64,000 nucleotides of DNA from Prostheceraeus crozeri (Eukaryota; Platyhelminthes; Polycladida; Euryleptidae). The translations under genes were made by a program, and so were the position numbers. The stretch is from contig CAJQUW010016154.1 in the NCBI GenBank assembly GCA_907163375.1, positions 1 to 64,000 of the forward strand. Reading direction: 5' to 3'. Under the pieces are notes generated by a model. It saw only the letters and a program-made list of their open reading frames with translations, ran no database searches and was not told the DNA's origin. This document shows positions 1 through 64,000 of this stretch, piece after piece. Within the stretch, counting starts at the first letter, position 1. Every line of letters starts with the position of its first letter.

Positions 1-890
1 GTAAAAATCACTTAGGAATCACAGAAATTGGCAAAAAATCAGCATACCTAACAAGTTGACTTTTAAAGAATTTGGATAGGTCAATGGAAGCATGCTAAAG
101 GATGTCCTCGAAGAATTGACTATGAAGTATAATGCATACATACACAATAATCTGATGTGAGTACGATAACCTGATAAAGCAAACCAAGTTTATTGAAATT
201 CGCCTGAAAGCAAGTCAGGTTTTATACTTTACTATAATCACATCGATGTCAATATGATGAAATAAAGCAGCAGTTGAACAAAACAAATAAAAGATTATTA
301 AAAAGATAAAAGAGCCCTCATCAGCCCACCAGACTAAATGTGCAGTTTGTGATTTTCATTCAAAATAAATCTGGAAATTAAACTCCAATAATTTCAATAA
401 AATTTCATGTCCAATTGACTCAGATTAGCATTTGCCGTGAGTCTTTCCAACTGATTTTGTTAATTAAAATAAATCTGAATGCAATTTTAAATGATTCCGC
501 CCACCAGACTATATCATGTAGTTGATCACCTGAAGTATTATGTATTGAGGAGAATATTAACACAGTAGCAGAATTTGAGCTATAAAGTTAGTATAAACCA
601 TCATTAGACGACTAGGGCATAATCCTTTACACCTCCATGCATCAATTTCGATTTTTCTGAATAATATGTGATGGAATTACTGTGTCATGTTTTTAGTGAA
701 TCGCCGCCTTCAACTTGTTGAGTTATCACAATTGGTCGGTTGTCAAAGCTTCTGCATTTTAATTTTTTGTGCATTAACGCGGTGCTTCCATTTACCTTGC
801 AACTAGTGCATTGACAAATGCCATTCACCTTATTTGAGACTATTCTTTAGTTGATTACCCCTTATCAGCTATCACTAGGACGGTCAAAAA
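1..890. other. Non-coding AT-rich stretch
   Basis: No open frame, RNA gene or clear repeat is seen. Two short phrases about a pyrimidine-rich 'cccaccagacta' word recur near 320 and 500, which hints at an old dispersed repeat, but no boundaries are visible. Confidence 0.5.
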
Positions 891-1090
891 GTCAATAAAG
901 TAAAAATACGGTCAAAATATACAAATGAAGTCAATATAGTCAATAGAGTAAAAATAAGGTCAAATGTAGCCAAATAAGGTCAAAAAGTTTGAATAAGACA
1001 GTAAATTTTTCAGGAATCTGGTCTTCCCAGGCGCTAGTTTTAGACACCTGGCCTTCCTAAGCGCTATTTTTAGATCTGGCTTTCCCGAAC
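891..1090 (+). repeat. Two small degenerate tandem repeats
   Basis: A 48-bp unit beginning gtcaata(a/g)agtaaaaata occurs twice head to tail (891-938 and 939-986). From about 1018 a second unit of roughly 30 bp beginning ctgg(t/c)cttcc occurs three times with decay, ending next to the zinc-finger frame that follows. They may be subterminal repeats of the hAT-derived unit downstream; that link is inference. Confidence 0.5.
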
Positions 1091-1208
1091 TCTTTTCAAT
1101 CAAAACAAAAAGCTAGGCTATTGGGACACCAAATATTCTCGTAAGGATTTCAACGCACATAACTACATCTTTTTGTTAATTGACACTGACTATCTTCGAT
1201 TGTTCGAA

Positions 1209-1670
1209 ATGCCCAAGACAGCTGAAAGTGATGCATTCAAGTGCAAAAGAATTACTTGCCAATATCCTCAAGAATTTAAATTAACACCAAGGAATGAACT
1301 TTTCTGTTTGCTTTGCGAATGCCCAGTGAAATACGAGAAGCAGTTTATGATTGACAGTCATCGTAAAAGTGCCAAACATGCGACGAAGTTACAAAGAATT
1401 ACCTCTTTATCATCAGTACCCACCTCATCAAAGCATGAAAGTCAGACCTTCTTGAACTTCAAACCTGATCTGGCTAAGCATGTAACAACAGCGTATTTAG
1501 CCGCTGACATTCCTTTACATAAATTGGAACATCAAGCGATACGAGATTTATTTGATTTTATGGGTCATCATTGCCCATCTGAGTCATCATGTCGGCAACA
1601 TGTGCCAAAACTCTTTCAGTTAGAACAACAGAAATTGTTTCGATATGTGAATGGAGAAAAATTTTTATAA
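1209..1670 (+). pseudogene. CGGBP1-like / hAT N-terminal zinc-finger fragment
   Basis: The frame runs from the first ATG at 1209 to a TAA at 1668-1670 (153 residues). It holds one C2H2-type finger, LFCLLCECPV followed by H-x5-H in SHRKSAKH, then a helical segment starting YLAADIPLHKLEHQAIRDL. This is the layout of CGG-repeat-binding protein 1 and related hAT-derived proteins: a BED/U1-like finger at the N-terminus and an 'a(d)iPl.k..h..l..f' stretch. Such proteins bind DNA in the nucleus. The catalytic hAT RNase H domain and the dimerisation domain are absent downstream, so this is either a CGGBP1-like short gene or the leftover 5' end of a hAT transposon. No splice partner was found. Family placement is by motif only. 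Confidence 0.6.
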
Positions 1671-2746
1671 TGATGGACGAAACGGAAATTTCTGTTCGGA
1701 AGTTCGACGGCGAAGACTGACCCTCCAAATCTAATGTCCCGACACTCAGTGGCCTAGTGTAAACGATAGCTAGAAGTAAGTGACACTAAAGATACATAGG
1801 CCAACGAGCACGTCCCAAAAATGAATAAAGACTTCATTCCTATGTCTTCCATTCTCCGCAAAGTATTGAAGTACCCTTTCGATCCGACCAGTTATGATCC
1901 CTATAATACATACATGCACATACAAAGGACTGACAGATCTGATGGACAGCAAAAAATCAGGACTTCAGTTGTATGCAATATTTTCATTCTTGGCTACTCA
2001 CATTCATAATATGAAATGAGTGATTTTCATCAAGACAGTTGCAGAGCTGTTGGACTGTTGGTTGAAGCTGTTTGCAAAAATACTAATTAAATTTATTCGC
2101 GACCTAAAAATAGCTTTTCACCTATGACGTCTGAAATAAGTTGTGAAAAATGGTTTGAATAGGCCTACACCTATTAGAACTCGAAAATGCCAAGCATCAT
2201 CTTCTCGGTGCAAAGCATTGAGATAAAGATGTAACTCCAATTACAAAGTGGATGTAGGTCATAGCATATGCTATATATCCCAATTGAAACATTACTTACC
2301 ACAATGCCGCTAGCCATTTGTTAGCCATGTTATTTTGGCTGTCTTTGATTGCATAAATGCTACATATAGGCCCAACGTTGATAAAATTGGTTAACTAAGT
2401 TAATCAAACTTCTTTTTCGAATACACGGTGTTTTAGTTTATAGCATCTCAAATTATGGACATTTCTTTCGCACAATTCAATCAAAACTTACATTTGATTT
2501 TCCAATTTTTGATAAATTTCGCATAATAGAGAAATCGTTTTACCAGTAGGCCTGCGTTACAAAACTAGGTAGTGGCACGTACCAATGTCCAAGTGAACAT
2601 TATGTAATATATGTTCATTAATACCCATAAGAAATTAAGGACCAATGAAAATATACACATGTATGGTTTGGTTGACGGAAGGTAGATAGCTTTGCGTGGC
2701 TGATGAGGGTTAATGTGTGAATGACAGCGGAATTGCAAACATCATC
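1671..2746. other. 3' region of the ependymin-related gene, no other feature
   Basis: AT-rich sequence holding only short chance frames. It should include the 3' UTR of the minus-strand gene, but no AATAAA was found in the first 300 bp past the stop. Confidence 0.4.
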
Positions 2747-2910
2747 TTAATAAACTTTCACTGATTTCATCAAAGGGTCCTTAGATGAGATTTTCAGGAC
2801 GTCAACAAAGAAATGAGACTTACACTTTTGATTCAGACAGTTAGATGGTATTTGAAAGACGTTGTCGTCAAAATGTTCTGTGTGATTAGTCAATTTAATG
2901 ATAGCTCCCG
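2747..2910 (-). CDS. Ependymin-related gene, exon 4
   Basis: After a 65-bp intron ending ttttttccag, the exon enters in the matching phase and encodes FDDNVFQIPSNC, the family's C-terminal 'DP.vF..Ps.C' signature. Reading on without splicing gives a stop at 2747-2749. A GTAAGT directly after ..LNQK could instead lead to a tiny last exon further left, which I could not find. Confidence 0.7.
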
Positions 2911-5900
2911 CTGGAAAAAAGACTCTTATTGCATTTTATCAATTTTTAAACGACATAATAATCACCAAGACTTACGAAACGTTACATATTTGATGTAACA
3001 ATTGCCGTCCTTTGTTACTGCGAAATGGTCATAACCGTTTCCTTCTGGAACAGCAAGGTAAGATAATTGCTCGGTATGAGTTATGTTACGTATGTAGAGC
3101 ATCTCCCGTTTTGTAATATTACGAACTCCACCTGAAAGTGTAAGACATTTTGTTGTGACTGTAAAGTGCAGTTTTCAGACTTATTAATGAGCATTTTCAC
3201 GATGTCAATCAAGATGAGAAAATAAACTTCGCCTCAACGTATGATATCATGAGGAAAATAATGAATTTGTTGTGTCAGATACTCACATGAGAATATTCAT
3301 TTTTGAAACTTACATTTGCAATTCAATTGCTGACGCCAAACTATTTAAACTCGGAGCGTCTTAATCAGAGAATTCAGAAATATTGCTCAACATGTACTCT
3401 CTTATGTCAGTTTTTCGGACTTTTCAATAAGCAACAAGCTTTCTCTAAAAATCATGAAATTGCCAGAATTATAATTCGCGATTTCTCAATTCACGCATTT
3501 TCGATAAGATTTGATCAAATTTGATCCTTGGGAACATCAAAAATTCCCAGGGTTGCCGGTAGGAATGTGAAATCCATGGGATTCCCATGTGAATGTGATG
3601 TGAATGGGACGATGTACTGAAACCCACATTGGAAAACCGTGGGAAATTTTTATATCACTAATTGAAAGATTTTAGTACATATATTTTAAGCAGAAGTTGA
3701 TCGCATACATTGTGATCAAGTGCATTCACTCTTAAAGCGTTAATGCGTTGTTCTGAAGTGTTAGCAATAACAACATGATAGCAACTACTGACTTGCCTGC
3801 TGTCATTGTGACTCATTGTTGATCTTTTTTATTGTTAGACCGTACCGGTATAGGACGCGAAGAACCTGTATTCCCTCTCACATCTATTAATCTATTATTG
3901 TTCATCAGGTGAATATGACACGACAGAGATCAATCAACAAGATGTTCATGTTAATAAATCATGCGGATGTATTCATGTTATTGGCTAATCGCCTACATTT
4001 CTGTACCGAGGAGGCTAAAATGCATCCATTTTATTTCACTCTTCGCGCCGTTCGAATGCTGTACGATTAAAGTTGAAGCTTGTGTTGAGGCAATGATCAA
4101 TTTTACAATTTTGTTTTGAAGTTGTGTAGGGCCTATAACGGCTGGCCTATTGTAAGCTTAGAACTAGGTCTAGATAAAGTGGGCAAATCGTGCGTAGGCC
4201 TATTCAGGGACGGTATAAGCTAGCTCATAAATGTTTAAAGTAGGGGCTGCCATATGCTAAGAAAGTTGATGCTCGTGTTGAGTCAATGATTTTAGATATG
4301 AAGTTTAATAGATACATGTAGAAATTGAGGCCTATGAGAAGAGCTCGTCAGCTCGAGTGCATTCAAGGTAGGCTAGACCAATAGTCCATATATGGTTAGG
4401 TCATTGGGTTTTTGAGACGTTTTTAGCATCACCGAATAGGTCCGAATAATCCTCACGTAATAATAGGACCTATATGTCAATTATCTACGACCTACTTGTA
4501 ATCCAACAACTTCATGCAGAAAAATTTTATTACCGGTATGCTTAAAAGTCGGTCTAAGGCTTGCCTCAACTTCAAGGAAAATGTGCATAGGGGTCATGGT
4601 CCAAGGATAAGACCTAGGAGCCTATTGCTATTCCCTATTGCCTATTGATATTATTCCCCCGGTATATAATTTGTCCCATAACAGCGCATCGTATTACATC
4701 CATTATAATATTCATGCCTCTGCATGCATGTTCTTATTATAGGACCTATCAATGACGATCGATAGCTTTCCCGTGGAATGGAATGGGAATGGGACGAAGA
4801 ATTTCTTCCCACCGGCAAGCCTAAAAATTTCACCTTACAAAATGAAGCATCTCAATCAAAATAAATCACTTACATTGAAAAATATTGATAAAGTACAAAT
4901 GAAGTTATAATTAACATAGCTATTCATCAACCAATTCATCTGTGCAGTTATTATATGAACAGCATCAATATACTTCAAACACTACTCATAATTGTTCATA
5001 ACTTTCAAACTACTCATAATATCTTTATAATTATATTATAAATTTTATTTATAAATATCATTTACTATGAATATTATTTTATAATTAGTAATGCTGTGAG
5101 TTTTATGCTAAAGCCTTATCCCAACTTACAAAACACAAAGTGGAGGAGAGAGAGAAAGAGAGAGGACGATGCACATACGAGTAGCAATACTGCGTCTAAC
5201 AGACGAAGTCAAATGAAGCCGATCAAATGGCTACACTTCACGTTATCGTCTCTAATGCAAAAGGTACTTGCATGGGGGTAGAAATTATGCTTAAGTACTT
5301 CTACCTGACGTTTGGTTACGACTTTATTCATTTTTTCAGATTTCAGAATAATTTGAAAACCTGGAGGAGATAACCCATAAGTACTGTGCCAACAAATATT
5401 GCAACATTGGGCCTATAGGCCTATGGTTTCATTTATATGATAAAGGTGATTATTCTGGCTTGAATATTGTAAGTAATGGATAAATAAAGCTACTGGAGCA
5501 CGATGTGAAGGCACCCCAGCTGGGCGAGGGGCATTTTGGATATCTGAATAGGGCGATGTGGGAATCGACCCACTCTCTTAACTTAGTAACATCCTCTTGG
5601 AGGGAATTCATAGATCATAATCCAGTACGTGATTGAATAATAATCCGGCAGCGGAAATATAATCTTACTCATTCATCATGCTCCAATATTAAAAACGCAT
5701 TGAAAAACATACTTTTTTGACAGAACTTTTTCTGTTCAGCATTGAAACTGCTACTGATGCAACTTCCATTACTGTAGAGCGAATACGATTTCCTTTCATT
5801 ATAATCGACAAATACTTTTATTGTGCGAATCCTCGTTGATGGAGTCAAAAAGTGACGATTAGTATATACCAGCTTCTTCGCGACAAAGTCTTCATATAGA

Positions 5901-8900
5901 GTTTCGTTTATCACCTTATCCTGAAAGAAAAAAATTAAGCAAGATAGATTTACAATTATGAAGAACAAGCTTTGTGAATGCACTCGATAATCACTGCAAA
6001 TATGATTGAAAGCTGCAAATGATCAGTTAATAAATGATGAGTAATGACGGGATTTACAATTAGCAAGTTAGTGAAATTTCAATTTCAATATTGGATTACA
6101 GAAATTGATCCGCAGCATGTTCATTTCAAAGAAAGAAGACCCTGTTATAGACGAATTATGTACTGCGGTTGTTCAAGAACTTGTTGTTCTTGGTGTTACT
6201 TTAAATAGCCGTTTCAACTGGAAAGACCACATCAAGATCGTCTGCTCAAAAGCCAATAAACGTTACACCCCCGTGTCCCCCCTTTAAGGGGGCCCGCGCT
6301 GAAATGCGATGTAGTTAGTCCCGCCCTTACAAGTACAAGTACACATAGCCAATTGAATGTGTTCGAGATCTGCTTCATATGATGATATGATCTGCTTCGA
6401 GAAGTAATTACATTTGCCATCGTTGTAAACAATTTATCCCAGGATTTGAAAACTCGTGCGATTTTCTGAATTATGTTTGTAAGAATGAGTTGGATTTTGT
6501 CTATCCAAATTTGGCTATAATGTTACGCACATTCTTTACTATTCCTGTTGCCAGTGCGGAAAGAAGTCTTTCTAAATTGAAGTTGATTAAATTGTTCATC
6601 AGGAGTAGCATGACAGATGAAAGGTTGCCGCTAGCCATTATTTCCATTATGGCCATTATTATCATTATTTAGCCTTTATATCCATAGAAAGTGAAGTTGC
6701 TCGTGAGATTCAGCTGATTTCATTACGCGAAAAGTTCATCATTCTTAAAGAAGAAGGAAATCGTTTTCGTGAATCTATATCTTTGTCAGACTTTTACGAC
6801 TTTTTGCTGTTGTGCTGTATCTTTGCAAAGAAATAATTAGTCACTGCGATCGTTTTAATATTGAAATCATAATGTTTGAAATAGTATTGTGCTGTATTTA
6901 CAAATAAAAAACAAATGATGACAATAGCCTAGAAATGCAAAAATGTTTAATTCAATACATGTTTACATAATGACATTTTACCATATACAATGAGAGCGCA
7001 GTAATTTACGATTTTATAATGATATATTAAGAAATTACTTAGATTTTTCTAATAGTCATCCTCGGGTACATGCCTGTCACCAGTTCTCTTCCTGTGAAAT
7101 TTCAAAGCTTAGGTGAATATGTCTTGAAAACTTACTAGATTTGTATGGTTGAAACATCATCTTGGATTTCCGATTGCTTCACACACTATGCTCGAAGCTT
7201 GCATCTGCTAGGACATTCTATGCCAATAATTTAAAATTCGTCCAATCATAATTCATAATCTTTATTGCATAAAGCTAAAGGAATAACTATGGATACTGCT
7301 ACACCATATAAAAGTATATGGCCATCAAGACATAATGAAAATATAAAGTACTGATTTTAAGGAGTAATCGAATTCCTCAGGCACTCTGAATGGAGTTGCC
7401 ATGTTGCCACACCGATGGGAGAAGGTTATCTCTCTCAGAGGTGACTATATTGAAGGTTGACTTTGTTCGTTTGGTTACTTTATGTTATAATAAATGATTA
7501 TGTTTCACGCGCACGAACTTTTGGGATGACCCTCGTATATGAAACAATTCAGGAGAACTGATATTGTATAATTTTTTAGATAAACACATCAATATTTCAA
7601 CTGAGACGTTTTCACAAGTATTTCAAAATTCCTACAGAATTTCTTAATTCGAAGATGAATGACGCAAATAGAACTCTAATTTTTGAAAATGAACATTTCA
7701 TGAAGAAATATTTTCTATTTCATTGATGCGATTTCCTCTGATGTTTCAGTAAATTTTCTTCATTTTGAAGGGTCATTGAAACTCGGGACCATCGCTTCTG
7801 TTTAATGTTTTCGGTGGGGGGGGGGGAGAGGACGCGATATGCAGCTACGGCACTGGTTATGAGCATCGTCACTCTTATTTAGTGTTTGAAGTGTGGTAAA
7901 TTACCAGTGGTAAATCACCGGTAATTTACCGGTAAGATTGAAATAAATTACCGGTTAATTACCGATACACAATTGATAATTTTTCGGGATTTCCTCATTA
8001 TATTTTGCTATGACAAAATTTCCAAAACACTCACAATTCTCAGGGAGTCTAAAGAATTCAGAGTTCCTTAAAATTACTAAATCATAGCTTATGTATCTAA
8101 CCTATAAATGTATTCAACCAGGTGTGCATATGAATAATTCGATGTTAATAATTATACCCACGGAATTAAACCGGTTGTCTCCTCTTCTGTTTGACTGGAA
8201 AGGAAACATAGGAACATGTAACGTTAATAAAATGGCACAATCTGCTGACGTATTACCATAGCAATCGAACAATAAGCAGTCAGTTCGATATTAAATACAC
8301 CAAATTGTGCGAAGCTTCAGTGACTGTTATCAACCGGATCACACAACAAATAGGCACAGTCGATGTCAAGTTCTACAGAGAAGTTTGTGAGCGTTTTTTC
8401 GTGTGCCTGCTAACATTTTAAATAATGATCGGAGGGCCCAACATTATCGAGAAACGTTTTGCGCGATGATCTGAATTCTTCGAAGCTGAAGGAAATGTGA
8501 CGATCGGAGCATTTTGAAGGAGTTCACAGCAATCCGCAAGTGGTACACGACTATTTCTCCTATCTCTGTAAGGTATTAAAAATTTGTTTTTGCTCACTGA
8601 GTAGGTTCCTGCATACGCCATTTTGGTATATCATTTAGCAATGATTGCTTTGAATCAGTTTGCACTTCTAGTGAAGTGATGCGCTTAAACAATTTAATTA
8701 TGTGATTATACCATTCACTTTACCATCACCAACCCCTATAGCAGTACTAAAGAATAAACTCAAATTCCACGCTAGTTGCTATCTCTTCAACACGCATTTA
8801 AAATCTTCCAATTCTGGTCTCTCATTGGTTGAGACGATCGCTATTGTTCTCTTAACAATGCATTTATGCAATTGTAGCCTGCGCACCTTTTGTCAAATTT

Positions 8901-11900
8901 TGCTAGGTGGCTACGATAGGGACGATATCTGCATATTCTTTCCATTGATGATCTCTCTCTCACTCTCTCATATTATAGTAATATTTTTTTACTAATTATA
9001 TCAAAATACATTTCTTGAAACAATATTTTATCCATGTATCTAAATTTACTACGCATAGATTTCATTCTCCTTCTAACATTGACAACTGTTTGGATTGTAT
9101 TTATAGAAAGCTAAGGATCTGCAGTGTATAATTTACAAAATATTATAGAGCGTGTGGCCTTTCCCTAGAACATTTAGACTGTAATTTCTATTTGCTCATT
9201 TAGAAGCATTTTACTTCATTTACATCAATATCTTCAATAATTTACAATAATCTTCAATAATCTTACATCAACAATTTACCATTCAAATCTTGAATTTAAT
9301 TTCAGACAATCAAAATCAAAGAATGAGGCCGAATGAGGAATCAATTAGGAAGAATCACCATATGATGGAGCGTCTGGCTTTTACCTAGAACAATATTTAT
9401 TTGCCGTCAAACTTTTGATTATCAGATCTATTTGGTGAAAGTTAAACAAACTTCTCCAAATGTCAATTTTTCATTTCTTAATCGCAATATATTTGACAAA
9501 GAATCAGACGTTGAGCAAAATTCAAGGCGTTATCAGAATCAGATAAGCCAAACGTGCATTTCGCTAAAATCAGAGCACATTGGTGCGCTGGATTTGAAGT
9601 TATAAGGACATCAATATAAATTACCGGTAAATTACCTGTAAATTACCGGTAATTTTTAAACACTACTCTTATTACTGCGTTTATTGTTGCAAATTTTGTA
9701 TGACTTTTTATCTCTACTTAAATTTACTTTATTCTGATTTGACAACATTGCATCTGAAGATTTTCATTCATTTTTCAAATATGCACTATATACTACTATT
9801 CTAAATTCGCGGCTGCTGATGCTACAACATCTATAATTTTTTGGTAGCAATTAATTATAAAATGCATTAAAAGCAATTTTATACATGAGTATTGGAAGGT
9901 GTAAAAAATCGCAGTTATTGCAATTTATTGAGTTACAGAAGCATGTGGTTATTTGCGGCAACGGTTTCACTATAGTGGTTAATCAGTTCCGAGACTTATG
10001 TCACTCGGAGAATCCGTCATTAATAATCAGAATTCTATGTTTTCCATAAGTCAATGCTACTTATAATGACAATGTAAATAAAATAATTAGACATTGAGTT
10101 GCATTCTCAATTAGATGATGGAGACATAGCTGCCATTATCATCCAATATCAGGAATCATCAGCACGCCCTGTTCACATCTTTCAGCGTGACACAACTCCC
10201 TATCCAAAGTTGCAGATATGCTGCCTGGGTAAATTTGAGATTAATAAAGCTAGTCAGTGAAATTTCGATAATAGGGAGAAGCGAGCTTCTTCTTTAAACA
10301 GGGAGTTGCGTCGATGTTGAGATAAGTGAACTAGGCATGCAGATGGTTCATTGGATAAAATGGCAGCTATTTAGGTCTGTTTCGATTTTTCAACTGAGGA
10401 TGCACGCAGCTCGATATTTAATTTAATGACTTTATATATGATCAATGACTTTTTATATGATTTTATAATGATTTCAAAATTCAGTAATGACTGCTCAACT
10501 TTGGGTACCTTGGGAAACGTTGGGTGCCTGCTCATTTTCTCTTTTACTTGAATATATTTATATTTCGGCCTAACAAAGGGAGTGTTCGAATATTTTTGAA
10601 AAATCAATGGCTATAGCTCAACTTTGCAAAGGCTTTTTGTGCATCTCAAATTTGATTTCTTCTCTGATAATGTGATGCGTCCACGCAGTAGGAAAGGAGT
10701 TAGAATTGCAATTCACATACGCTTGTAAAATGTCTCAGCCGACTTTTAGTTTCTGGTTTTATTTTGAAACTTTCCGTCCCGTAAATATTTCGAAAGCGTC
10801 TGTCTCGACCATTGCATACGAATTCTAGCATCCCTTCGACTACTATTTTCTGTCTTCAACTTGCTTGTATAATGTCATGCAAAATGCATACGGACAGCGA
10901 GAATGTTCATTGTTGCAGACACTATTCTATAAATGGGCTATTGACGTTTTCTTCCTAATTTCGCGCATGAGCTACATATCATCTGTAATTTGTAGATTGT
11001 CATCCCGGCATCAGTAGAACGATAATGCTTAAGTTATACTTCTAGTCGTCTTGCAGTTTATGGACATCGCAAAATCCCATTTGTTTATGTAGATATGCAG
11101 ATCCATGTGCTTCCGAGTTAGGTAGATTAACCAGCGCTTGGATCTTAACTTTCATTTAATCATTCAAATTGAGATTTGTCATTTTTTTACTTTGATTCCA
11201 CTTTTAAGTCACACATCTTCCAGTGTAGGCCGAAATGTGAATATCCTCGTAGCCGGTAGCTTTACTGATTTGCTGTTAAAGATACACAAACAAAGTTACA
11301 TGACGACAAAGCACAAGACTGATATTATCATAAACTTGCTAATTTGAATCATGGTTGCACATGAGAATGCGTCTGACTGCGTCTGAAAGGCCGATTCCAT
11401 GACAGTTGCAATTAGAAATAAAGTGATAAGCATACATCAACGATTTGTGGCTTTCCGTGATTTCCGTGATAGCATTACCAAATTTATATTAGCAGTTTTG
11501 GAAATGTCGATTAGTCCTACTGTGTGTGCGCACGTTGTATGAAGAACTTGCCTGAATCGCTCTTGACCCTTTCGCGACCATTCCGTTCAGAGCTTGTCAT
11601 ACATGAATTGCTCAAAGTAACCACGATTGGGAAGACGTCAATAGAGAACATTTAAATTGTGCGTGCAGACGACGTCATGGTGACTTCGGACAATGTAATG
11701 AATTTCATTTTGGTCTCGGAAGGGCTAAACATAATGGAAATCTATGTAATTTTATTCTTCTCAAGTTCTATCAACATTTACTTAAATCAGTGTCTGACCG
11801 ACCATCAGTTAAAATTATCATCAACTAACAGATGTTTTTTGGATAGGCCTGCATCTGTCAGTTGGAATAAATACTGAAAAAGAACACTTGTTGAATAGAT

Positions 11901-14900
11901 ATTGAACCGTTTCATCAGATTATAACTAGAACTGGCGAGATGAAAGGGTTCGGTAGTAACTAAAAACAATCAGCAAGAATGACCGAAATACATCATACAC
12001 GTAAGTGATTTTGTCACCGTCTACATTCGTCGGAGTACAATTGAAGTAAGTAGTTGCATTGAAGAAGAAATTAGAAGAATTGTATCTCACTTAATTCACA
12101 AAATTCACGTCTTCATTAAGTAGATTTTGTTGTGTCAAAAATACATTCTGTGAATGTTATTTTATGATCAGGACAGTTCGGAGAAGTTTGTTTGCTACGA
12201 AGCAAGCTACTGTTGTGTGAGAGTTGGAGGCCAAGTCACAAACGCTTTTTTTGTTCTCCTCCCGACTTGAAACAGTGATGCCGTCCGGCTCCAATATTGA
12301 TCAATTTCGGCTGAAGTGGGTAATGAGACAAGTGAGAACTTCGGGTGGATTGAATCTAGACCTGAATTGTGACCGGTTGGCATATGTGGATGATGTCGAT
12401 TTAATGGCCGAGAGCCTGGTAGTCCTGGATAGAAAATAGGTGGATACGGTGAGGGGATGGTTGTGGCGCAGAATCGAATCGAATGGAATTGCAGTGGCAA
12501 ATGGTCTGCATGGCCTGAGACCTCCGGACGGAGTGAGTATATTTCCAGAAAAGCGACAACTCAAAGACGTGTTTAATTTTATATAGATTAAATAATTCTA
12601 AAATAAATACAAAGTAGATATATGCAAGGAAATGAAAGCTAACTTATTTTAAGCACTTTCGACAACTCTAGTCAAAAGAAGATAAGGTCGTTAAGCAAAG
12701 GATGCTAAATAGTCTTGCTTCAAAAGCTAAAAACATTAAATTCATATAGGGGGCCAACTATGAAAGGAGGTTAAGTGAAAATACTGAAATCGAGACATGC
12801 AAAACTGGAAATTAGCATAGATAAGGTAAATGGGTTGATTTTTGTTTTCCTTTATTCAATTCAATAGGAGGAATGTCTGTTTTAAATTCACAAAGAAAGT
12901 GTGATTTTCTTTCGTGTGGTGTGTCAAGTACTTCTTGATTGATTCAAAGTGAAATGACTGAAGTATCAAAGATAACATACTACACCTGACTTTCACTACC
13001 AGCATTTCAGATTTTCATTAAGCAAGTTAGTGAAGTTTCGACGGGCATTCATTAAATACGGCTCGCATCACTTTAAACACACTCGCCTAAGTTAGTGCTC
13101 CTGCAATAATCAAAATTTGACGCTTTTTGCAAACACATTGAAAATAGAATAATTGAATATAAGGCCATTTCATTCAATGCCAGGAATTATCAGAAGGCGT
13201 AATTTACATCTAAGGTCTGCTTCCATTTTTCAACTGACGATGCAATTCAATATTTAATTATTCTATTTATACCAGCATTTCAGTCTACGAATTTATAGCA
13301 ATCTCCTTTTCATAATTTGCATTTTGCAATTAAAGAACTCACAGTCTTACACACAACCCAAATGAAGATAATGACTGGAACAGTCCTATAATATTAGATT
13401 AATTAATATTTTTGGGTAGGCTATATTGGAATGTCAATTAAATCTAATTAAATGATATGTAAGCGAAGAGTTCGACTACTCATCGCTTCATCGGTTTCTC
13501 TGTTCTTGTTCAATTGTGCATCTGTACTAGTATGGACCCAACATGAAACTATGCTGTAGAGCCACATTGATCCATGCAAATACTGACTACATCTTTCATA
13601 TTTTTCAGGAGCCTATTCACATTGGTGGATCGTCCAACTTCCCGAAATCTTCGTTATCGATTGATGGAATGGATATTCGCACGAATGGTTATCATTACGT
13701 ACATTTTCATTATCTTTAAAAGTGTAGTTCAATCAGATTGTTCACCTTTTCTCAATGTCTTCTTCATTGCATGACTATTCGATCTAGCTGGCTTTGACGC
13801 ACTTCTCATGGGATTGGAACTGGAATATAGGACACCGCGAAATAGGAGTTAGAATCTCGTGCGATCATTTGATTTGATGGTTAATATGCTGTGGTTGTCA
13901 TGGGGATAAAGACACCAGCAGTACAAAGAAAATTATTATGTTGAGATCGCATTATTTCCTATCGTGCTGAGTAGTGCGATGATCTAGATTGCCAGAGGTT
14001 GATGTTTCAAAACCGCCAAGAATTGTGCCCATTACATGCACTATAATACGTAAGTAGACCTATCCCTGTATAAATTTTGAAATTTCTATTAATCCTCATC
14101 AGCATTTTGACTGAATTTAAATACATACAAAACTTCAAGCCGAAGCCGTGGCAATTTCTCCCGTCTCCGGCTCCGGGTACAAATTGAAGGAGTGTAATCC
14201 ACGTATAAGTCCCCCTTTGCTTCCATGTCCAATCGTGACGTGATGGAATAACTGGATCGAAGTTAGTCTTTTCTACGACAAATACTTCATGAAAGTGCCA
14301 GTGTGATTGAGGAATTTCATCCCCACTATTCAGTTTTCTTTACTAAATAGATCGAAATTATGAATGATCCCCAATTTCATTTAAATCTGAATTTTATTTT
14401 AGTCTGCTTAAAAATTGGAAGAAACAGGAGTGGCAACATCATGAGACAATCATATCCTCTAAATTGTTGAGCTGAATGTCGCACAGATCAGAGAATAAAA
14501 ATGAGACATTTTTCTTAAGAAGTTCAGGTCAGTGATCTTAAAATATACAGAGCTAGCACCATCAAATTATACTGCCAAAATAAACTACACTATATTTCAA
14601 CTTCGCTGGATATTATGTTGGATGAAAAGACGGATGCACCATTAAGATTTATAACTTCTGATGCTGGTGCGTTAAAATACTCTTCTTCGGTGAATGATTG
14701 ACTTTGAGAGATCTTGACTGATAGAAAATCTTGAGAGTAGGAAGCACCAAGAAATTCGTACCGATTATCAGAGCATCACAGGATCAGGAAGCTGTACAGA
14801 GGTGGACAACTTGCTCGTCCAGTCTTCGTTGCCGAGAAGGGCCGTATATCACTTATTACACCACAGCCTTGCCCCGTGACTCACTCACTTCATAAAATGG

Positions 14901-17900
14901 TAAAAAAGACACAACAGTGAGGGTGTGCATGTCGCCGCAGTTTTGTTGTTTTGTTAAGAAAACAGCAGCCAAAATCTCTATATTCCTCAGACGCACATGT
15001 TAATGTCATAGTAACACAGAAAATTCAATTGGTTTAATATACTGTCCAGTTTCCTAAAACATAAAAATTCCGTTTTAACAGCGTACTAATTTGAAATCAT
15101 GGATCCGTTGAACACGAAATCACGACCTATCAATCGCTAAATTGGTGATCAATATAAAACAACCATTCAACCCATCACGGTAAATATTTTCGATCTTCTT
15201 TTGTTGAAGATAAAATACCTCCTCACCGAATTCAAACTGAGAAATATTTGTAAGTTACACCACGAGTCAATTCAACGAGCGCGAACCGCGAGTGTTATTA
15301 AGTGTTGCACCACAGTTTCTTACCACTACATTGGTCCAAGTGTGGTGTATGAGATTTTTTCCACAGTTCGCGCATGAGGGGGAAAGTGTTTGTTCAGCCA
15401 GAATCAGAGAAACCGGATATTTTATGGCGGCGCGAGCAAGTGATGTGGGGCAGACGGATGACTTCAGCGGAAACTTTGTTTTTACAACTACAAAGCATTC
15501 GAACTTCCAGAAGTGGATGAGCATCACAGCATGAATATTTCTCAGCTTGAATTCGGTGAGGTATTTTTTCTTCAACAAAAGAGGATATTTATGATTATTA
15601 TGTTTTAGGAAACTCACAGAATTTTTAACCCATTGAATTTTCTGAGGACTACATTTTTCGCTAATAAAGAGGGCCATGCATGTAGATTACATTGGCATTG
15701 ATATGTACGCCCTATGAGTATAGAGATTTTGCAACTGTTTTCTTAACAAGAGACCAAAACTGTGGCGACATATACACCGTCATTGTTGAGCTTCCATTTT
15801 TTATTAGCATTTCATGAAGTTAGTGAGTCGCGGGGCAAAACTGTGGTGTAAGAGAAACATTCTTCCACGGTTTTACAGACCACATTTCGAAAACGGTGGT
15901 CTTATAAGAGGTTTTGACGAGGAGTTTTCGTGACAAGAGAACAAAACAGTGGTGTAAATCTCATCATACTTTCTTTCTCCTTAATTGGTCTAATTGTGTT
16001 GTATGAGAATTTTTTGCACAGTTGCAGAACACGCAGAACTAATTGTGTGTTCAGACAGGGGTCAACTTCCACGAAGGGACGGGTTATTTATGACTGAGTG
16101 GTGGGAAGCGATATGATTACACGGGGGTGAGGCGACAATATCATGTTAAAAAAAACAGATGTGTGCCACTGCCGATAGATGTCTTAGATGAACGTTGGAC
16201 CTCAGCATAAACCTTCTCTGAGATCACCTTTAGTATCGTATTAGATTATGTGATCACATGAAATGGGGAATACTTCTCCAACACTTCTATACATGGTATC
16301 CTCAAGGTAGCCCATTACCAGTGTGGCATGTGGGCGCCACCTTCGTGCCCATAGCCGTGCCAGCAATTTGAACGTAATAAACATCTTCAAATGTAAATAT
16401 ATTGTTCTCCAAAATCAAGCGAATACCTTCCATGATAAAAGACTTCTGGAATCTAGGTTGAAGCTCATCACTGCACTTATCTAAGCCAGAACTCAATGGC
16501 TGAGTATCCCAGATTATGTGGAATATTGGTATAAAGAGAGATAACGTCAAAACTAATCAGTGTAGAGCCAGTAGGGAACGAATTTGGTAATGAATTTATG
16601 AAATGGTATGTGTCTCTGCAAAATAGCTCGGAACTTCAGAAATGATCATCTTCAAGACTTCGCCTAAGAATGCGCTTAGTCTACTTGAAAAAACGACTTG
16701 AAATAAAAGGACGAAATTTTAAATCCTCAAGAGCGTTGATACGTACACAGTTACAATGATCAGGCTTTACACTCTTAAGATAATTTTCGTGTTTATGAAG
16801 CTTTGGTAGCCCGTATAGGAACGGCGTCCTCGATTTAAATTTTGTGAGGTAGATAAACTCTCTGTTCGTAAAACAGCTACTATGCATTTTACACAAATTT
16901 ATCACTTTGTTTGCAATAATTATTGCATAAATCAACGACTTTGTATGTGCTAGTATCTGAGAGATGCTCCTCCATCATTCTCTTTTTATAAAATTCATAA
17001 TCCAACACAACAAACGCTCCACCTTTATCAGCTCCAATAAAGTGTAAATTACATTTATTGCGCAAGTTTTGCAGTGCACTGTATTCTGTTTTTGACATCT
17101 TATTTACTTTGATAGTCCTATTCTGGATTTCTTTATCAAATAAAGACTGTAATTGTGTTTCAATAATGTTGATTAAATTGTCTAATTGAATATTGTTTCC
17201 TTTACTAGGAATGAAATCTGATCTTTCATAATCTAAATTAGGCTCATTTACTCGATTTTCTGATTCAGAAAAATGATCTCGGAGTCCCCTAGTATCCCCC
17301 TAGTATCTCAACTCCCTAGTATACTTATTGACATCAGTTTGCAATTTATAAATATTGCTACGTGGAGCTGGAGAGAACTTTCTTCTCTTTAAAAGTAGTC
17401 GCGCACAATCTTCACTTAGAACCTCTGATGACATATTATAAATAGAGACATTTACTCTAAAAAAGAATTATTATTGTCATTATAATTTTCATTCATATTT
17501 TCAATTTCTGCATCATAATTGATTAAATTATTTCGATTGCCGTTTCTATAATAATGCAGCATTATATCATGGATTTTTAGGGCAGTAATATCAGACACAG
17601 ACGAGGCTGCGTTAGCAGCCTACATACACGGGAAATCTAGGGATTATATTGAAACAATAGCCTAAACGTAATTTATGTCCCCACCAAGTTGTGTCAATAG
17701 ACGATTTCCTTATTATTTTCTATGGATAATTTGTTAACATTCGAGAGTTAGTTTTATATACTAACATCGATTGCACCATTCCTGTTTATTTCTTTTTCTC
17801 ATACATGTGTATATTCGAGATTTATAGATAACCTCAATAAGTTCTCCTATGTTTTGGGGATTATTCAAAATGGGCATCGGCCAATTAAGAACATAATTGA

Positions 17901-20900
17901 GCAAGCCATAAATTATAACTATTATCATTTGGAAAACAAATTTTATAAATTTTGTTGATCTTTGGAGCGATCAATAATTTTTCAATGAAAATTTGCTGGA
18001 AAAATTTTATATTTCTTCAATATCTTCCGAAAAATCCGATATTTCTTACTTTTTTAGGTCTAGTGTCTGATCTAATCTTGGAGTATGGATACATTCTCAT
18101 TAAAAAAAATCATTCTGCGATGAATAGGAATTAAACTTAAATATAAATGAATTAATCTAAAAGAGGTTCAATATTTTGGTTACTTTATTCACTAATTGAT
18201 AAGTATGTGATACAATTCACTGAGTTTGTTTACTTTGTTGACAAAGAAATCATTTGACAACATGACAATGATAGTTTTCAAGTATGTTTACCCTGCAAAA
18301 GTCATCGCTGTAATCATATCGCGATTTGTTTCTTGCCTGTCTACCGCACATCAGTGCCTCTCCCGTCCTGTGTTTACGGGCTTCACGCAGTTGTGTAAAT
18401 AGTTCATCTGTTCCCTCTCTAAATCTGTGCAAAGAGTAGGGTTAAAGCTGACCGTGTCAATTTGTGTGAATCACACTAAGAGCTCTCAATGCTCGAATTC
18501 GAGAGAGGCAAGGTCAGACTGAAGACACAGCAAAATGAGCTGCTCAGCATGACCCGAAAACATTTGTAACGTACTGACTAATGTCAACGATTACATGTGC
18601 TAATTTTGTTGGGAGAGGGTTTATTGGGATCTTTTGGGATTGGGCTGGATTTTTGTTAGCTCAATCCCAATAGCTATTGTGATCCCAATCCCAACGGCAA
18701 GCCTGAATATTGTATTTTCAAAGAAAACACTAAAAATTGAACTGATCAGATATTTTTTGATGGTTTATTTGATATTTCTGCTAATTGAATGTTTGTAAAT
18801 TTTGGTTATATGCGTATATATATTGCATATTTTGTCATCATTTGTCTTCTCTTCCTTTTTTAACATTTTCTTATTGCAATCATTAGTAATCTATATAACG
18901 CTGGGCATCTTAATTGGTTTACGCTTGATTATCTTTCTGTACATGTGATCTTTGTGAAAATGTTTACCAATTGGAATGAAAAAATGTCCTACCAATGTTA
19001 GAGTTCCGATTATGATTTTCCGATTCAAATTTAAAAAATCAGCTTCCGAATTTTGATTATCCGATTCGATTGCCTTTCGTTAACCCAGTAATGCCCCGGG
19101 TAGCAGATATGCTACCACAACTTCAACGACACAAATCATGCATACAATTTCCAATTCTATCATAGTTGCTCATTGTAGCACTAGTGCTACCCATTGTCTA
19201 TTCTTAAAATGAATTTCATCGATATCCGTCATATTTCAAAGTCGGGCGGCAAATTTGAATATTGTTCTCATCAGGTGCTGTAACATGGTAAGTTCTTTCA
19301 CGTCTTTCGCATAGAAATATATTTATATTTTCGACTAAATCATTATCATGGAATATTCAGGACTTGTACATTACTGTAGTGTCACATAACCGGTTAGATA
19401 ACATGCCTAGTATAAATTATATCAAGTGGTGCATTTCTGCTACCACGAGAATTACCGTATGTAAATTATGTTGGTAGCTGATATGCTACCATTAATGACA
19501 AAAGTAAAATACTGAAAATACTGGATAAATTAAGACATAATATATCATTGCTATATGTTATAGAATACCAGTTTATCTTTTTAGATGCTAAATTATGTCG
19601 AATTCAGCCTAATATACTACGATTAGGCCCTATGATCACTATATATGTTTCACCATCGGTGATTAAGAAATGAGACGCTTCACTATTTCTAAGTGTATTC
19701 ATTGGTTAATGCAGTGTACCGTATGTTAATAAAAGGATGATTATTCCTAAGCGTATACGAACAAACCAAAAATGTGCCGGTGGGGATTCGAACTCAAAAC
19801 AGTTTTGGCGCTGTGCACGGTTACACATACAGCCTTTGACCACTGCGCTATCGCACACTTGCATATTGGGAAGACACGAGAAGATCTTATAACTATCAAT
19901 GAAAACTGACTCAAGATGTGAATGAATTTGGTGTTAATTGCACTAAGATTAAATGTACTGGACCTATAACCCATTACTCCTCATAGCTTCTTACTTGAAA
20001 TTATATATACATGTAGGCCTACATGTATGTATATCATTATCATTGTTTTGTAGGGTTTATCCAAAATAGTGTGATTGCTGTAGCAGTGTAGCCTATCTTT
20101 ATTGATACTTTTAGAAACATGCGTAAGTATTTTTGATAATTATTTCAAGAATACCTTTCTGTCTTTCCAGAATGAACCTCGAAGAAGCAAATCTGATGCT
20201 ATCGAAAAATTATACAAGAATAGTTCGCGCACCAACAGACCTACATCTTCCTTTGAATACTTCTCTGTTGCTGATGGTCATGAGAGCGGAGATGACAGTG
20301 ACGATGACATCAATGACTCTGTGATGGAAACTATAGAAACCGTTCTCCTCAATATCGACGCGGAATCTGACGAAGACACCGACAGAATCGAAAGCGAATG
20401 TGCAAATGTATTGACTTTGAGTGACGCTGGTGAAAGTGAAGACAAAGGTCGAGGATGGAGACGTAAGGAATTTGAAGTAGAAGTGCAACCATTCCCTATT
20501 TTCGATGAAACGAGTGAGAATGATATGACTCCTTTATTATACTTCAAATCTTTTTTTTCAAACGAGATGTTACATGAGATAGCTGATGAAACTAATCGAT
20601 ACTATTTTCAAAACAAGTCACCTAAAACACTCGATACTAACCCGAAAGAGATTGAAATCCTTGTGGGCATTTTATTTAAAATGGGAGTCGTGCAAATGCC
20701 TTCGGTCCGTGATTACTGGGCAAAAGAAAATTTGTATGAGCCTGTAGCTTCTCAAATGTCTAGAACTCGTTTTGAGACTCTTTGTAGATACCTGCATTTT
20801 GTAGACAACACTGATGACGATTTAGACAAAAGTGACAAAGCATGGAAAATTCGCCCATTCATGGAGGCTCTGAGACAAAATTGCTTAAGGCCTAATCAAA

Positions 20901-23900
20901 ATCAATGTATTGATGAAATATCAATTTCTTACCGAGGCAAAAAAGGACCAAGGCAATACAACCCAAAAAAACCTGCGAAATGGCACTTTACGGTGTTTGC
21001 CAGGGCGGACCCTACCGGCATTATTCATGACTTTTATCTTTACACAGGTGCGACTGGAGAAAAGCCAAGTGCAGCTGGTGTAAGTGGTGATCACATCATT
21101 CGTTTGGTGAAAAACCTACCCGAAGGAATTCCTTTCAAAATTTGTGCGGATAATTATTTTGTAGGATTACCCATGATACGATATTTACAAAGCAAAGGCT
21201 TTCATTTTACAGGAACATTTAGATACGGACGACTGCGGCCAAACTTCGTATCTGACAAGGAGTTGAAGGCAAAAGGAAGAGGTTCAGTGGATTATTGCGT
21301 TCAACAAGAAGACAACATAGTTGCAGTAAAATGGTTTGACAACCGTTTTGTTTTTATTGTCTCTACATACGTTGGTGTAGAGCCAATGATGACCATTGAA
21401 CGTTACGACAGGAAGGAGAAAAAGTACGTCGAAGTCCAGTGTCCTCAAATAGTGAATGAATACAACAACAACATGGGAGGCATCGATCTTAACGATAAAA
21501 TGGTGTCGCTATACCCTTATATAGGTTTCGCAGTAATCGTTGGCCTTTATATATATGGCATCATCTAACGCACATTGCCTTGGTAAACTCATGGCTCTGT
21601 TACCGAAGTGATTCGACACAAACAAGTGCAGGGCGGTTATCTTTGAAAGAGTTTCAACTGTAGGTTGCAGAAAGTCTCTTGAAATTTAATAAACCAGTTG
21701 GGCGTCCAAGTTTTCTAAAAGAACTGATGCCACCACGAAAAAAGCGTCTTCTAGTATCAATCAAGTCTCCTGACATACAGTTTGATCTCTATGATCATTT
21801 TCCAGAATACATGGATAAACGCAGCAGATGTGCACAATGTTCGAGTCGCACAGTCTTTACATTCGTTCGTTGTAGAAAATGTGAAGTGTATCTTTGTTTC
21901 ACGAAGGGAAAGAATTGTTTTTACTTGTATCACCATATATGAACATTTACCGATACATGACTGAATGCTCAAAAATATGTTTGTGATCAATAATCATTCA
22001 AAATCAAAAAATTTATTCAAATATGTTTGTGTTTTCATTCGGACGTTATAAAATATCGGAAGAGAGAAAGAGGAGAGTCGAGAGAGAGAGAGACAGAGAG
22101 AACATGCAAGATGAAAACATATGTAGAATTGATAGATGAAAGAAGAGAGATAAAAATTAATTGAAATATGTATCCTCATAAATTATCATTAAATACCCGT
22201 TGTAGCAGATATGCTACCAATCAGAAAAAGATCAATAATTGATCATTTTGAAAATGCGCGGTATATACTGAAATACTTGGTGATTAATAAGTTCATCGCC
22301 AGAAAAAATAATTTTTTTGTTAACGGGAAGATATAACGGGCATTACTGGGTTTTAAAGCGCTTCGATTTTCCGACTCGATTATCGGATGAAAAGGAATTC
22401 AATTCGCATTGGTTACATTATCCTCGTACCGGTGCACCAACCAAAATTTTCATTCCAAATATCAAATTTATAATTCGACTCTTTAAACTAGTGATAGGAT
22501 GACTGCGAGGAACAAAATCAAATGCAGAATTATGGTCCATCTTAGTGTGCATGAGGCCATTTTGATAAAGCGCACTCAGCCGGACTTTTTTACTCAGAAA
22601 GAGACGGTTGTAAAGTTGATTTTACCATGGTGACCATTTTCATTATGTTACTTTTCTCTTCTTCAAATCTCATTTATTTACTGTCTACTTACATTCCTTT
22701 TTTAGTTTAATGCATTCCCCTGACTTCTTTTGGCGGTTGCTTAGTACATACACCCAGTTTGATCTAACGAATGCAACGATGACGAAATAATCCCTGCTTA
22801 GCCATATGATTCAATGTGGGAGGGCAGGGCAACCGTTAGATATTCGGTAAAGTGAAAAAGCACTCTAGTTATAGACCTAAGGAATGCAACGATGTTCAAA
22901 CTGTGTTGGAATTCTGTATCTCATTCATTCCGGTGTATGATCATGAATAGAACCAAAGGTGAAAATATTCGGTCATGAATACCTTGGTGTTGTCTTTCAT
23001 CTATAAGATTTCTAGGACTGACCGGGTATTTAAAACAAAAGATTATACAAAATCTCATTGTAAAATAGCCACAGCAAAAAATGACATTCATGTGTTCATG
23101 TGTACAGGCTATGCACCTAAAACAGATATTGTGCTAAAGCAGAAAATGATGTGTAAATGCATTCTTAGACCTCATCTAAATCTACACAAGGCACATCCTT
23201 CAACAGATGAAGGTTACCTCGTAAATGCTTTGGCTTCAAAGTTTGCTTGCGTCAGTGAGTACCGTTCTCTTCGACCTGATGAATGATTCATGAGACATGA
23301 CACCCTTTTTCCTTAAAACTAAGCTTACCACAACGTAGGTTACTGTAAACGTAATTCTATTTCGAAATGTTTTTTTAATAGTACATGTATGACGACATTG
23401 TCTTTATTTGTTTGCTTTTATAGCAAATCGGTTATTGATCAGCTTGTGTTCTTCAAACTTCCTCTTTAACTCACTTAGGATTTTTGGTTCACTTAACCTA
23501 GTTATCGACCATGTTGATCTTACTTCATTTTGCCACAGTATTATTTCAAGGGTACAATTTTTCCATTACTGTTCCCTTAAAGGAAACACATTTGTGTAAA
23601 AATTCAACAATTATACATGTAGACTAAAGGAAATATGGCCTTATTAAAATGTTGTGATGAAATATCAATACGAGCATGTACTTAGTTCTGCACAGCACTC
23701 GAGCATTGCAGTCTACATCTAGTAAAATCAAACCTAAGCTTACATTACATCATATATGCATGCTATGCGAAGCATTCTCAGGAAATATATACACTTCATT
23801 TCAAAAGAACTATGCTTAAATTCCTCGCTGTAAACAATCGTGATTAAGTAGAGCATATTTCACCAAAGCAAGCATGAATATTTATCAATATATATCTATT

Positions 23901-26900
23901 GACATTTTAACTGCAAGTTTAAGTCCTGATGGACCTTAATGTCACCACAATATTTTCAGTCAGCTGCTTTTCGTGAAGACTCGATTTTTACTGGAAATAA
24001 TTTTAAGTGCATGTATTTGGCTGTTTTGATAGATTATATGCGAGTTTCACGTGCTACATTTGTGAGAATATACCTAATCCTGGGCTGTCCTATAAGTTGG
24101 TATTTGGGGTTCCTAATGTGATGATTTTTCATTCGTTTGGTTGTTGATAGTGGTGCTATTTTCATATAATAGGGAGTCCATCAACATACAAAGACAGGGT
24201 TGAACATAAATAAAAAGTATTCATATGTTGCTACACTGCCAGTACTTAAAAATGGTCACTCTATCACAAAAAAGTCACCAGTCAAAAAGTCTTAAGTAGG
24301 CCTTGTTTGCGGTCTACCAATGTGTATTATAGCCATCGTTTATTGCTCAGTGGATCATGCCATGTTCATATGTGTGAATATACCCGTTTAATATTCGTTA
24401 ATTGGTATAATTTAGGAATCATTGATAATTCCATCTCCATTAATGCGGATAAAGAAGTAAAATATCAAAGCGAGTTTGGCCTTTATGCATCTCTAGTCTA
24501 GAATTGTTTCGCAGTAGAAATCGACTATATATCCTACACGTGGTGAAGGAAAAAGCTTTGAATCAATCTAATCTACAGTTATAAATAGAGACTTCGATGA
24601 AAATCATCCTGATATTCTCGACCACTCATGTCACCGAATTATTGCACAAGAATTGGGAGGATGTTGACCCATTTGGGTATGGTGATGAAATGCAGTACAA
24701 GGAAATATATTCCAATTGCTGGCTACCGTATATGCTCTACTCAGCATTCCAATAACCAGACCCCGGTGCCACGCTCTTGGACAGTTTGCTTCAAAATTTA
24801 ATAGCACATTTGTGAACGTTTCTTTTCTAAAGATGCTAGTTTCCAAATTATTCGTAATATTTATTTTAACATCCCAGAATGCTATACTATTGCCTCCAAT
24901 ATCTACAGTAAATATTAAAATTTTGTGTTGTCTATTTAAAAACTGGTGAAACCGTTCTACTTTCTTTATATCATCAAAAACGCAAATGCAATCATCTACA
25001 TATCTTGCGTATGATTGCATTTGCGTTTTTGATGATATAAAGAAAGTAGAACGGTTTCACCAGTTTTTAAATAGACAACACAAAATTTTAATATTTACTG
25101 TAGATATTGGAGGCAATAGTATAGCATTCTTGGATGTTAAAATAAATATTACGAATAATTTGGAAACTAGCATCTTTAGAAAAGAAACGTTCACAAATGT
25201 GCTATTAAATTTTGAAGCAAACTGTCCAAGAGCGTGGCACCGGGGTCTGGTTATTGGAATGCTGAGTAGAGTATATACGGTAGCCAGCAATTGGAATATA
25301 TTTCATGATGAAATTGAGAAAATTCTGAAAATCTTTGAATGCAATGGTTATACTAAGAACTTTGTTCTTAAAATTGTTTCAGTACAATGAACCATTTATT
25401 GAGGGGGGACATTTACAATGTAAGTGTGCAGTTAAGGATGCCTATCAGAAGAAAATGGAAGTTCTGACAAGTCGTGGACAAGTGAAAAATCTGAGCTTTC
25501 ATTATGACTATGACTGCAATGCGAGTAGATGGCTTACAGTTGAATGATTTGGTGCAAGAAATCTTTATCACACTGTTCATGTATCCGACGAAAACACACG
25601 AAACATTTTCATGTGTCTTGATTTGTGGGCTGGACCCAACAGGTCTTCTTTATCGTACCGTAATAAGTTTAAAATCTAAGTTAATAAGATTAATCGCATT
25701 TATCACGCAAGCTTAAATATATCGCAAATATTTTTATCTGAGCTATTTATACTATTAGAGCAAATATTCGTAAGTCTCCATTCGGTTCTGCTGCAAAGGA
25801 GACTTGTAGAATTCTTCCACTTCAGACGTCCTTGACACACTTAGTACTATCATCATAAGTTATTCAAAATTATTGAACGTGTTACTAATTTGAAAATGAC
25901 CATCATTGATATTTCATGCATTTTAGGTGGTGAGATTGGTAGGCTGCGTGATACTTTGTAATTCAACATCAAAGTTGATTGTGTGATATGATGTCAGTTC
26001 TGATTGCTTCTAGTGAATGTCAAAAATCTTCAGAATCCCCACAGAAGCCCTATGGGAGCTGTGGGGATGGCCTCAATACCCATACCCACCCCATACCCAT
26101 GGGTATCCCCACAGAATCCCCATTCCCACGGCAAGCCTAGGAATTCCCTAGGCCAATCCCTGAAGATTTTCTTCCATCGGGTAAACACACATGCGCGTTG
26201 TGAAGAATAACAAATTTATGTACTTATAAAAGTAATACAGGAGACCTCAGTCATCAATCAAAATTCTTCTTCTATCGTTTGCGATCGGGTTGAATTAATG
26301 ATAGGGCAAAAGGATTCATTAAAAATCACTAGATGATTCTGTATGATAGCAGCGACCCAGCCGAATCGCGGATCACTTTAACCCCTTAAGGACTGGTGGT
26401 TAAAGCCAATTGAAATAACCCAGCAACCCTTATTTTGTCTATCAGCATAAAAAATAACTCATACAAACAAAAATTGCGTTTCAACAAAGTTTCGTTTATC
26501 TTTGGTTTTGATTTGAAATCTGCCATATCGTGAGGTAAGTTTTGCCTTATATTTCGAACCTCTCAATAATCACCGTGAGCACTTGTGTAACTCTTATTAG
26601 TATTTTCTCCTAGAAAATAACCCATATTAGCAGACTAGACCACTTGACGCAAGACCGTACAGACTAATTTGAATTTTGGTGGTACATATATGAACCACTT
26701 GTCCTCAAGGGTAAATTTTCTCTATTATATTCTAGATTTCAAGTACCTGATAAAACCAATATTAATCATTCACAGACAACAATAGTTGTACAAAGTCAAG
26801 CTGTTTATGACATTATTCATCTAAGCATTGACTTTTTTCGTTGTTGCATATCCTACACTACATAATGCGCAAATGTAGAATGTGTGCAGGTCGATAGTCA

Positions 26901-29900
26901 AGACATACGTACGGAGATTCAGTGGTAATTTTCTATCAGAAATCTGAATGTGCTAGTGTTTTATACCACTTTACTAATGAAGTTGTTGGAAACAATGAAT
27001 AATCTGAGATTCTATCCGATCCTAAAAAGTGAAACCTCCCGCCAATTGCAAAGAATGCAAAGAAGATGGAAAAGGGTGACATATCTGGATCCGTGGAAGA
27101 AGATGGAAAAGTTGCATATTGTCAATGGATGGATAAAAGGCCAGTGACGATGCCGTCGAACTTCCTGAAACCTTGCGAGACATTTGCTGTGACGAGAAGG
27201 GTGAAAGGCCGTTCGACAAGAGAATCTGTTCAAAAACCTGTCATGGTGAGTAGACACTGAGGCCTACACATGCACTTTTGGATGCATAGAAAACCTCACA
27301 TGATGAGTACAAGTGATAATATTGTTTGCTAGTATTATGTTGACTTGTATTATGTTCAGAATTGTACATGTACATGCAAATCAAAGAACAATGCAAATCA
27401 TAGCAATCCAAGATCAATTTACAGTGCCGCACCGGCACTGTCATTCATAGGAAGCCGTTGTGCATGTGGACTTCTGGATGAAAGTATATTGATTCTTCCT
27501 CCTTTTGAATTAAAAATATCTGATATCGCCTATTACATAATTGTGCAATGTGCATGCAACCCTTCAATCATGTCGTGAATCAATGAAGCTGCATCACAAT
27601 AGGCCTACAGTCCTACACGAAATATATTTTCAATTTTATGAAATCGATTTGTGCACATCAAGGTCATACACACAATTCGCAGAGAGCTAATCTAAGAGCA
27701 TTCGAAGTACATGTATTTTGACATTTCCTAAATGACTCACTCTAAAACGTAGGATATACTCGTACCTGTACAACTGTCAGTTACATGACAGTGCTTACAT
27801 AACTTGTTGATTGTGCATGCAGTAGGCCTTTGTTCCCTGCGTATTTCTATAATCACATATCTTTTACGCACAAAAATAGTTGCATGTAGGCCTACATGCG
27901 CAAGCAAATTGACGTTTTCTTTTTTCACAGGTGTCATTCTACAATTATGGGTATTGTTGACCTAACTGACCAACTGAAGGAGTGCTACCAAATCGATCGA
28001 CGAAGCCGGGCAAAATTATATCTGCAAATATTCTTCGACATCATCAATTTGAGCATCCTCAATGCTCACATCATGTACCGGAAGAAAATGGATATTTGTG
28101 GCATGAAATCCCCAACACTGCTGCAATTCCGACAAGCAGTCGTTCGGAAGCTTGCTGGACAATTCAGTTCTCGACAAAGACTGCATCAAGGCAGAAAGAA
28201 CCCGGGTCACTTCGTGGTTCCTGGCCATCACCTGCCAGTCTTGGGAGCCAAGCGCAGACGCTGTTTCCTGTGCTCAGGGATGCAGAATGACTGCAGAAGC
28301 AACGTGACATGCTCAGCATGTGAGAAAAGCTTCTGCTTGAATGTAACCCGGAATTGCTTCTATGACTTTCGTGCATAGTTTTTATCGTTTTTTTACCCTT
28401 AAGGACAAGTGGTTTATATATGTACCACCCTGTATCTTCACAACGAAAGAGAATTATTGGATGAAATTTTGTAGTTTTCATATTGAAGTGATGGCAAAAA
28501 GATCCCGCAAGAGTAATTTCAATTTCGATGGCCTCAAACACTATGGTTCTCAAAGGGTTAAAGCACTTAACAGTCCGATTCGATTTTCTGAACCGAATTT
28601 TCAATCTACTTCCGATTCAATTATCCGATTCGAAAATGAAGTTCCGAATATTCGGATAATCGGACTATTTAGCCCGATTATCCAATTGCCCACCTCTGGA
28701 TAATATATAATAACCTCAATTCTGAATTATAACTTATTCAGAAATTATAACGAGGAAAGGCCATACTTCCATCCGGTTTCACGCCCTCTTGAATAAGAAC
28801 TGCTCATGCCATAATATATTTATAAAATTCAATGGAAATCTAAATGAGTTAAAGCATAAATTAATCATAGAATTTTTAAAAAAATTAGATTTGGATGAAA
28901 CTTGGATAGTTCGCTATGTTTAGCTAAACCTAATTAAACTTAGATTATGTTTCGTCCCTGTCTTAATTCTGTTACAAATCTGTTATTAACCCATTAATGC
29001 TCATAGTCCTTTTTAAGGACTATTCCCAACACCGATCATTTGACAGGCTATCCACTTATTTCAAAGTTTCATTTTGATTCAATCCGCTCACATCATGTTC
29101 TGGTCATGTTAAAATGATATTTTTGTATCAACCTAAATTACTGATAAATGCATTGAGTTGGAATATATGCAATGTTATATTATATTTTTGAAAGATTTCA
29201 ATCCGTCCTGTTTTAGGACAGTGGGCACTCGAGTTCCCAATTTTTCAGTAAGTCAATCCTTTGCATACTTGAAATATAAACGTGTATATTACGGTACTTT
29301 AATTAACAGGATGCTTTAAATAAAATGCAATAGTAAAAAAATAATAATGAAGTGCAAAAGCTTCAATCGAATATTCTATCGCGATAAAGATGAGAAGTAC
29401 AGAATAAAAAGCAGATAAATAATGGCAAACAGGCAAGTGTCGATTGTCATTTACTGTTGGAATGACAGTAGCTGTGCACACCTGACTTCCAATCGTCACG
29501 GTCGACATCCAGCAAGAACAGGCCAAGCTTTGACTAAGAGTGGGCCTAAAGAAATCTACCAAACTTTTTCGAATCACACATAGTTAAACTGTTTACAGTT
29601 CTAAAAGCAACAATAAGGTAATGTGTTATGAGTTTGTGCGCTTATTGTGTTGCTTATATATGCTTTTGCCACAATAAAATCATAAAGATATGTATACAAT
29701 CGTGAAGATCTTCAATATATTGATTAATTTCCAATGTTTTACAATGCATCGACAATTTTCAATATATTCACAAGTCTAGTTTGTCTAGATTTGATATTAG
29801 CATACATTCATCTGTCAGCAGTACATGAATAATGCAAATCCATCATCATTTAATGAAAAGTGCTTCCGTAGCTCGCTGTTACATGCAAATATGATAGCAA

Positions 29901-32520
29901 TTTGACTTAATCCCCCTTGTGCCCACCGTCCTTATAAATAGGACGGTGCTCGAAATAATACTTAATGATCTAAGATATCCCTAGATCTGTGATATTTGAA
30001 CTATTAGATGCCTAGCGACCTATGTCACGCAATGTCATGCCGAACTTTTGAGATTTTATTACCTTGACTATTGTAATGGGTTAATTTATGTTTTTAATCA
30101 TTCAGATTTATATTGGTTGGTCTTCGAATTTCATAAATATATCATGCCGTGAGCAGTCATCATTCTTAAGGGTGAAACCGCTCGGAAATATGCCTTTTCC
30201 GCATAATAATTTTTGATTTTCTATTTATTGGGACATTTTGGGATTTTGTTTATTTTCTTCCAATTTGAAAAAGAATCTGAGGAGAAAACTACATGTACAT
30301 GTTATTATCCTTCTGGTGGTAGATCTTTAATTTATTAACACTATTCGATGACACTTTATACATTGGTAGGTAGTAATGTACTATATAAAGTAATAAAATT
30401 TAACATTCTAATCAATTAGTCTTGAACTTTGCTGGAAAATAAATGGTAAAATTGCATTAAATACGAAAACACAATTATTTAGCCTTTTTTTGATGAACAG
30501 ATGAAGAGCATCTCCGAAGTGGAAACTCAAAAATATATTCGCATGCTCTATAGAAACTTGAATAGTGATCAATTATCAGTCTTCGTACCCAGTTCACCCA
30601 GAACAGAGACAACATTGGTTCAAAAGAAATACGGAAAAAGTTTGATCCTTGGAAATTCTGTAGATGAAGAACAAGGCCACAGTTTTTGAAGTTTTATTTC
30701 ACGACATGTTTCGGTCAGCTCTCTTTCAGGTGCAGCGGTGGACTGACAGGCATTGTACAAAATCTACACTTTACGGAATTGAAATCACAATTGACAAAAG
30801 GCATACTACACTGAACCACAGAGCAAGCAATTGTAATCAGAAAATCAATATGGACACAATGAAGGTAGCGTGACGATGACAGGCTTATTGAAGTCAATCA
30901 CTGACACTCAGATGAAATAAAGAAAACCAAGATAGTAACAAACACATTATACTACTGAAAGTGGACAGTTTGTATACAAATTAAGATGTGAATGAAAGTC
31001 AACATAAGTTAAAGTTATGGATAATGAAGTTAAACGTGAAGTGAAAAGAATGAATAAATGAATACTGAAAAAATAACGATCAAAAATAAGAAAGTTAATT
31101 TCCTAAAATTTTCCTTATTATTTTCAATCGCTATTTTTTCAGTGTTCATTTATTCATTCTTTTCACTTCACGTTTAACTTCATTATCCATAACTTTAACT
31201 TATGTTGACTTTCATTCACATCTTAATTTGTATACAAACTGTCCACTTTCAGTATTATAATGTGTTTGTTACTATCTTGGTTTTCTTTATTTCATCTGAG
31301 TGTCAGTGATTGACTTCAATAAGCCTGTCATTGTCACGCTACCTTCATTGTGTCTATATTGATTTTCTGATTACATTTGCTTGCTCTGTGGTTCAGTGTA
31401 GTATGCCTTTTGTCAATTGTGATTTCGATTCCGTAAAGTGTAGATTTTGTACAATGCCTATCAATATAATTAATGTGTAATATAAAAAAATTGTACAAAG
31501 CTAAAGCTTGTAGCAAAAGTGAAATTACTTTAAAGTCAGCATTTAAGTTATTATTTAAATACATTTACGAATTTCTTCAAATCAGCAGTGGCCGAATAGC
31601 AACTCGTCTGGCGACCCAAACAAATTCGTCGTATAGAGTAGCAAAGTCGACTATTTAGACTAGACTCGGCATTACACTCACGAGAGCGAATGCCCGACCT
31701 TTAATTTCCAGATCGGATTTAGGCCAACATTTTCTTTCATAGGATCAGTTTTATAGTTTATTTCGTAGTGTTTTCTAGCAAGAATTTTTCTATTTGTAAA
31801 GTGACTTTTTTAACTTTAATAACCTGGAAAATTGCACTTCTTTGCTGTTCTCACAAATATATTAATATGCCGTATTCAAATATAAACATCATGTCAATCT
31901 AAAGAAAGCAAGGCTTACTTGCATTAATTTTTAAATGACTTGTCTGGCAAATCCTGTGTTTTGTTAGGTGGGAGATTAATAAAATGTATATATTTGTTAC
32001 TGTACAGCATAATCTGTAAGTTATTAGCCTTCAAATGATTCTGAATTTCTCAATATTTAAAGAAAAGAAAACACTAATTCAAGCAATAAATGGTGCTATC
32101 AACTTTCATAGACTTCATTCGATAAGTAAGAATTTAGCTCGCAAGAGCATAATCATTAAGTATCACCGAACTAAGATACATTGTTTGCTGATGCTCTCGC
32201 TGAAAGCTCAATTTCAGTGTGTTACATAAACCATGAGCGTCTTGCATATTCAATTTTGCGCCTTCCTCTGTGCAATGGCATGAATCAAAGATTATCCATG
32301 GCTTTTTTTCATGGCACTCATTAATTTACGAGGAAAAAGTTAAAAATGTACTTACCGTTTGGGTATCATCTTTGATGTAATGGAAAACCTTACTAATGTG
32401 ATTCTTCGTGCAGCATATTTCGGCTTGACAAAGTTGAACAACAAATAGGCTTATCAATATGAGAAGCATTTTTAAAAATTTCGAAATTTCTGTCACTGCG
32501 TGATTCCTGAATCTGACCAT
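2747..32520 (-). CDS. Ependymin-related secreted protein, four-exon gene
   Basis: Four minus-strand exons join in phase: exon 1 32356-32469 (or from 32520), exon 2 5713-5920, exon 3 2976-3131, exon 4 2747-2910. All introns are GT..AG and the phases agree (0/0, 1/1, 1/1). The product is about 214 residues, the usual size for ependymin-related proteins, which are secreted, calcium-influenced glycoproteins of uncertain ligand. Seen: a signal peptide with a hydrophobic core LLILISLFVVQL, a CC pair just after it, YEDFVAKKLVY, a later DYNERKSYSLYSNGSC, then FAVTKDGNCYI and a terminal VFQIPSNC, matching in order the conserved family landmarks. Five N-x-S/T sequons fit a secreted glycoprotein. Intron 3 is 65 bp, while intron 1 is about 26.4 kb and packed with transposons. 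A GTAAGT at about 2812 could splice to a further exon; the unspliced frame stops at 2747. No break is seen. Confidence 0.75.
2976..3131 (-). CDS. Ependymin-related gene, exon 3
   Basis: The acceptor actttcag and donor GTAAGT flank 156 bp. The exon begins with two bases that complete the phase-1 codon of exon 2 and ends with one base. The peptide carries two NIT glycosylation sites and the box FAVTKDGNCYIKYVTF, which corresponds to the conserved 'T..gC.Pv' strand of the family, although proline is replaced here. Confidence 0.7.
3547..4822. mobile_element. hAT-like non-autonomous element inside intron 2
   Basis: The left end reads CAGGGTTGCCGGTAGGAA and the reverse complement of the right end reads TAGGCTTGCCGGTGGGAA, an 18-bp imperfect terminal inverted repeat. 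It is flanked by near-identical octamers, aaaaattc (3539-3546) and aaaaattt (4823-4830), as expected for an 8-bp hAT duplication. Direct and inverted 'gggaatgggac' words lie inside both ends. No transposase frame is present. The hAT assignment rests on the octamers and the CAGGG-type terminus. Confidence 0.6.
4823..5712. other. Intron 2 remainder, AT-rich with a GA-rich run
   Basis: Nothing coding is recognised. There is a very AT-rich palindromic stretch near 5030-5090 and a short GA-rich run (5142-5167). Confidence 0.4.
5713..5920 (-). CDS. Ependymin-related gene, exon 2
   Basis: The acceptor is a pyrimidine-rich tract ending tttcag and the donor is GTATGT. The 208-bp exon encodes a segment with NETLYEDFVAKKLVY near its start and DYNERKSYSLYSNGSC near its end, followed by a second cysteine in FCQ. 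This is the central beta-rich part of the ependymin fold, where one conserved cysteine follows an aromatic-rich strand. The exon ends in phase 1. Immediately downstream on the gene strand the frame continues as intron. Confidence 0.7.
6093..6270 (+). pseudogene. Non-LTR reverse transcriptase C-terminal relic
   Basis: The frame includes LGVTLNSRFNWKDHIKIVCSK, the 'LG..(l/i)d..L.w..Hi..i..k..k' box that follows the catalytic domain of Jockey/CR1/RTE-type LINE reverse transcriptases. Only about 60 residues remain and the frame runs into low-similarity sequence at about 6275. There is no catalytic motif, so it is a dead fragment. Confidence 0.55.
6429..6834 (+). pseudogene. hAT transposase C-terminal dimerisation domain relic
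   Basis: The translation contains VYPNLAIMLRTFFTIPVASA, then AERSLSKLKLIKLFIRSSM and DERLPLAIISI. This is the hATC dimerisation signature (yPn...lR...iPvs.AsaERsfSkLk.iK...Rs.m...RL..la...i). A short AT-rich insertion with a stop (about 6645-6672) interrupts it; the same coding sense resumes as ESEVAREIQLISLREK and ends at a TAA near 6834. The RNase H core is missing upstream. It lies in intron 1 of the ependymin-related gene. Confidence 0.75.
6835..7871. other. Non-coding; one poly-G run
   Basis: No gene is seen. A run of 11 G residues (7816-7826) stands out in AT-rich sequence. Confidence 0.5.
7880..9665. mobile_element. Non-autonomous hAT element with exact 8-bp target duplication
   Basis: The octamer CTCTTATT occurs at 7872-7879 and 9666-9673, directly outside the ends TAGTGTTTGAA and (reverse complement) TAGTGTTTAAA. 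Both ends then carry arrays of the palindromic word AATTACCGGTAA (three copies on the left within 80 bp, three on the right within 45 bp). The 1.79-kb interior has no transposase; it has a diverged internal duplication around 9148 and 9367 (gagcgt(g/c)tggc..ttt.cctagaac). The TIR start and 8-bp duplication are diagnostic for hAT. It sits in intron 1. Confidence 0.85.
9674..12289. other. Non-coding intronic sequence
   Basis: No gene, RNA or delimited element recognised; only frames under 100 codons with no family resemblance. Confidence 0.4.
12290..12545 (+). pseudogene. Non-LTR reverse transcriptase fragment (YVDD box)
   Basis: The frame reads VMRQVRTSGGLNLDLNCDRL followed by AYVDDVDLMAESL. 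This matches the catalytic palm C motif (Y-x-D-D) and the sequence just before it in LINE-type reverse transcriptases, where the consensus is L-A-Y-A-D-D. Only about 50 residues are recognisable and the frame ends at a TAG near 12440. The rest of the polymerase is not found nearby. Confidence 0.6.
12546..14852. other. Non-coding intronic sequence
   Basis: No recognisable gene or element ends. A 66-codon frame at 13574 has no family features. Confidence 0.4.
14853..15852. repeat. Large imperfect foldback (inverted repeat) element
   Basis: Three blocks on the left return as reverse complements on the right, in mirror order: 14853-15003 with 15690-15852, about 15045-15072 with 15597-15622, and 15190-15250 with 15530-15582. 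The left arm has about 110 extra bp near 15080-15190. Shared words include tgtcgcc(g/a)cagtttt, gttaagaaaacag and acaccaca..ttgccccg. The loop and flank also repeat the module 'aactgtggtgtaa', including a diverged direct copy near 15985-16035. No transposase gene is present. Confidence 0.75.
15853..16301. other. Flank of the foldback element with repeated modules
   Basis: A direct diverged copy of the loop segment (ttggtc.aa.tgtg.tgtatgaga.tttttt.cacagtt) occurs near 15985-16025, so the element may extend past its visible arms. No coding sequence. Confidence 0.4.
16302..17434 (-). pseudogene. Penelope-like element reverse transcriptase, N-terminal and palm part
   Basis: Minus-strand frames in order carry a start near 17434 and KRRKFSPAPRSNIYKL, then RELR interrupted by a short tandem duplication with a stop near 17300, then RDHF, GADKGGAFVVLDYEFYKKRM with SDTSTYKV, TPFLYGLPKLHK with FRPFISS, and finally IAGTAMGTKVAPT. 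These are the signature blocks of Penelope-like elements: adkg..vvv...y, LPK.HK..., RPI.S, and GTAMGT in place of the usual QG box. The YxDD block and GIY-YIG endonuclease are missing here. At least three frame breaks are present. A separate C-terminal piece of the same class lies at 24.7-25.4 kb. Confidence 0.85.
17435..18595. other. Non-coding intronic sequence
   Basis: AT-rich, no gene recognised. Confidence 0.4.
18600..18706. mobile_element. Solo end of a hAT-like repeat (CAGGCTTGCCGTTGGG)
   Basis: The reverse complement of the right edge begins CAGGCTTGCCGTTGGGATTG, the same terminus as the 3.5-kb hAT-like element and the 26.0-kb fragment. The rest is a small palindrome of 'gattggg / cccaatc' words. 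No matching left end or octamer was identified. Confidence 0.45.
19774..19860 (-). ncRNA. tRNA-like pol III unit (tRNA-derived SINE head or tRNA pseudogene)
   Basis: On the minus strand an A-box match TAGCGCAGTGG and a B-box match AGTTCGAATCC are about 45 nt apart. The ends TGTGC/GCACA can pair as a short acceptor stem, and CAAAAC-t-GTTTTG forms a long variable-arm-like hairpin, as in class II tRNAs. The T-stem is imperfect and no clear anticodon arm forms, so a functional tRNA is unlikely. Five Ts follow the 3' end, which could terminate pol III. It lies inside piggyBac element 1, between the left TIR and the transposase. Confidence 0.5.
20171..21942 (+). pseudogene. piggyBac transposase with one frameshift and one stop
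   Basis: An acidic N-terminus (GDDSDDDIND) is followed by the piggyBac DDE core. Catalytic aspartates are seen in QCIDEISIS (codon 20912), ADNYFVGLP (codon 21149) and MGGIDLNDK (codon 21485), the D-D-D pattern of the family. Just after SLYPY (about 21522) the frame shifts by one; the new frame continues through a TAG at 21661 that looks like a CAG-to-TAG change, then runs to the C-terminal cysteine-rich domain (RCAQC..., RCRKC, KNCFYLYH) ending near 21942. The enzyme would cut and paste at TTAA. No in-frame ATG lies at the true N-terminus; an acceptor-like tgtctttccag at 20160-20170 suggests an upstream exon. Otherwise well preserved, so recently active. Confidence 0.92.
22357..24630. other. 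Intronic sequence with a 103-codon unassigned frame
   Basis: The only notable frame is 22975-23286 (+, ATG start, 103 codons, several cysteines), with no recognisable domain; it could be chance. Nothing else is supported. Confidence 0.35.
24702..25020 (-). pseudogene. Penelope RT C-terminal palm/thumb, left arm copy
   Basis: The minus frame contains RYVDDCICVFDDIKKVERFH, the YxDD catalytic block, then GGNSIAFWDVKI, TSIFRKETFTNVLL and GMLSRAYTVASNW. These are the post-catalytic blocks of Penelope-like polymerases ('flD..i' and 'S..P..yK...i..l..R'). It is truncated at the arm end and lacks the GIY-YIG domain. Confidence 0.85.
24702..25304. repeat. Near-perfect palindrome of a Penelope RT segment
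   Basis: Arms 24702-24995 and 25011-25304 are each 294 bp and reverse-complementary, with very few mismatches by eye (for example one W/L codon difference). The spacer is 15 bp. Both arms encode the same Penelope-like reverse transcriptase stretch read outward from the centre on the two strands. Confidence 0.9.
25010..25390 (+). pseudogene. Penelope RT C-terminal palm/thumb, right arm copy
   Basis: Mirror image of the left arm, with LDVKI where the left arm has WDVKI. It extends about 85 bp beyond the palindrome (FECNGYTKNFVLKIV) before a stop at 25388-25390, so this orientation is the original one and the left arm is the secondary copy. Confidence 0.85.
25391..26009. other. Non-coding
   Basis: No support for a gene; two 70-codon frames here have no family features. 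Confidence 0.4.
26010..26150. mobile_element. GGGGAT-rich hAT-like end fragment
   Basis: The right edge, reverse-complemented, reads AGGCTTGCCGTGGGAATGGG, the same terminus as at 4.8 kb and 18.7 kb. The body is a run of 'tggggat / atcccca' and 'acccat' words. No left terminus is identified. Confidence 0.45.
26378..28561 (+). mobile_element. piggyBac element 2 (TTAA ends, degenerate)
   Basis: TTAA at 26378-26381 is followed by CCCCTTAAGGACTGGTGG; the right end reverse-complements to CCCTTTGAGAACCATAG and TTAA (28558-28561). Inside, an inverted pair of about 36 bp (26678-26713 and 28394-28429) carries the word CCTT(g/a)AGGACAAGTGGTT and the palindrome GTGGT-acatatatga-ACCAC. The interior encodes the second half of a piggyBac transposase. 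Confidence 0.75.
27060..28378 (+). pseudogene. piggyBac transposase C-terminal half in two blocks
   Basis: Block 1 (27060-27245) encodes EKGDISGSVEEDGKVAYCQW, MDKRPVTMPSNF, RRVKGRS and QKPVM, the strands between the second and third catalytic aspartates. Block 2 (about 27930-28378) encodes MGIVDLTDQLKECYQIDRRS with the third aspartate, FFDIINLSILNAHIMY, and a cysteine-rich C-terminus RRRCFLCSG...CSACEKSFC...NCFYDF. Between them, a GTGAGT at 27246 and a ttttttcacag at about 27930 look like an intron, but the phases do not join cleanly. No N-terminal half or first two aspartates were found. Confidence 0.8.
28562..28985. other. CCGATT-rich dispersed repeat and flank
   Basis: From 28575 to about 28690, words such as CCGATTCGATT, TCCGATTCAATTATCCGATT and TTCGGATAATCGG recur in both orientations, as they do around piggyBac element 1 (19010-19079, 22357-22400). 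No coding sequence. Confidence 0.45.
28986..30084. mobile_element. piggyBac-like non-autonomous element 3
   Basis: TTAA (28986-28989) plus CCCATTAATGCTCATAGTCC at the left and TTAA (30081-30084) at the right, whose inward reverse complement is CCCATTACAATAGTCAAGG. Subterminal imperfect palindromes: AGTCCTTTTTAAGGACT (about 29006), GTCCTGTTTTAGGAC (about 29206) and CCGTCCTTATAAATAGGACGG (about 29928), plus an inverted GTGGGCAC/GTGCCCAC pair. There is no transposase. Confidence 0.7.
30085..30744 (+). other. Unassigned frame after an acceptor-like site
   Basis: A 62-codon frame (30501-30689) begins right after a pyrimidine-rich ttttttgatgaacag and is charged, but matches no family I know. Otherwise nothing is seen. 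Confidence 0.3.
30745..31463. repeat. Long hairpin element, about 345-bp arms
   Basis: The left arm (30745 to about 31090) returns reverse-complemented at about 31113-31463 with few mismatches; the centre is near 31105. Outer ends are gacaggcattgtaca and tgtacaatgcctatc. No target duplication and no gene. The matching frames read from the two arms reflect the inversion only. Confidence 0.85.
31464..32355. other. Start of intron 1 of the ependymin-related gene
   Basis: AT-rich; no other feature is supported. Confidence 0.4.
32356..32520 (-). CDS. Ependymin-related gene, exon 1 (signal peptide)
   Basis: The frame from 32520 contains two candidate starts. The second ATG (32467-32469) gives a compact signal peptide, MLLILISLFVVQLCQA, with likely cleavage before EICC. 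The exon ends ...DDTQT followed by a consensus GTAAGT donor at 32355. The phase is 0, as required by exon 2. The CC pair directly after the signal peptide is typical of invertebrate ependymin-related proteins. Exon 1 is 26 kb from exon 2, so its membership rests on phase, the CC pair and spacing: about 27 residues separate the cysteine pair from the Y-x-D-F box, close to the family's usual distance. Confidence 0.6.
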
Positions 32521-32831
32521 CCAAGTGCTCGTACTGTGGTAATGACCAATTCAAAATTCATGTCAATCAAATTTTGGCATGGAGACGTCAGCATGCAGGT
32601 CTAAACCATTGTCTAAACCATGGACCAAACCGTGAGCTTCTAGATATCTAGAATTCCGTTAGTTCATGGACTCATAGATATACCATATAACACCTGGACT
32701 GAAATCTGAAATTCATTTCTGCACAAGACGGCCGATTTGCCTCTATATCTACCATAGTTGGTCAATAAAAGCAGTATATACCCAAGAAGCTAACAATGTA
32801 TGATTGTTATGCTGGTTTGAAGTGTGGCAAT

Positions 32832-33064
32832 TGTTGTAGTGTGATAAACAGCTGCATGTAATTGCCTCTCCTTTATCTCTGCTCGTTAAGTATCTCTGGT
32901 CATGTTAGACGCCGCCAGCTGCTATTACATGTTTAAGGTGTCAAGTCACTTAAAGCCGCTGGCGTTGCTAATAAACTGAACTTGCTTGTCGGTCTCAGCA
33001 CAAGCCTGGTTGTTCTCTCTCTCTCCCACACACTCGAACATATAGTAAGGGCCAAGTTAGAACA
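32832..33064 (+). repeat. 5' LTR
   Basis: 233 bp, TGTTG...GAACA, identical to the 3' LTR. Holds a GCTAATAAAC (AATAAA at about 32970) that can serve as polyadenylation signal. Confidence 0.97.
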
Positions 33065-35100
33065 TGGCGTCGCGAATAGACTTTAAAATGGCTCCTTCCT
33101 TCGATATTGAATCCGAGTCCCATCTGTACCGTGAATGGCGATCAATGTGGACGGGATTCGAGTGCCTCAGTGGGATCTCTGCGATCAGTGACACTGATAA
33201 GCGTGAAGAAACTCGACTTCAGGCCTTCTATCTTTCTGTCAGCAAAGAAACTCTCCGCATCGTGAATCACTTGCCTGTGATTGACCGCAAATCCTTGGAC
33301 TCCGTACTCTCTGCGCTCGAAGATCACATCGTCGGGACTACAAACGAAGTATTTGAACGTCGCGAGTTTTGGAAACGTACTCAACGTGAGAGCGAGTCGT
33401 TTGCCAGCTATATTCTTTCTCTCCGCGAGCTAGCTGCCCGATGTAACTTTGCGCGATGCTGCACGAGTTGCGAAGCTTTGCAACTCCGTGATCGGGTCAC
33501 CACTGGACTGCGTGATGCTAGCACGATTGAGAAGCTGCTGTCGGTCGGCAGCAACTTGACCCTGGAGAAGCTCAAAGACATTTGTGAGGCTGACGAGTCT
33601 GCTAAGGAGAAGTGTGCTGCTGTTACTTCTTCTGCTTCCCTGAACGTTCTACGGAAGAAGACCTCGTCGTACAAGGCCGATAAGAAGAAGAAGAGAGAGA
33701 CTCAGAGAGCGGGCGAGTGCAAATTCTGCGGGCGGACACACGAGTTACGTAAGGAGCGTTGTCCAGCCTACGGAAAGTCGTGCACTCAGTGTGGTGGCAA
33801 GAACCACTTTGCTGCCAAGTGTCCTGCTAAGGACAAGTCTGCTAACCTGTTGGGGTGTCTGATCGCGTCTGTGTCGTCTCCTGAATCTCTCGTCGAGGTA
33901 ACTGTTCAGTCTGGCCGCGTCAATGTCGGCAATCTTCGAATGCTTCCTGACACTGGATCGGATATCACTGCTGTTCCGTCTTCAGCCTTGGCGAGAAGAC
34001 CGAAGCTCAAACGGTCTTTCTTGCGCCCTAAACACGCTGGTCGCCAGCGACTCGACTCTGCCGGCTACTTCGATGCTGTTCTCACTCTTGGAGCTGTAGA
34101 GGTGTCTACTCGCGTTTACGTGATAGACATCTTGGAGACACCTCTACTGTCTCGCAAGGCATGTCGGGCTCTCAAACTCATTCCGGAGGACTTCCCGAAA
34201 CAACACGTGGCATCGATATCTCAGGTCTCAACCTGCTCCAAGGACTCTCTGATGCAGGAGTATGCCGATGTATTTACCGATCGGATATCGGTAATGAAAG
34301 GTGATCCCTTCCGCATTGTTCTCAAAGATGGCGCTCAGCCTTACTGCGTCAACCACGTTCGCCGCGTCGCTGAGCCACTCAAAGACAAGTTAAAGACAGA
34401 ACTCGATTCTCTTGAGTCTCAAGGTATTATTGAGCGTGTGATCGAGCCTACAGAATGGTGCGCCCCCATCACTGTGCAACAAAAGAAATCTGGATCGGTC
34501 CGTCTGTGCGTGGATCTAAAAAATCTCAACAAGTACGTTGTTCGAGAACGGTGGCAATCTCCCACTCCGTTGGAAGTGGTTACGGGCCTTCCACAGACTG
34601 CTAAATTTTTTACGACAGTGGATGCAGTAAAAGGCTACCATCAGATTCCTCTTGCCGAGTCCACGCGACATCTCACTACTTTCATCACTCCTTTTGGTCG
34701 CTACAAATACAAGCGCGCACCCTTCGGCCTATCTTCGATCTGCGAGCACTACAATCGTCGCGTCTCCGAACTCATCAGTGAGCTACAGAACACTTACCAT
34801 GTGGTCGATGATGTCATCATCGCTGATGCTACCCTTGAGCAGCATCAGAAGAATGTGAGTGCATTTCTCACTAAGTGTCGTGAGCAGGGCGTTACTCTGA
34901 ACAAAGACAAATTTCATTTCGCACAGCCTGAAGTGACCTTCGCCGGGTTCAAGGTCAACCAGACTGGATATACGGTTGACGACGACTTACTCCGAGCGAT
35001 CCGCGATTTTCCGGAGCCGAAGAGCCGAAACCGACTTGCGGTCCTGGTTCGGGTCTGGTCAATCAACTCTCCTCATTTTCCGATCAGCTGGAGAAACTGA
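33064..35100 (+). CDS. Gypsy Gag-protease-reverse transcriptase, shifted near its end
   Basis: One 678-codon frame from the ATG that overlaps the LTR end. An alpha-helical capsid-like region (to about residue 200) is followed by two zinc-knuckle-like modules at residues 219-255 (CKFCGRTHELRKERC and CTQCGGKNHFAAKC), an aspartic protease with DTGSD at 296-300, and a reverse transcriptase with CAPITV, RLCVDLKNLN, FTTVDAVKGYHQIPL and FGLSS. The catalytic motif is V-V-D-D (second D at 583) where Gypsy elements usually have Y-x-D-D. Gag and Pol are in one frame. After FPEPKSR (about 35030) two successive one-base shifts carry the coding sense into the next frame, so the last 23 codons of this frame are out of frame. 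It makes virus-like particles and copies the element's RNA. Confidence 0.93.
   Translation: MASRIDFKMAPSFDIESESHLYREWRSMWTGFECLSGISAISDTDKREETRLQAFYLSVSKETLRIVNHLPVIDRKSLDSVLSALEDHIVGTTNEVFERREFWKRTQRESESFASYILSLRELAARCNFARCCTSCEALQLRDRVTTGLRDASTIEKLLSVGSNLTLEKLKDICEADESAKEKCAAVTSSASLNVLRKKTSSYKADKKKKRETQRAGECKFCGRTHELRKERCPAYGKSCTQCGGKNHFAAKCPAKDKSANLLGCLIASVSSPESLVEVTVQSGRVNVGNLRMLPDTGSDITAVPSSALARRPKLKRSFLRPKHAGRQRLDSAGYFDAVLTLGAVEVSTRVYVIDILETPLLSRKACRALKLIPEDFPKQHVASISQVSTCSKDSLMQEYADVFTDRISVMKGDPFRIVLKDGAQPYCVNHVRRVAEPLKDKLKTELDSLESQGIIERVIEPTEWCAPITVQQKKSGSVRLCVDLKNLNKYVVRERWQSPTPLEVVTGLPQTAKFFTTVDAVKGYHQIPLAESTRHLTTFITPFGRYKYKRAPFGLSSICEHYNRRVSELISELQNTYHVVDDVIIADATLEQHQKNVSAFLTKCREQGVTLNKDKFHFAQPEVTFAGFKVNQTGYTVDDDLLRAIRDFPEPKSRNRLAVLVRVWSINSPHFPISWRN
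33065..33082 (+). promoter_or_regulatory. Primer-binding site
   Basis: TGGCGTCGCG starts at the base after the 5' LTR, with the TGG expected to pair with a tRNA CCA end. The tRNA was not identified. The Gag ATG overlaps the LTR's last base. Confidence 0.6.
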
Positions 35101-35666
35101 TGGAACCTCTTCGTCCTCTTCTCAGAGAGGCTAACGAATTTCTTTGGACCGACGCCCACCAATCTCAGTTCGTGCTCACGAAGAATGCTCTCTGTACTGC
35201 TCCGTTCATGGCCTACTATTCTCCAAAGCGCAAGACTGCTCTTTTCACTGACGCGTCGAGGATTCACGGCATCGGATATGTTCTCAAGCAGCAGCAAGAA
35301 GATGGTACGTGGTGTGTGGTACGTGCTGGGTCGCGCTGTCTGAGCAGCGCTGAGTCCAGGTACGCTATGATCGAGCTCGAAATGCTTGCCATCGTTTGGG
35401 CCGTCATCAAGTGTCGACTGATGCTCGAAGGACTGCCCCAGTTCGAAATCGTGACCGATCACAGACCCCTAATACCAATTCTGAACAAATACACTCTTGA
35501 TCAGATCGAGAATCGTCGTCTCCAGCGTCTGCGAGAGAAACTCGATCCCTACTCATTCTCTGCTTCATGGATCTCGACTTCGGAGAACAAGACTGCTGAT
35601 GCTTTGTCTCGAGCCCCCATAAGTGAGCCTACTACTGCTGATGAACTCGGTGAAGATTTGTTCTGA
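35100..35666 (+). CDS. Gypsy RT connection and RNase H
   Basis: The frame opens MEPLRPLLREANEFLWTDAH, the usual end of the RT thumb, and continues into RNase H with LFTDASRIHGIGYVL (first D), SRYAMIELEMLAIVWA (catalytic E), FEIVTDHRPL (second D) and NKTADALSRAP (final D). A one-base shift near 35655 takes the coding sense to another frame, so the TGA at 35664-35666 is caused by the shift. It degrades the RNA strand of the hybrid and continues polyprotein maturation. Confidence 0.93.
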   Translation: MEPLRPLLREANEFLWTDAHQSQFVLTKNALCTAPFMAYYSPKRKTALFTDASRIHGIGYVLKQQQEDGTWCVVRAGSRCLSSAESRYAMIELEMLAIVWAVIKCRLMLEGLPQFEIVTDHRPLIPILNKYTLDQIENRRLQRLREKLDPYSFSASWISTSENKTADALSRAPISEPTTADELGEDLF

Positions 35667-35900
35667 ACTCCCTCTCTGCCTCTGTTGACTCGACTCCGAT
35701 CGACCTACCTACAATTCAGGCCTCTGCGAGAGCTGACGAGAATTATCAGTTCCTCCTTGACACTGTTCGCTGCGGGTTTCCAGATCACCGATCTCAGCTG
35801 CCTGAGTCCGTACGACCCTTTTGGAATGTGAGAAATCGACTGTCGATTGAGGACGACATCGTGATGTTACGGTTGCCGAATCGTCATTCCTCAAAAACTC
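35660..35900 (+). pseudogene. Gypsy RNase H-integrase linker, own frame
   Basis: In a third frame the translation reads through VDSTPIDLPTIQASARADEN, a spacer typical between RNase H and integrase, to SIEDDIVM. A one-base shift near 35885 then moves it into the integrase frame. Visible only as a short open stretch without its own start. Confidence 0.7.
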
Positions 35901-36641
35901 CGTGCTCGAATCCTCGAGGACATGCTGCTGTCTCACCAGGGCATTTCAAAGATGCGTGAGCGAGCCACTGTATCATTCTATTGGCCTCGACTGACCTTCG
36001 ACATCGAGAAGGTGGCCTTGTCCTGTCGTCCTTGCCAACAAGCGTTGCCATCCCAGCAAAAGGAGCCCATGCTCGAACGCATGCGGGCTACACGAGCCTT
36101 TGAAGCGGTTCACGCTGACTTTTTCACGTTCGGTGGCAAACAATACCTTGTTTACGTAGACGAGTACTCTGGATGGCCTAGCCTCAACTGTTTTGGAGTC
36201 CATGCAACTGCTCGCGATCTTATTTCTGCGCTCCGATCTCGCTTCTGCGAGAAATCTGTTCCCGAGAGACTTTATACTGATGGCGGGCCCCAATTTACTG
36301 CTACTGCCCTTGCTTCTTTCTTGAAAAGTTGGGGAGTTCAACACGTCATCTCATCACCGCACTACCCTCAGAGCAATGGTGCTGCTGAGGCCTCTGTAAA
36401 GGCCTTGAAGAAGATAGTTCGGGGCTGCTGTGTCAACAACTCTGTGGACATGGACAAAGTATCTCGGGTGTCCTACAATACTGCAATACGCCTCGCTACA
36501 CGGGATCTTCTCCTGCCCAGCTTCTGTTCGGCCATCCGATCCGCGATCTGCTGCCTGCACACCGGCGTGCATTCGACGAGAAATGGCAGAAAACCGCAGA
36601 CGAAGTGGAGAAGAAGGCAAGCTCTAAGCGCGATCAGGTAG
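35890..36641 (+). CDS. Gypsy integrase (HHCC + DD35E)
   Basis: An HHCC zinc domain (H in LSHQGISKMRER, then SCRPCQQ) is followed by the catalytic core: D at 36117 (HADFFTF), D at 36279 (YTDGGPQF) and E at 36387 (GAAEASVKAL), with exactly 35 residues between the last two. It inserts the cDNA into the genome; the GCAAT duplication is its footprint. Around 36495, after YNTAIRLAT, a one-base shift moves the coding sense into the frame of the C-terminal domain, so the tail from 36500 to 36641 is out of frame. Confidence 0.93.
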
Positions 36642-37012
36642 TAGAGGAGTACAATACTCGCTCGAAGTCCCTGGCGCCCCTCAAGGTTGGTGATCCCGTG
36701 GTGCTGCAGGATCCTTCGTCCAAACGGTGGGAGAGATATGGTGCTATCGTTGAGATAGGTAATCATCGTGATTATCTCATCAAGCTGCCGAGCGGGCGAA
36801 TTCTAAAGCGAAATCGGCGATTTCTTCGCAAAAGAGGTGTCGTGCTGCCTGCGAATGGGAACGCGCCGTCATCTCCACCTGCACATACATTGGCAGGGCC
36901 TCCGAGTGATTCCCGTGCGCGCGCTCATCGCGAGGGACGAACTCGCTTTGGCAGACTGTCCGCCAAGCCTCATCGACTCGAGATGACTCCTCGGTCAAAC
37001 AGCTACGTTTAA
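36500..37012 (+). CDS. Gypsy integrase C-terminal domain
   Basis: The shifted frame carries the LLFG.P(i)RD segment, then a GPF/GPY-like module with LKVGDPVVLQDPSSKRWERY and YLIKLPSGRILKRNRRFLR, and a basic disordered tail to a TAA at 37010-37012. It is the DNA-binding end of integrase. The TAA lies 33 bases before the 3' LTR. Confidence 0.85.
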   Translation, partial: TGSSPAQLLFGHPIRDLLPAHRRAFDEKWQKTADEVEKKASSKRDQVVEEYNTRSKSLAPLKVGDPVVLQDPSSKRWERYGAIVEIGNHRDYLIKLPSGRILKRNRRFLRKRGVVLPANGNAPSSPPAHTLAGPPSDSRARAHREGRTRFGRLSAKPHRLEMTPRSNSYV

Positions 37013-37034
37013 CTTTCTTGTGTTAGCTCTCTTC

Positions 37035-37045
37035 AGGAAGGGAGA
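37035..37045 (+). promoter_or_regulatory. Polypurine tract
   Basis: AGGAAGGGAGA directly abuts the 3' LTR; it should prime plus-strand synthesis. Confidence 0.85.
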
Positions 37046-37278
37046 TGTTGTAGTGTGATAAACAGCTGCATGTAATTGCCTCTCCTTTATCTCTGCTCGT
37101 TAAGTATCTCTGGTCATGTTAGACGCCGCCAGCTGCTATTACATGTTTAAGGTGTCAAGTCACTTAAAGCCGCTGGCGTTGCTAATAAACTGAACTTGCT
37201 TGTCGGTCTCAGCACAAGCCTGGTTGTTCTCTCTCTCTCCCACACACTCGAACATATAGTAAGGGCCAAGTTAGAACA
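37046..37278 (+). repeat. 3' LTR
   Basis: 233 bp, identical to the 5' LTR; followed by the GCAAT duplication. Confidence 0.97.
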
Positions 37279-37283
37279 GCAAT

Positions 37284-37356
37284 GACCATGAGATACGAAT
37301 GCGCGTTAGCGCATGAGTATCTATGGTCATTGCCGCACGCCAAACCAGTATAATAA
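37284..37356. repeat. Hairpin at the left end of the recombinase unit, split by the Gypsy element
   Basis: Ignoring the Gypsy insertion, 32804-32831 plus 37284-37304 pairs with 37309-37356: left ATGCTGGTTTGAAGTGTGGC, right reverse complement ATACTGGTTTGGCGTGCGGC, then CAATGACCAT on both and an apex ATGCGC-gtta-GCGCAT. The arms are about 47 bp with scattered mismatches. Confidence 0.85.
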
Positions 37357-37504
37357 TCACATTGTTCAATAGAAATCTATGGAAGTCATGAAATGGATAT
37401 TTACTTGACAGGCTTATCGATAGCTCTAATTCTGATTTCTAAGCTAATATTTCAAAAAAAAGCTAATATTCTGGATAATCTATGTAGTCAATCCGTGACA
37501 TAGT

Positions 37505-37516
37505 ATTGTCTGCACG
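37505..37516 (+). repeat. Recombinase-site-like 12-mer, upstream copy
   Basis: ATTGTCTGCACG, identical to the copy at 39362-39373. Confidence 0.65.
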
Positions 37517-37586
37517 ATTTTTCAAATCTATTTGAAATATCTCACATCATTTAGTCATCTCAGTTCAACGTTATTTCGCTATCATT

Positions 37587-39268
37587 ATGGATGCCAGACT
37601 GATTAATTTGAGCAGATTTCCCAACAACATGATAAGTGGGCTCACCAGTGATCAAATTTCGGCTGAAATAGACAGACAGTATATAGAGGATAACGTCATT
37701 TGTGATGATGAATTCTCCGAACATTATATGGACGACATAGAACCGCTTTTTGGACATGCAACGGATCTCAATGATGAAAATAGTATCAAAGATCTTGAAG
37801 GTAAGTAAACCTTTTATTCCTTACCAATATTCCATAACAATATATCGGTAAATATGCAGAACAAAATGAATTTCTGTGTTGAGTCGATAAAACAATAAAA
37901 ACGTGGTTCATCCACTAATTACACTAACTAATGTACATATAATTACAATACTATATTTTAATCGATATTTCTGTAAATGACAACTTGCTAATTAAACTGC
38001 ATCCTGAAAATATTGTTATTCCATTTCAGATGATGTAACCGCAATGGAAAAATCAATGCAAATTGAATCAAGCATCAAACAAGAAAAGCATCACATGAAG
38101 ATGTTTCATAACTTCTTGGAAAAGTATCCTGCTTTAAGCATTGATTTTAAACAGTGTACTGAGAGTGAATTAGCAAAAGTATTACGTTTGTTTTATGGAT
38201 CTTTGAAGAAAACTGATGATAATAATTATGCCCCCGCCAGCCTCATATGTATTAGAGCGAGCATCTTTCGGTATTTTATGAGGTCGAGAAAGATAAACAT
38301 AATTACTGACGATAGATTTTACGATGCGAATAAAACATTGAAATGCTTGGCCCGTAAATTCATCGCATGCGGAGGTCAAGTTAAGCATTTTCAAGCCATC
38401 GAATCTGAAGACCTCAGTAAATTATCGGTTTATTTTTGATCGCAGTAATCCGACAGTTCTATTACCCGAGACGTATTATAACATCATTTACTATTTCGGG
38501 ACCAGAGGGAGAGAATGGTTCCGTAATTTAAGGGAGGATCGTTTCATATTTGATAAGGACTCTGAGGGACTCGATATCGTTAGTTTTAACGAAGGAAAAA
38601 TTAAAAACGTAGGTAATGTTCTCACACGGGAAGGGATGGAGAATGTGAAGGAAGCGTTGATGGTATCAAGTGAAAACAAGGCTGAATGCCCTGTTACATG
38701 CCTGAAATTATTTTTAGAAAAGCGCCGTGAATCAATTGTTGATGGTGATTCATTATCCACCCCTTTTTTCCTTAAAGCCAGAAAAAAATTTTCGAGCAAT
38801 TCTTGGTATTGCGAGAAGCAGACCATAGGTGTAAATACTCTCGGGAAACTTATGAGTATTATTTCAAATGAGGCTCAGTTAGGAAAGTCTTACACAGCTC
38901 ACAGTATCCGACCGACAGTTATCTCCGAACTATCCCAAGCCGGTTATAAATTGACGGATATTTGCAAAATAACTGGTCATAAGCAGACGAAGACTGTAGA
39001 GAGATATCTGCAATATGGATGTCGACGAAAGTCAGAAATGAAGAGAATGAGCCAAAGTTTGAAAAGAAGTTTGCATGAAGAGAAATCGGAAGAAGAAAAT
39101 AAAGAGGAAGAGAAACAAGTCAGTGTGATGGTCAAAAGAGCAAAAGATGTGCAAAGTTCACAAGACGTGATCATATGTGAATCGGAAGAAATAGTGCAAA
39201 AGACTGTTGAAAGAATGCCGACTGCCGTTCTTGAAAAGAATGGTGCCAGGCTAATGTTTTTTCTTTAG
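37587..39268 (+). CDS. Crypton-like tyrosine recombinase, two exons, one frameshift
   Basis: Exon 1 (37587-37800) starts at a good ATG and ends at GTAAGT; the intron ends ttccatttcag and exon 2 (38030-39268) continues in phase. One extra T in the T5 run at 38433-38437 creates a TGA; one base later the frame runs open to 39268. The conceptual product is about 483 residues. It has an N-terminal SAM-like helical core-binding part, then the recombinase domain with Arg in GTRGREW (about 230), His-x-x-Arg in HSIRPTVISEL (362/365), His in GHKQ (388) and the nucleophile Tyr in VERYLQY (about 397). All catalytic positions are present. The family cuts and rejoins DNA through a phosphotyrosine; Cryptons use it to move as circular DNA. 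A lysine/glutamate-rich tail follows. The frameshift may be a sequencing indel or a real recent break. Confidence 0.85.
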
Positions 39269-39346
39269 ACATTTCTGTGTTTTTTGCACAGATGGTGTAA
39301 TTTGATGTCATCATGTGTTTTTTTGGCATTTTTGAAAAATAAAAAA

Positions 39347-39377
39347 AGCGTGCGGACAATGATTGTCTGCACGCCTT
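39347..39377. repeat. Perfect-spacing hairpin after the recombinase gene
   Basis: GCGTGCGGACAAT-g-ATTGTCTGCACGC: two 13-bp arms with one mismatch and a single-base centre, 80 bp after the stop. A-runs precede it and T-runs follow, so it could also act in 3'-end formation. Confidence 0.85.
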
Positions 39378-39438
39378 TTGGCATTGTCAGAACTATGACT
39401 TTTGCATTTCTATTGAACAATGACGATATTATCAACTG

Positions 39439-39710
39439 ACACTAGACAACAAAGTAGCTGATATTGCATACGTATAGGATATCAAACGATATTTGAAAGC
39501 ATTATGTAATAGATAATGCATAGATTTGAGGTCATTATCTGCTATAATGCATGACTTTTTCCATAGAAGTCTGCACCAGGTTAATAATTTCCAATCAGGA
39601 AAATAATTACCTGCTTCGAGGAACTTATTAACCTGTGTACATAGAAAGCCTTACAAAATCATGCATTATCAACATAACAAACGACGGCCGCAGGCAAAGA
39701 ACTTCAAAAT
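39439..39710. repeat. Flank with a second small hairpin
   Basis: CAGGTTAATAATTTCC and GGAAAATAATTACCTG pair around a 5-base loop (about 39577-39613). A related word GGTTAATAATTTCCA recurs at 62884. Confidence 0.5.
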
Positions 39711-40031
39711 GTGCGGGATCACCATCAGGAGGAGATAATATATCTCAAAGAAACAGAGAAAGAACTGCGAGAAAAATGTGAAACTCCCAAACCTGATTTA
39801 GGGGAACAACTCCGCACGAAATACAGAAAAATAAAGGAGAATACAAATAAATCATTGACAAGCAAAGAATCCGACTTTTCAAGTGAAGATAAAAGTAGCC
39901 CAAGAAAAATCCGAAAGAAAAGAAATATTGCTTCGAATTATGAATGTGATTGTGAAGGTGGTAGCAATACCATCCCAAATTCAAGTCCAAAATGTGCAAC
40001 AATGTGTCATCATGCTGACTCAGCCCCGTGA
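39711..40031 (+). CDS. Charged coiled-coil-like frame, unassigned
   Basis: An open frame of about 107 codons, preceded by an acceptor-like ccgcag, encodes a glutamate/lysine-rich helix (EEIIYLKETEKELREK) followed by a serine/lysine-rich basic stretch and a few cysteines. It has no ATG at the start and ends inside the minisatellite. It may be a host exon or a worn transposon ORF1; no family is recognised. Confidence 0.3.
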   Translation: MRDHHQEEIIYLKETEKELREKCETPKPDLGEQLRTKYRKIKENTNKSLTSKESDFSSEDKSSPRKIRKKRNIASNYECDCEGGSNTIPNSSPKCATMCHHADSAP

Positions 40032-40245
40032 CCTCGCGTGACCTTAGGGGATGACCTTGCGTGACCTTAGGGATGACCTTGCGTGACCTTAGGGGATGAC
40101 CTTGCGTGACCTTAGGGATGACCTTGCGTGACCTTAGGGGATGACCTTGCGTGACCATAGGGATGACCTTGCGTGAACTTAGGGGATGACCTCGCGTGAC
40201 CATAGGGATGACCTTGCGTGAACTTAGGGGATGACCTCGCGTGAA
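40028..40245 (+). repeat. 22/23-bp minisatellite with 45-bp higher-order unit
   Basis: Alternating 23-bp (GTGACCTTAGGGGATGACCT + TGC) and 22-bp (one G fewer) units give a 45-bp period over about 210 bp. I count 15 exact TGACCT boxes in one orientation. Variants (accata, gaactt, acctcg) cluster in the last third. Confidence 0.95.
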
Positions 40246-40944
40246 ATACGTAATGTGACTACTGCTGGTTTTATAAGTAGTGCTAAAAATGGAAAAATGT
40301 GAAGGCGTGATGTATTACTGAGTGTGTTGTGATGAGACTACAAGCAGAGCAGGAGTGACCTTGACCTATCATTTCATCTATATAGCTTGAATTTTAATCT
40401 TGTCCTCGTGCAATTTTTACTCACGCGCTACGCATGCTTACTCCATTTGCTTTTCAATGAATGTCATTCTTACATCAAATATGCAACTTTCTACTTAATC
40501 TAATATTAGTGGAAGTAAATGAAATTTGAATCGATTGCCATCGGAAGCAACAAAATATCAGTTTGACGATTTTTGTGGGATGATTTTCACGCATGTAGTA
40601 TCTAACATAGTAAATGCATAAATAAATGATTTAGGCTTACTGTAATCTTATTTTTTAACTTCATTTAATTAAGAAATGTAAAATTTGAAATTTATTTAGT
40701 ATGAAGGGCTAGAATTGTAACAAAGAAACAGAATCGCATGAATTTTTTAGAACCCTAGGCATTTGTGGTACATGAACTTTGATTACAAGACTATTTTGAT
40801 GAGGTTACATGTCTATTTATCATGTGACAAGTGAACTGATACACTTGAATCTTCACAACAAATCTTTCCAATAATTTTGATACTACGAAGCCTCTACATA
40901 GATAGACCTAGAATCTTGAATGAAAATGAAACTAAATATGATAT
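40246..40944. other. Non-coding AT-rich stretch
   Basis: Nothing recognised. Confidence 0.45.
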
Positions 40945-43105
40945 CAGAAAAGGAAATTGTACTCACGTCATTCACCCTTGAAGCATGTGGGTTAGGTTAG
41001 TCAAGTGGGTCAAAGATGTGGTGGGTCAGGTGGGTCGTGGGTCACATAGGCCGTGGATCAGGTAGGTCATGGGTCAAGTTTCGTTGACCCATTTCCAACT
41101 CTGGCGTGTCGTCGTTCAGGGTTGCGCGCTGATCATTTGATTGAAGGGTTTGAGGCAATCTTACCTACAAACGTGTGTGTTGTTTTACGGTAATTTGTTA
41201 ATCACCTGATCTCCGGCCAAGCTCCTATGGAAGTAGCACCATTCTATGCCGGTGCATCAATTACGACACTCATCAAATCGGATAATAATACAGATCTTCA
41301 TATTCGCCTGATTGCTGTTGGTGAGGTGGTAAGACGTCTAGCAGGAAAGTGAATTGTTAAATATTTTTCGGAAAAAGCCAAAGGAATTCTTAATCCTTTT
41401 CAATTTGGAGTATCCTGTCCTGGTGGAGTTGAGAAGGTGGTGCATAGGGCAAGAGACATCATCAATACTCATTGGAACGATGATGATTTTGTAATACTTA
41501 AGGTTGACATGAAGAATGCCTTTAATACAATTTCTCGACAGGCCGTACTAGAAGATTGCGCAAAGCATTTACCATCTCCCTTACCATGGGTTTCGTGGTG
41601 TTATAGTCAACATCCAAAGTTATGGCATGCTACTGGATCTTTGACTTCGGCTACTGGCGCTCAACAAGGGGATCCGTTGGGGCCTCTTATATTTGCGCTT
41701 ACTCTACATCGTCTGGTGATAACTTTAAATGAAATACCTGAACTACACTCTAAACCAGCACCTCCTAAATCACACACTAAAGCGAGACACTATTCGTAAC
41801 CAATAAAAAATCCTAAAGCAAAGCGTTTTAGGAGGCTAGCGCACTAGAGTTATTGTTCTCTTTAGTATGTCAACACTCTATTTCACGCAACCTCCAAAAA
41901 TTCTAGTGTGTGGCGCTTTAGGATGCAGATTTCCCCGATTTTAGGAGGTGCTGGTTTACAGTGTATTAATTAACATGTGGCATTTGGATGATGGTTTTTT
42001 GTGTGGTACACGACAAGCTGTAGAAGACAACATTGCGATCATCCAAAATGCTCTATCATGGTCTGACTTGAGTATTAATCTCAAAAAGTGTGAACTGTTT
42101 AGTCAGCAAAGTCTAGACTCTTTCCCGCCAGAAATATTGAAAAGTAATGAATCTAATTTGGTGGTTCTCGGTGCCCCGATCGGAATTGAGTTGACTGATG
42201 ATGTTCGGATACAGTGTCAGTTGAGTCTGAGACATGATGGACTTGGGTTGAGATCTCTTGAAAATCATGCTTCAGCTGCTTACTTGTCATCTGTTGTTGG
42301 AACAAATTCCAATTTAATTCAGACTAACGCAGTCTTTGATTCTTTACGATCCCGATTTGGCTCTAGTGCATCAGTGGTCACTTGTCGCAATCAGAGGTTC
42401 CTGTCAGGACTAATTGAGGAGGATCAGTTGGAGATTTTGATTTCTAACTGTACTCCAACTGCAGACATGGATCGGTTGATTGCTGTTTCATCCTCAAGAA
42501 CGTCTGATTGGATGGCAGCTATACCTATTCCCGGACTGAATCAACATCTTGAACGAAATGAGGTTCAAGTGCCATCAAATTGAGGCTTGGTCTACGTTTG
42601 GGTGTCGAGAATTTGTGTCCACTGTGCCCAGGAAAAATAATGGACAAATTTGGATATCACGGTCTGACATGTAAACGAGGTCCGGATGTCGTACGTCGAC
42701 GCAATCAGTTGAGGGACACCTTATTCAGCTATTGTCAACAAGTTCAGTTGAGTCCACAGCTAGAAAAAAGTCCCGGCAGCAACAACAGCGACGTCCTAGT
42801 TCCTTCCTGGTCTCTCGGCAAGGCTGCAGCATTTGATCTTACTGTTGTACATCCGCTCAAACCACGTAACATTGACGGAGCGAGTACAACAGGGAGTGAA
42901 TGTCTTGCTAATGATGAGGACAGGAAGAGGAGAATCAATGGGGATGCTTGTGAACTGCAGAACTGGAGCTGCATACCTCTGGCAGTTTCTGTCTACGGGT
43001 CATGGGGAGATCTGACCATTACAAGCATCCACAAGATCGCTGACCGCCTTGTGATGCAGAAGAATATATGTCGCCTAACATTTCTCGACATCAAATGTTC
43101 CAACG
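40945..43105 (+). mobile_element. Non-LTR element with restriction-like endonuclease, copy A
   Basis: This block is homologous, in inverted orientation, to 57462-59285. It starts with a degenerate GTGGGTCA-rich stretch (about 40988-41078), then holds reverse transcriptase and endonuclease sequence. A 222-bp MITE interrupts it at 41744. Poly(A) and target duplications are not evident. Confidence 0.8.
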
Positions 43106-43173
43106 ACTGGGTGTTTGTCTGGCTAGATTCATGCCATTGCATTGCTAGCTCGAACTCTACCAGAACAGGGTGA
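41190..43173 (+). pseudogene. RT + restriction-like endonuclease, copy A
   Basis: Order of blocks: IRLIAVGEVVRRLAGK with a TGA right after it (41350-41352), LKVDMKNAFNTISRQAVL (palm A), GAQQGDPLGPLIFAL (palm B'), then after the MITE WHLDDGFLCGTRQAVE (palm C, LDDG) and INLKKCELF. A thumb region follows to ERNEVQV, where a lost base shifts the frame near 42570. The last frame (from 42580) has CPLCPG...GYHGLTC, a zinc module, then RRNQLRDTLF and SDVLVPSWSLGKAAAFDLTV, the PD-(D/E)xK-like restriction-type endonuclease. This RT-zinc-endonuclease order is that of R2/CRE-type non-LTR elements; the precise clade is uncertain. The upstream N-terminal domain is not recognisable. Confidence 0.8.
41744..41965. 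mobile_element. 222-bp TIR MITE inside copy A
   Basis: The left end TACACTCTAAACCAGCACCT and the reverse complement of the right end TACACTGTAAACCAGCACCT pair over about 27 bp (one mismatch) and continue CCTAAA. Copy B lacks it, giving an empty site (..cctgaaattaacatg). Internal words such as tcctaaagc and gttttaggaggctagc repeat. A TA at each end fits TA-duplicating superfamilies, but the left flank has lost bases. Confidence 0.85.
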
Positions 43174-43743
43174 CTTTTCTGTATGTTTCTTTTCTTTTGT
43201 AATGGCTTTAACATTACTTAGGTTCCTTAGGTCTTTTGATAGAATTTTTAAGAATTCAGGAAATTTCTTCAACTTTGATCACTTTGTTGCAAAATATTTG
43301 AAGTCCATGGTGCCATAAGGCACTCTATTTGGGGCATAGATAATCTGTATATACATGTATATTTCTGAATATAGAGATTTCTTTCATCAACACTGTCTGA
43401 ACATTTTCCGTATTGATATTGCAAATTATCAGATAAGAGATTTACATGGTAACTAAAGTACGCTAACGTGCGGATATCACATATAATAAAATGTAAAAAT
43501 TATTTGTATATAAAAATGTAAGATAGTCCTGAAAAAGACTCAAAAGTTCACACAGAAATATAACGAAAATATAAAATAAAACTGGAAAAAAACACTAAAA
43601 CAAACATATACAAGAAGCTCATCAGCAAGATGACCAACTGCTTTCGTCCCGTTTCGGGTACTTTAACATCTTGGACGAATAAGCAGTGGAGGACCCACAT
43701 CATAGGCGTACCCCATGAAAAATAAAATACACAGAAAATAACG
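43106..43743. other. Non-coding
   Basis: No gene seen. A 'cccgaaacgggacgaaagc' word on the minus strand follows the RT relic to the right and probably belongs to its 3' region. Confidence 0.4.
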
Positions 43744-44900
43744 TTATCCAAATATTGTGGATGTACTCAAATCATGCCACATTGGACGGACAATTTGTCT
43801 GCTTGAAAGCAAGCCAAACTTTAGCAGGAGTGAAAAATGCTTACGTAGAAGCTTTTCCATGCATCTTCTTAAATCACATAAAAGATAGCCTCTTTTTGTA
43901 AACAATTGGCATGTGATTTTAATCTTTTCAACAACATAGCATAAATGTGAGCAAATACCTAAATATCTAAAAATTGTACTCCCCATATATAGGAAGGAAG
44001 AATATTTTCAGGAAAGGTGAACAAAACAACTTCAAAAAGAAAATCATCTATCATCAACCTTGTGATAGACTGCTGAGTGGACTCCAACTTGAAAAAACTA
44101 ATATTAATCTCTAAATACGCTACACATTTGTTGTTAATCCCGTTTCATTCCGCAATCAAATCATCCGGGTAGATTTGCATTAACAAACTGTCAAAATGTT
44201 GATAATTAAAGATGCATAAGTCATCTATCTCGTATTGAGTGACAATAACTTCGCAAAGCCAAATTTCTTGCTTGATACTAACATTTCATAAACACAAATT
44301 CACAATGGAGAAGAAAAAGATCTGCCAACAAAGGGTTACAATTACCACACATTGGAACTCTACAAATCTGCTAAAAATAAGTCCGCCAAGAACCACATAA
44401 ACTTCAGATATTATGAAACGAACAGCGTCTATAAATTGTGCAAGATCAAAACAATGATAGCCATTATACATTCTCCTAGAGAAAAAGCTACGATTCCATC
44501 CCACACAAACATTTTCGCGAAGCAGAATCGAAAACCAAATCAGACAGTTGGAACAGGTGATAAAGCAATGTCATTTTGTCCAATATTAGTATACAGCGTC
44601 GACAAATCGTAAACTTGAGACGAAAAAACCTTATTACTTGAATTAACAATTTCTAAAGATTCCAAAGAAGATCTAATACTTCAAAAATGCCGGAGACCAA
44701 TGATATTCTGTATAACATCACAATAATTCTTAAAACTTTCTCTAGCAACAGTTAAACTATTATTCAGTATTACTGAAAGATTCTTGGTCGCACAATGACG
44801 TGCTCCAGCAATAAATCTGAACTTGAATGAATTCTTATGGAGCTTAGGAATCCATTCACTGTCATGACCAGTCACGGTCAATTACAGGTGAATTTTCGAG
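43744..44900 (-). pseudogene. Decayed reverse transcriptase of a Penelope-grade lineage
   Basis: Minus-strand frames in order: WIPKLHKNSFKFRFIAGARH with LSVILNNSLTVARESFKNYC, then VYDLSTLYTN, then a badly broken stretch with FLADLFLADL, and finally FRYLGICSHLCYVVEKI and RGYLLCDLRRCMEKLLRKHF. This matches the block order of a reverse transcriptase lineage common in marine invertebrates (PKLHK...RFI, D-F-S-t-LYT, ADLFL, CSH..d...N...l...L..rGY...kLrk.f.kf..rh). Many stops and shifts; the catalytic YLDD is not visible. Clade name uncertain. Confidence 0.65.
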
Positions 44901-46198
44901 ATCAGTTAAATGTCCCCTTTCTGACACATGCTTAGCCATTTATGATCGCTCAAATTATAAGGCCTCAGCCACACTGTGAGCTTTTCCAAGCGTTTCCGAG
45001 CAAAGTGTTTTGCAGCAAATGTAAAGTCATCATTACAGCAGTTATAGACTGCCACACTGCGAGCAAAGCAAACCAGAGCGATTAATACCTTACGGACATA
45101 CGTTTGCTCGAGACGCTCGGGACGCTCGGGATGCTCGTGGTTGCTTTGCTTTCTGTATGGCGGAGGCCTAACTCACGAATTCCGCGTACGTATGCTCTTT
45201 TCTTTCTTCCAAGATCCTTCCTGACATCAAGGGGTTTTGGTCGGCGCTGCATAAATATGACAAGCTACGATGACCATTTACTTGAAACAAAGAAGTCATC
45301 TTCATTATCAGATCAACTACTCGAAGTGACTCATTAAATGGAACCAATAAATCCAACGAACATGGATAATCTAACTTGTGACTCCTTAATCAAATACCGA
45401 CGTACAGAAAAATGATTTCTCCATTATCTATTCGATAGTATCAAATATAACTTGATTATGAAGATTGAAATACACATGACAAAACAAATCGATGCAAGAA
45501 GCTTGCGGTTTGCAGTGAAAGTTTGTTAGTATCATTCTCCGATGTGTTGGAGATCGTCATTAGATTCGTTTTATGAAATGCACATGCTAGTGGCATGAAG
45601 AGCAACAGTTGCGGTTCTCAAATAAAGTTGGGGGATGAGGGCTACTTGCATGAATCTGCTGAAAAAGTTCAAGCATCTACACATCATCTCCGATCGGATA
45701 TAGCCGATGAACTAAAGAACGTTCAACTCCAATAGCTAATCAGCGGTCGTCGTGCGTAGTTGTGTCTCTGCTATTCGTCGCAAGTGATATATTCATCGAT
45801 TTATTTCTGGAGGTTCCATTAATTCTACAGTATGTGTTGGAATTTTACATCGACTTCTTCGTCTCGTGGCCCTGAGTGTTAATGTCATATGCAATTTTCG
45901 TCGAAATCCCTCTGAAAGTCAATATCCTGGGATTTTTGTGACATTTTGTGCAGCAGTGAATCTATCTCACTATCATGATCTGTAACTTCTTTGGTGTTGA
46001 TGGTCTGCTGCTCATTTTGACGTCATCGCATATCAGGCACGTCTTGCAGAACATTTCTGCATTCTACGAATAAGTTCATCGAATATCATTGACTCTGTAG
46101 TTGTGTTGATGGTGCCGCGTAGCAGTGAAGCGGCTGGTAGTGAAGTACCTGGTTTGAGTCCTTCCTCTGTTACAATTTTTTGTTCATTTTCAAGAGTT
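44901..46198. other. Non-coding; small CTCGGGA repeat
   Basis: A short imperfect repeat (g(a)cgctcgg(g)a, about 45108-45138) is the only structure noted. Confidence 0.4.
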
Positions 46199-46845
46199 AT
46201 GGTGAAAGCGACAAGATCCACCAACAATTCAGGCAATGATAATCCGAAGTTGGCTATATTGAGTGATTTACAAAACATCATTAGAAACTTGAAACAAGAT
46301 CCGTTGAGATCCTTCAAAGAGGAAATTAGTCAGTTGGAGATTCGGCTTAATTTCCTGACAATCGGATTGGCATCCTTGAAAAATTAGGTGATGATTGTCG
46401 ACGGATCAAAGATTCACAGCAAAGTGAAATCAATTAAGAAGCAAGGAGTAACAACGTAGTCATTTTGGGTCTTCCAGAGAGCAGTGGTTCCTTAGAAGAT
46501 CACAAAAAGGATGATATGGACAACGTTCAGAAAATCTTTCGCTTTTTGAATGTCACAGACATCTGTCCCATCGAGATTCGGCGAGTTGGAAAGATATCAA
46601 ACAGGCCTAGTAAGCCGCGACCACTCAAAGTTGTCCTTCCTAATCAAGGAGTCAAACATTCCATCTTTCGCTTATCAAAGACATTGAAAGATTCCAAAGA
46701 ATTCCGTCGTGTTTACATACAACCAGATAGAGCAAAACAGCAGCAACAAGATGGTTCGATCTTCGAAGGCAATTGGAAATGCAGAGAGAATCTGGTGAAG
46801 ATGTGGTCAACTTTAATGGCAAGATTTGTCGTCGCTCTCACCTGA
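46199..46845 (+). pseudogene. LINE ORF1 (coiled coil + RRM-like), CR1/L2-like
   Basis: From an ATG at 46199 the frame encodes a short coiled coil (FKEEISQLEIRL). It shifts near 46385 and continues past a TAA at about 46436 into VVILGLPESSG, IFRFLNVTDICPIEIRRVGK, RPLKVVL and RRVYIQPDRAKQQQ. This is the L1-ORF1p-like RNA-binding layout found in the first ORF of several metazoan LINE groups. It binds element RNA. The ORF2 relic follows directly downstream in the same orientation. Confidence 0.65.
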
Positions 46846-46869
46846 AACATTTTCCGAACCGATTTTAAA

Positions 46870-48990
46870 CCTACAAAGGTTTCCTTCAATTTTATTAGTC
46901 AACGATTTCAAACAAGATTGATTAACTACGTGGTCTCGTTGGAAATATAAAACCTTCCTGGATTGCGGTGACTGAGACTTGGTCAGCCGATGTCGTCCCT
47001 ACCCCTCCTTTTAACATCGAACATTATACCTGCTATAGAAGTGACAGACAGAATCGCGTTGTTGGAAGAGTGGCTTTATGGATCCACAACACTTTCACCT
47101 TTATCAGAGTGGACTATCATTGCTCCTTTGAGTGAATAGCAATGAAAAACAAATTACAAATACCATACCTATGTGTTTGTATGTACCTCCAAACCTGTGT
47201 GTGACTACTAAACAACTTATTATTGGTTTACATGTTCTCCCATTTTGATCGTCAGTTCAATAGCGATCCCTCTTTGAGTTTTATCATCTGTGGTGATTTC
47301 AATGACTTCGATGCTTCGATTTTTAGAGATTCGTTTTCTTGTGTTAATTGTGTAAATTCACCAACTAGAGAGAAAACTCTGTTTTGGACCATATTTGAAT
47401 CTCAGATAATATTTGCACATTTTACTCAGACCTGCAGCAATTGGTCCTCCTTTAGGCTCTCCTGATCACAACAGTGTATTTCTATCGTCAAGCTCAACTG
47501 TTCTATCAAGCAAGTGTATGAGAAGGACAGTGTTTGATTATCGGCGACATCATTTAAATGAGTTTCTAACTTCATTGAAAGATGCAAATTTCAGTGCGGT
47601 CTATGAACATTTGGATGTGAACGAAAAACTGCTTGCCTTTTATGAGGTCCTATTTGCAGCAATGAGTAGCATTCCTCAAAGAGAAGTCACATTGAACGAC
47701 ACACTGACAAACCCTGGATAACTCCACTTTTAAAAGCTCTAATTGAAGCCCGATGGATTGCTTTCCGTTCAAAGGACTGGCCCCGTTACAGACATCTGAT
47801 TGAAAAAGTTAGGAGCGAGATTATGATATCCAAACAACGATGAAGTGACAGAATTATGAATAAACGCAAAAATGTATGGGACATTGTAAAGGAGATTAAC
47901 GGAAATGTGGCAAAGAAGTCGGGTAATAAACTTCAAACCCATGAGTTTCTAAACGAGCTATCGCATCATCTTGCCAATCGCTCCTATTTTGATGCAGACG
48001 TCGAACAATCTTCATTTCTAATAATGCTTGGAATATGAAAATCAATGAGGAATATGTGTATGATTTATTGCGACGACTAGCGACTTCCAACGAAGCAATC
48101 AACAGGCCCAGATTCTGTGACCGCCAAACTTTTAAGTGAAGCTGCCGAACTGATCTCGGGTCCTCTTGCCCATTTATTTCAAACTTCTATTGAGTCCAGA
48201 GCGTTTCCAGACTTGTGGAAAAATTCATACATATCTCCAATTGAAAAGAAGAGTAATCCTGACATAAGTGATTATCGTCCAATCTGCTTGTCTCCTATAA
48301 TATACAAGATCTTTGAGAGATGTATGTTAACAGAAATGAAGAGTGAGATAGTGTCAAGTTTCGGCGATGATTAGCATGCTTGTCGTCCTAACTAACTGCT
48401 CGACGTCTACGGCGCTGATTAATCTCCATCATACCATTACTCCGTTTATGGAACAGGTAAGTAGGGTTGCTGTGCGGGTAACTTGCCTGGACTTATCAAA
48501 AACATTCGACAAGGTTCAACATAACCGAATTGTAAGTACCCTATTCGACAAAGGATTCAATACCGGTTTCTTTGACTTGGCTATCATCATACCTCGCATC
48601 GAAATGCCTGCGTATTCGAGCAAATAGTGTACTTGGTCTTCTCATTGAAGTCACGTCTGGGATTCCACAGGGGTCAGTATTAGGCCCTTTTCTTTTAAAC
48701 ATATTCATGTCCTCACTCAATGTGAAGCATCGAAATGCTCATCTCATAAAGTTCGCAGATGATATAACTTTGGTGGAATCTTGTGAGCGTGGTTGTGTTC
48801 CTCCATCATTTTTGTCTCATGTAATTGAATGGACAAAGGAAAAACGCATGTATTTGAACTTTTCTAAGTCCTGTGAATTATTAATTAAAAAGCCAAGAGT
48901 GTCTTACGAGGTCCCATTACCATATGCTGATAGTCAATATTCTATATTCAGTCAACCATAATCCGTTAGATGCAATCTGTTCTTCTGATT
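46870..48990 (+). pseudogene. LINE ORF2 (APE endonuclease + RT), decayed
   Basis: APE endonuclease: WIAVTETW (47.0 kb), YRSDRQNRVVGRVALW, SFIICGDFND (47.29 kb) and GSPDHNSVFL (47.46 kb). Linker with RKNVWDIVKEING. Reverse transcriptase: FPDLWKNSYISPIEKK, SDYRPICLSPIIYKIFERCM, TCLDLSKTFDKVQHNRI (palm A), TSGIPQGSVLGPFLLNIF (palm B') and IKFADDITLV (palm C, F-A-D-D). A C-terminal phrase SFTLNQYFHQ ends near 49060. The order and motifs are those of CR1/L2/Jockey-type LINEs. At least six frame breaks and stops. No poly(A) or microsatellite 3' tail was identified. Confidence 0.85.
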
Positions 48991-49060
48991 TCCAGAAACT
49001 TCTACGTGCTTCTTTTTATTCAGACACTTCGTTCACACTTAATCAATATTTCCATCAATG

Positions 49061-49545
49061 AATGTCCATTTATAATCAACCTTCTGGGGAAGTGTTCTAT
49101 GTAAATCTCTTATCTGATATTTTGCAATATCAGTGCGGAAATTGTTCAGACAGTTTTGATTGATTTCATAGAAAACCGTCAATGCTACGGCATTCACAGT
49201 AACATGGTACTTCTACCTCGTCTTCTCATGTCTAGGACAATTTTCTGTCGATTATCAAAATTGATATCACTAACTCAAACCATGGCAAGGTGTCCATAAA
49301 TTTAGAGTCCATAAATCTAGAGTCCATGTTGTGATATCCAGATAGTGATATCAAATTACGCGACTGGACTTAAAAACTATGTTGGTGGTAGAAATTGGCG
49401 ACACGGCCCTTGCATTGAACGTTTTTGTTGATACTTACATCAAGCCGAAGATGCATTAGTGAACCTGCTGAAAGCAATATTAAATTATCGCACAATGTAG
49501 ACGGTTTTAGGAAAGAATCTTACTTTGTTTGTTGATCTACATGTT
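49061..49545. other. Non-coding
   Basis: A short direct repeat 'tagagtccataaat' near 49290-49325; nothing else. Confidence 0.4.
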
Positions 49546-49559
49546 TTGAAGACCAATAC

Positions 49560-49945
49560 TGCCCCCGGTGAAACAAAACTGTCGAGAACTGTCGGTCCGT
49601 TGTCGGGAAGCCGACTCGGCTTAATGACGGCAAAGATCCTAATTTCCCGACTAGTTGCCGACGCATCGGTGAGCCGACAATGTCCCGACAGTTTCGCCGA
49701 CACGCTACCGACAATTCCGCAACAGCCGCCGAAAATGCCCCGACAGTTTCGCCGACACACTACCGATAATTCCCCGACAGCCGCCGACAATGCCCCGACA
49801 GTTTCGCCGACACGCTACCGACAATTCCCCGACAGCTGCTGCCGACACGCTTTCGACAAGTCCCCGACAGCCGCTGACAATTCCCCGACAGCCTCCGACA
49901 ATTCCCCGACAGCTGCCGCCGACAATTATCGACAATTCATTTGAT
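49560..49945 (+). repeat. GC-rich CCGACA minisatellite
   Basis: Units of the form cCCCGACAG..tcGCCGACAc.cTACCGACAATTcc recur with shuffled order. CCGACA or CGACA occurs more than fifteen times in one orientation. It is far GC-richer than its surroundings and open in several frames on both strands, which makes spurious proline/serine-rich frames. Confidence 0.9.
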
Positions 49946-52670
49946 GAAATTACAGCTATGAAGTTACAGCAGTGGCGTCGCGTGCTCCTATACCATAGGC
50001 TTTTGCTCCATAGTGGATTCCTATATTTCTGCAGCAGACAGCATGAACTGGATAAAATAATTAATTTGCCGCTATCTTAATTTCAGTGTATTTTCAAACA
50101 CATACAAGTACATGAACATTCAAGTCATGCTGGCATCTATGACAACAGAATGAAATGAAATGATGTTAGAAATAGATACTGATATTTAACTGAAAGTTAC
50201 ACTGAAATCCATAGACTACCCAATGTAGACTATTCTGCATGTGAATTGTGATTTGTGATTCACTGTAAGTCCTATGTGACGGCCTCTTCTTCTGAACAGC
50301 TTTATATGCATGCAATCCTAAGCTGATTGTTCGTCAACGCGACTCTTCTTTTCCTAAGATTTTAAACGTCTAATGAAAATGAAAATGTGATGTCGATTTC
50401 TCACATGACGCTTGTTCGCCTTGGTGAGATTAGAGAACATTCACTCTCGAAGAAGCTCTCGCCAACGCAAGACTCTGATGTGTTTATTATAGTCTGTCAA
50501 TCACTTACATGTTTTAAATTTAGAGCTGCTAAAATGTTTTTGTGCTCCTCCTCACATTCTATCCTTTGAGAGTGGTTTAGTTTTTATTTCAATGCCACGA
50601 ACTTCGCGTGAGATGGTTGGAGTTTTCTGCATAATCCCTCGGACGACTGGCCGGCGTAGAAAATAACCACTGTTGAAATCGCCGCCATAAACATAATATC
50701 ACCAATATGGCTTGAATCATTATCTCTGACTGAATCGTAAGCTTACATCAAATTATGGAAACTTCATCGCTATACCTTTCAGCGAATTCTCACCTTCCGA
50801 CCCGACATTCAGCCATTGGTGAACGCAGACACGACGATTCAACGCGTCATCATCTTCTCCAAAATTTAGCGAAGCCTCGAATAGGCATAACTGGCGCCTC
50901 TCTCTATCTCAATCTACGGATTTGTGAATAGATATTTTCTTACATTGTTGCTATGTATTTGCTTCTGCGCTTCTATCGGGAGAAGACGACTCTAATTATC
51001 AGCTAAGCGCACACGCTCCACATATCACACAAGCACACAACTCTCTGAGATTTGCTGTGAACACATCCCCGTCTCAATGTGTGATTGCTTAAAGATCCCT
51101 GCAGTTAACAGCTGAGCGCTGGCGCTCGTAACGTATTTGAGAGTAGTGACTTGAAACTGCAAAGTGTATGTAAAGTTGTAAACTTAAAGATCCTCTCAAA
51201 AGCAAAAAAATTAAAACTACTTCAATCAACCTTTGTGTTATGAACATAAATAATTATTTTTGGGTATGCGGCGAAGGCCTCGCAGGCACGGAGACGAGGC
51301 CACTGGTTATAGCCTATTTGACGTTGCAGTAAAATATTGAAGAAATTTGCTGTTGATATTGATGAATACTGTTGATCGCTGTCATCCTACTACGAAATGC
51401 TCCAAGGATTAACAGCAGAAAAACTCAATGCTGCTAAAACCAAAACATTCGGAGGCAGTAAAAAATAATCGTACAAGAAATTACTTTAGCGACTCACCTC
51501 AAAAGTAAATGTCGGCCTACAGAACAGTGGCATGTTTCTCTGCCATCGGCTGTGCTGGCTTGGTAGTATCAAGTTTCCATTTATGATGTCTTTTTGAGAG
51601 ACAACGATTTCGGTCTAAAATGCGCAATAAGATGCTTGATGCAAAAACATATTGAATATTATTGACGCATAAAAAGAAGAAGTTATAGAATTTAATATAA
51701 TTAAAATAAATAGGATCATACATTTAGGATAACATAATAAAAAGAAAAATGACATGAGCTTTTACTCACTTCATGTAATTATGCTGCTTAAAATCAATAA
51801 CATTACATTAATTGCTCGACCTGTTGTTACATTTATTTCCCGGCAAAAAATATTAAAGCGACAAGAATCACTATAATTATGTATTACATGAGCACTAGAC
51901 AAGTTCCGATGAAAAATGTGTCATAAAACAAATGACGAAATTATGATGATTGCGAAGGAGATAAAATGTAGTCTGGAAATCTCCAAAATCAAATATGCAG
52001 CTGACGATGAGTATAAAAAGGAAGTACAAGTATGACAAATATATCCATATCAGAACATCATTGCGAGTGTGGACCAATAGCGCAACTTTGGAAACAATTA
52101 CAAACAGCTAACAATCATGAAAAAGAAATAAAGCAAATGTCTGTCCGATTGTAAACATGATTCAGAGGGTGGGTCAAGTCAAGTCTAATTTGGAAATCTT
52201 TTAAGACAATTATAGAGAGCCAACAATCACGTAGAGATGATGCCTCTTTGCTTGAACATTAGCAGCAATTTGGCATTCCCTTACTTTTGAATCATTATCT
52301 GATGTAATTTATGCATGTGTAACTTAATGATGTGATTTATTCAGCCGTTATTGAACAATTTCGAGTAATTTCAACTACAGAACGCAGTCATCTTCAGGGT
52401 ATAAAATGATAACTGAACTGAGCATACCTTGATGGAATTTTAGGCATTTATAGATGCATGAATGAAGAATATGCATAAAGGTATATTTCTAAATGCTTTA
52501 AATTTTGAAATGCTTAAATTAATTTGTATTTTTTTACTGCTAAACAAATGTAAATAAATGCAAATTAATTGTTGTTTTTCTCACGATGAACGATGAACCT
52601 TCAGGGAACATAAATGTTAGGTCCTGTTTAATTAATTATAAGTTAGACAAATAGTCCGGCAAACAGAAGC
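49946..52670. other. Non-coding
   Basis: No gene, RNA or delimited element was recognised. Frames here stay below 70 codons. Confidence 0.4.
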
Positions 52671-53150
52671 TTCTGCAGGGAACAAGGCTGAAAATGAGGT
52701 TTTCACAATGATGTAGGCTGCACTCGATGCCTACCACGAATCAGCGCATCTGCAGAGCTCTAGCTAGTTCCTCTTGTCAGACAGGACCAAAGAAAAACGA
52801 ATTTTTTTGATAAAAATACGATTTTCTCTGTTTACTCTCAACAGTTGAAAACCATAGAGCCATAATTTTTGACATGGACATGATATGAAATGACCAGACG
52901 ACATATCATGCTGAAAATTATAGCTCTAGACACAATACTTTTCAATTGATAAGAAAAAACATAGAAAATTTCATTTTGTCGGAAAAACGTCAATTTGCGT
53001 CTCATTGAAAAACATTTGCTTTTCTTTGATCCTGTTTGACAAGAGGAACTAGAACTCGGTAGACGTGCAGATAGGTAGTCGCAGCTAGGGTGTACTACAT
53101 CATTCTGTGAAAGTCTCCTTTTCGACCTCGCTCCCTGCATAATTCGTTCT
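52671..53150. repeat. Foldback element, about 480 bp
   Basis: Outer arms 52671-52800 and 53022-53150 are imperfect reverse complements (ctgcagggaacaaggctg / cagcctc..cctgcat type ends, both with ctagttcctcttgtca). The interior is also symmetric (gagccataattttt / aaaattatagctc) about a centre near 52905. There is no gene and no clear target duplication. Confidence 0.75.
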
Positions 53151-53628
53151 TGCTGCCGGACTATAATATTTATGTTCCATGAAGATAGTTTCGTGAAGAC
53201 AAAAAATTAATTTCCATTAATTTATTTTTCATAAAATGATATGATAACTAACTTAGCATTCCCTTACTTTTGAAATGTTTACATTGAGTCTACGTATTTT
53301 TTCACAATTGCATCAGTTATGGCTTTCGTATTTTCATTTGTATTTCGATAACAGTATCAGTGCAAAAAAGAAGCAACGAACCAGTGGAAGTATGATAACA
53401 TTATAGTTTAATTGAGAATGTCAATATAGTCCTGTTTCCACAAAACGGAGCATGCACTTGAATTTTTACAGTTTTCATCATCATTATGTTATTACTTTGC
53501 CAATTTTAGATAGATGAAGATTGCGACTACATAATTCAAAAGTCTTTGTCATTCAGGAACTCGTCCGAAATGTTTAGCCTTGGTTCATCGGGCCAAGAGC
53601 CGATACACTACAAATCAATACAATACAC
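53151..53628. other. Non-coding
   Basis: Nothing recognised. Confidence 0.4.
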
Positions 53629-54642
53629 TACACTGTAAATCGCTCAATACCAATCACATGCGAAGGATGCATACCAAAATATCTTTTTGGTATATTTCTA
53701 TATTCTCTTGTTATATATTTGTAAGCTTTTCGTATGTTATTTCAAATGTGGTATGCTTTACATACTAAAGCCATACCAGCACAATGTCAAAGGAAAGCAT
53801 CAATCATGTCCTAAGTATGTTGATATAAAGCCTTTTGTCAATAAAGATCACACAAATGTTACTACTGTTTTGTAAGTAGTGAGATAATGACATTCAAGAG
53901 TCATACTTTCAATACTGAATTCGATTTTAATACACGTAAGTCTAAGGCATTTCATGAATAATCAATAAGATTTCAGCCATCAACAATTATGCATTATGTA
54001 ATTTTGAAATCAAGCATATTATCAATACGAAATAAAAACACATTATAATTCATGAACGCAAAATGTTTGAGATATATAAGTCAACAAGATTTCACTAAAG
54101 ATATCGTTTAAATGATATGATGTTTATCAACTTGGGTCATAAAGTAGAGTTAACTATACGACCTGTTAATGTTGCTAGACAAGTAGCAACGACCACAATC
54201 TCGTGGAGCATAAAATTCACAATAAATCTTATCTAGTTAAATATCACTCTATCAAACAAAAAATATTCACGACTGGTATTACCGAAAAAAGTTACTTGAC
54301 AGTGGCATGTAATATATATATATCTACATATATTTTGCTATGTGACTTAAAGCTGCACATACCAAACATATACCAGAGGCATACGAATAAGGATGAATTT
54401 GCACCGGGTTTCGTATATAAAACATACGAACAATTCGTATTTCAGTGTAAAACAGCCAATCACAGACAGAAGTTCGTATCGCTACATATCAATCACATGC
54501 GAAAGTAAGTGAGATGTGGTATGAAAAACATACCAGAATTCTGTAGACATACCAGAGTCTCGTATCAGATGTTAGTTTCAAATTGTATGTGATTTTGCTA
54601 TATGTTTGTATGTAATTTTCGTATCCTCCGATTTACAGTGTA
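53629..54642. mobile_element. 1.0-kb TIR element flanked by TA
   Basis: The ends CACTGTAAATCG (53631-) and CGATTTACAGTG (-54640) form an exact 12-bp TIR, each bordered by TA. The interior has no transposase but many 'cataccag', 'atacgaa' and 'ggtatg' words; atcacatgcgaa occurs near both ends in direct orientation. The terminus resembles that of the MITE in copy A. Superfamily not assigned. Confidence 0.75.
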
Positions 54643-56710
54643 GGTGACTTTGCCACGCGTAATTACCGAGCACCCCAAACATCCGCGGTTAAGGACATTC
54701 TATTCTTCTACCCGCGTACATACGCGCTGTATTAAGAGTCAGAAATCACGTGATCTGATGCTGTCAAAATATGGGGAATGTTTATGAATACGCGCGGCCG
54801 AGTGTTTATGGTTTACTCGTCGTCTACGGTTGCCAGCGTTGCCGCTTGGCCCACGGATTAACCGCTAAGCATGTTCTGTCTGCCCTGAGCATGAAATTGA
54901 GGTCCTGTCACATGGTTTAGCCTCTCATACATAGACACATGAGACTTAAAATCAACATTACAGGACTGCCGACAGATGTTGCAGGAATGTCACGCACAGC
55001 CACGGATTAGGGTCATGTGTAATAGGGCGTGAATTACGCGTAATTGAGCGTGGCGTAGGTCTAATCACTGCGGTAATTTCACTTTCACATAGAAGTTTTA
55101 TAACCTTTTTCGAACACGAATACTTACTATCGCTTTAATGGTTGATTATTGCTTGACATCATTGATTATTGATCGCTCATTCTTGAGAAGAAAAAATAGT
55201 ATTAATAGACATTAATAAAAAAGGATGAACTTTTCTTATCATGTATTATTATTTATATCTATACACTTTATTCAGAGTTAGAAGCTAAAAACTGTTACAT
55301 TTACTAAATGAGGATATTAACTTTGCGACCGATATCCCTGAAAATAACTACTTGAACTATTATACGTGTATAAGATTTCACTATGGGTTAATAGTAAAAT
55401 TAATTTTTGCCATTATCAAAATGAAATCGTGTCAAGTTGCTCCCGTCCTTTACTAAACATAGTTGGGTATCCAGTTAACACCTTTGACAGCATCGATGAA
55501 AGAAGTACAGCTCTAATTCTCTTGGCATCGAACCTGGAAATAAAATCAAATTTCGTCTCAAGTGCTCTGCTAGAGATGGTCGCTCTGCTAGAGATATCGT
55601 TATCGACAAACGCTCGCGTAAATCAAAAACTATGTTAATGAAAATAAAGTTGTTCTAGATATTGAATTTATCAATGATAGTTTTTCTCGCAAAATTAATT
55701 ATCGTATTCGTAAACATAAACCGAACATTAAATTTGCAAATTAAGGTAACAAAATTATGTCACTTATTTCGAAACGAGAATAATAATAATAATAAACACT
55801 CTAATTGTTTTCTTTGTAGTAACTTCTTATTCAATAATTTAGTATGTTTTGTTAATATTAGTTTTGTTGTTTATCCGTTTATTTGGCATTTTAGTTCTAA
55901 TAGTTACATAGATGATCTTCACGCCCTTTTGGTTTGAGATTTGATGAACATCGCAAAGGAGCCACCCCAATGGGTTGTTCAATGTGCCCCACGCATGGGG
56001 AACATTGAATCATTTTGGTAGAAATTTTAAAATTAAAATTGTAAGGAGAATATAGTTGACCAGTTTGCGAGTCAGGCGATGAATTTCACAGGCAAGTAAA
56101 GAGAGTTTCTGATTCGATATAATTTATTGGTCGATTACACGTCACACAGCGTGACGGGCCTTCGGCGTCCAGCGCATTCTTAACGGTCGATGGTCAAATG
56201 GTGGTCTGCAAACTCGGTGTGAAGATTTCTAAAGAAGTGACTGATATTAAGAATTGTGTTGCTTGTTGAATGTGAGGTGATCAAAGTGAGAGGGCAGACT
56301 GTAGCAAGGTAATTCATGTCTTCTATTGATTGTTGGCTTCAAGGGTGTAATTGCTTTTGCTTCCGTGAATGTTGTGTCTAGAGTGTTCGTCAGCTTAGCA
56401 ATGAAATTGACCTGAAAATCCTCGATGCTACCTGGATCATTATATTTATTTTTATTATGCTCTTAGAGAGCGCTGGATGCAGACTTATTAATAATTGCAC
56501 GGCTTAATACTTTAGATGTGAAGCATGTATATTATCAAGATGTTTTGATCAATTACTTATTTCGAAAAAATTTAGTCTCTGATCAATCTTTACCATAGAT
56601 TTACCATTCTAATCTCTACCACAGGATATTTTCTACGAAAGACCAACAAAATCAAACGAAACAAACAAAACGAAGGTCAGTTGGCATTGCAAGAAATTTT
56701 CAAGATGAAT
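54643..56710. other. Non-coding with short unassigned frames
   Basis: Frames at 55366-55638 and 55662-55937 (+) are about 90 codons, low complexity or hydrophobic, and match nothing. A small (aat)n run lies at about 55782. Confidence 0.35.
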
Positions 56711-57142
56711 AATACCTCTGAATTCTGTTGATCAGACCAAGAAGGCTGATGATGAAAAAGTCTCCTTGCTTTTCGGCGTAATAATTGTAATTATATGTAA
56801 AAGAAAATTTACAAGGTCCCGACGCGTTTCGCGAATTCTCGCTTTGTCTAGGGACGAGCGTGAAGAGGACAAACTGACAGTCAAACTCGTCTTGAAATAG
56901 ATGATGGTGATGTCCTCTTCAAGACGAGTTTGACTGTCAGTTTGTCCTCTTCACGATCGTCCCTAGACAAAGCGAGAATTCGCGAAACGCGTCGGGACCT
57001 TGTAAATTTTCTTTTACATATAATTACAATTATTACGCCGAAAAGCAAGGAGACTTTTTCATCATCAGCCTTCTTGGTCTGATCAACAGAATGAACAATC
57101 GTCAACTCCTGTTAACGGCTATCCTCTACAATACCTCTGAAT
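56711..57142. mobile_element. Inverted pseudo-LTR pair of a Penelope-like element
   Basis: Arms 56722-56896 and 56919-57092 (about 175 bp) are nearly perfect reverse complements around a 22-bp centre. After the right arm comes a 37-nt tail, then AATACCTCTGAAT (57130-57142), a direct copy of 56711-56723 on the left: a 13-bp target duplication. Inverted terminal units plus a roughly 35-nt tail extension is a known arrangement of Penelope-like insertions. Each arm carries a hammerhead-like core (see findings). No coding domain remains. Confidence 0.65.
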
Positions 57143-57461
57143 ACCTGACTTTTTCAGTAGCTGTATCTCTGAAATCAAGGTCACACACCATTGGGTATCG
57201 TCTGACATAGCGACAGAGAATCGAGCGCACACAATTGTACTCAAACAACTTCTCTCCACCAAACAACAGCTCTCAGTAGACAGCAGCAATTGTTTTCGAG
57301 CCTTAAAATTTGTATGAATTCCGCCCCCTTTCGATGCTGTATGAGGTGCAGCCATCACCCCTTTCAGTGACACTGACTCAATCATTTTTCATGAATGAAA
57401 AGAATACGAATAAATGAAGTTTGCTGTATTTGAGATTGTCAAATCTATCATGGGTTGGAAC
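57143..57461. other. Non-coding
   Basis: An 88-codon minus frame without family features; otherwise nothing. Confidence 0.4.
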
Positions 57462-59230
57462 ATTTGATGTCGAGAAATGTTAGGCGACATATTCTTCTGC
57501 ATCACAAGGCGGTCAGCGATCTTGTGGATGCTTGTAATGGTCAGATCTCCCCATGACCCGTAGACAGAAACTGCCAGAGGTATGCAGCTCCAGTTCTGCA
57601 GTTCACAAGCATACCCATTGATTCTCCTCTTCCTGTCCTCAGCATTAGGAAGACATTCACTCACTGTTGTACTCGCTCCGTCAATGTTACGTGGTTTGAG
57701 CGGATGTACAACAGTAAGATCAAATGCTGCAGCCTTGCCGAGAGACCAGGAAGGAACTAGGACGTCGCTGTTGTTGCTACCGGGACTTTTTTCTAGCTGT
57801 GGACTCAACTGAACTTGTTGACAATAGCTGAATAAGGTGTCCCTCAACTCATTGCGTCGACACCCAAACGTAGACCAAGCCTCATTTTGATGAGCACTTG
57901 AACCTCATTTCGTTCAAGATGTTGATTCAGTCCGGGGATAGGCATAGCTGCCATCCAATCAGACGTTCTTGAGGATGAAACAGCAATCAACCGATCCATG
58001 TCTGCAGTTGGAGTACAGTTAGAAATCAAAATCTCCAACTGATCCTCCTCAATTAGTCCTGACAGGAACCTCTGATTGCGACAAGTGACCACTGATGCAC
58101 TAGAGCCAAATCGGGATCGTAAAGAATCAAAGACTGCGTTAGTCTGAATTAAATTGGAATTTGTTCCAACAACAGATGACAAGTAAGCAGCTGAAGCATG
58201 ATTTTCAAGAGATCCCAACCCAACTCCACCATGTCTCAGACTCAACTGACACTGTATCGGAACATTATCAGTCAACTCAATTCCGATCGGGGCACCGAGA
58301 ACCATCAAATTTTGATTCATTACTTTTCAATATTTCTGGCGGGAAAGAGTCTAGAGTTTGCTGACTAAACAGTTCACACTTTTTGAGATTAATACTAATA
58401 AGTCAGACCATGATAGAGCATTTTGGATGATCGCAATGTTGTCTTCTACAGCTTGTCGTGTACCACACAAAAAACCATCATCCAAATGCCACATGTTAAT
58501 TTCAGGTATTTCATCTAAAGTTATCACCAGACGATGTAGAGTAAGCGCAAATATAAGAGGCCCCAACGGATCCCCTTGTTGAGCGCCAGTAGCCGAAGTC
58601 AAAGATCCAGTAGCATGCCATAACTTTGGATGTTGACTATAACACCACGAAACCCATGGTAAGGGAGATGGTAAATGCTTTGCGCAATCTTCTAGTACGG
58701 CCTGTCGAGAAATTGTATTAAAGGCATTCTTCATGTCAACCTTAATTAAGTATTACAAAATCATCATCGTCCCAATGAGTATTGATGATGTCTCTTGCCC
58801 TATGCACCACCTTCTCAACTCCACCAGGACAGGATACTCCAAATTGAAAAGGATTAAGAATTCCTTTGGCTTTTTCCGAAAAATATTTAACAATTCATTT
58901 TCCTGCTAGACGTCTTACCACCTCACCAACAGCAATCGGGCGAATATCAAGGTCTGTATTATTATCCGATTTGATGAGTGTCGTAATTGATGCACCGGCA
59001 TAGAATGGTGCTACTTCCATAGGAGCTTGGCCGGAGATCAGGTGATTAACAAATTAGCGTAAAACAACACACACGTTTGTAGGTAAGATTGCCTCAAACC
59101 CTTCAATCAAATGATCAGCGCGCAACCCTGAACGACGACACGCCAGAGTTGGAAATGGGTCAACGAAACTTGACCCATGACCCACCTGACCGATGGCATA
59201 TGTGACCCACGACCCACCTGATCTACCTAA
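57462..59230 (-). pseudogene. RT + restriction-like endonuclease, copy B
   Basis: Same blocks as copy A on the minus strand: palm A (MKNAFNTISRQAVL), palm B' (GAQQGDPLGPLIFAL) and palm C (WHLDDGFLCGTRQAVE) are in one frame of 127 codons (58351-58734). The thumb region (57844-58320) runs through the site where copy A is shifted. The zinc module is deleted between two GTCGA repeats, and the endonuclease (DVLVPSWSLGKAAAFDLTVV) ends near 57440. It has the same TGA after RRLAGK as copy A (58895-58897) and a TTAATTAA in place of TTAA just before palm A. Confidence 0.8.
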
Positions 59231-59285
59231 CCTACATGCTTCAAGGGTGAATGATGTGAGTGCAATTTCCTTTTCTGGCATCATC
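57462..59285 (-). mobile_element. Non-LTR element with restriction-like endonuclease, copy B
   Basis: Reverse-complement homologue of 40945-43105 with high identity. It lacks the 222-bp MITE and about 97 bp around the zinc module. Ends correspond to those of copy A. Confidence 0.8.
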
Positions 59286-59450
59286 AAAATAAGGGAAGTA
59301 TGGAATCAATGGTTGATTTGTGGCGACAGCTATGATATTACTTTTTCGCCAGCTCTTATAAGCAGTTTTATTTGATATCGCAATTGACAACAGAATAGTA
59401 TTGAAATATTGAATGGAAGGGACTGAATAGCTATGTCAAAACTATGAAGT

Positions 59451-59580
59451 ACACTGTAAACCAACACCTCGTAAAGCGAGCTGAATCATCTCCTAAAGCA
59501 AGACACTATTCGTAACTAATAAAAAAATCCTAAAGCATGCGCCTTTTAGAAGGCTAGCCTCTCACCTCCTAAAACATTTT
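59451..59580. mobile_element. Fragment of the TACACTGTAAACC MITE
   Basis: TACACTGTAAACCAACACCT, then the words cctaaagcaagacactattc, gtaactaataaaaaaatcct and cttttagaaggctagc follow in the same order as in the 41744 MITE. The right end is missing. Confidence 0.7.
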
Positions 59581-62500
59581 TTCAATGACATTTTCTACTT
59601 TTTCCCTTATGACAATGCATACTACTATCTTTATTCAGCAATAGACGGGCTACGCATTATTTATTGCAGACAAAGCTCTCATTATATTCATTCAATATTT
59701 ATCTCTTGCTTCACAAACAACCCTCTAAAGAAATAAGAACAACCCCTGTAGTATTGTTATGAAAGAAAACATGACATTAGTGTTGTACTTTAAAGTACAA
59801 TTCGAATACATGAAACAATTTATAAAATTTAATATATTTATTAATAATTAACAATAATTAGTAATATATTTATTTTATAAAACAAATTTGTAAAATTGAC
59901 ACCCGGTACCAAAATGAATGCATTCACAGGTCTATTGATGAAACAGATACAGCGAAATTTCATGTATACATGTACTGTACAATGAAAATTTTGGCCTGGC
60001 CACGCAATTTTCGGTGACAAAAATACAAATGCTGCATAATATAATCAGTGTCTGGACAGTATAAAATGTCAGAAACATGTAGGATATTTATTACAGAATT
60101 ATGTGGATAAAAGCATGTGTGAGATCGCAGATCAACAGTTACAATAAAGATAAAGTAACAAATAGAGTCCCAAGATGCGAATATCGAATAACAATCAAAT
60201 GCTAGATATGCAAGTCAATCTCTATTATTTTTCAAGTAAATTACGATCTAAACTAACAGATATTGCAGCTCTAAAACATCATGGAAAACATCAAGAAATA
60301 ATTATAGAAAGATAAAACTAAAGAATTCAAAGTAATTTATGGCACAAACAAAAATTCACAGAGTTTTGCACTGATCTTGATGAAGATGTGACGCTCACGA
60401 AGAAGAACTTCCAGCAGTTTTTACGGTGGTCAAGTACTGTCGATTGCGTTGGAGATTATACGTATGAAACAAGACTGCATGTACCATGATGGTATAGATC
60501 CATCATCAAAGCGTAATTCCCATACCATTCCACTCAATGGTATAATTTCCATCCGCCAAAGCACCTATTCAATATTTGGACACCACATATTTGTATTCAC
60601 TGATATTCAAGTCGAAATGATTGCTGAAAAGAAAAAGGAATTTTAGTTACGAACTATGGAGTGAAGGGAAAGAAATAATTAACTTTAAGAGACAAGAACG
60701 TCAGAACTAGATGTTACATGAAACAGGCTGAATATTTGACAGATAATTGAAAACAAAAGAATTTCTTATAAACATGCATACACAGAGCATATCGTGTTTT
60801 TTAAAATAATTTTTATTACGCTATTTATTTTGATATGCGCCTACATAATGTAATTTATCAATGCTGAATTGAATACATGTACCTGTACTTTGATAAAATA
60901 ATTGAAACCTCTTGTTGCGGAAAATTGGCTCCTTTCTTAGTTATTTGATGTTCTACAGATTATGGAAATTCACGATTTTCAGGTCTCCAACAAATAGCAA
61001 ATATTATGCTAATAATCCATATTCACAAGTACTAATTTTCGTTTGAAAGTTCTAATGCAATACTGCACATGTTTCTTATTGATTCCCCCACTTCAGACAT
61101 CACACACTGTCTTGTAAACTGCTATGTGTCGACAACAAGTAGCCGTACTTATTAATCAGGTGAAAACACTATGAGCGTCACAGGTCTCTACCAAACATAC
61201 ATGAGCTAAGTTGACTTCAGAAATAATAACTGGCATAGCTTATATGGCCCAAGATCGTCGTTAGAAATGTAATAAAAATGAAAAAAATGGAATATCTCCT
61301 TTTCTACTGTGATTTACTGGCCATTGTGAAGGCGTCTGAAACTGTTCAGTGCTAGAGGTTTTGGTTCTATGTGAGTATAGTTCGTTTGAGGAAACCTGCA
61401 TGATATGTGATGATTTTATGAGAAAGAATAAAAAAGTTCCACTCAATAGGCGGACATTTTCTTGCTATCAGAAATACCTTATCATGTATTTTTACAGAAT
61501 AGAAATATTCTATATAAGTTAATTAATCTCTCTTTTTTTCGTTGATGACTATTTGGTCTTTCCTATTTGAGAACTTAATAATAATGACTAGTATGTATGA
61601 ATAGAGTATGTGAGAGACTTTCATTGCTAAAATGGATTTACTTTTAAAAGTAGCCAACAGGATGGACTGAATATTTATAGGAAGTCGAGCACTTAACGCC
61701 GCACATTAGAAATACGTTGCATACAATAATGTCTGGACATTGTAGAAAAACCGCAGTTATTTCAATACTGACAAAAATGATAATTATTGGCAGAAGATTC
61801 TATATAGAAATATAGAAGATTTAATTTTTCAGTAGTCTGTCAGCCCTAGTTCGACATCCGGAATTTCATATATTTTGATGAATATTTATTAAGCGAATTC
61901 GCAACTATGTTGCGGCAGAAATTATACAAAATAGATAAAAAAGGTTAAAAGATTGAATGCGAAATTTTAAGCATAAGTTTACAAAAATATGTTTCTTCTT
62001 AAATGTCCGAATCAGGAAAGACTGAAGACAATTATACTAATTTAAACGAATGTCCTTCAGTGTCGTCTATTGCATTTTTTCGATGTCTATGCAGCTATCT
62101 GACTACAGATTATCATGACAGTTGGTGATAGATGCTTACATTAGCAGGTTGAATCCAAAACTTGATATGCCAATTCAATTAACCCTTCACATGCGTGTAT
62201 TTTTCTGCCTTATTTCGGAAGCCTTATTGGACACACCACTTAAATAACAGTGAGTACTTTGAGCAGTTTCTATAAGCACGCATTTGCTTCTCAGAGGCTT
62301 TACCGTGCACAGAAAACGCGATTGAATGCATAAAATTGACAAATGCAATGTATGCCTACCTCGAAAAATTTCAGCATTTATAATTTATAATTTGCATTAT
62401 CCGCAAAAAAAATTAATTTAGTCCCGTTAGAAAAAATGGCATTTTAAGTACAGAAGTCTTAAATTTGATTTACATTAAAGTGCTATATTGTATGCATGTA

Positions 62501-63089
62501 TTACAACTCTTTCGAATAGGCTATCAGAACAACAGGAAACTCACGTAATTTTTCAGAGTTGCCGTTAGTTGATGAACCAGATTGATTAGTATATCTGTGA
62601 CGATTGGCTGTCACGAGAAAATGTAGAATGCAGATTTTCGGCCATTTAGATTCAAGTCTTACTATATTTCTTTTCCATTTATCCAGTATTTCGGTCGGCG
62701 TTGATGGGAAAGATGTAGTCTCCTGGTATGACACCATGATATCCATATATTTGCAATTTACTACTGCATAATTTATTATAAAGTCAAAAGTTGTTTATTT
62801 CCAAAAACATTGGAAAACAATATTACAATTTTGATGCATAATATTACAATTATAATGCATTCTATAGATATGTTTCAGAAGAGGTTAATAATTTCCATAA
62901 TTACCTCTGTACACGGATATCTCTCATAATTACCTCTAAACACGGATATCTTGAAGTCTGCATCTTGTCATTTCACAAGTTTTTTATAAACAGTTTTCCA
63001 TTATGAAACATGAGAGGTCACCATGCTATGGTAAATTTTACATGATCATTGAGATTCAAATTTCTAGAGACAGAAAGCATTCAATTTCT
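59581..63089. other. Non-coding AT-rich stretch
   Basis: No gene is supported. An 81-codon minus frame (62501-62746) is unassigned. GGTTAATAATTTCCA at about 62884 matches the hairpin word at 39580. Confidence 0.4.
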
Positions 63090-63265
63090 ACACCATTTCC
63101 AGTTTAATTTCAGACAACATCAACTATATTTCAGATATCATCACTTTAATTTCATATGCATCAGTTTAATTTCAGTCCCCGTCACTTATATTTCAGATAT
63201 CATCAAATTAATTTCAGCTATGGTAATTTATATTTCAGATAAGGTCAATTTAATTTCAGATATCT
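63090..63265 (+). repeat. Degenerate (a)tTTCAGatatcatca minisatellite
   Basis: About eight units of 19-22 bp alternate ttTAATTTCAG and ttATATTTCAG followed by (a)(t)atcatca or variants. Confidence 0.75.
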
Positions 63266-63682
63266 TTTGTGCTCTATATTCATAAAACATGACTGCGCTT
63301 ATTGATCCATTGGAGCCTACTGTTCTTGACATACAAAAATTGAAAGCGCTGATGCAGCAGATAGGCCCATCATATCACAACTATGCGCATGCATCTTCAT
63401 GCAAATGCACGTTGAAACTAAAATAGCGAAAAAGAAGCCTGTATTCGCAATCTGGAATCAGTGTCTCCTTTGGACATGAAATGCTTCGAAGCAATCATAT
63501 GACACTATAGCCATAAAATATTCTCTGCTTTTATTATAATTCCTTGTATATCGCTACTCCTCCCATACTGTTTTTCCCTGAAGACTTGAACATAGATGAT
63601 AAAACTACATTTCGCTTGCATCACTTGCTATATATTTGCATTTCAAAATACATTTGAACACAAAAAACTTTTCAAAAAGTCA

Positions 63683-64000
63683 TCAAAAGTCATATATTGC
63701 ATATAAAAGCAAATGTAAATTTGGACCTTTTGAATTTAGCAGAATTATTTTTGCCCGATCACCTCGGCGAGACCAACCTTTTGTCCTTTTGCAAAACAGG
63801 TTGAAGTTTGTTTCGTCAACGAATATCAGCTGCCTGCCGTCACTTAGGTACTCCGACATCTGAAGACAACATTCTCTCCTCTTAGTCTTGTTTTGATCAC
63901 TGTTCATTGACTGTGGCTCTTTATGGATTTTCTTCAATGTCATGATATGACCATCCAAATAATTGCCAACAGTGGAGACAGAGACGGAGGTGCTGAACGC
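63683..64000 (-). pseudogene. Tc1/mariner (IS630)-like transposase, cut by the window edge
   Basis: The minus frame is open from the right edge: SVSVSTVGNYLDGHIMTLKK is a helix-turn-helix end plus linker, then LIFVDETNFNLFCKRTKGWS with the first catalytic Asp, and RRGDRAKIILLNSKGPNLHL. This is the DDE_3-type start of IS630/Tc1 transposases that cut and paste at TA. It stops at 63683, soon after GPNLHLLLYAI, before the second Asp and the third acidic residue, so the copy looks truncated. The N-terminus lies outside the window. Confidence 0.8.

Follow-up and report, generated by a model that had tools for sequence, protein, structure and literature searches.

A CryptonA-type transposon with a terminal hairpin and an inverted inner copy of its joined ends in Prostheceraeus crozeri

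The window (the whole stretch of 64,000 nucleotides of Prostheceraeus crozeri DNA that was analyzed) contains a tyrosine recombinase gene bracketed by hairpins, inverted sequence and a repeated motif. The locus raises the question of what kind of mobile unit this is, where it ends and what part the structures around the gene play in its movement. An earlier note on this DNA took the unit to begin near 37.3 kb and proposed either the remnants of an attachment system or a Crypton variant with terminal inverted repeats. The features of the unit are given in Table 1.

Table 1. Features of the Crypton unit and of the element nested in it, in window positions
Feature	Position	Strand	Evidence
Left CAATG (terminal direct repeat, copy on the target side)	32794..32798	+	flanks of other copies unrelated up to CAATG
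Left tip and first part of the terminal hairpin's 5' arm, broken by Gypsy	32799..32831	+	continuous in other copies; joined palindrome
Gypsy LTR retrotransposon inside the left hairpin, foreign to the Crypton	32832..37278	+	LTRs, target duplication, domains
Remainder of the left hairpin: rest of the 5' arm, then the GC-rich apex GCGCGTTAGCGC and a 3' arm that repeats the left tip in reverse complement	37284..37359	+	
Inner site: CATTG (37360-37364), then reverse complement of the right end	37360..37389	-	alignments; 17-mer exact in 20 of 22 copies
Subterminal motif ATTGTCTGCACG, 5' of the gene	37505..37516	-	exact; unchanged in 20 of 22 copies
Exon 1, tyrosine recombinase	37587..37800	+	ORF list, copy alignment
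Intron, GT..AG in 22 of 22 aligned copies	37801..38029	+	copy alignment
Exon 2 (QRICH1/DUF3504/Phage_integrase), frameshifted in the window copy	38030..39268	+	Pfam, alignment
Right subterminal palindrome GCGTGCGGACAATGATTGTCTGCACGC	39348..39374	.	29-nt stretch 39347-39375 unchanged in 15 of 22 copies
Right-end arm ATGACTTTTGCATTTCTATTGAA	39395..39417	+	copy ends, inner-site alignment
Right CAATG (terminal direct repeat, copy on the element side) and right end	39418..39422	+	27 of 32 right sides

The recombinase gene and the class of the unit

The gene has two exons (37587-39268) and matches three Pfam families: QRICH1 (PF25561), DUF3504 (PF12012) and Phage_integrase (PF00589), the last with a score of 26.7 that is marginally below the curated cut-off of 27.1. 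The earlier description of a nearly intact two-exon recombinase with its catalytic positions agrees with the domains and residues. The window copy has one frameshift in this gene, in exon 2, and R, K, H, R, H and Y are all present in an alignment of the 483-residue read-through query. In read-through numbering, R230, K263, H362 and R365 are invariant across 13 sequences and H388 is almost invariant. From reading of the alignment, in which two relatives end upstream of this position, Y397 would be the catalytic tyrosine.

A search of 5.8 billion proteins gave 13 relatives of the recombinase, the best 64% identical and all on contigs of at most 4,125 bases. A second, alignment-based protein search added two more. 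The nearest relative found, P0001, is 61-65% identical to the focal recombinase. Its predicted fold (13 sequences, mean pLDDT 71.9) has Cre-loxP structures as the top Foldseek match (E 2e-9), and the matches also include the Tn1549 integrase and QRICH1. The exon-2 ORF had no match among PDB sequences, and tblastn upheld no recombinase relative in the viral contigs and genome contigs. Pfam detected no reverse transcriptase, RNase H or DDE transposase domain in the three gene ORFs of the unit, where other domains were only sub-threshold, and Rfam at gathering scores had no match in the whole window.

On its Pfam matches and database relatives, the unit is a CryptonA-type DNA transposon of about 2.17 kb. 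The suggestion that it belongs with the Cryptons is borne out. As in Cryptons, there is a tyrosine recombinase with catalytic residues (from domains, residues and predicted fold), and there are short terminal direct repeats that match the target, with CAATG at both ends and a single CAATG in three empty sites. The CAATG repeat contradicts the 2011 characterization of CryptonA as having no terminal repeats. Since membership in CryptonA rests on the recombinase, the repeat is read as a fuller description rather than as an exclusion; hence the label CryptonA-type.

Ends, genome copies and the CAATG target

The left end of the unit is interrupted by a Gypsy element. This is a young insertion with identical LTRs of 233 bp each, a GCAAT target duplication (32827-32831 and 37279-37283), and integrase and RT/RNaseH domains. 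When the flanks were joined across it by script, they formed a palindrome of about 123 nt. Because Gypsy splits the left hairpin, the true left end is 32799, beyond the nested element and not near 37.3 kb. The left hairpin of the earlier note is thus real, but only part of it had been seen.

The window also contains other repeats. An element that matches reverse transcriptase and is probably non-LTR is present twice in opposite orientation (41020-43067 and 57489-59227); the two are 97-100% complementary in six blocks, with 14-17 kb between the arms. Near-perfect long hairpins occur at 24702-25304, 30744-31463 and 56722-57092, with arms of 294, 358 and 175 nt that are 96-99% identical. The hairpin at 24702-25304 encodes an RT-like fragment without a Pfam match, which is taken here to be Penelope-like. 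An open frame of 494 aa at 20084-21565 matches the piggyBac-type domain DDE_Tnp_1_7 (E 8e-58).

In the 2.05-Gb assembly (14,165 contigs), 40 of 166 candidates were scored, which gave at least 42 matches to the focal element. Most of the long matches are 95-98% identical. The flanks of 32 right sides and 31 left sides were read; one of the latter is on a contig that starts within the element. The right sides end exactly after ...ATTGAACAATG (39422) in 27 cases. The five exceptions are L022 and L026, which share one insertion and stop three bases short, and the truncated copies L035, L047 and L052. The same two copies, L022 and L026, are the exceptions to the conservation of ATTGTCTGCACG.

The left tip TATGATTGTTATGC is reached in 21 of the 31 left sides, with a variant TAAG... 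in L031. It is preceded by CAATG in 20 of these 21 (L030 has CAAGG), and L049 has five extra bases between CAATG and the tip. The base before CAATG is A in 13, T in 5 and G in 2 of 20 flanks, L026 being omitted because it repeats the L022 insertion. L023 and L032, whose flanks are unrelated, begin at the same internal base (37352) without a hairpin and are preceded by CCATG and AAATG, respectively; this may be an alternative left end. Since these two copies lack the hairpin, it may be dispensable, and L023 has an intact recombinase frame despite the loss. Other left sides fall short of the tip as other or truncated left parts (L024, L035, L037, L051), a copy with another Crypton inside (L042), duplicated 3' pieces (L055, L057) or a contig end (L039). 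L056 and L058 are near-identical pieces on contigs C9651 and C6428 and are not independent.

Among the matches listed, these two contigs carry eight 3' pieces (query 540-2088) that are 98% identical and about 9-39 kb apart. The one piece read per contig has the same flanks, which indicates a duplicated block. Other hairpins, mostly with GC-rich apices and short loops such as GGCTGCGTTAGCAGCC, occur in the flanks of L026, L028, L030, L034, L042, L043, L051 and L081, and the focal copies L028 and L034 are inserted close to such a hairpin. These are perhaps the ends of further Crypton families or short derivatives.

Three empty sites have a single CAATG. A tandem-repeat unit adjoining L034 is unoccupied and alike at 70 of 72 positions. 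The target repeat of L030 is unoccupied in the flank of L031 and is 88% alike over 227 columns, the flanks of L030 having a few extra bases relative to this empty counterpart. L022 and L026 share flanks, those of L022 match elements of the FG family at 94-97%, and the FG elements L071 and L073 carry the unoccupied site GTGAAACAATGCAGAAAAAAGCGTG. The change from one CAATG to two upon insertion is as expected for exchange within a shared short sequence, and CAATG-guided insertion is well supported. A 5-bp target duplication of fixed sequence by another enzyme would give identical junctions; the type of the recombinase favors exchange within CAATG.

The alignment of copy edges and empty sites that the earlier note had called for changes its picture of the ends. 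Its 17-bp TIR (37360-37376 and 39406-39422) is a perfect inverted pair and its right copy is terminal in the 27 right sides above, but the left copy lies about 110 nt inside the element. The left edge is the hairpin tip after CAATG. The ends are set by a 5-bp direct repeat, and the unit is not a TIR-bearing Crypton variant. A search of the assembly for the joined ends of a circle or tandem junction gave no match at 0 or 1 mismatch. There were four matches at two mismatches, all of which deviate on the right-end half, like ordinary left junctions. Contig C13846, a candidate for an assembled circle, proved to be a 27.7-kb contig that starts within the element.

The Crypton was active recently. 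The copy alignment (37340-39423) comprises 22 copies: the window copy with its parts joined across Gypsy, L039 and 20 fetched loci. Substitutions relative to the majority range from 0.2 to 1.1%. The full two-exon frame is preserved in 6 of the 22 copies. The dN/dS between copies is about 0.8, so coding changes are nearly neutral, as expected after insertion. The GT..AG intron is kept in every copy, which argues against a spliced-RNA intermediate.

The terminal hairpin and the inner junction copy

The hairpins, the inverted sequence and the repeated motif were rightly noticed, as they sit in end regions common to the copies. The terminal hairpin is about 119 nt long. From the left end, the order is the left tip (L), the apex, the reverse complement of L, CATTG and the reverse complement of the right tip (R). 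On the opposite strand the inner part reads R-CAATG-L, which is the sequence formed when both ends are joined; the inner site and the 3' hairpin arm are an inverted copy of the circle junction. In L020, the inner site matches the junction at 43 of 49 aligned positions in the L half and at 26 of 32 in the R half. In the R half, all 17 positions beside the crossover are unchanged, and two bases (TA) are absent at the L side of the joint. Identity between the two hairpin arms is not maintained, as it would be in a template copied in every cycle.

Inverted 17-mers 200-5000 bp apart occurred in 3 of 30 shuffled windows. A gapped extension of the inverted pair (47-48 columns) was matched by 1 of 2000 shuffles in one scoring, but was ordinary under looser scoring with longer flanks (score 23, with the 95% point of the null at 24). 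Since this significance varies with the scoring, reliance is placed on the exact 17-mer and on the copies. The predicted pairing of the ends with the inner site is stronger than in all 300 shuffles (-41.9 versus a minimum of -22.0 kcal/mol, and -21.4 versus -15.1 kcal/mol), so on these folding energies such pairing is possible. Inversion of the gene by recombination between the inner site and the right end was considered and rejected, as the hairpin is on the 5' side of the gene in all 16 tip-reaching copies among the first 21.

The layout recurs in other CryptonA-like families of this genome. CryptonA-like recombinase genes are numerous there: a search of the same genome with P0008, the protein of a relative, gave 4924 loose candidates, of which 95 were scored, yielding at least 95 matches, many with open frames. 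Six further families were represented by two copies each of like score or length, picked before their ends were seen. The hairpin and inner copy are present in six of seven families including the focal one, although FI shows them in one copy. In F480, F505, F476 and FG the hairpin is directly followed by an exact reverse copy of the right end. FI copy B has both structures, and the sequence it has in common with copy A starts only downstream of them. In FH, neither hairpin nor inner site was found in the two copies read. The structures are therefore not just remnants in the window copy, as one of the earlier proposals had it.

The right-end 30-mer recurs exactly in the left region over at most 17 nt in the focal family, 11 in F480, 14 in F505, 13 in F476, 13 in FG and 15 in FI, and none of 500 shuffles reached this length in any of these six families. 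The corresponding value in FH is 7 nt, which 224 of 500 shuffles reached. The longest match in F476 is a neighboring repeat, and the tip itself is matched over 12 nt (TATTGTTACATC). Counted from the first base of the left repeat, the reverse copies start at a distance of about 110-115 nt; in FI, whose left end is based on one copy, the count is from the palindrome. The hairpins match their own reverse complements at 84-94% of aligned positions with 6-20 gap positions. Between families their similarity is limited and local: 9 of 15 pairs score above all 100 shuffles, and the highest score is 39, where about 230 would be possible. In five of the six hairpin families the apex is GC-rich and centered on TTAG, TAAG, TAG or CAAG, GCGCGTTAGCGC being an example; FI copy B has no such apex.

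The right ends are AACAATG in the focal family, TACAATA in F480, AACAATG in F505, AACAATA in F476, GACAAT in FG, AACAAT in FH and TACAA in FI. The repeats of F476 are AATG on the left and AATA on the right. As left repeats outside the focal family rest on two copies each, the crossovers there are less certain. The recombinases of the other five hairpin families are 38-55% identical to P0008 and the focal one is 35% identical.

The subterminal motif was earlier said to occur in at least five copies. Three exact copies of the 12-mer exist in the window (37505-37516, 39349-39360 and 39362-39373), but those inside the left hairpin, read from the sequence, align only with a 1-base gap. At up to two mismatches there are 11 copies in the window versus 7.2 expected on average, a count reached by 13 of 100 shuffles, so the motif is not enriched. 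The right palindrome as an exact pattern had no match in viral contigs. In F480, F505 and F476, a distinct stem motif of each family recurs near the right end as exact words of 12, 11 and 18 nt, and in FG it recurs in the 5' UTR as an exact word of 11 nt; none of 200 shuffles equaled any of these. The evidence is weak in FI (9 nt, 13 of 200 shuffles) and at chance level in the focal family (7 nt, 45 of 200), where one inserted base sets the stem copy apart from the others. Motif placement is alike across families and the sequence is different, which is the pattern that a putative family-specific binding site would show. The earlier proposal that the recombinase may bind the motif is thereby supported indirectly.

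Possible movement and relation to known systems

The unit is probably a recently mobile CryptonA-type transposon whose recombinase joins the ends at CAATG and inserts the element at a genomic CAATG, leaving one CAATG per junction, with the hairpin and inner site as a putative cis-acting structure. The recombinase would bind half-sites flanking CAATG and join both ends into a circle with the joint ...ATTGAACAATG-TATGATTG..., and the circle would insert at another genomic CAATG. Exchange may take place inside a core such as GCATTTCTATTGA-ACAATGT-ATGATTGTTATGC, with arms GCATTTCTATTGA and GCATAACAATCAT around a 7-bp spacer. Such a core fits the usual tyrosine recombinase site, with arms of 11-13 bp and a spacer of 6-8 bp (PMC3212892), but it is a guess, since only 7 of 13 positions are the same in the two arms. 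Both ends might be held together by the hairpin and the inner site, either by single-strand pairing or as an extra duplex recombinase site.

If they act purely as double-stranded DNA, they would be extra recombinase sites for synapsis or self-regulation and no folded stage would occur. This is a real possibility, if less than likely. The inner site is a near-complete pair of half-sites around CATTG and copies of the subterminal motif lie near both ends; however, about 110-119 nt of self-complementarity, in six families with only limited local similarity, exceeds the needs of a binding site. Rather unlikely, and offered tentatively, is a route in which CryptonA elements move as a single strand, folded or splinted. 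In it, the 5' end would lie on the 3' hairpin arm with the 3' end beside it on the inner site, and the recombinase would act on the resulting duplex junction. If true, this route would work on the same principle as the "internal complementary region" of DIRS but need no reverse transcription, and that region may have evolved from it.

It is improbable that the layout is a functionless scar, inherited from an inverted insertion in the left end of an ancestral Crypton and later deletions. FH, L023 and L032 exist without it and the hairpin arms have diverged, but a scar should decay, and five other hairpin families keep both the self-complementarity and an exact right-end copy about 110-115 nt in. 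Palindromes are common in this genome, with several in the window and in the flanks of copies. That the hairpin is one of these, an unrelated element beside the gene by chance, is hardly credible, since the left junction is where it begins in 21 of 31 left sides (L022 and L026 being one insertion) and occupies the same position in other families; the copies already contradict it. It is very improbable that the unit is a DDE transposon with terminal inverted repeats or a DIRS-type retrotransposon that has been broken. DIRS1-like elements typically carry an internal copy of their joined ends (PMC3266345), and a 17-bp inverted pair is present, but the tested ORFs have no reverse transcriptase, RNase H or DDE domain, intron splice sites are kept in all 22 copies, and the left inverted copy is not terminal.

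The focal CryptonA-type transposon shares with described CryptonA elements (PMC3212892) a DNA-only nature and, as the only gene found, a tyrosine recombinase related to DUF3504/QRICH1. Kojima and Jurka (2011, PMC3212892) reported no terminal repeats in animal Cryptons. The main text of that account does not contain "hairpin" or "palindrom"; the focal element adds to it a direct repeat of 5 bp at the ends, a terminal hairpin and an inverted copy of the junction. CryptonF and CryptonS of fungi, oomycetes and a diatom also have short direct repeats at both ends, of 4-6 bp and thought to be a recombination substrate. They differ in recombinase group and host, and their description in that paper, as far as it was available, mentions no hairpin (PMC3212892). 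CryptonV is cited as target-site specific (PMC8869645).

Among the top-ranked titles, starts of abstracts and passages of the openly available literature, no description of a Crypton hairpin or internal junction copy was found, nor an account of how animal Cryptons move. Animal Cryptons have given rise to the conserved host genes KCTD1, ZMYM2/3/4 and possibly QRICH1 (PMC3212892). The exact ends, target, empty sites, intact copies and recurring end structure make the ends and movement of animal Cryptons testable.

Likenesses also exist outside the Cryptons. In integrons, IntI is a tyrosine recombinase that acts on the folded hairpin DNA of attC (PMC11641012); that system serves bacterial gene capture, and the likeness would lie only in a possible mechanism. 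Helitron2 has a 5'-terminal hairpin whose outer arm is able to pair near the 3' end, but it differs in its RepHel enzyme, two hairpins and rolling-circle model (PMC3627910).

The terminal hairpin ending in a reversed circle joint has so far been described for a related retrotransposon group, the DIRS1-like elements. Inside these elements lies an inverted copy of the joined ends, which totals 85-130 bp and is centered on a short circle-junction sequence that is also used for integration (PMC3266345). They also have RT/RNase H, inverted terminal repeats and complementary regions at the 3' end (PMC3266345), whereas the focal element has no RT, keeps its intron and has its copy at the left end, not identical to the ends. 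The internal complementary region of DIRS has been proposed to hold both ends side by side (PMC3266345, PMC5633606). Poulter and Butler proposed that DIRS arose from a Crypton joined to a reverse transcriptase (cited in PMC6681497), and the likeness of the layout described here to the internal complementary region bears on that origin.
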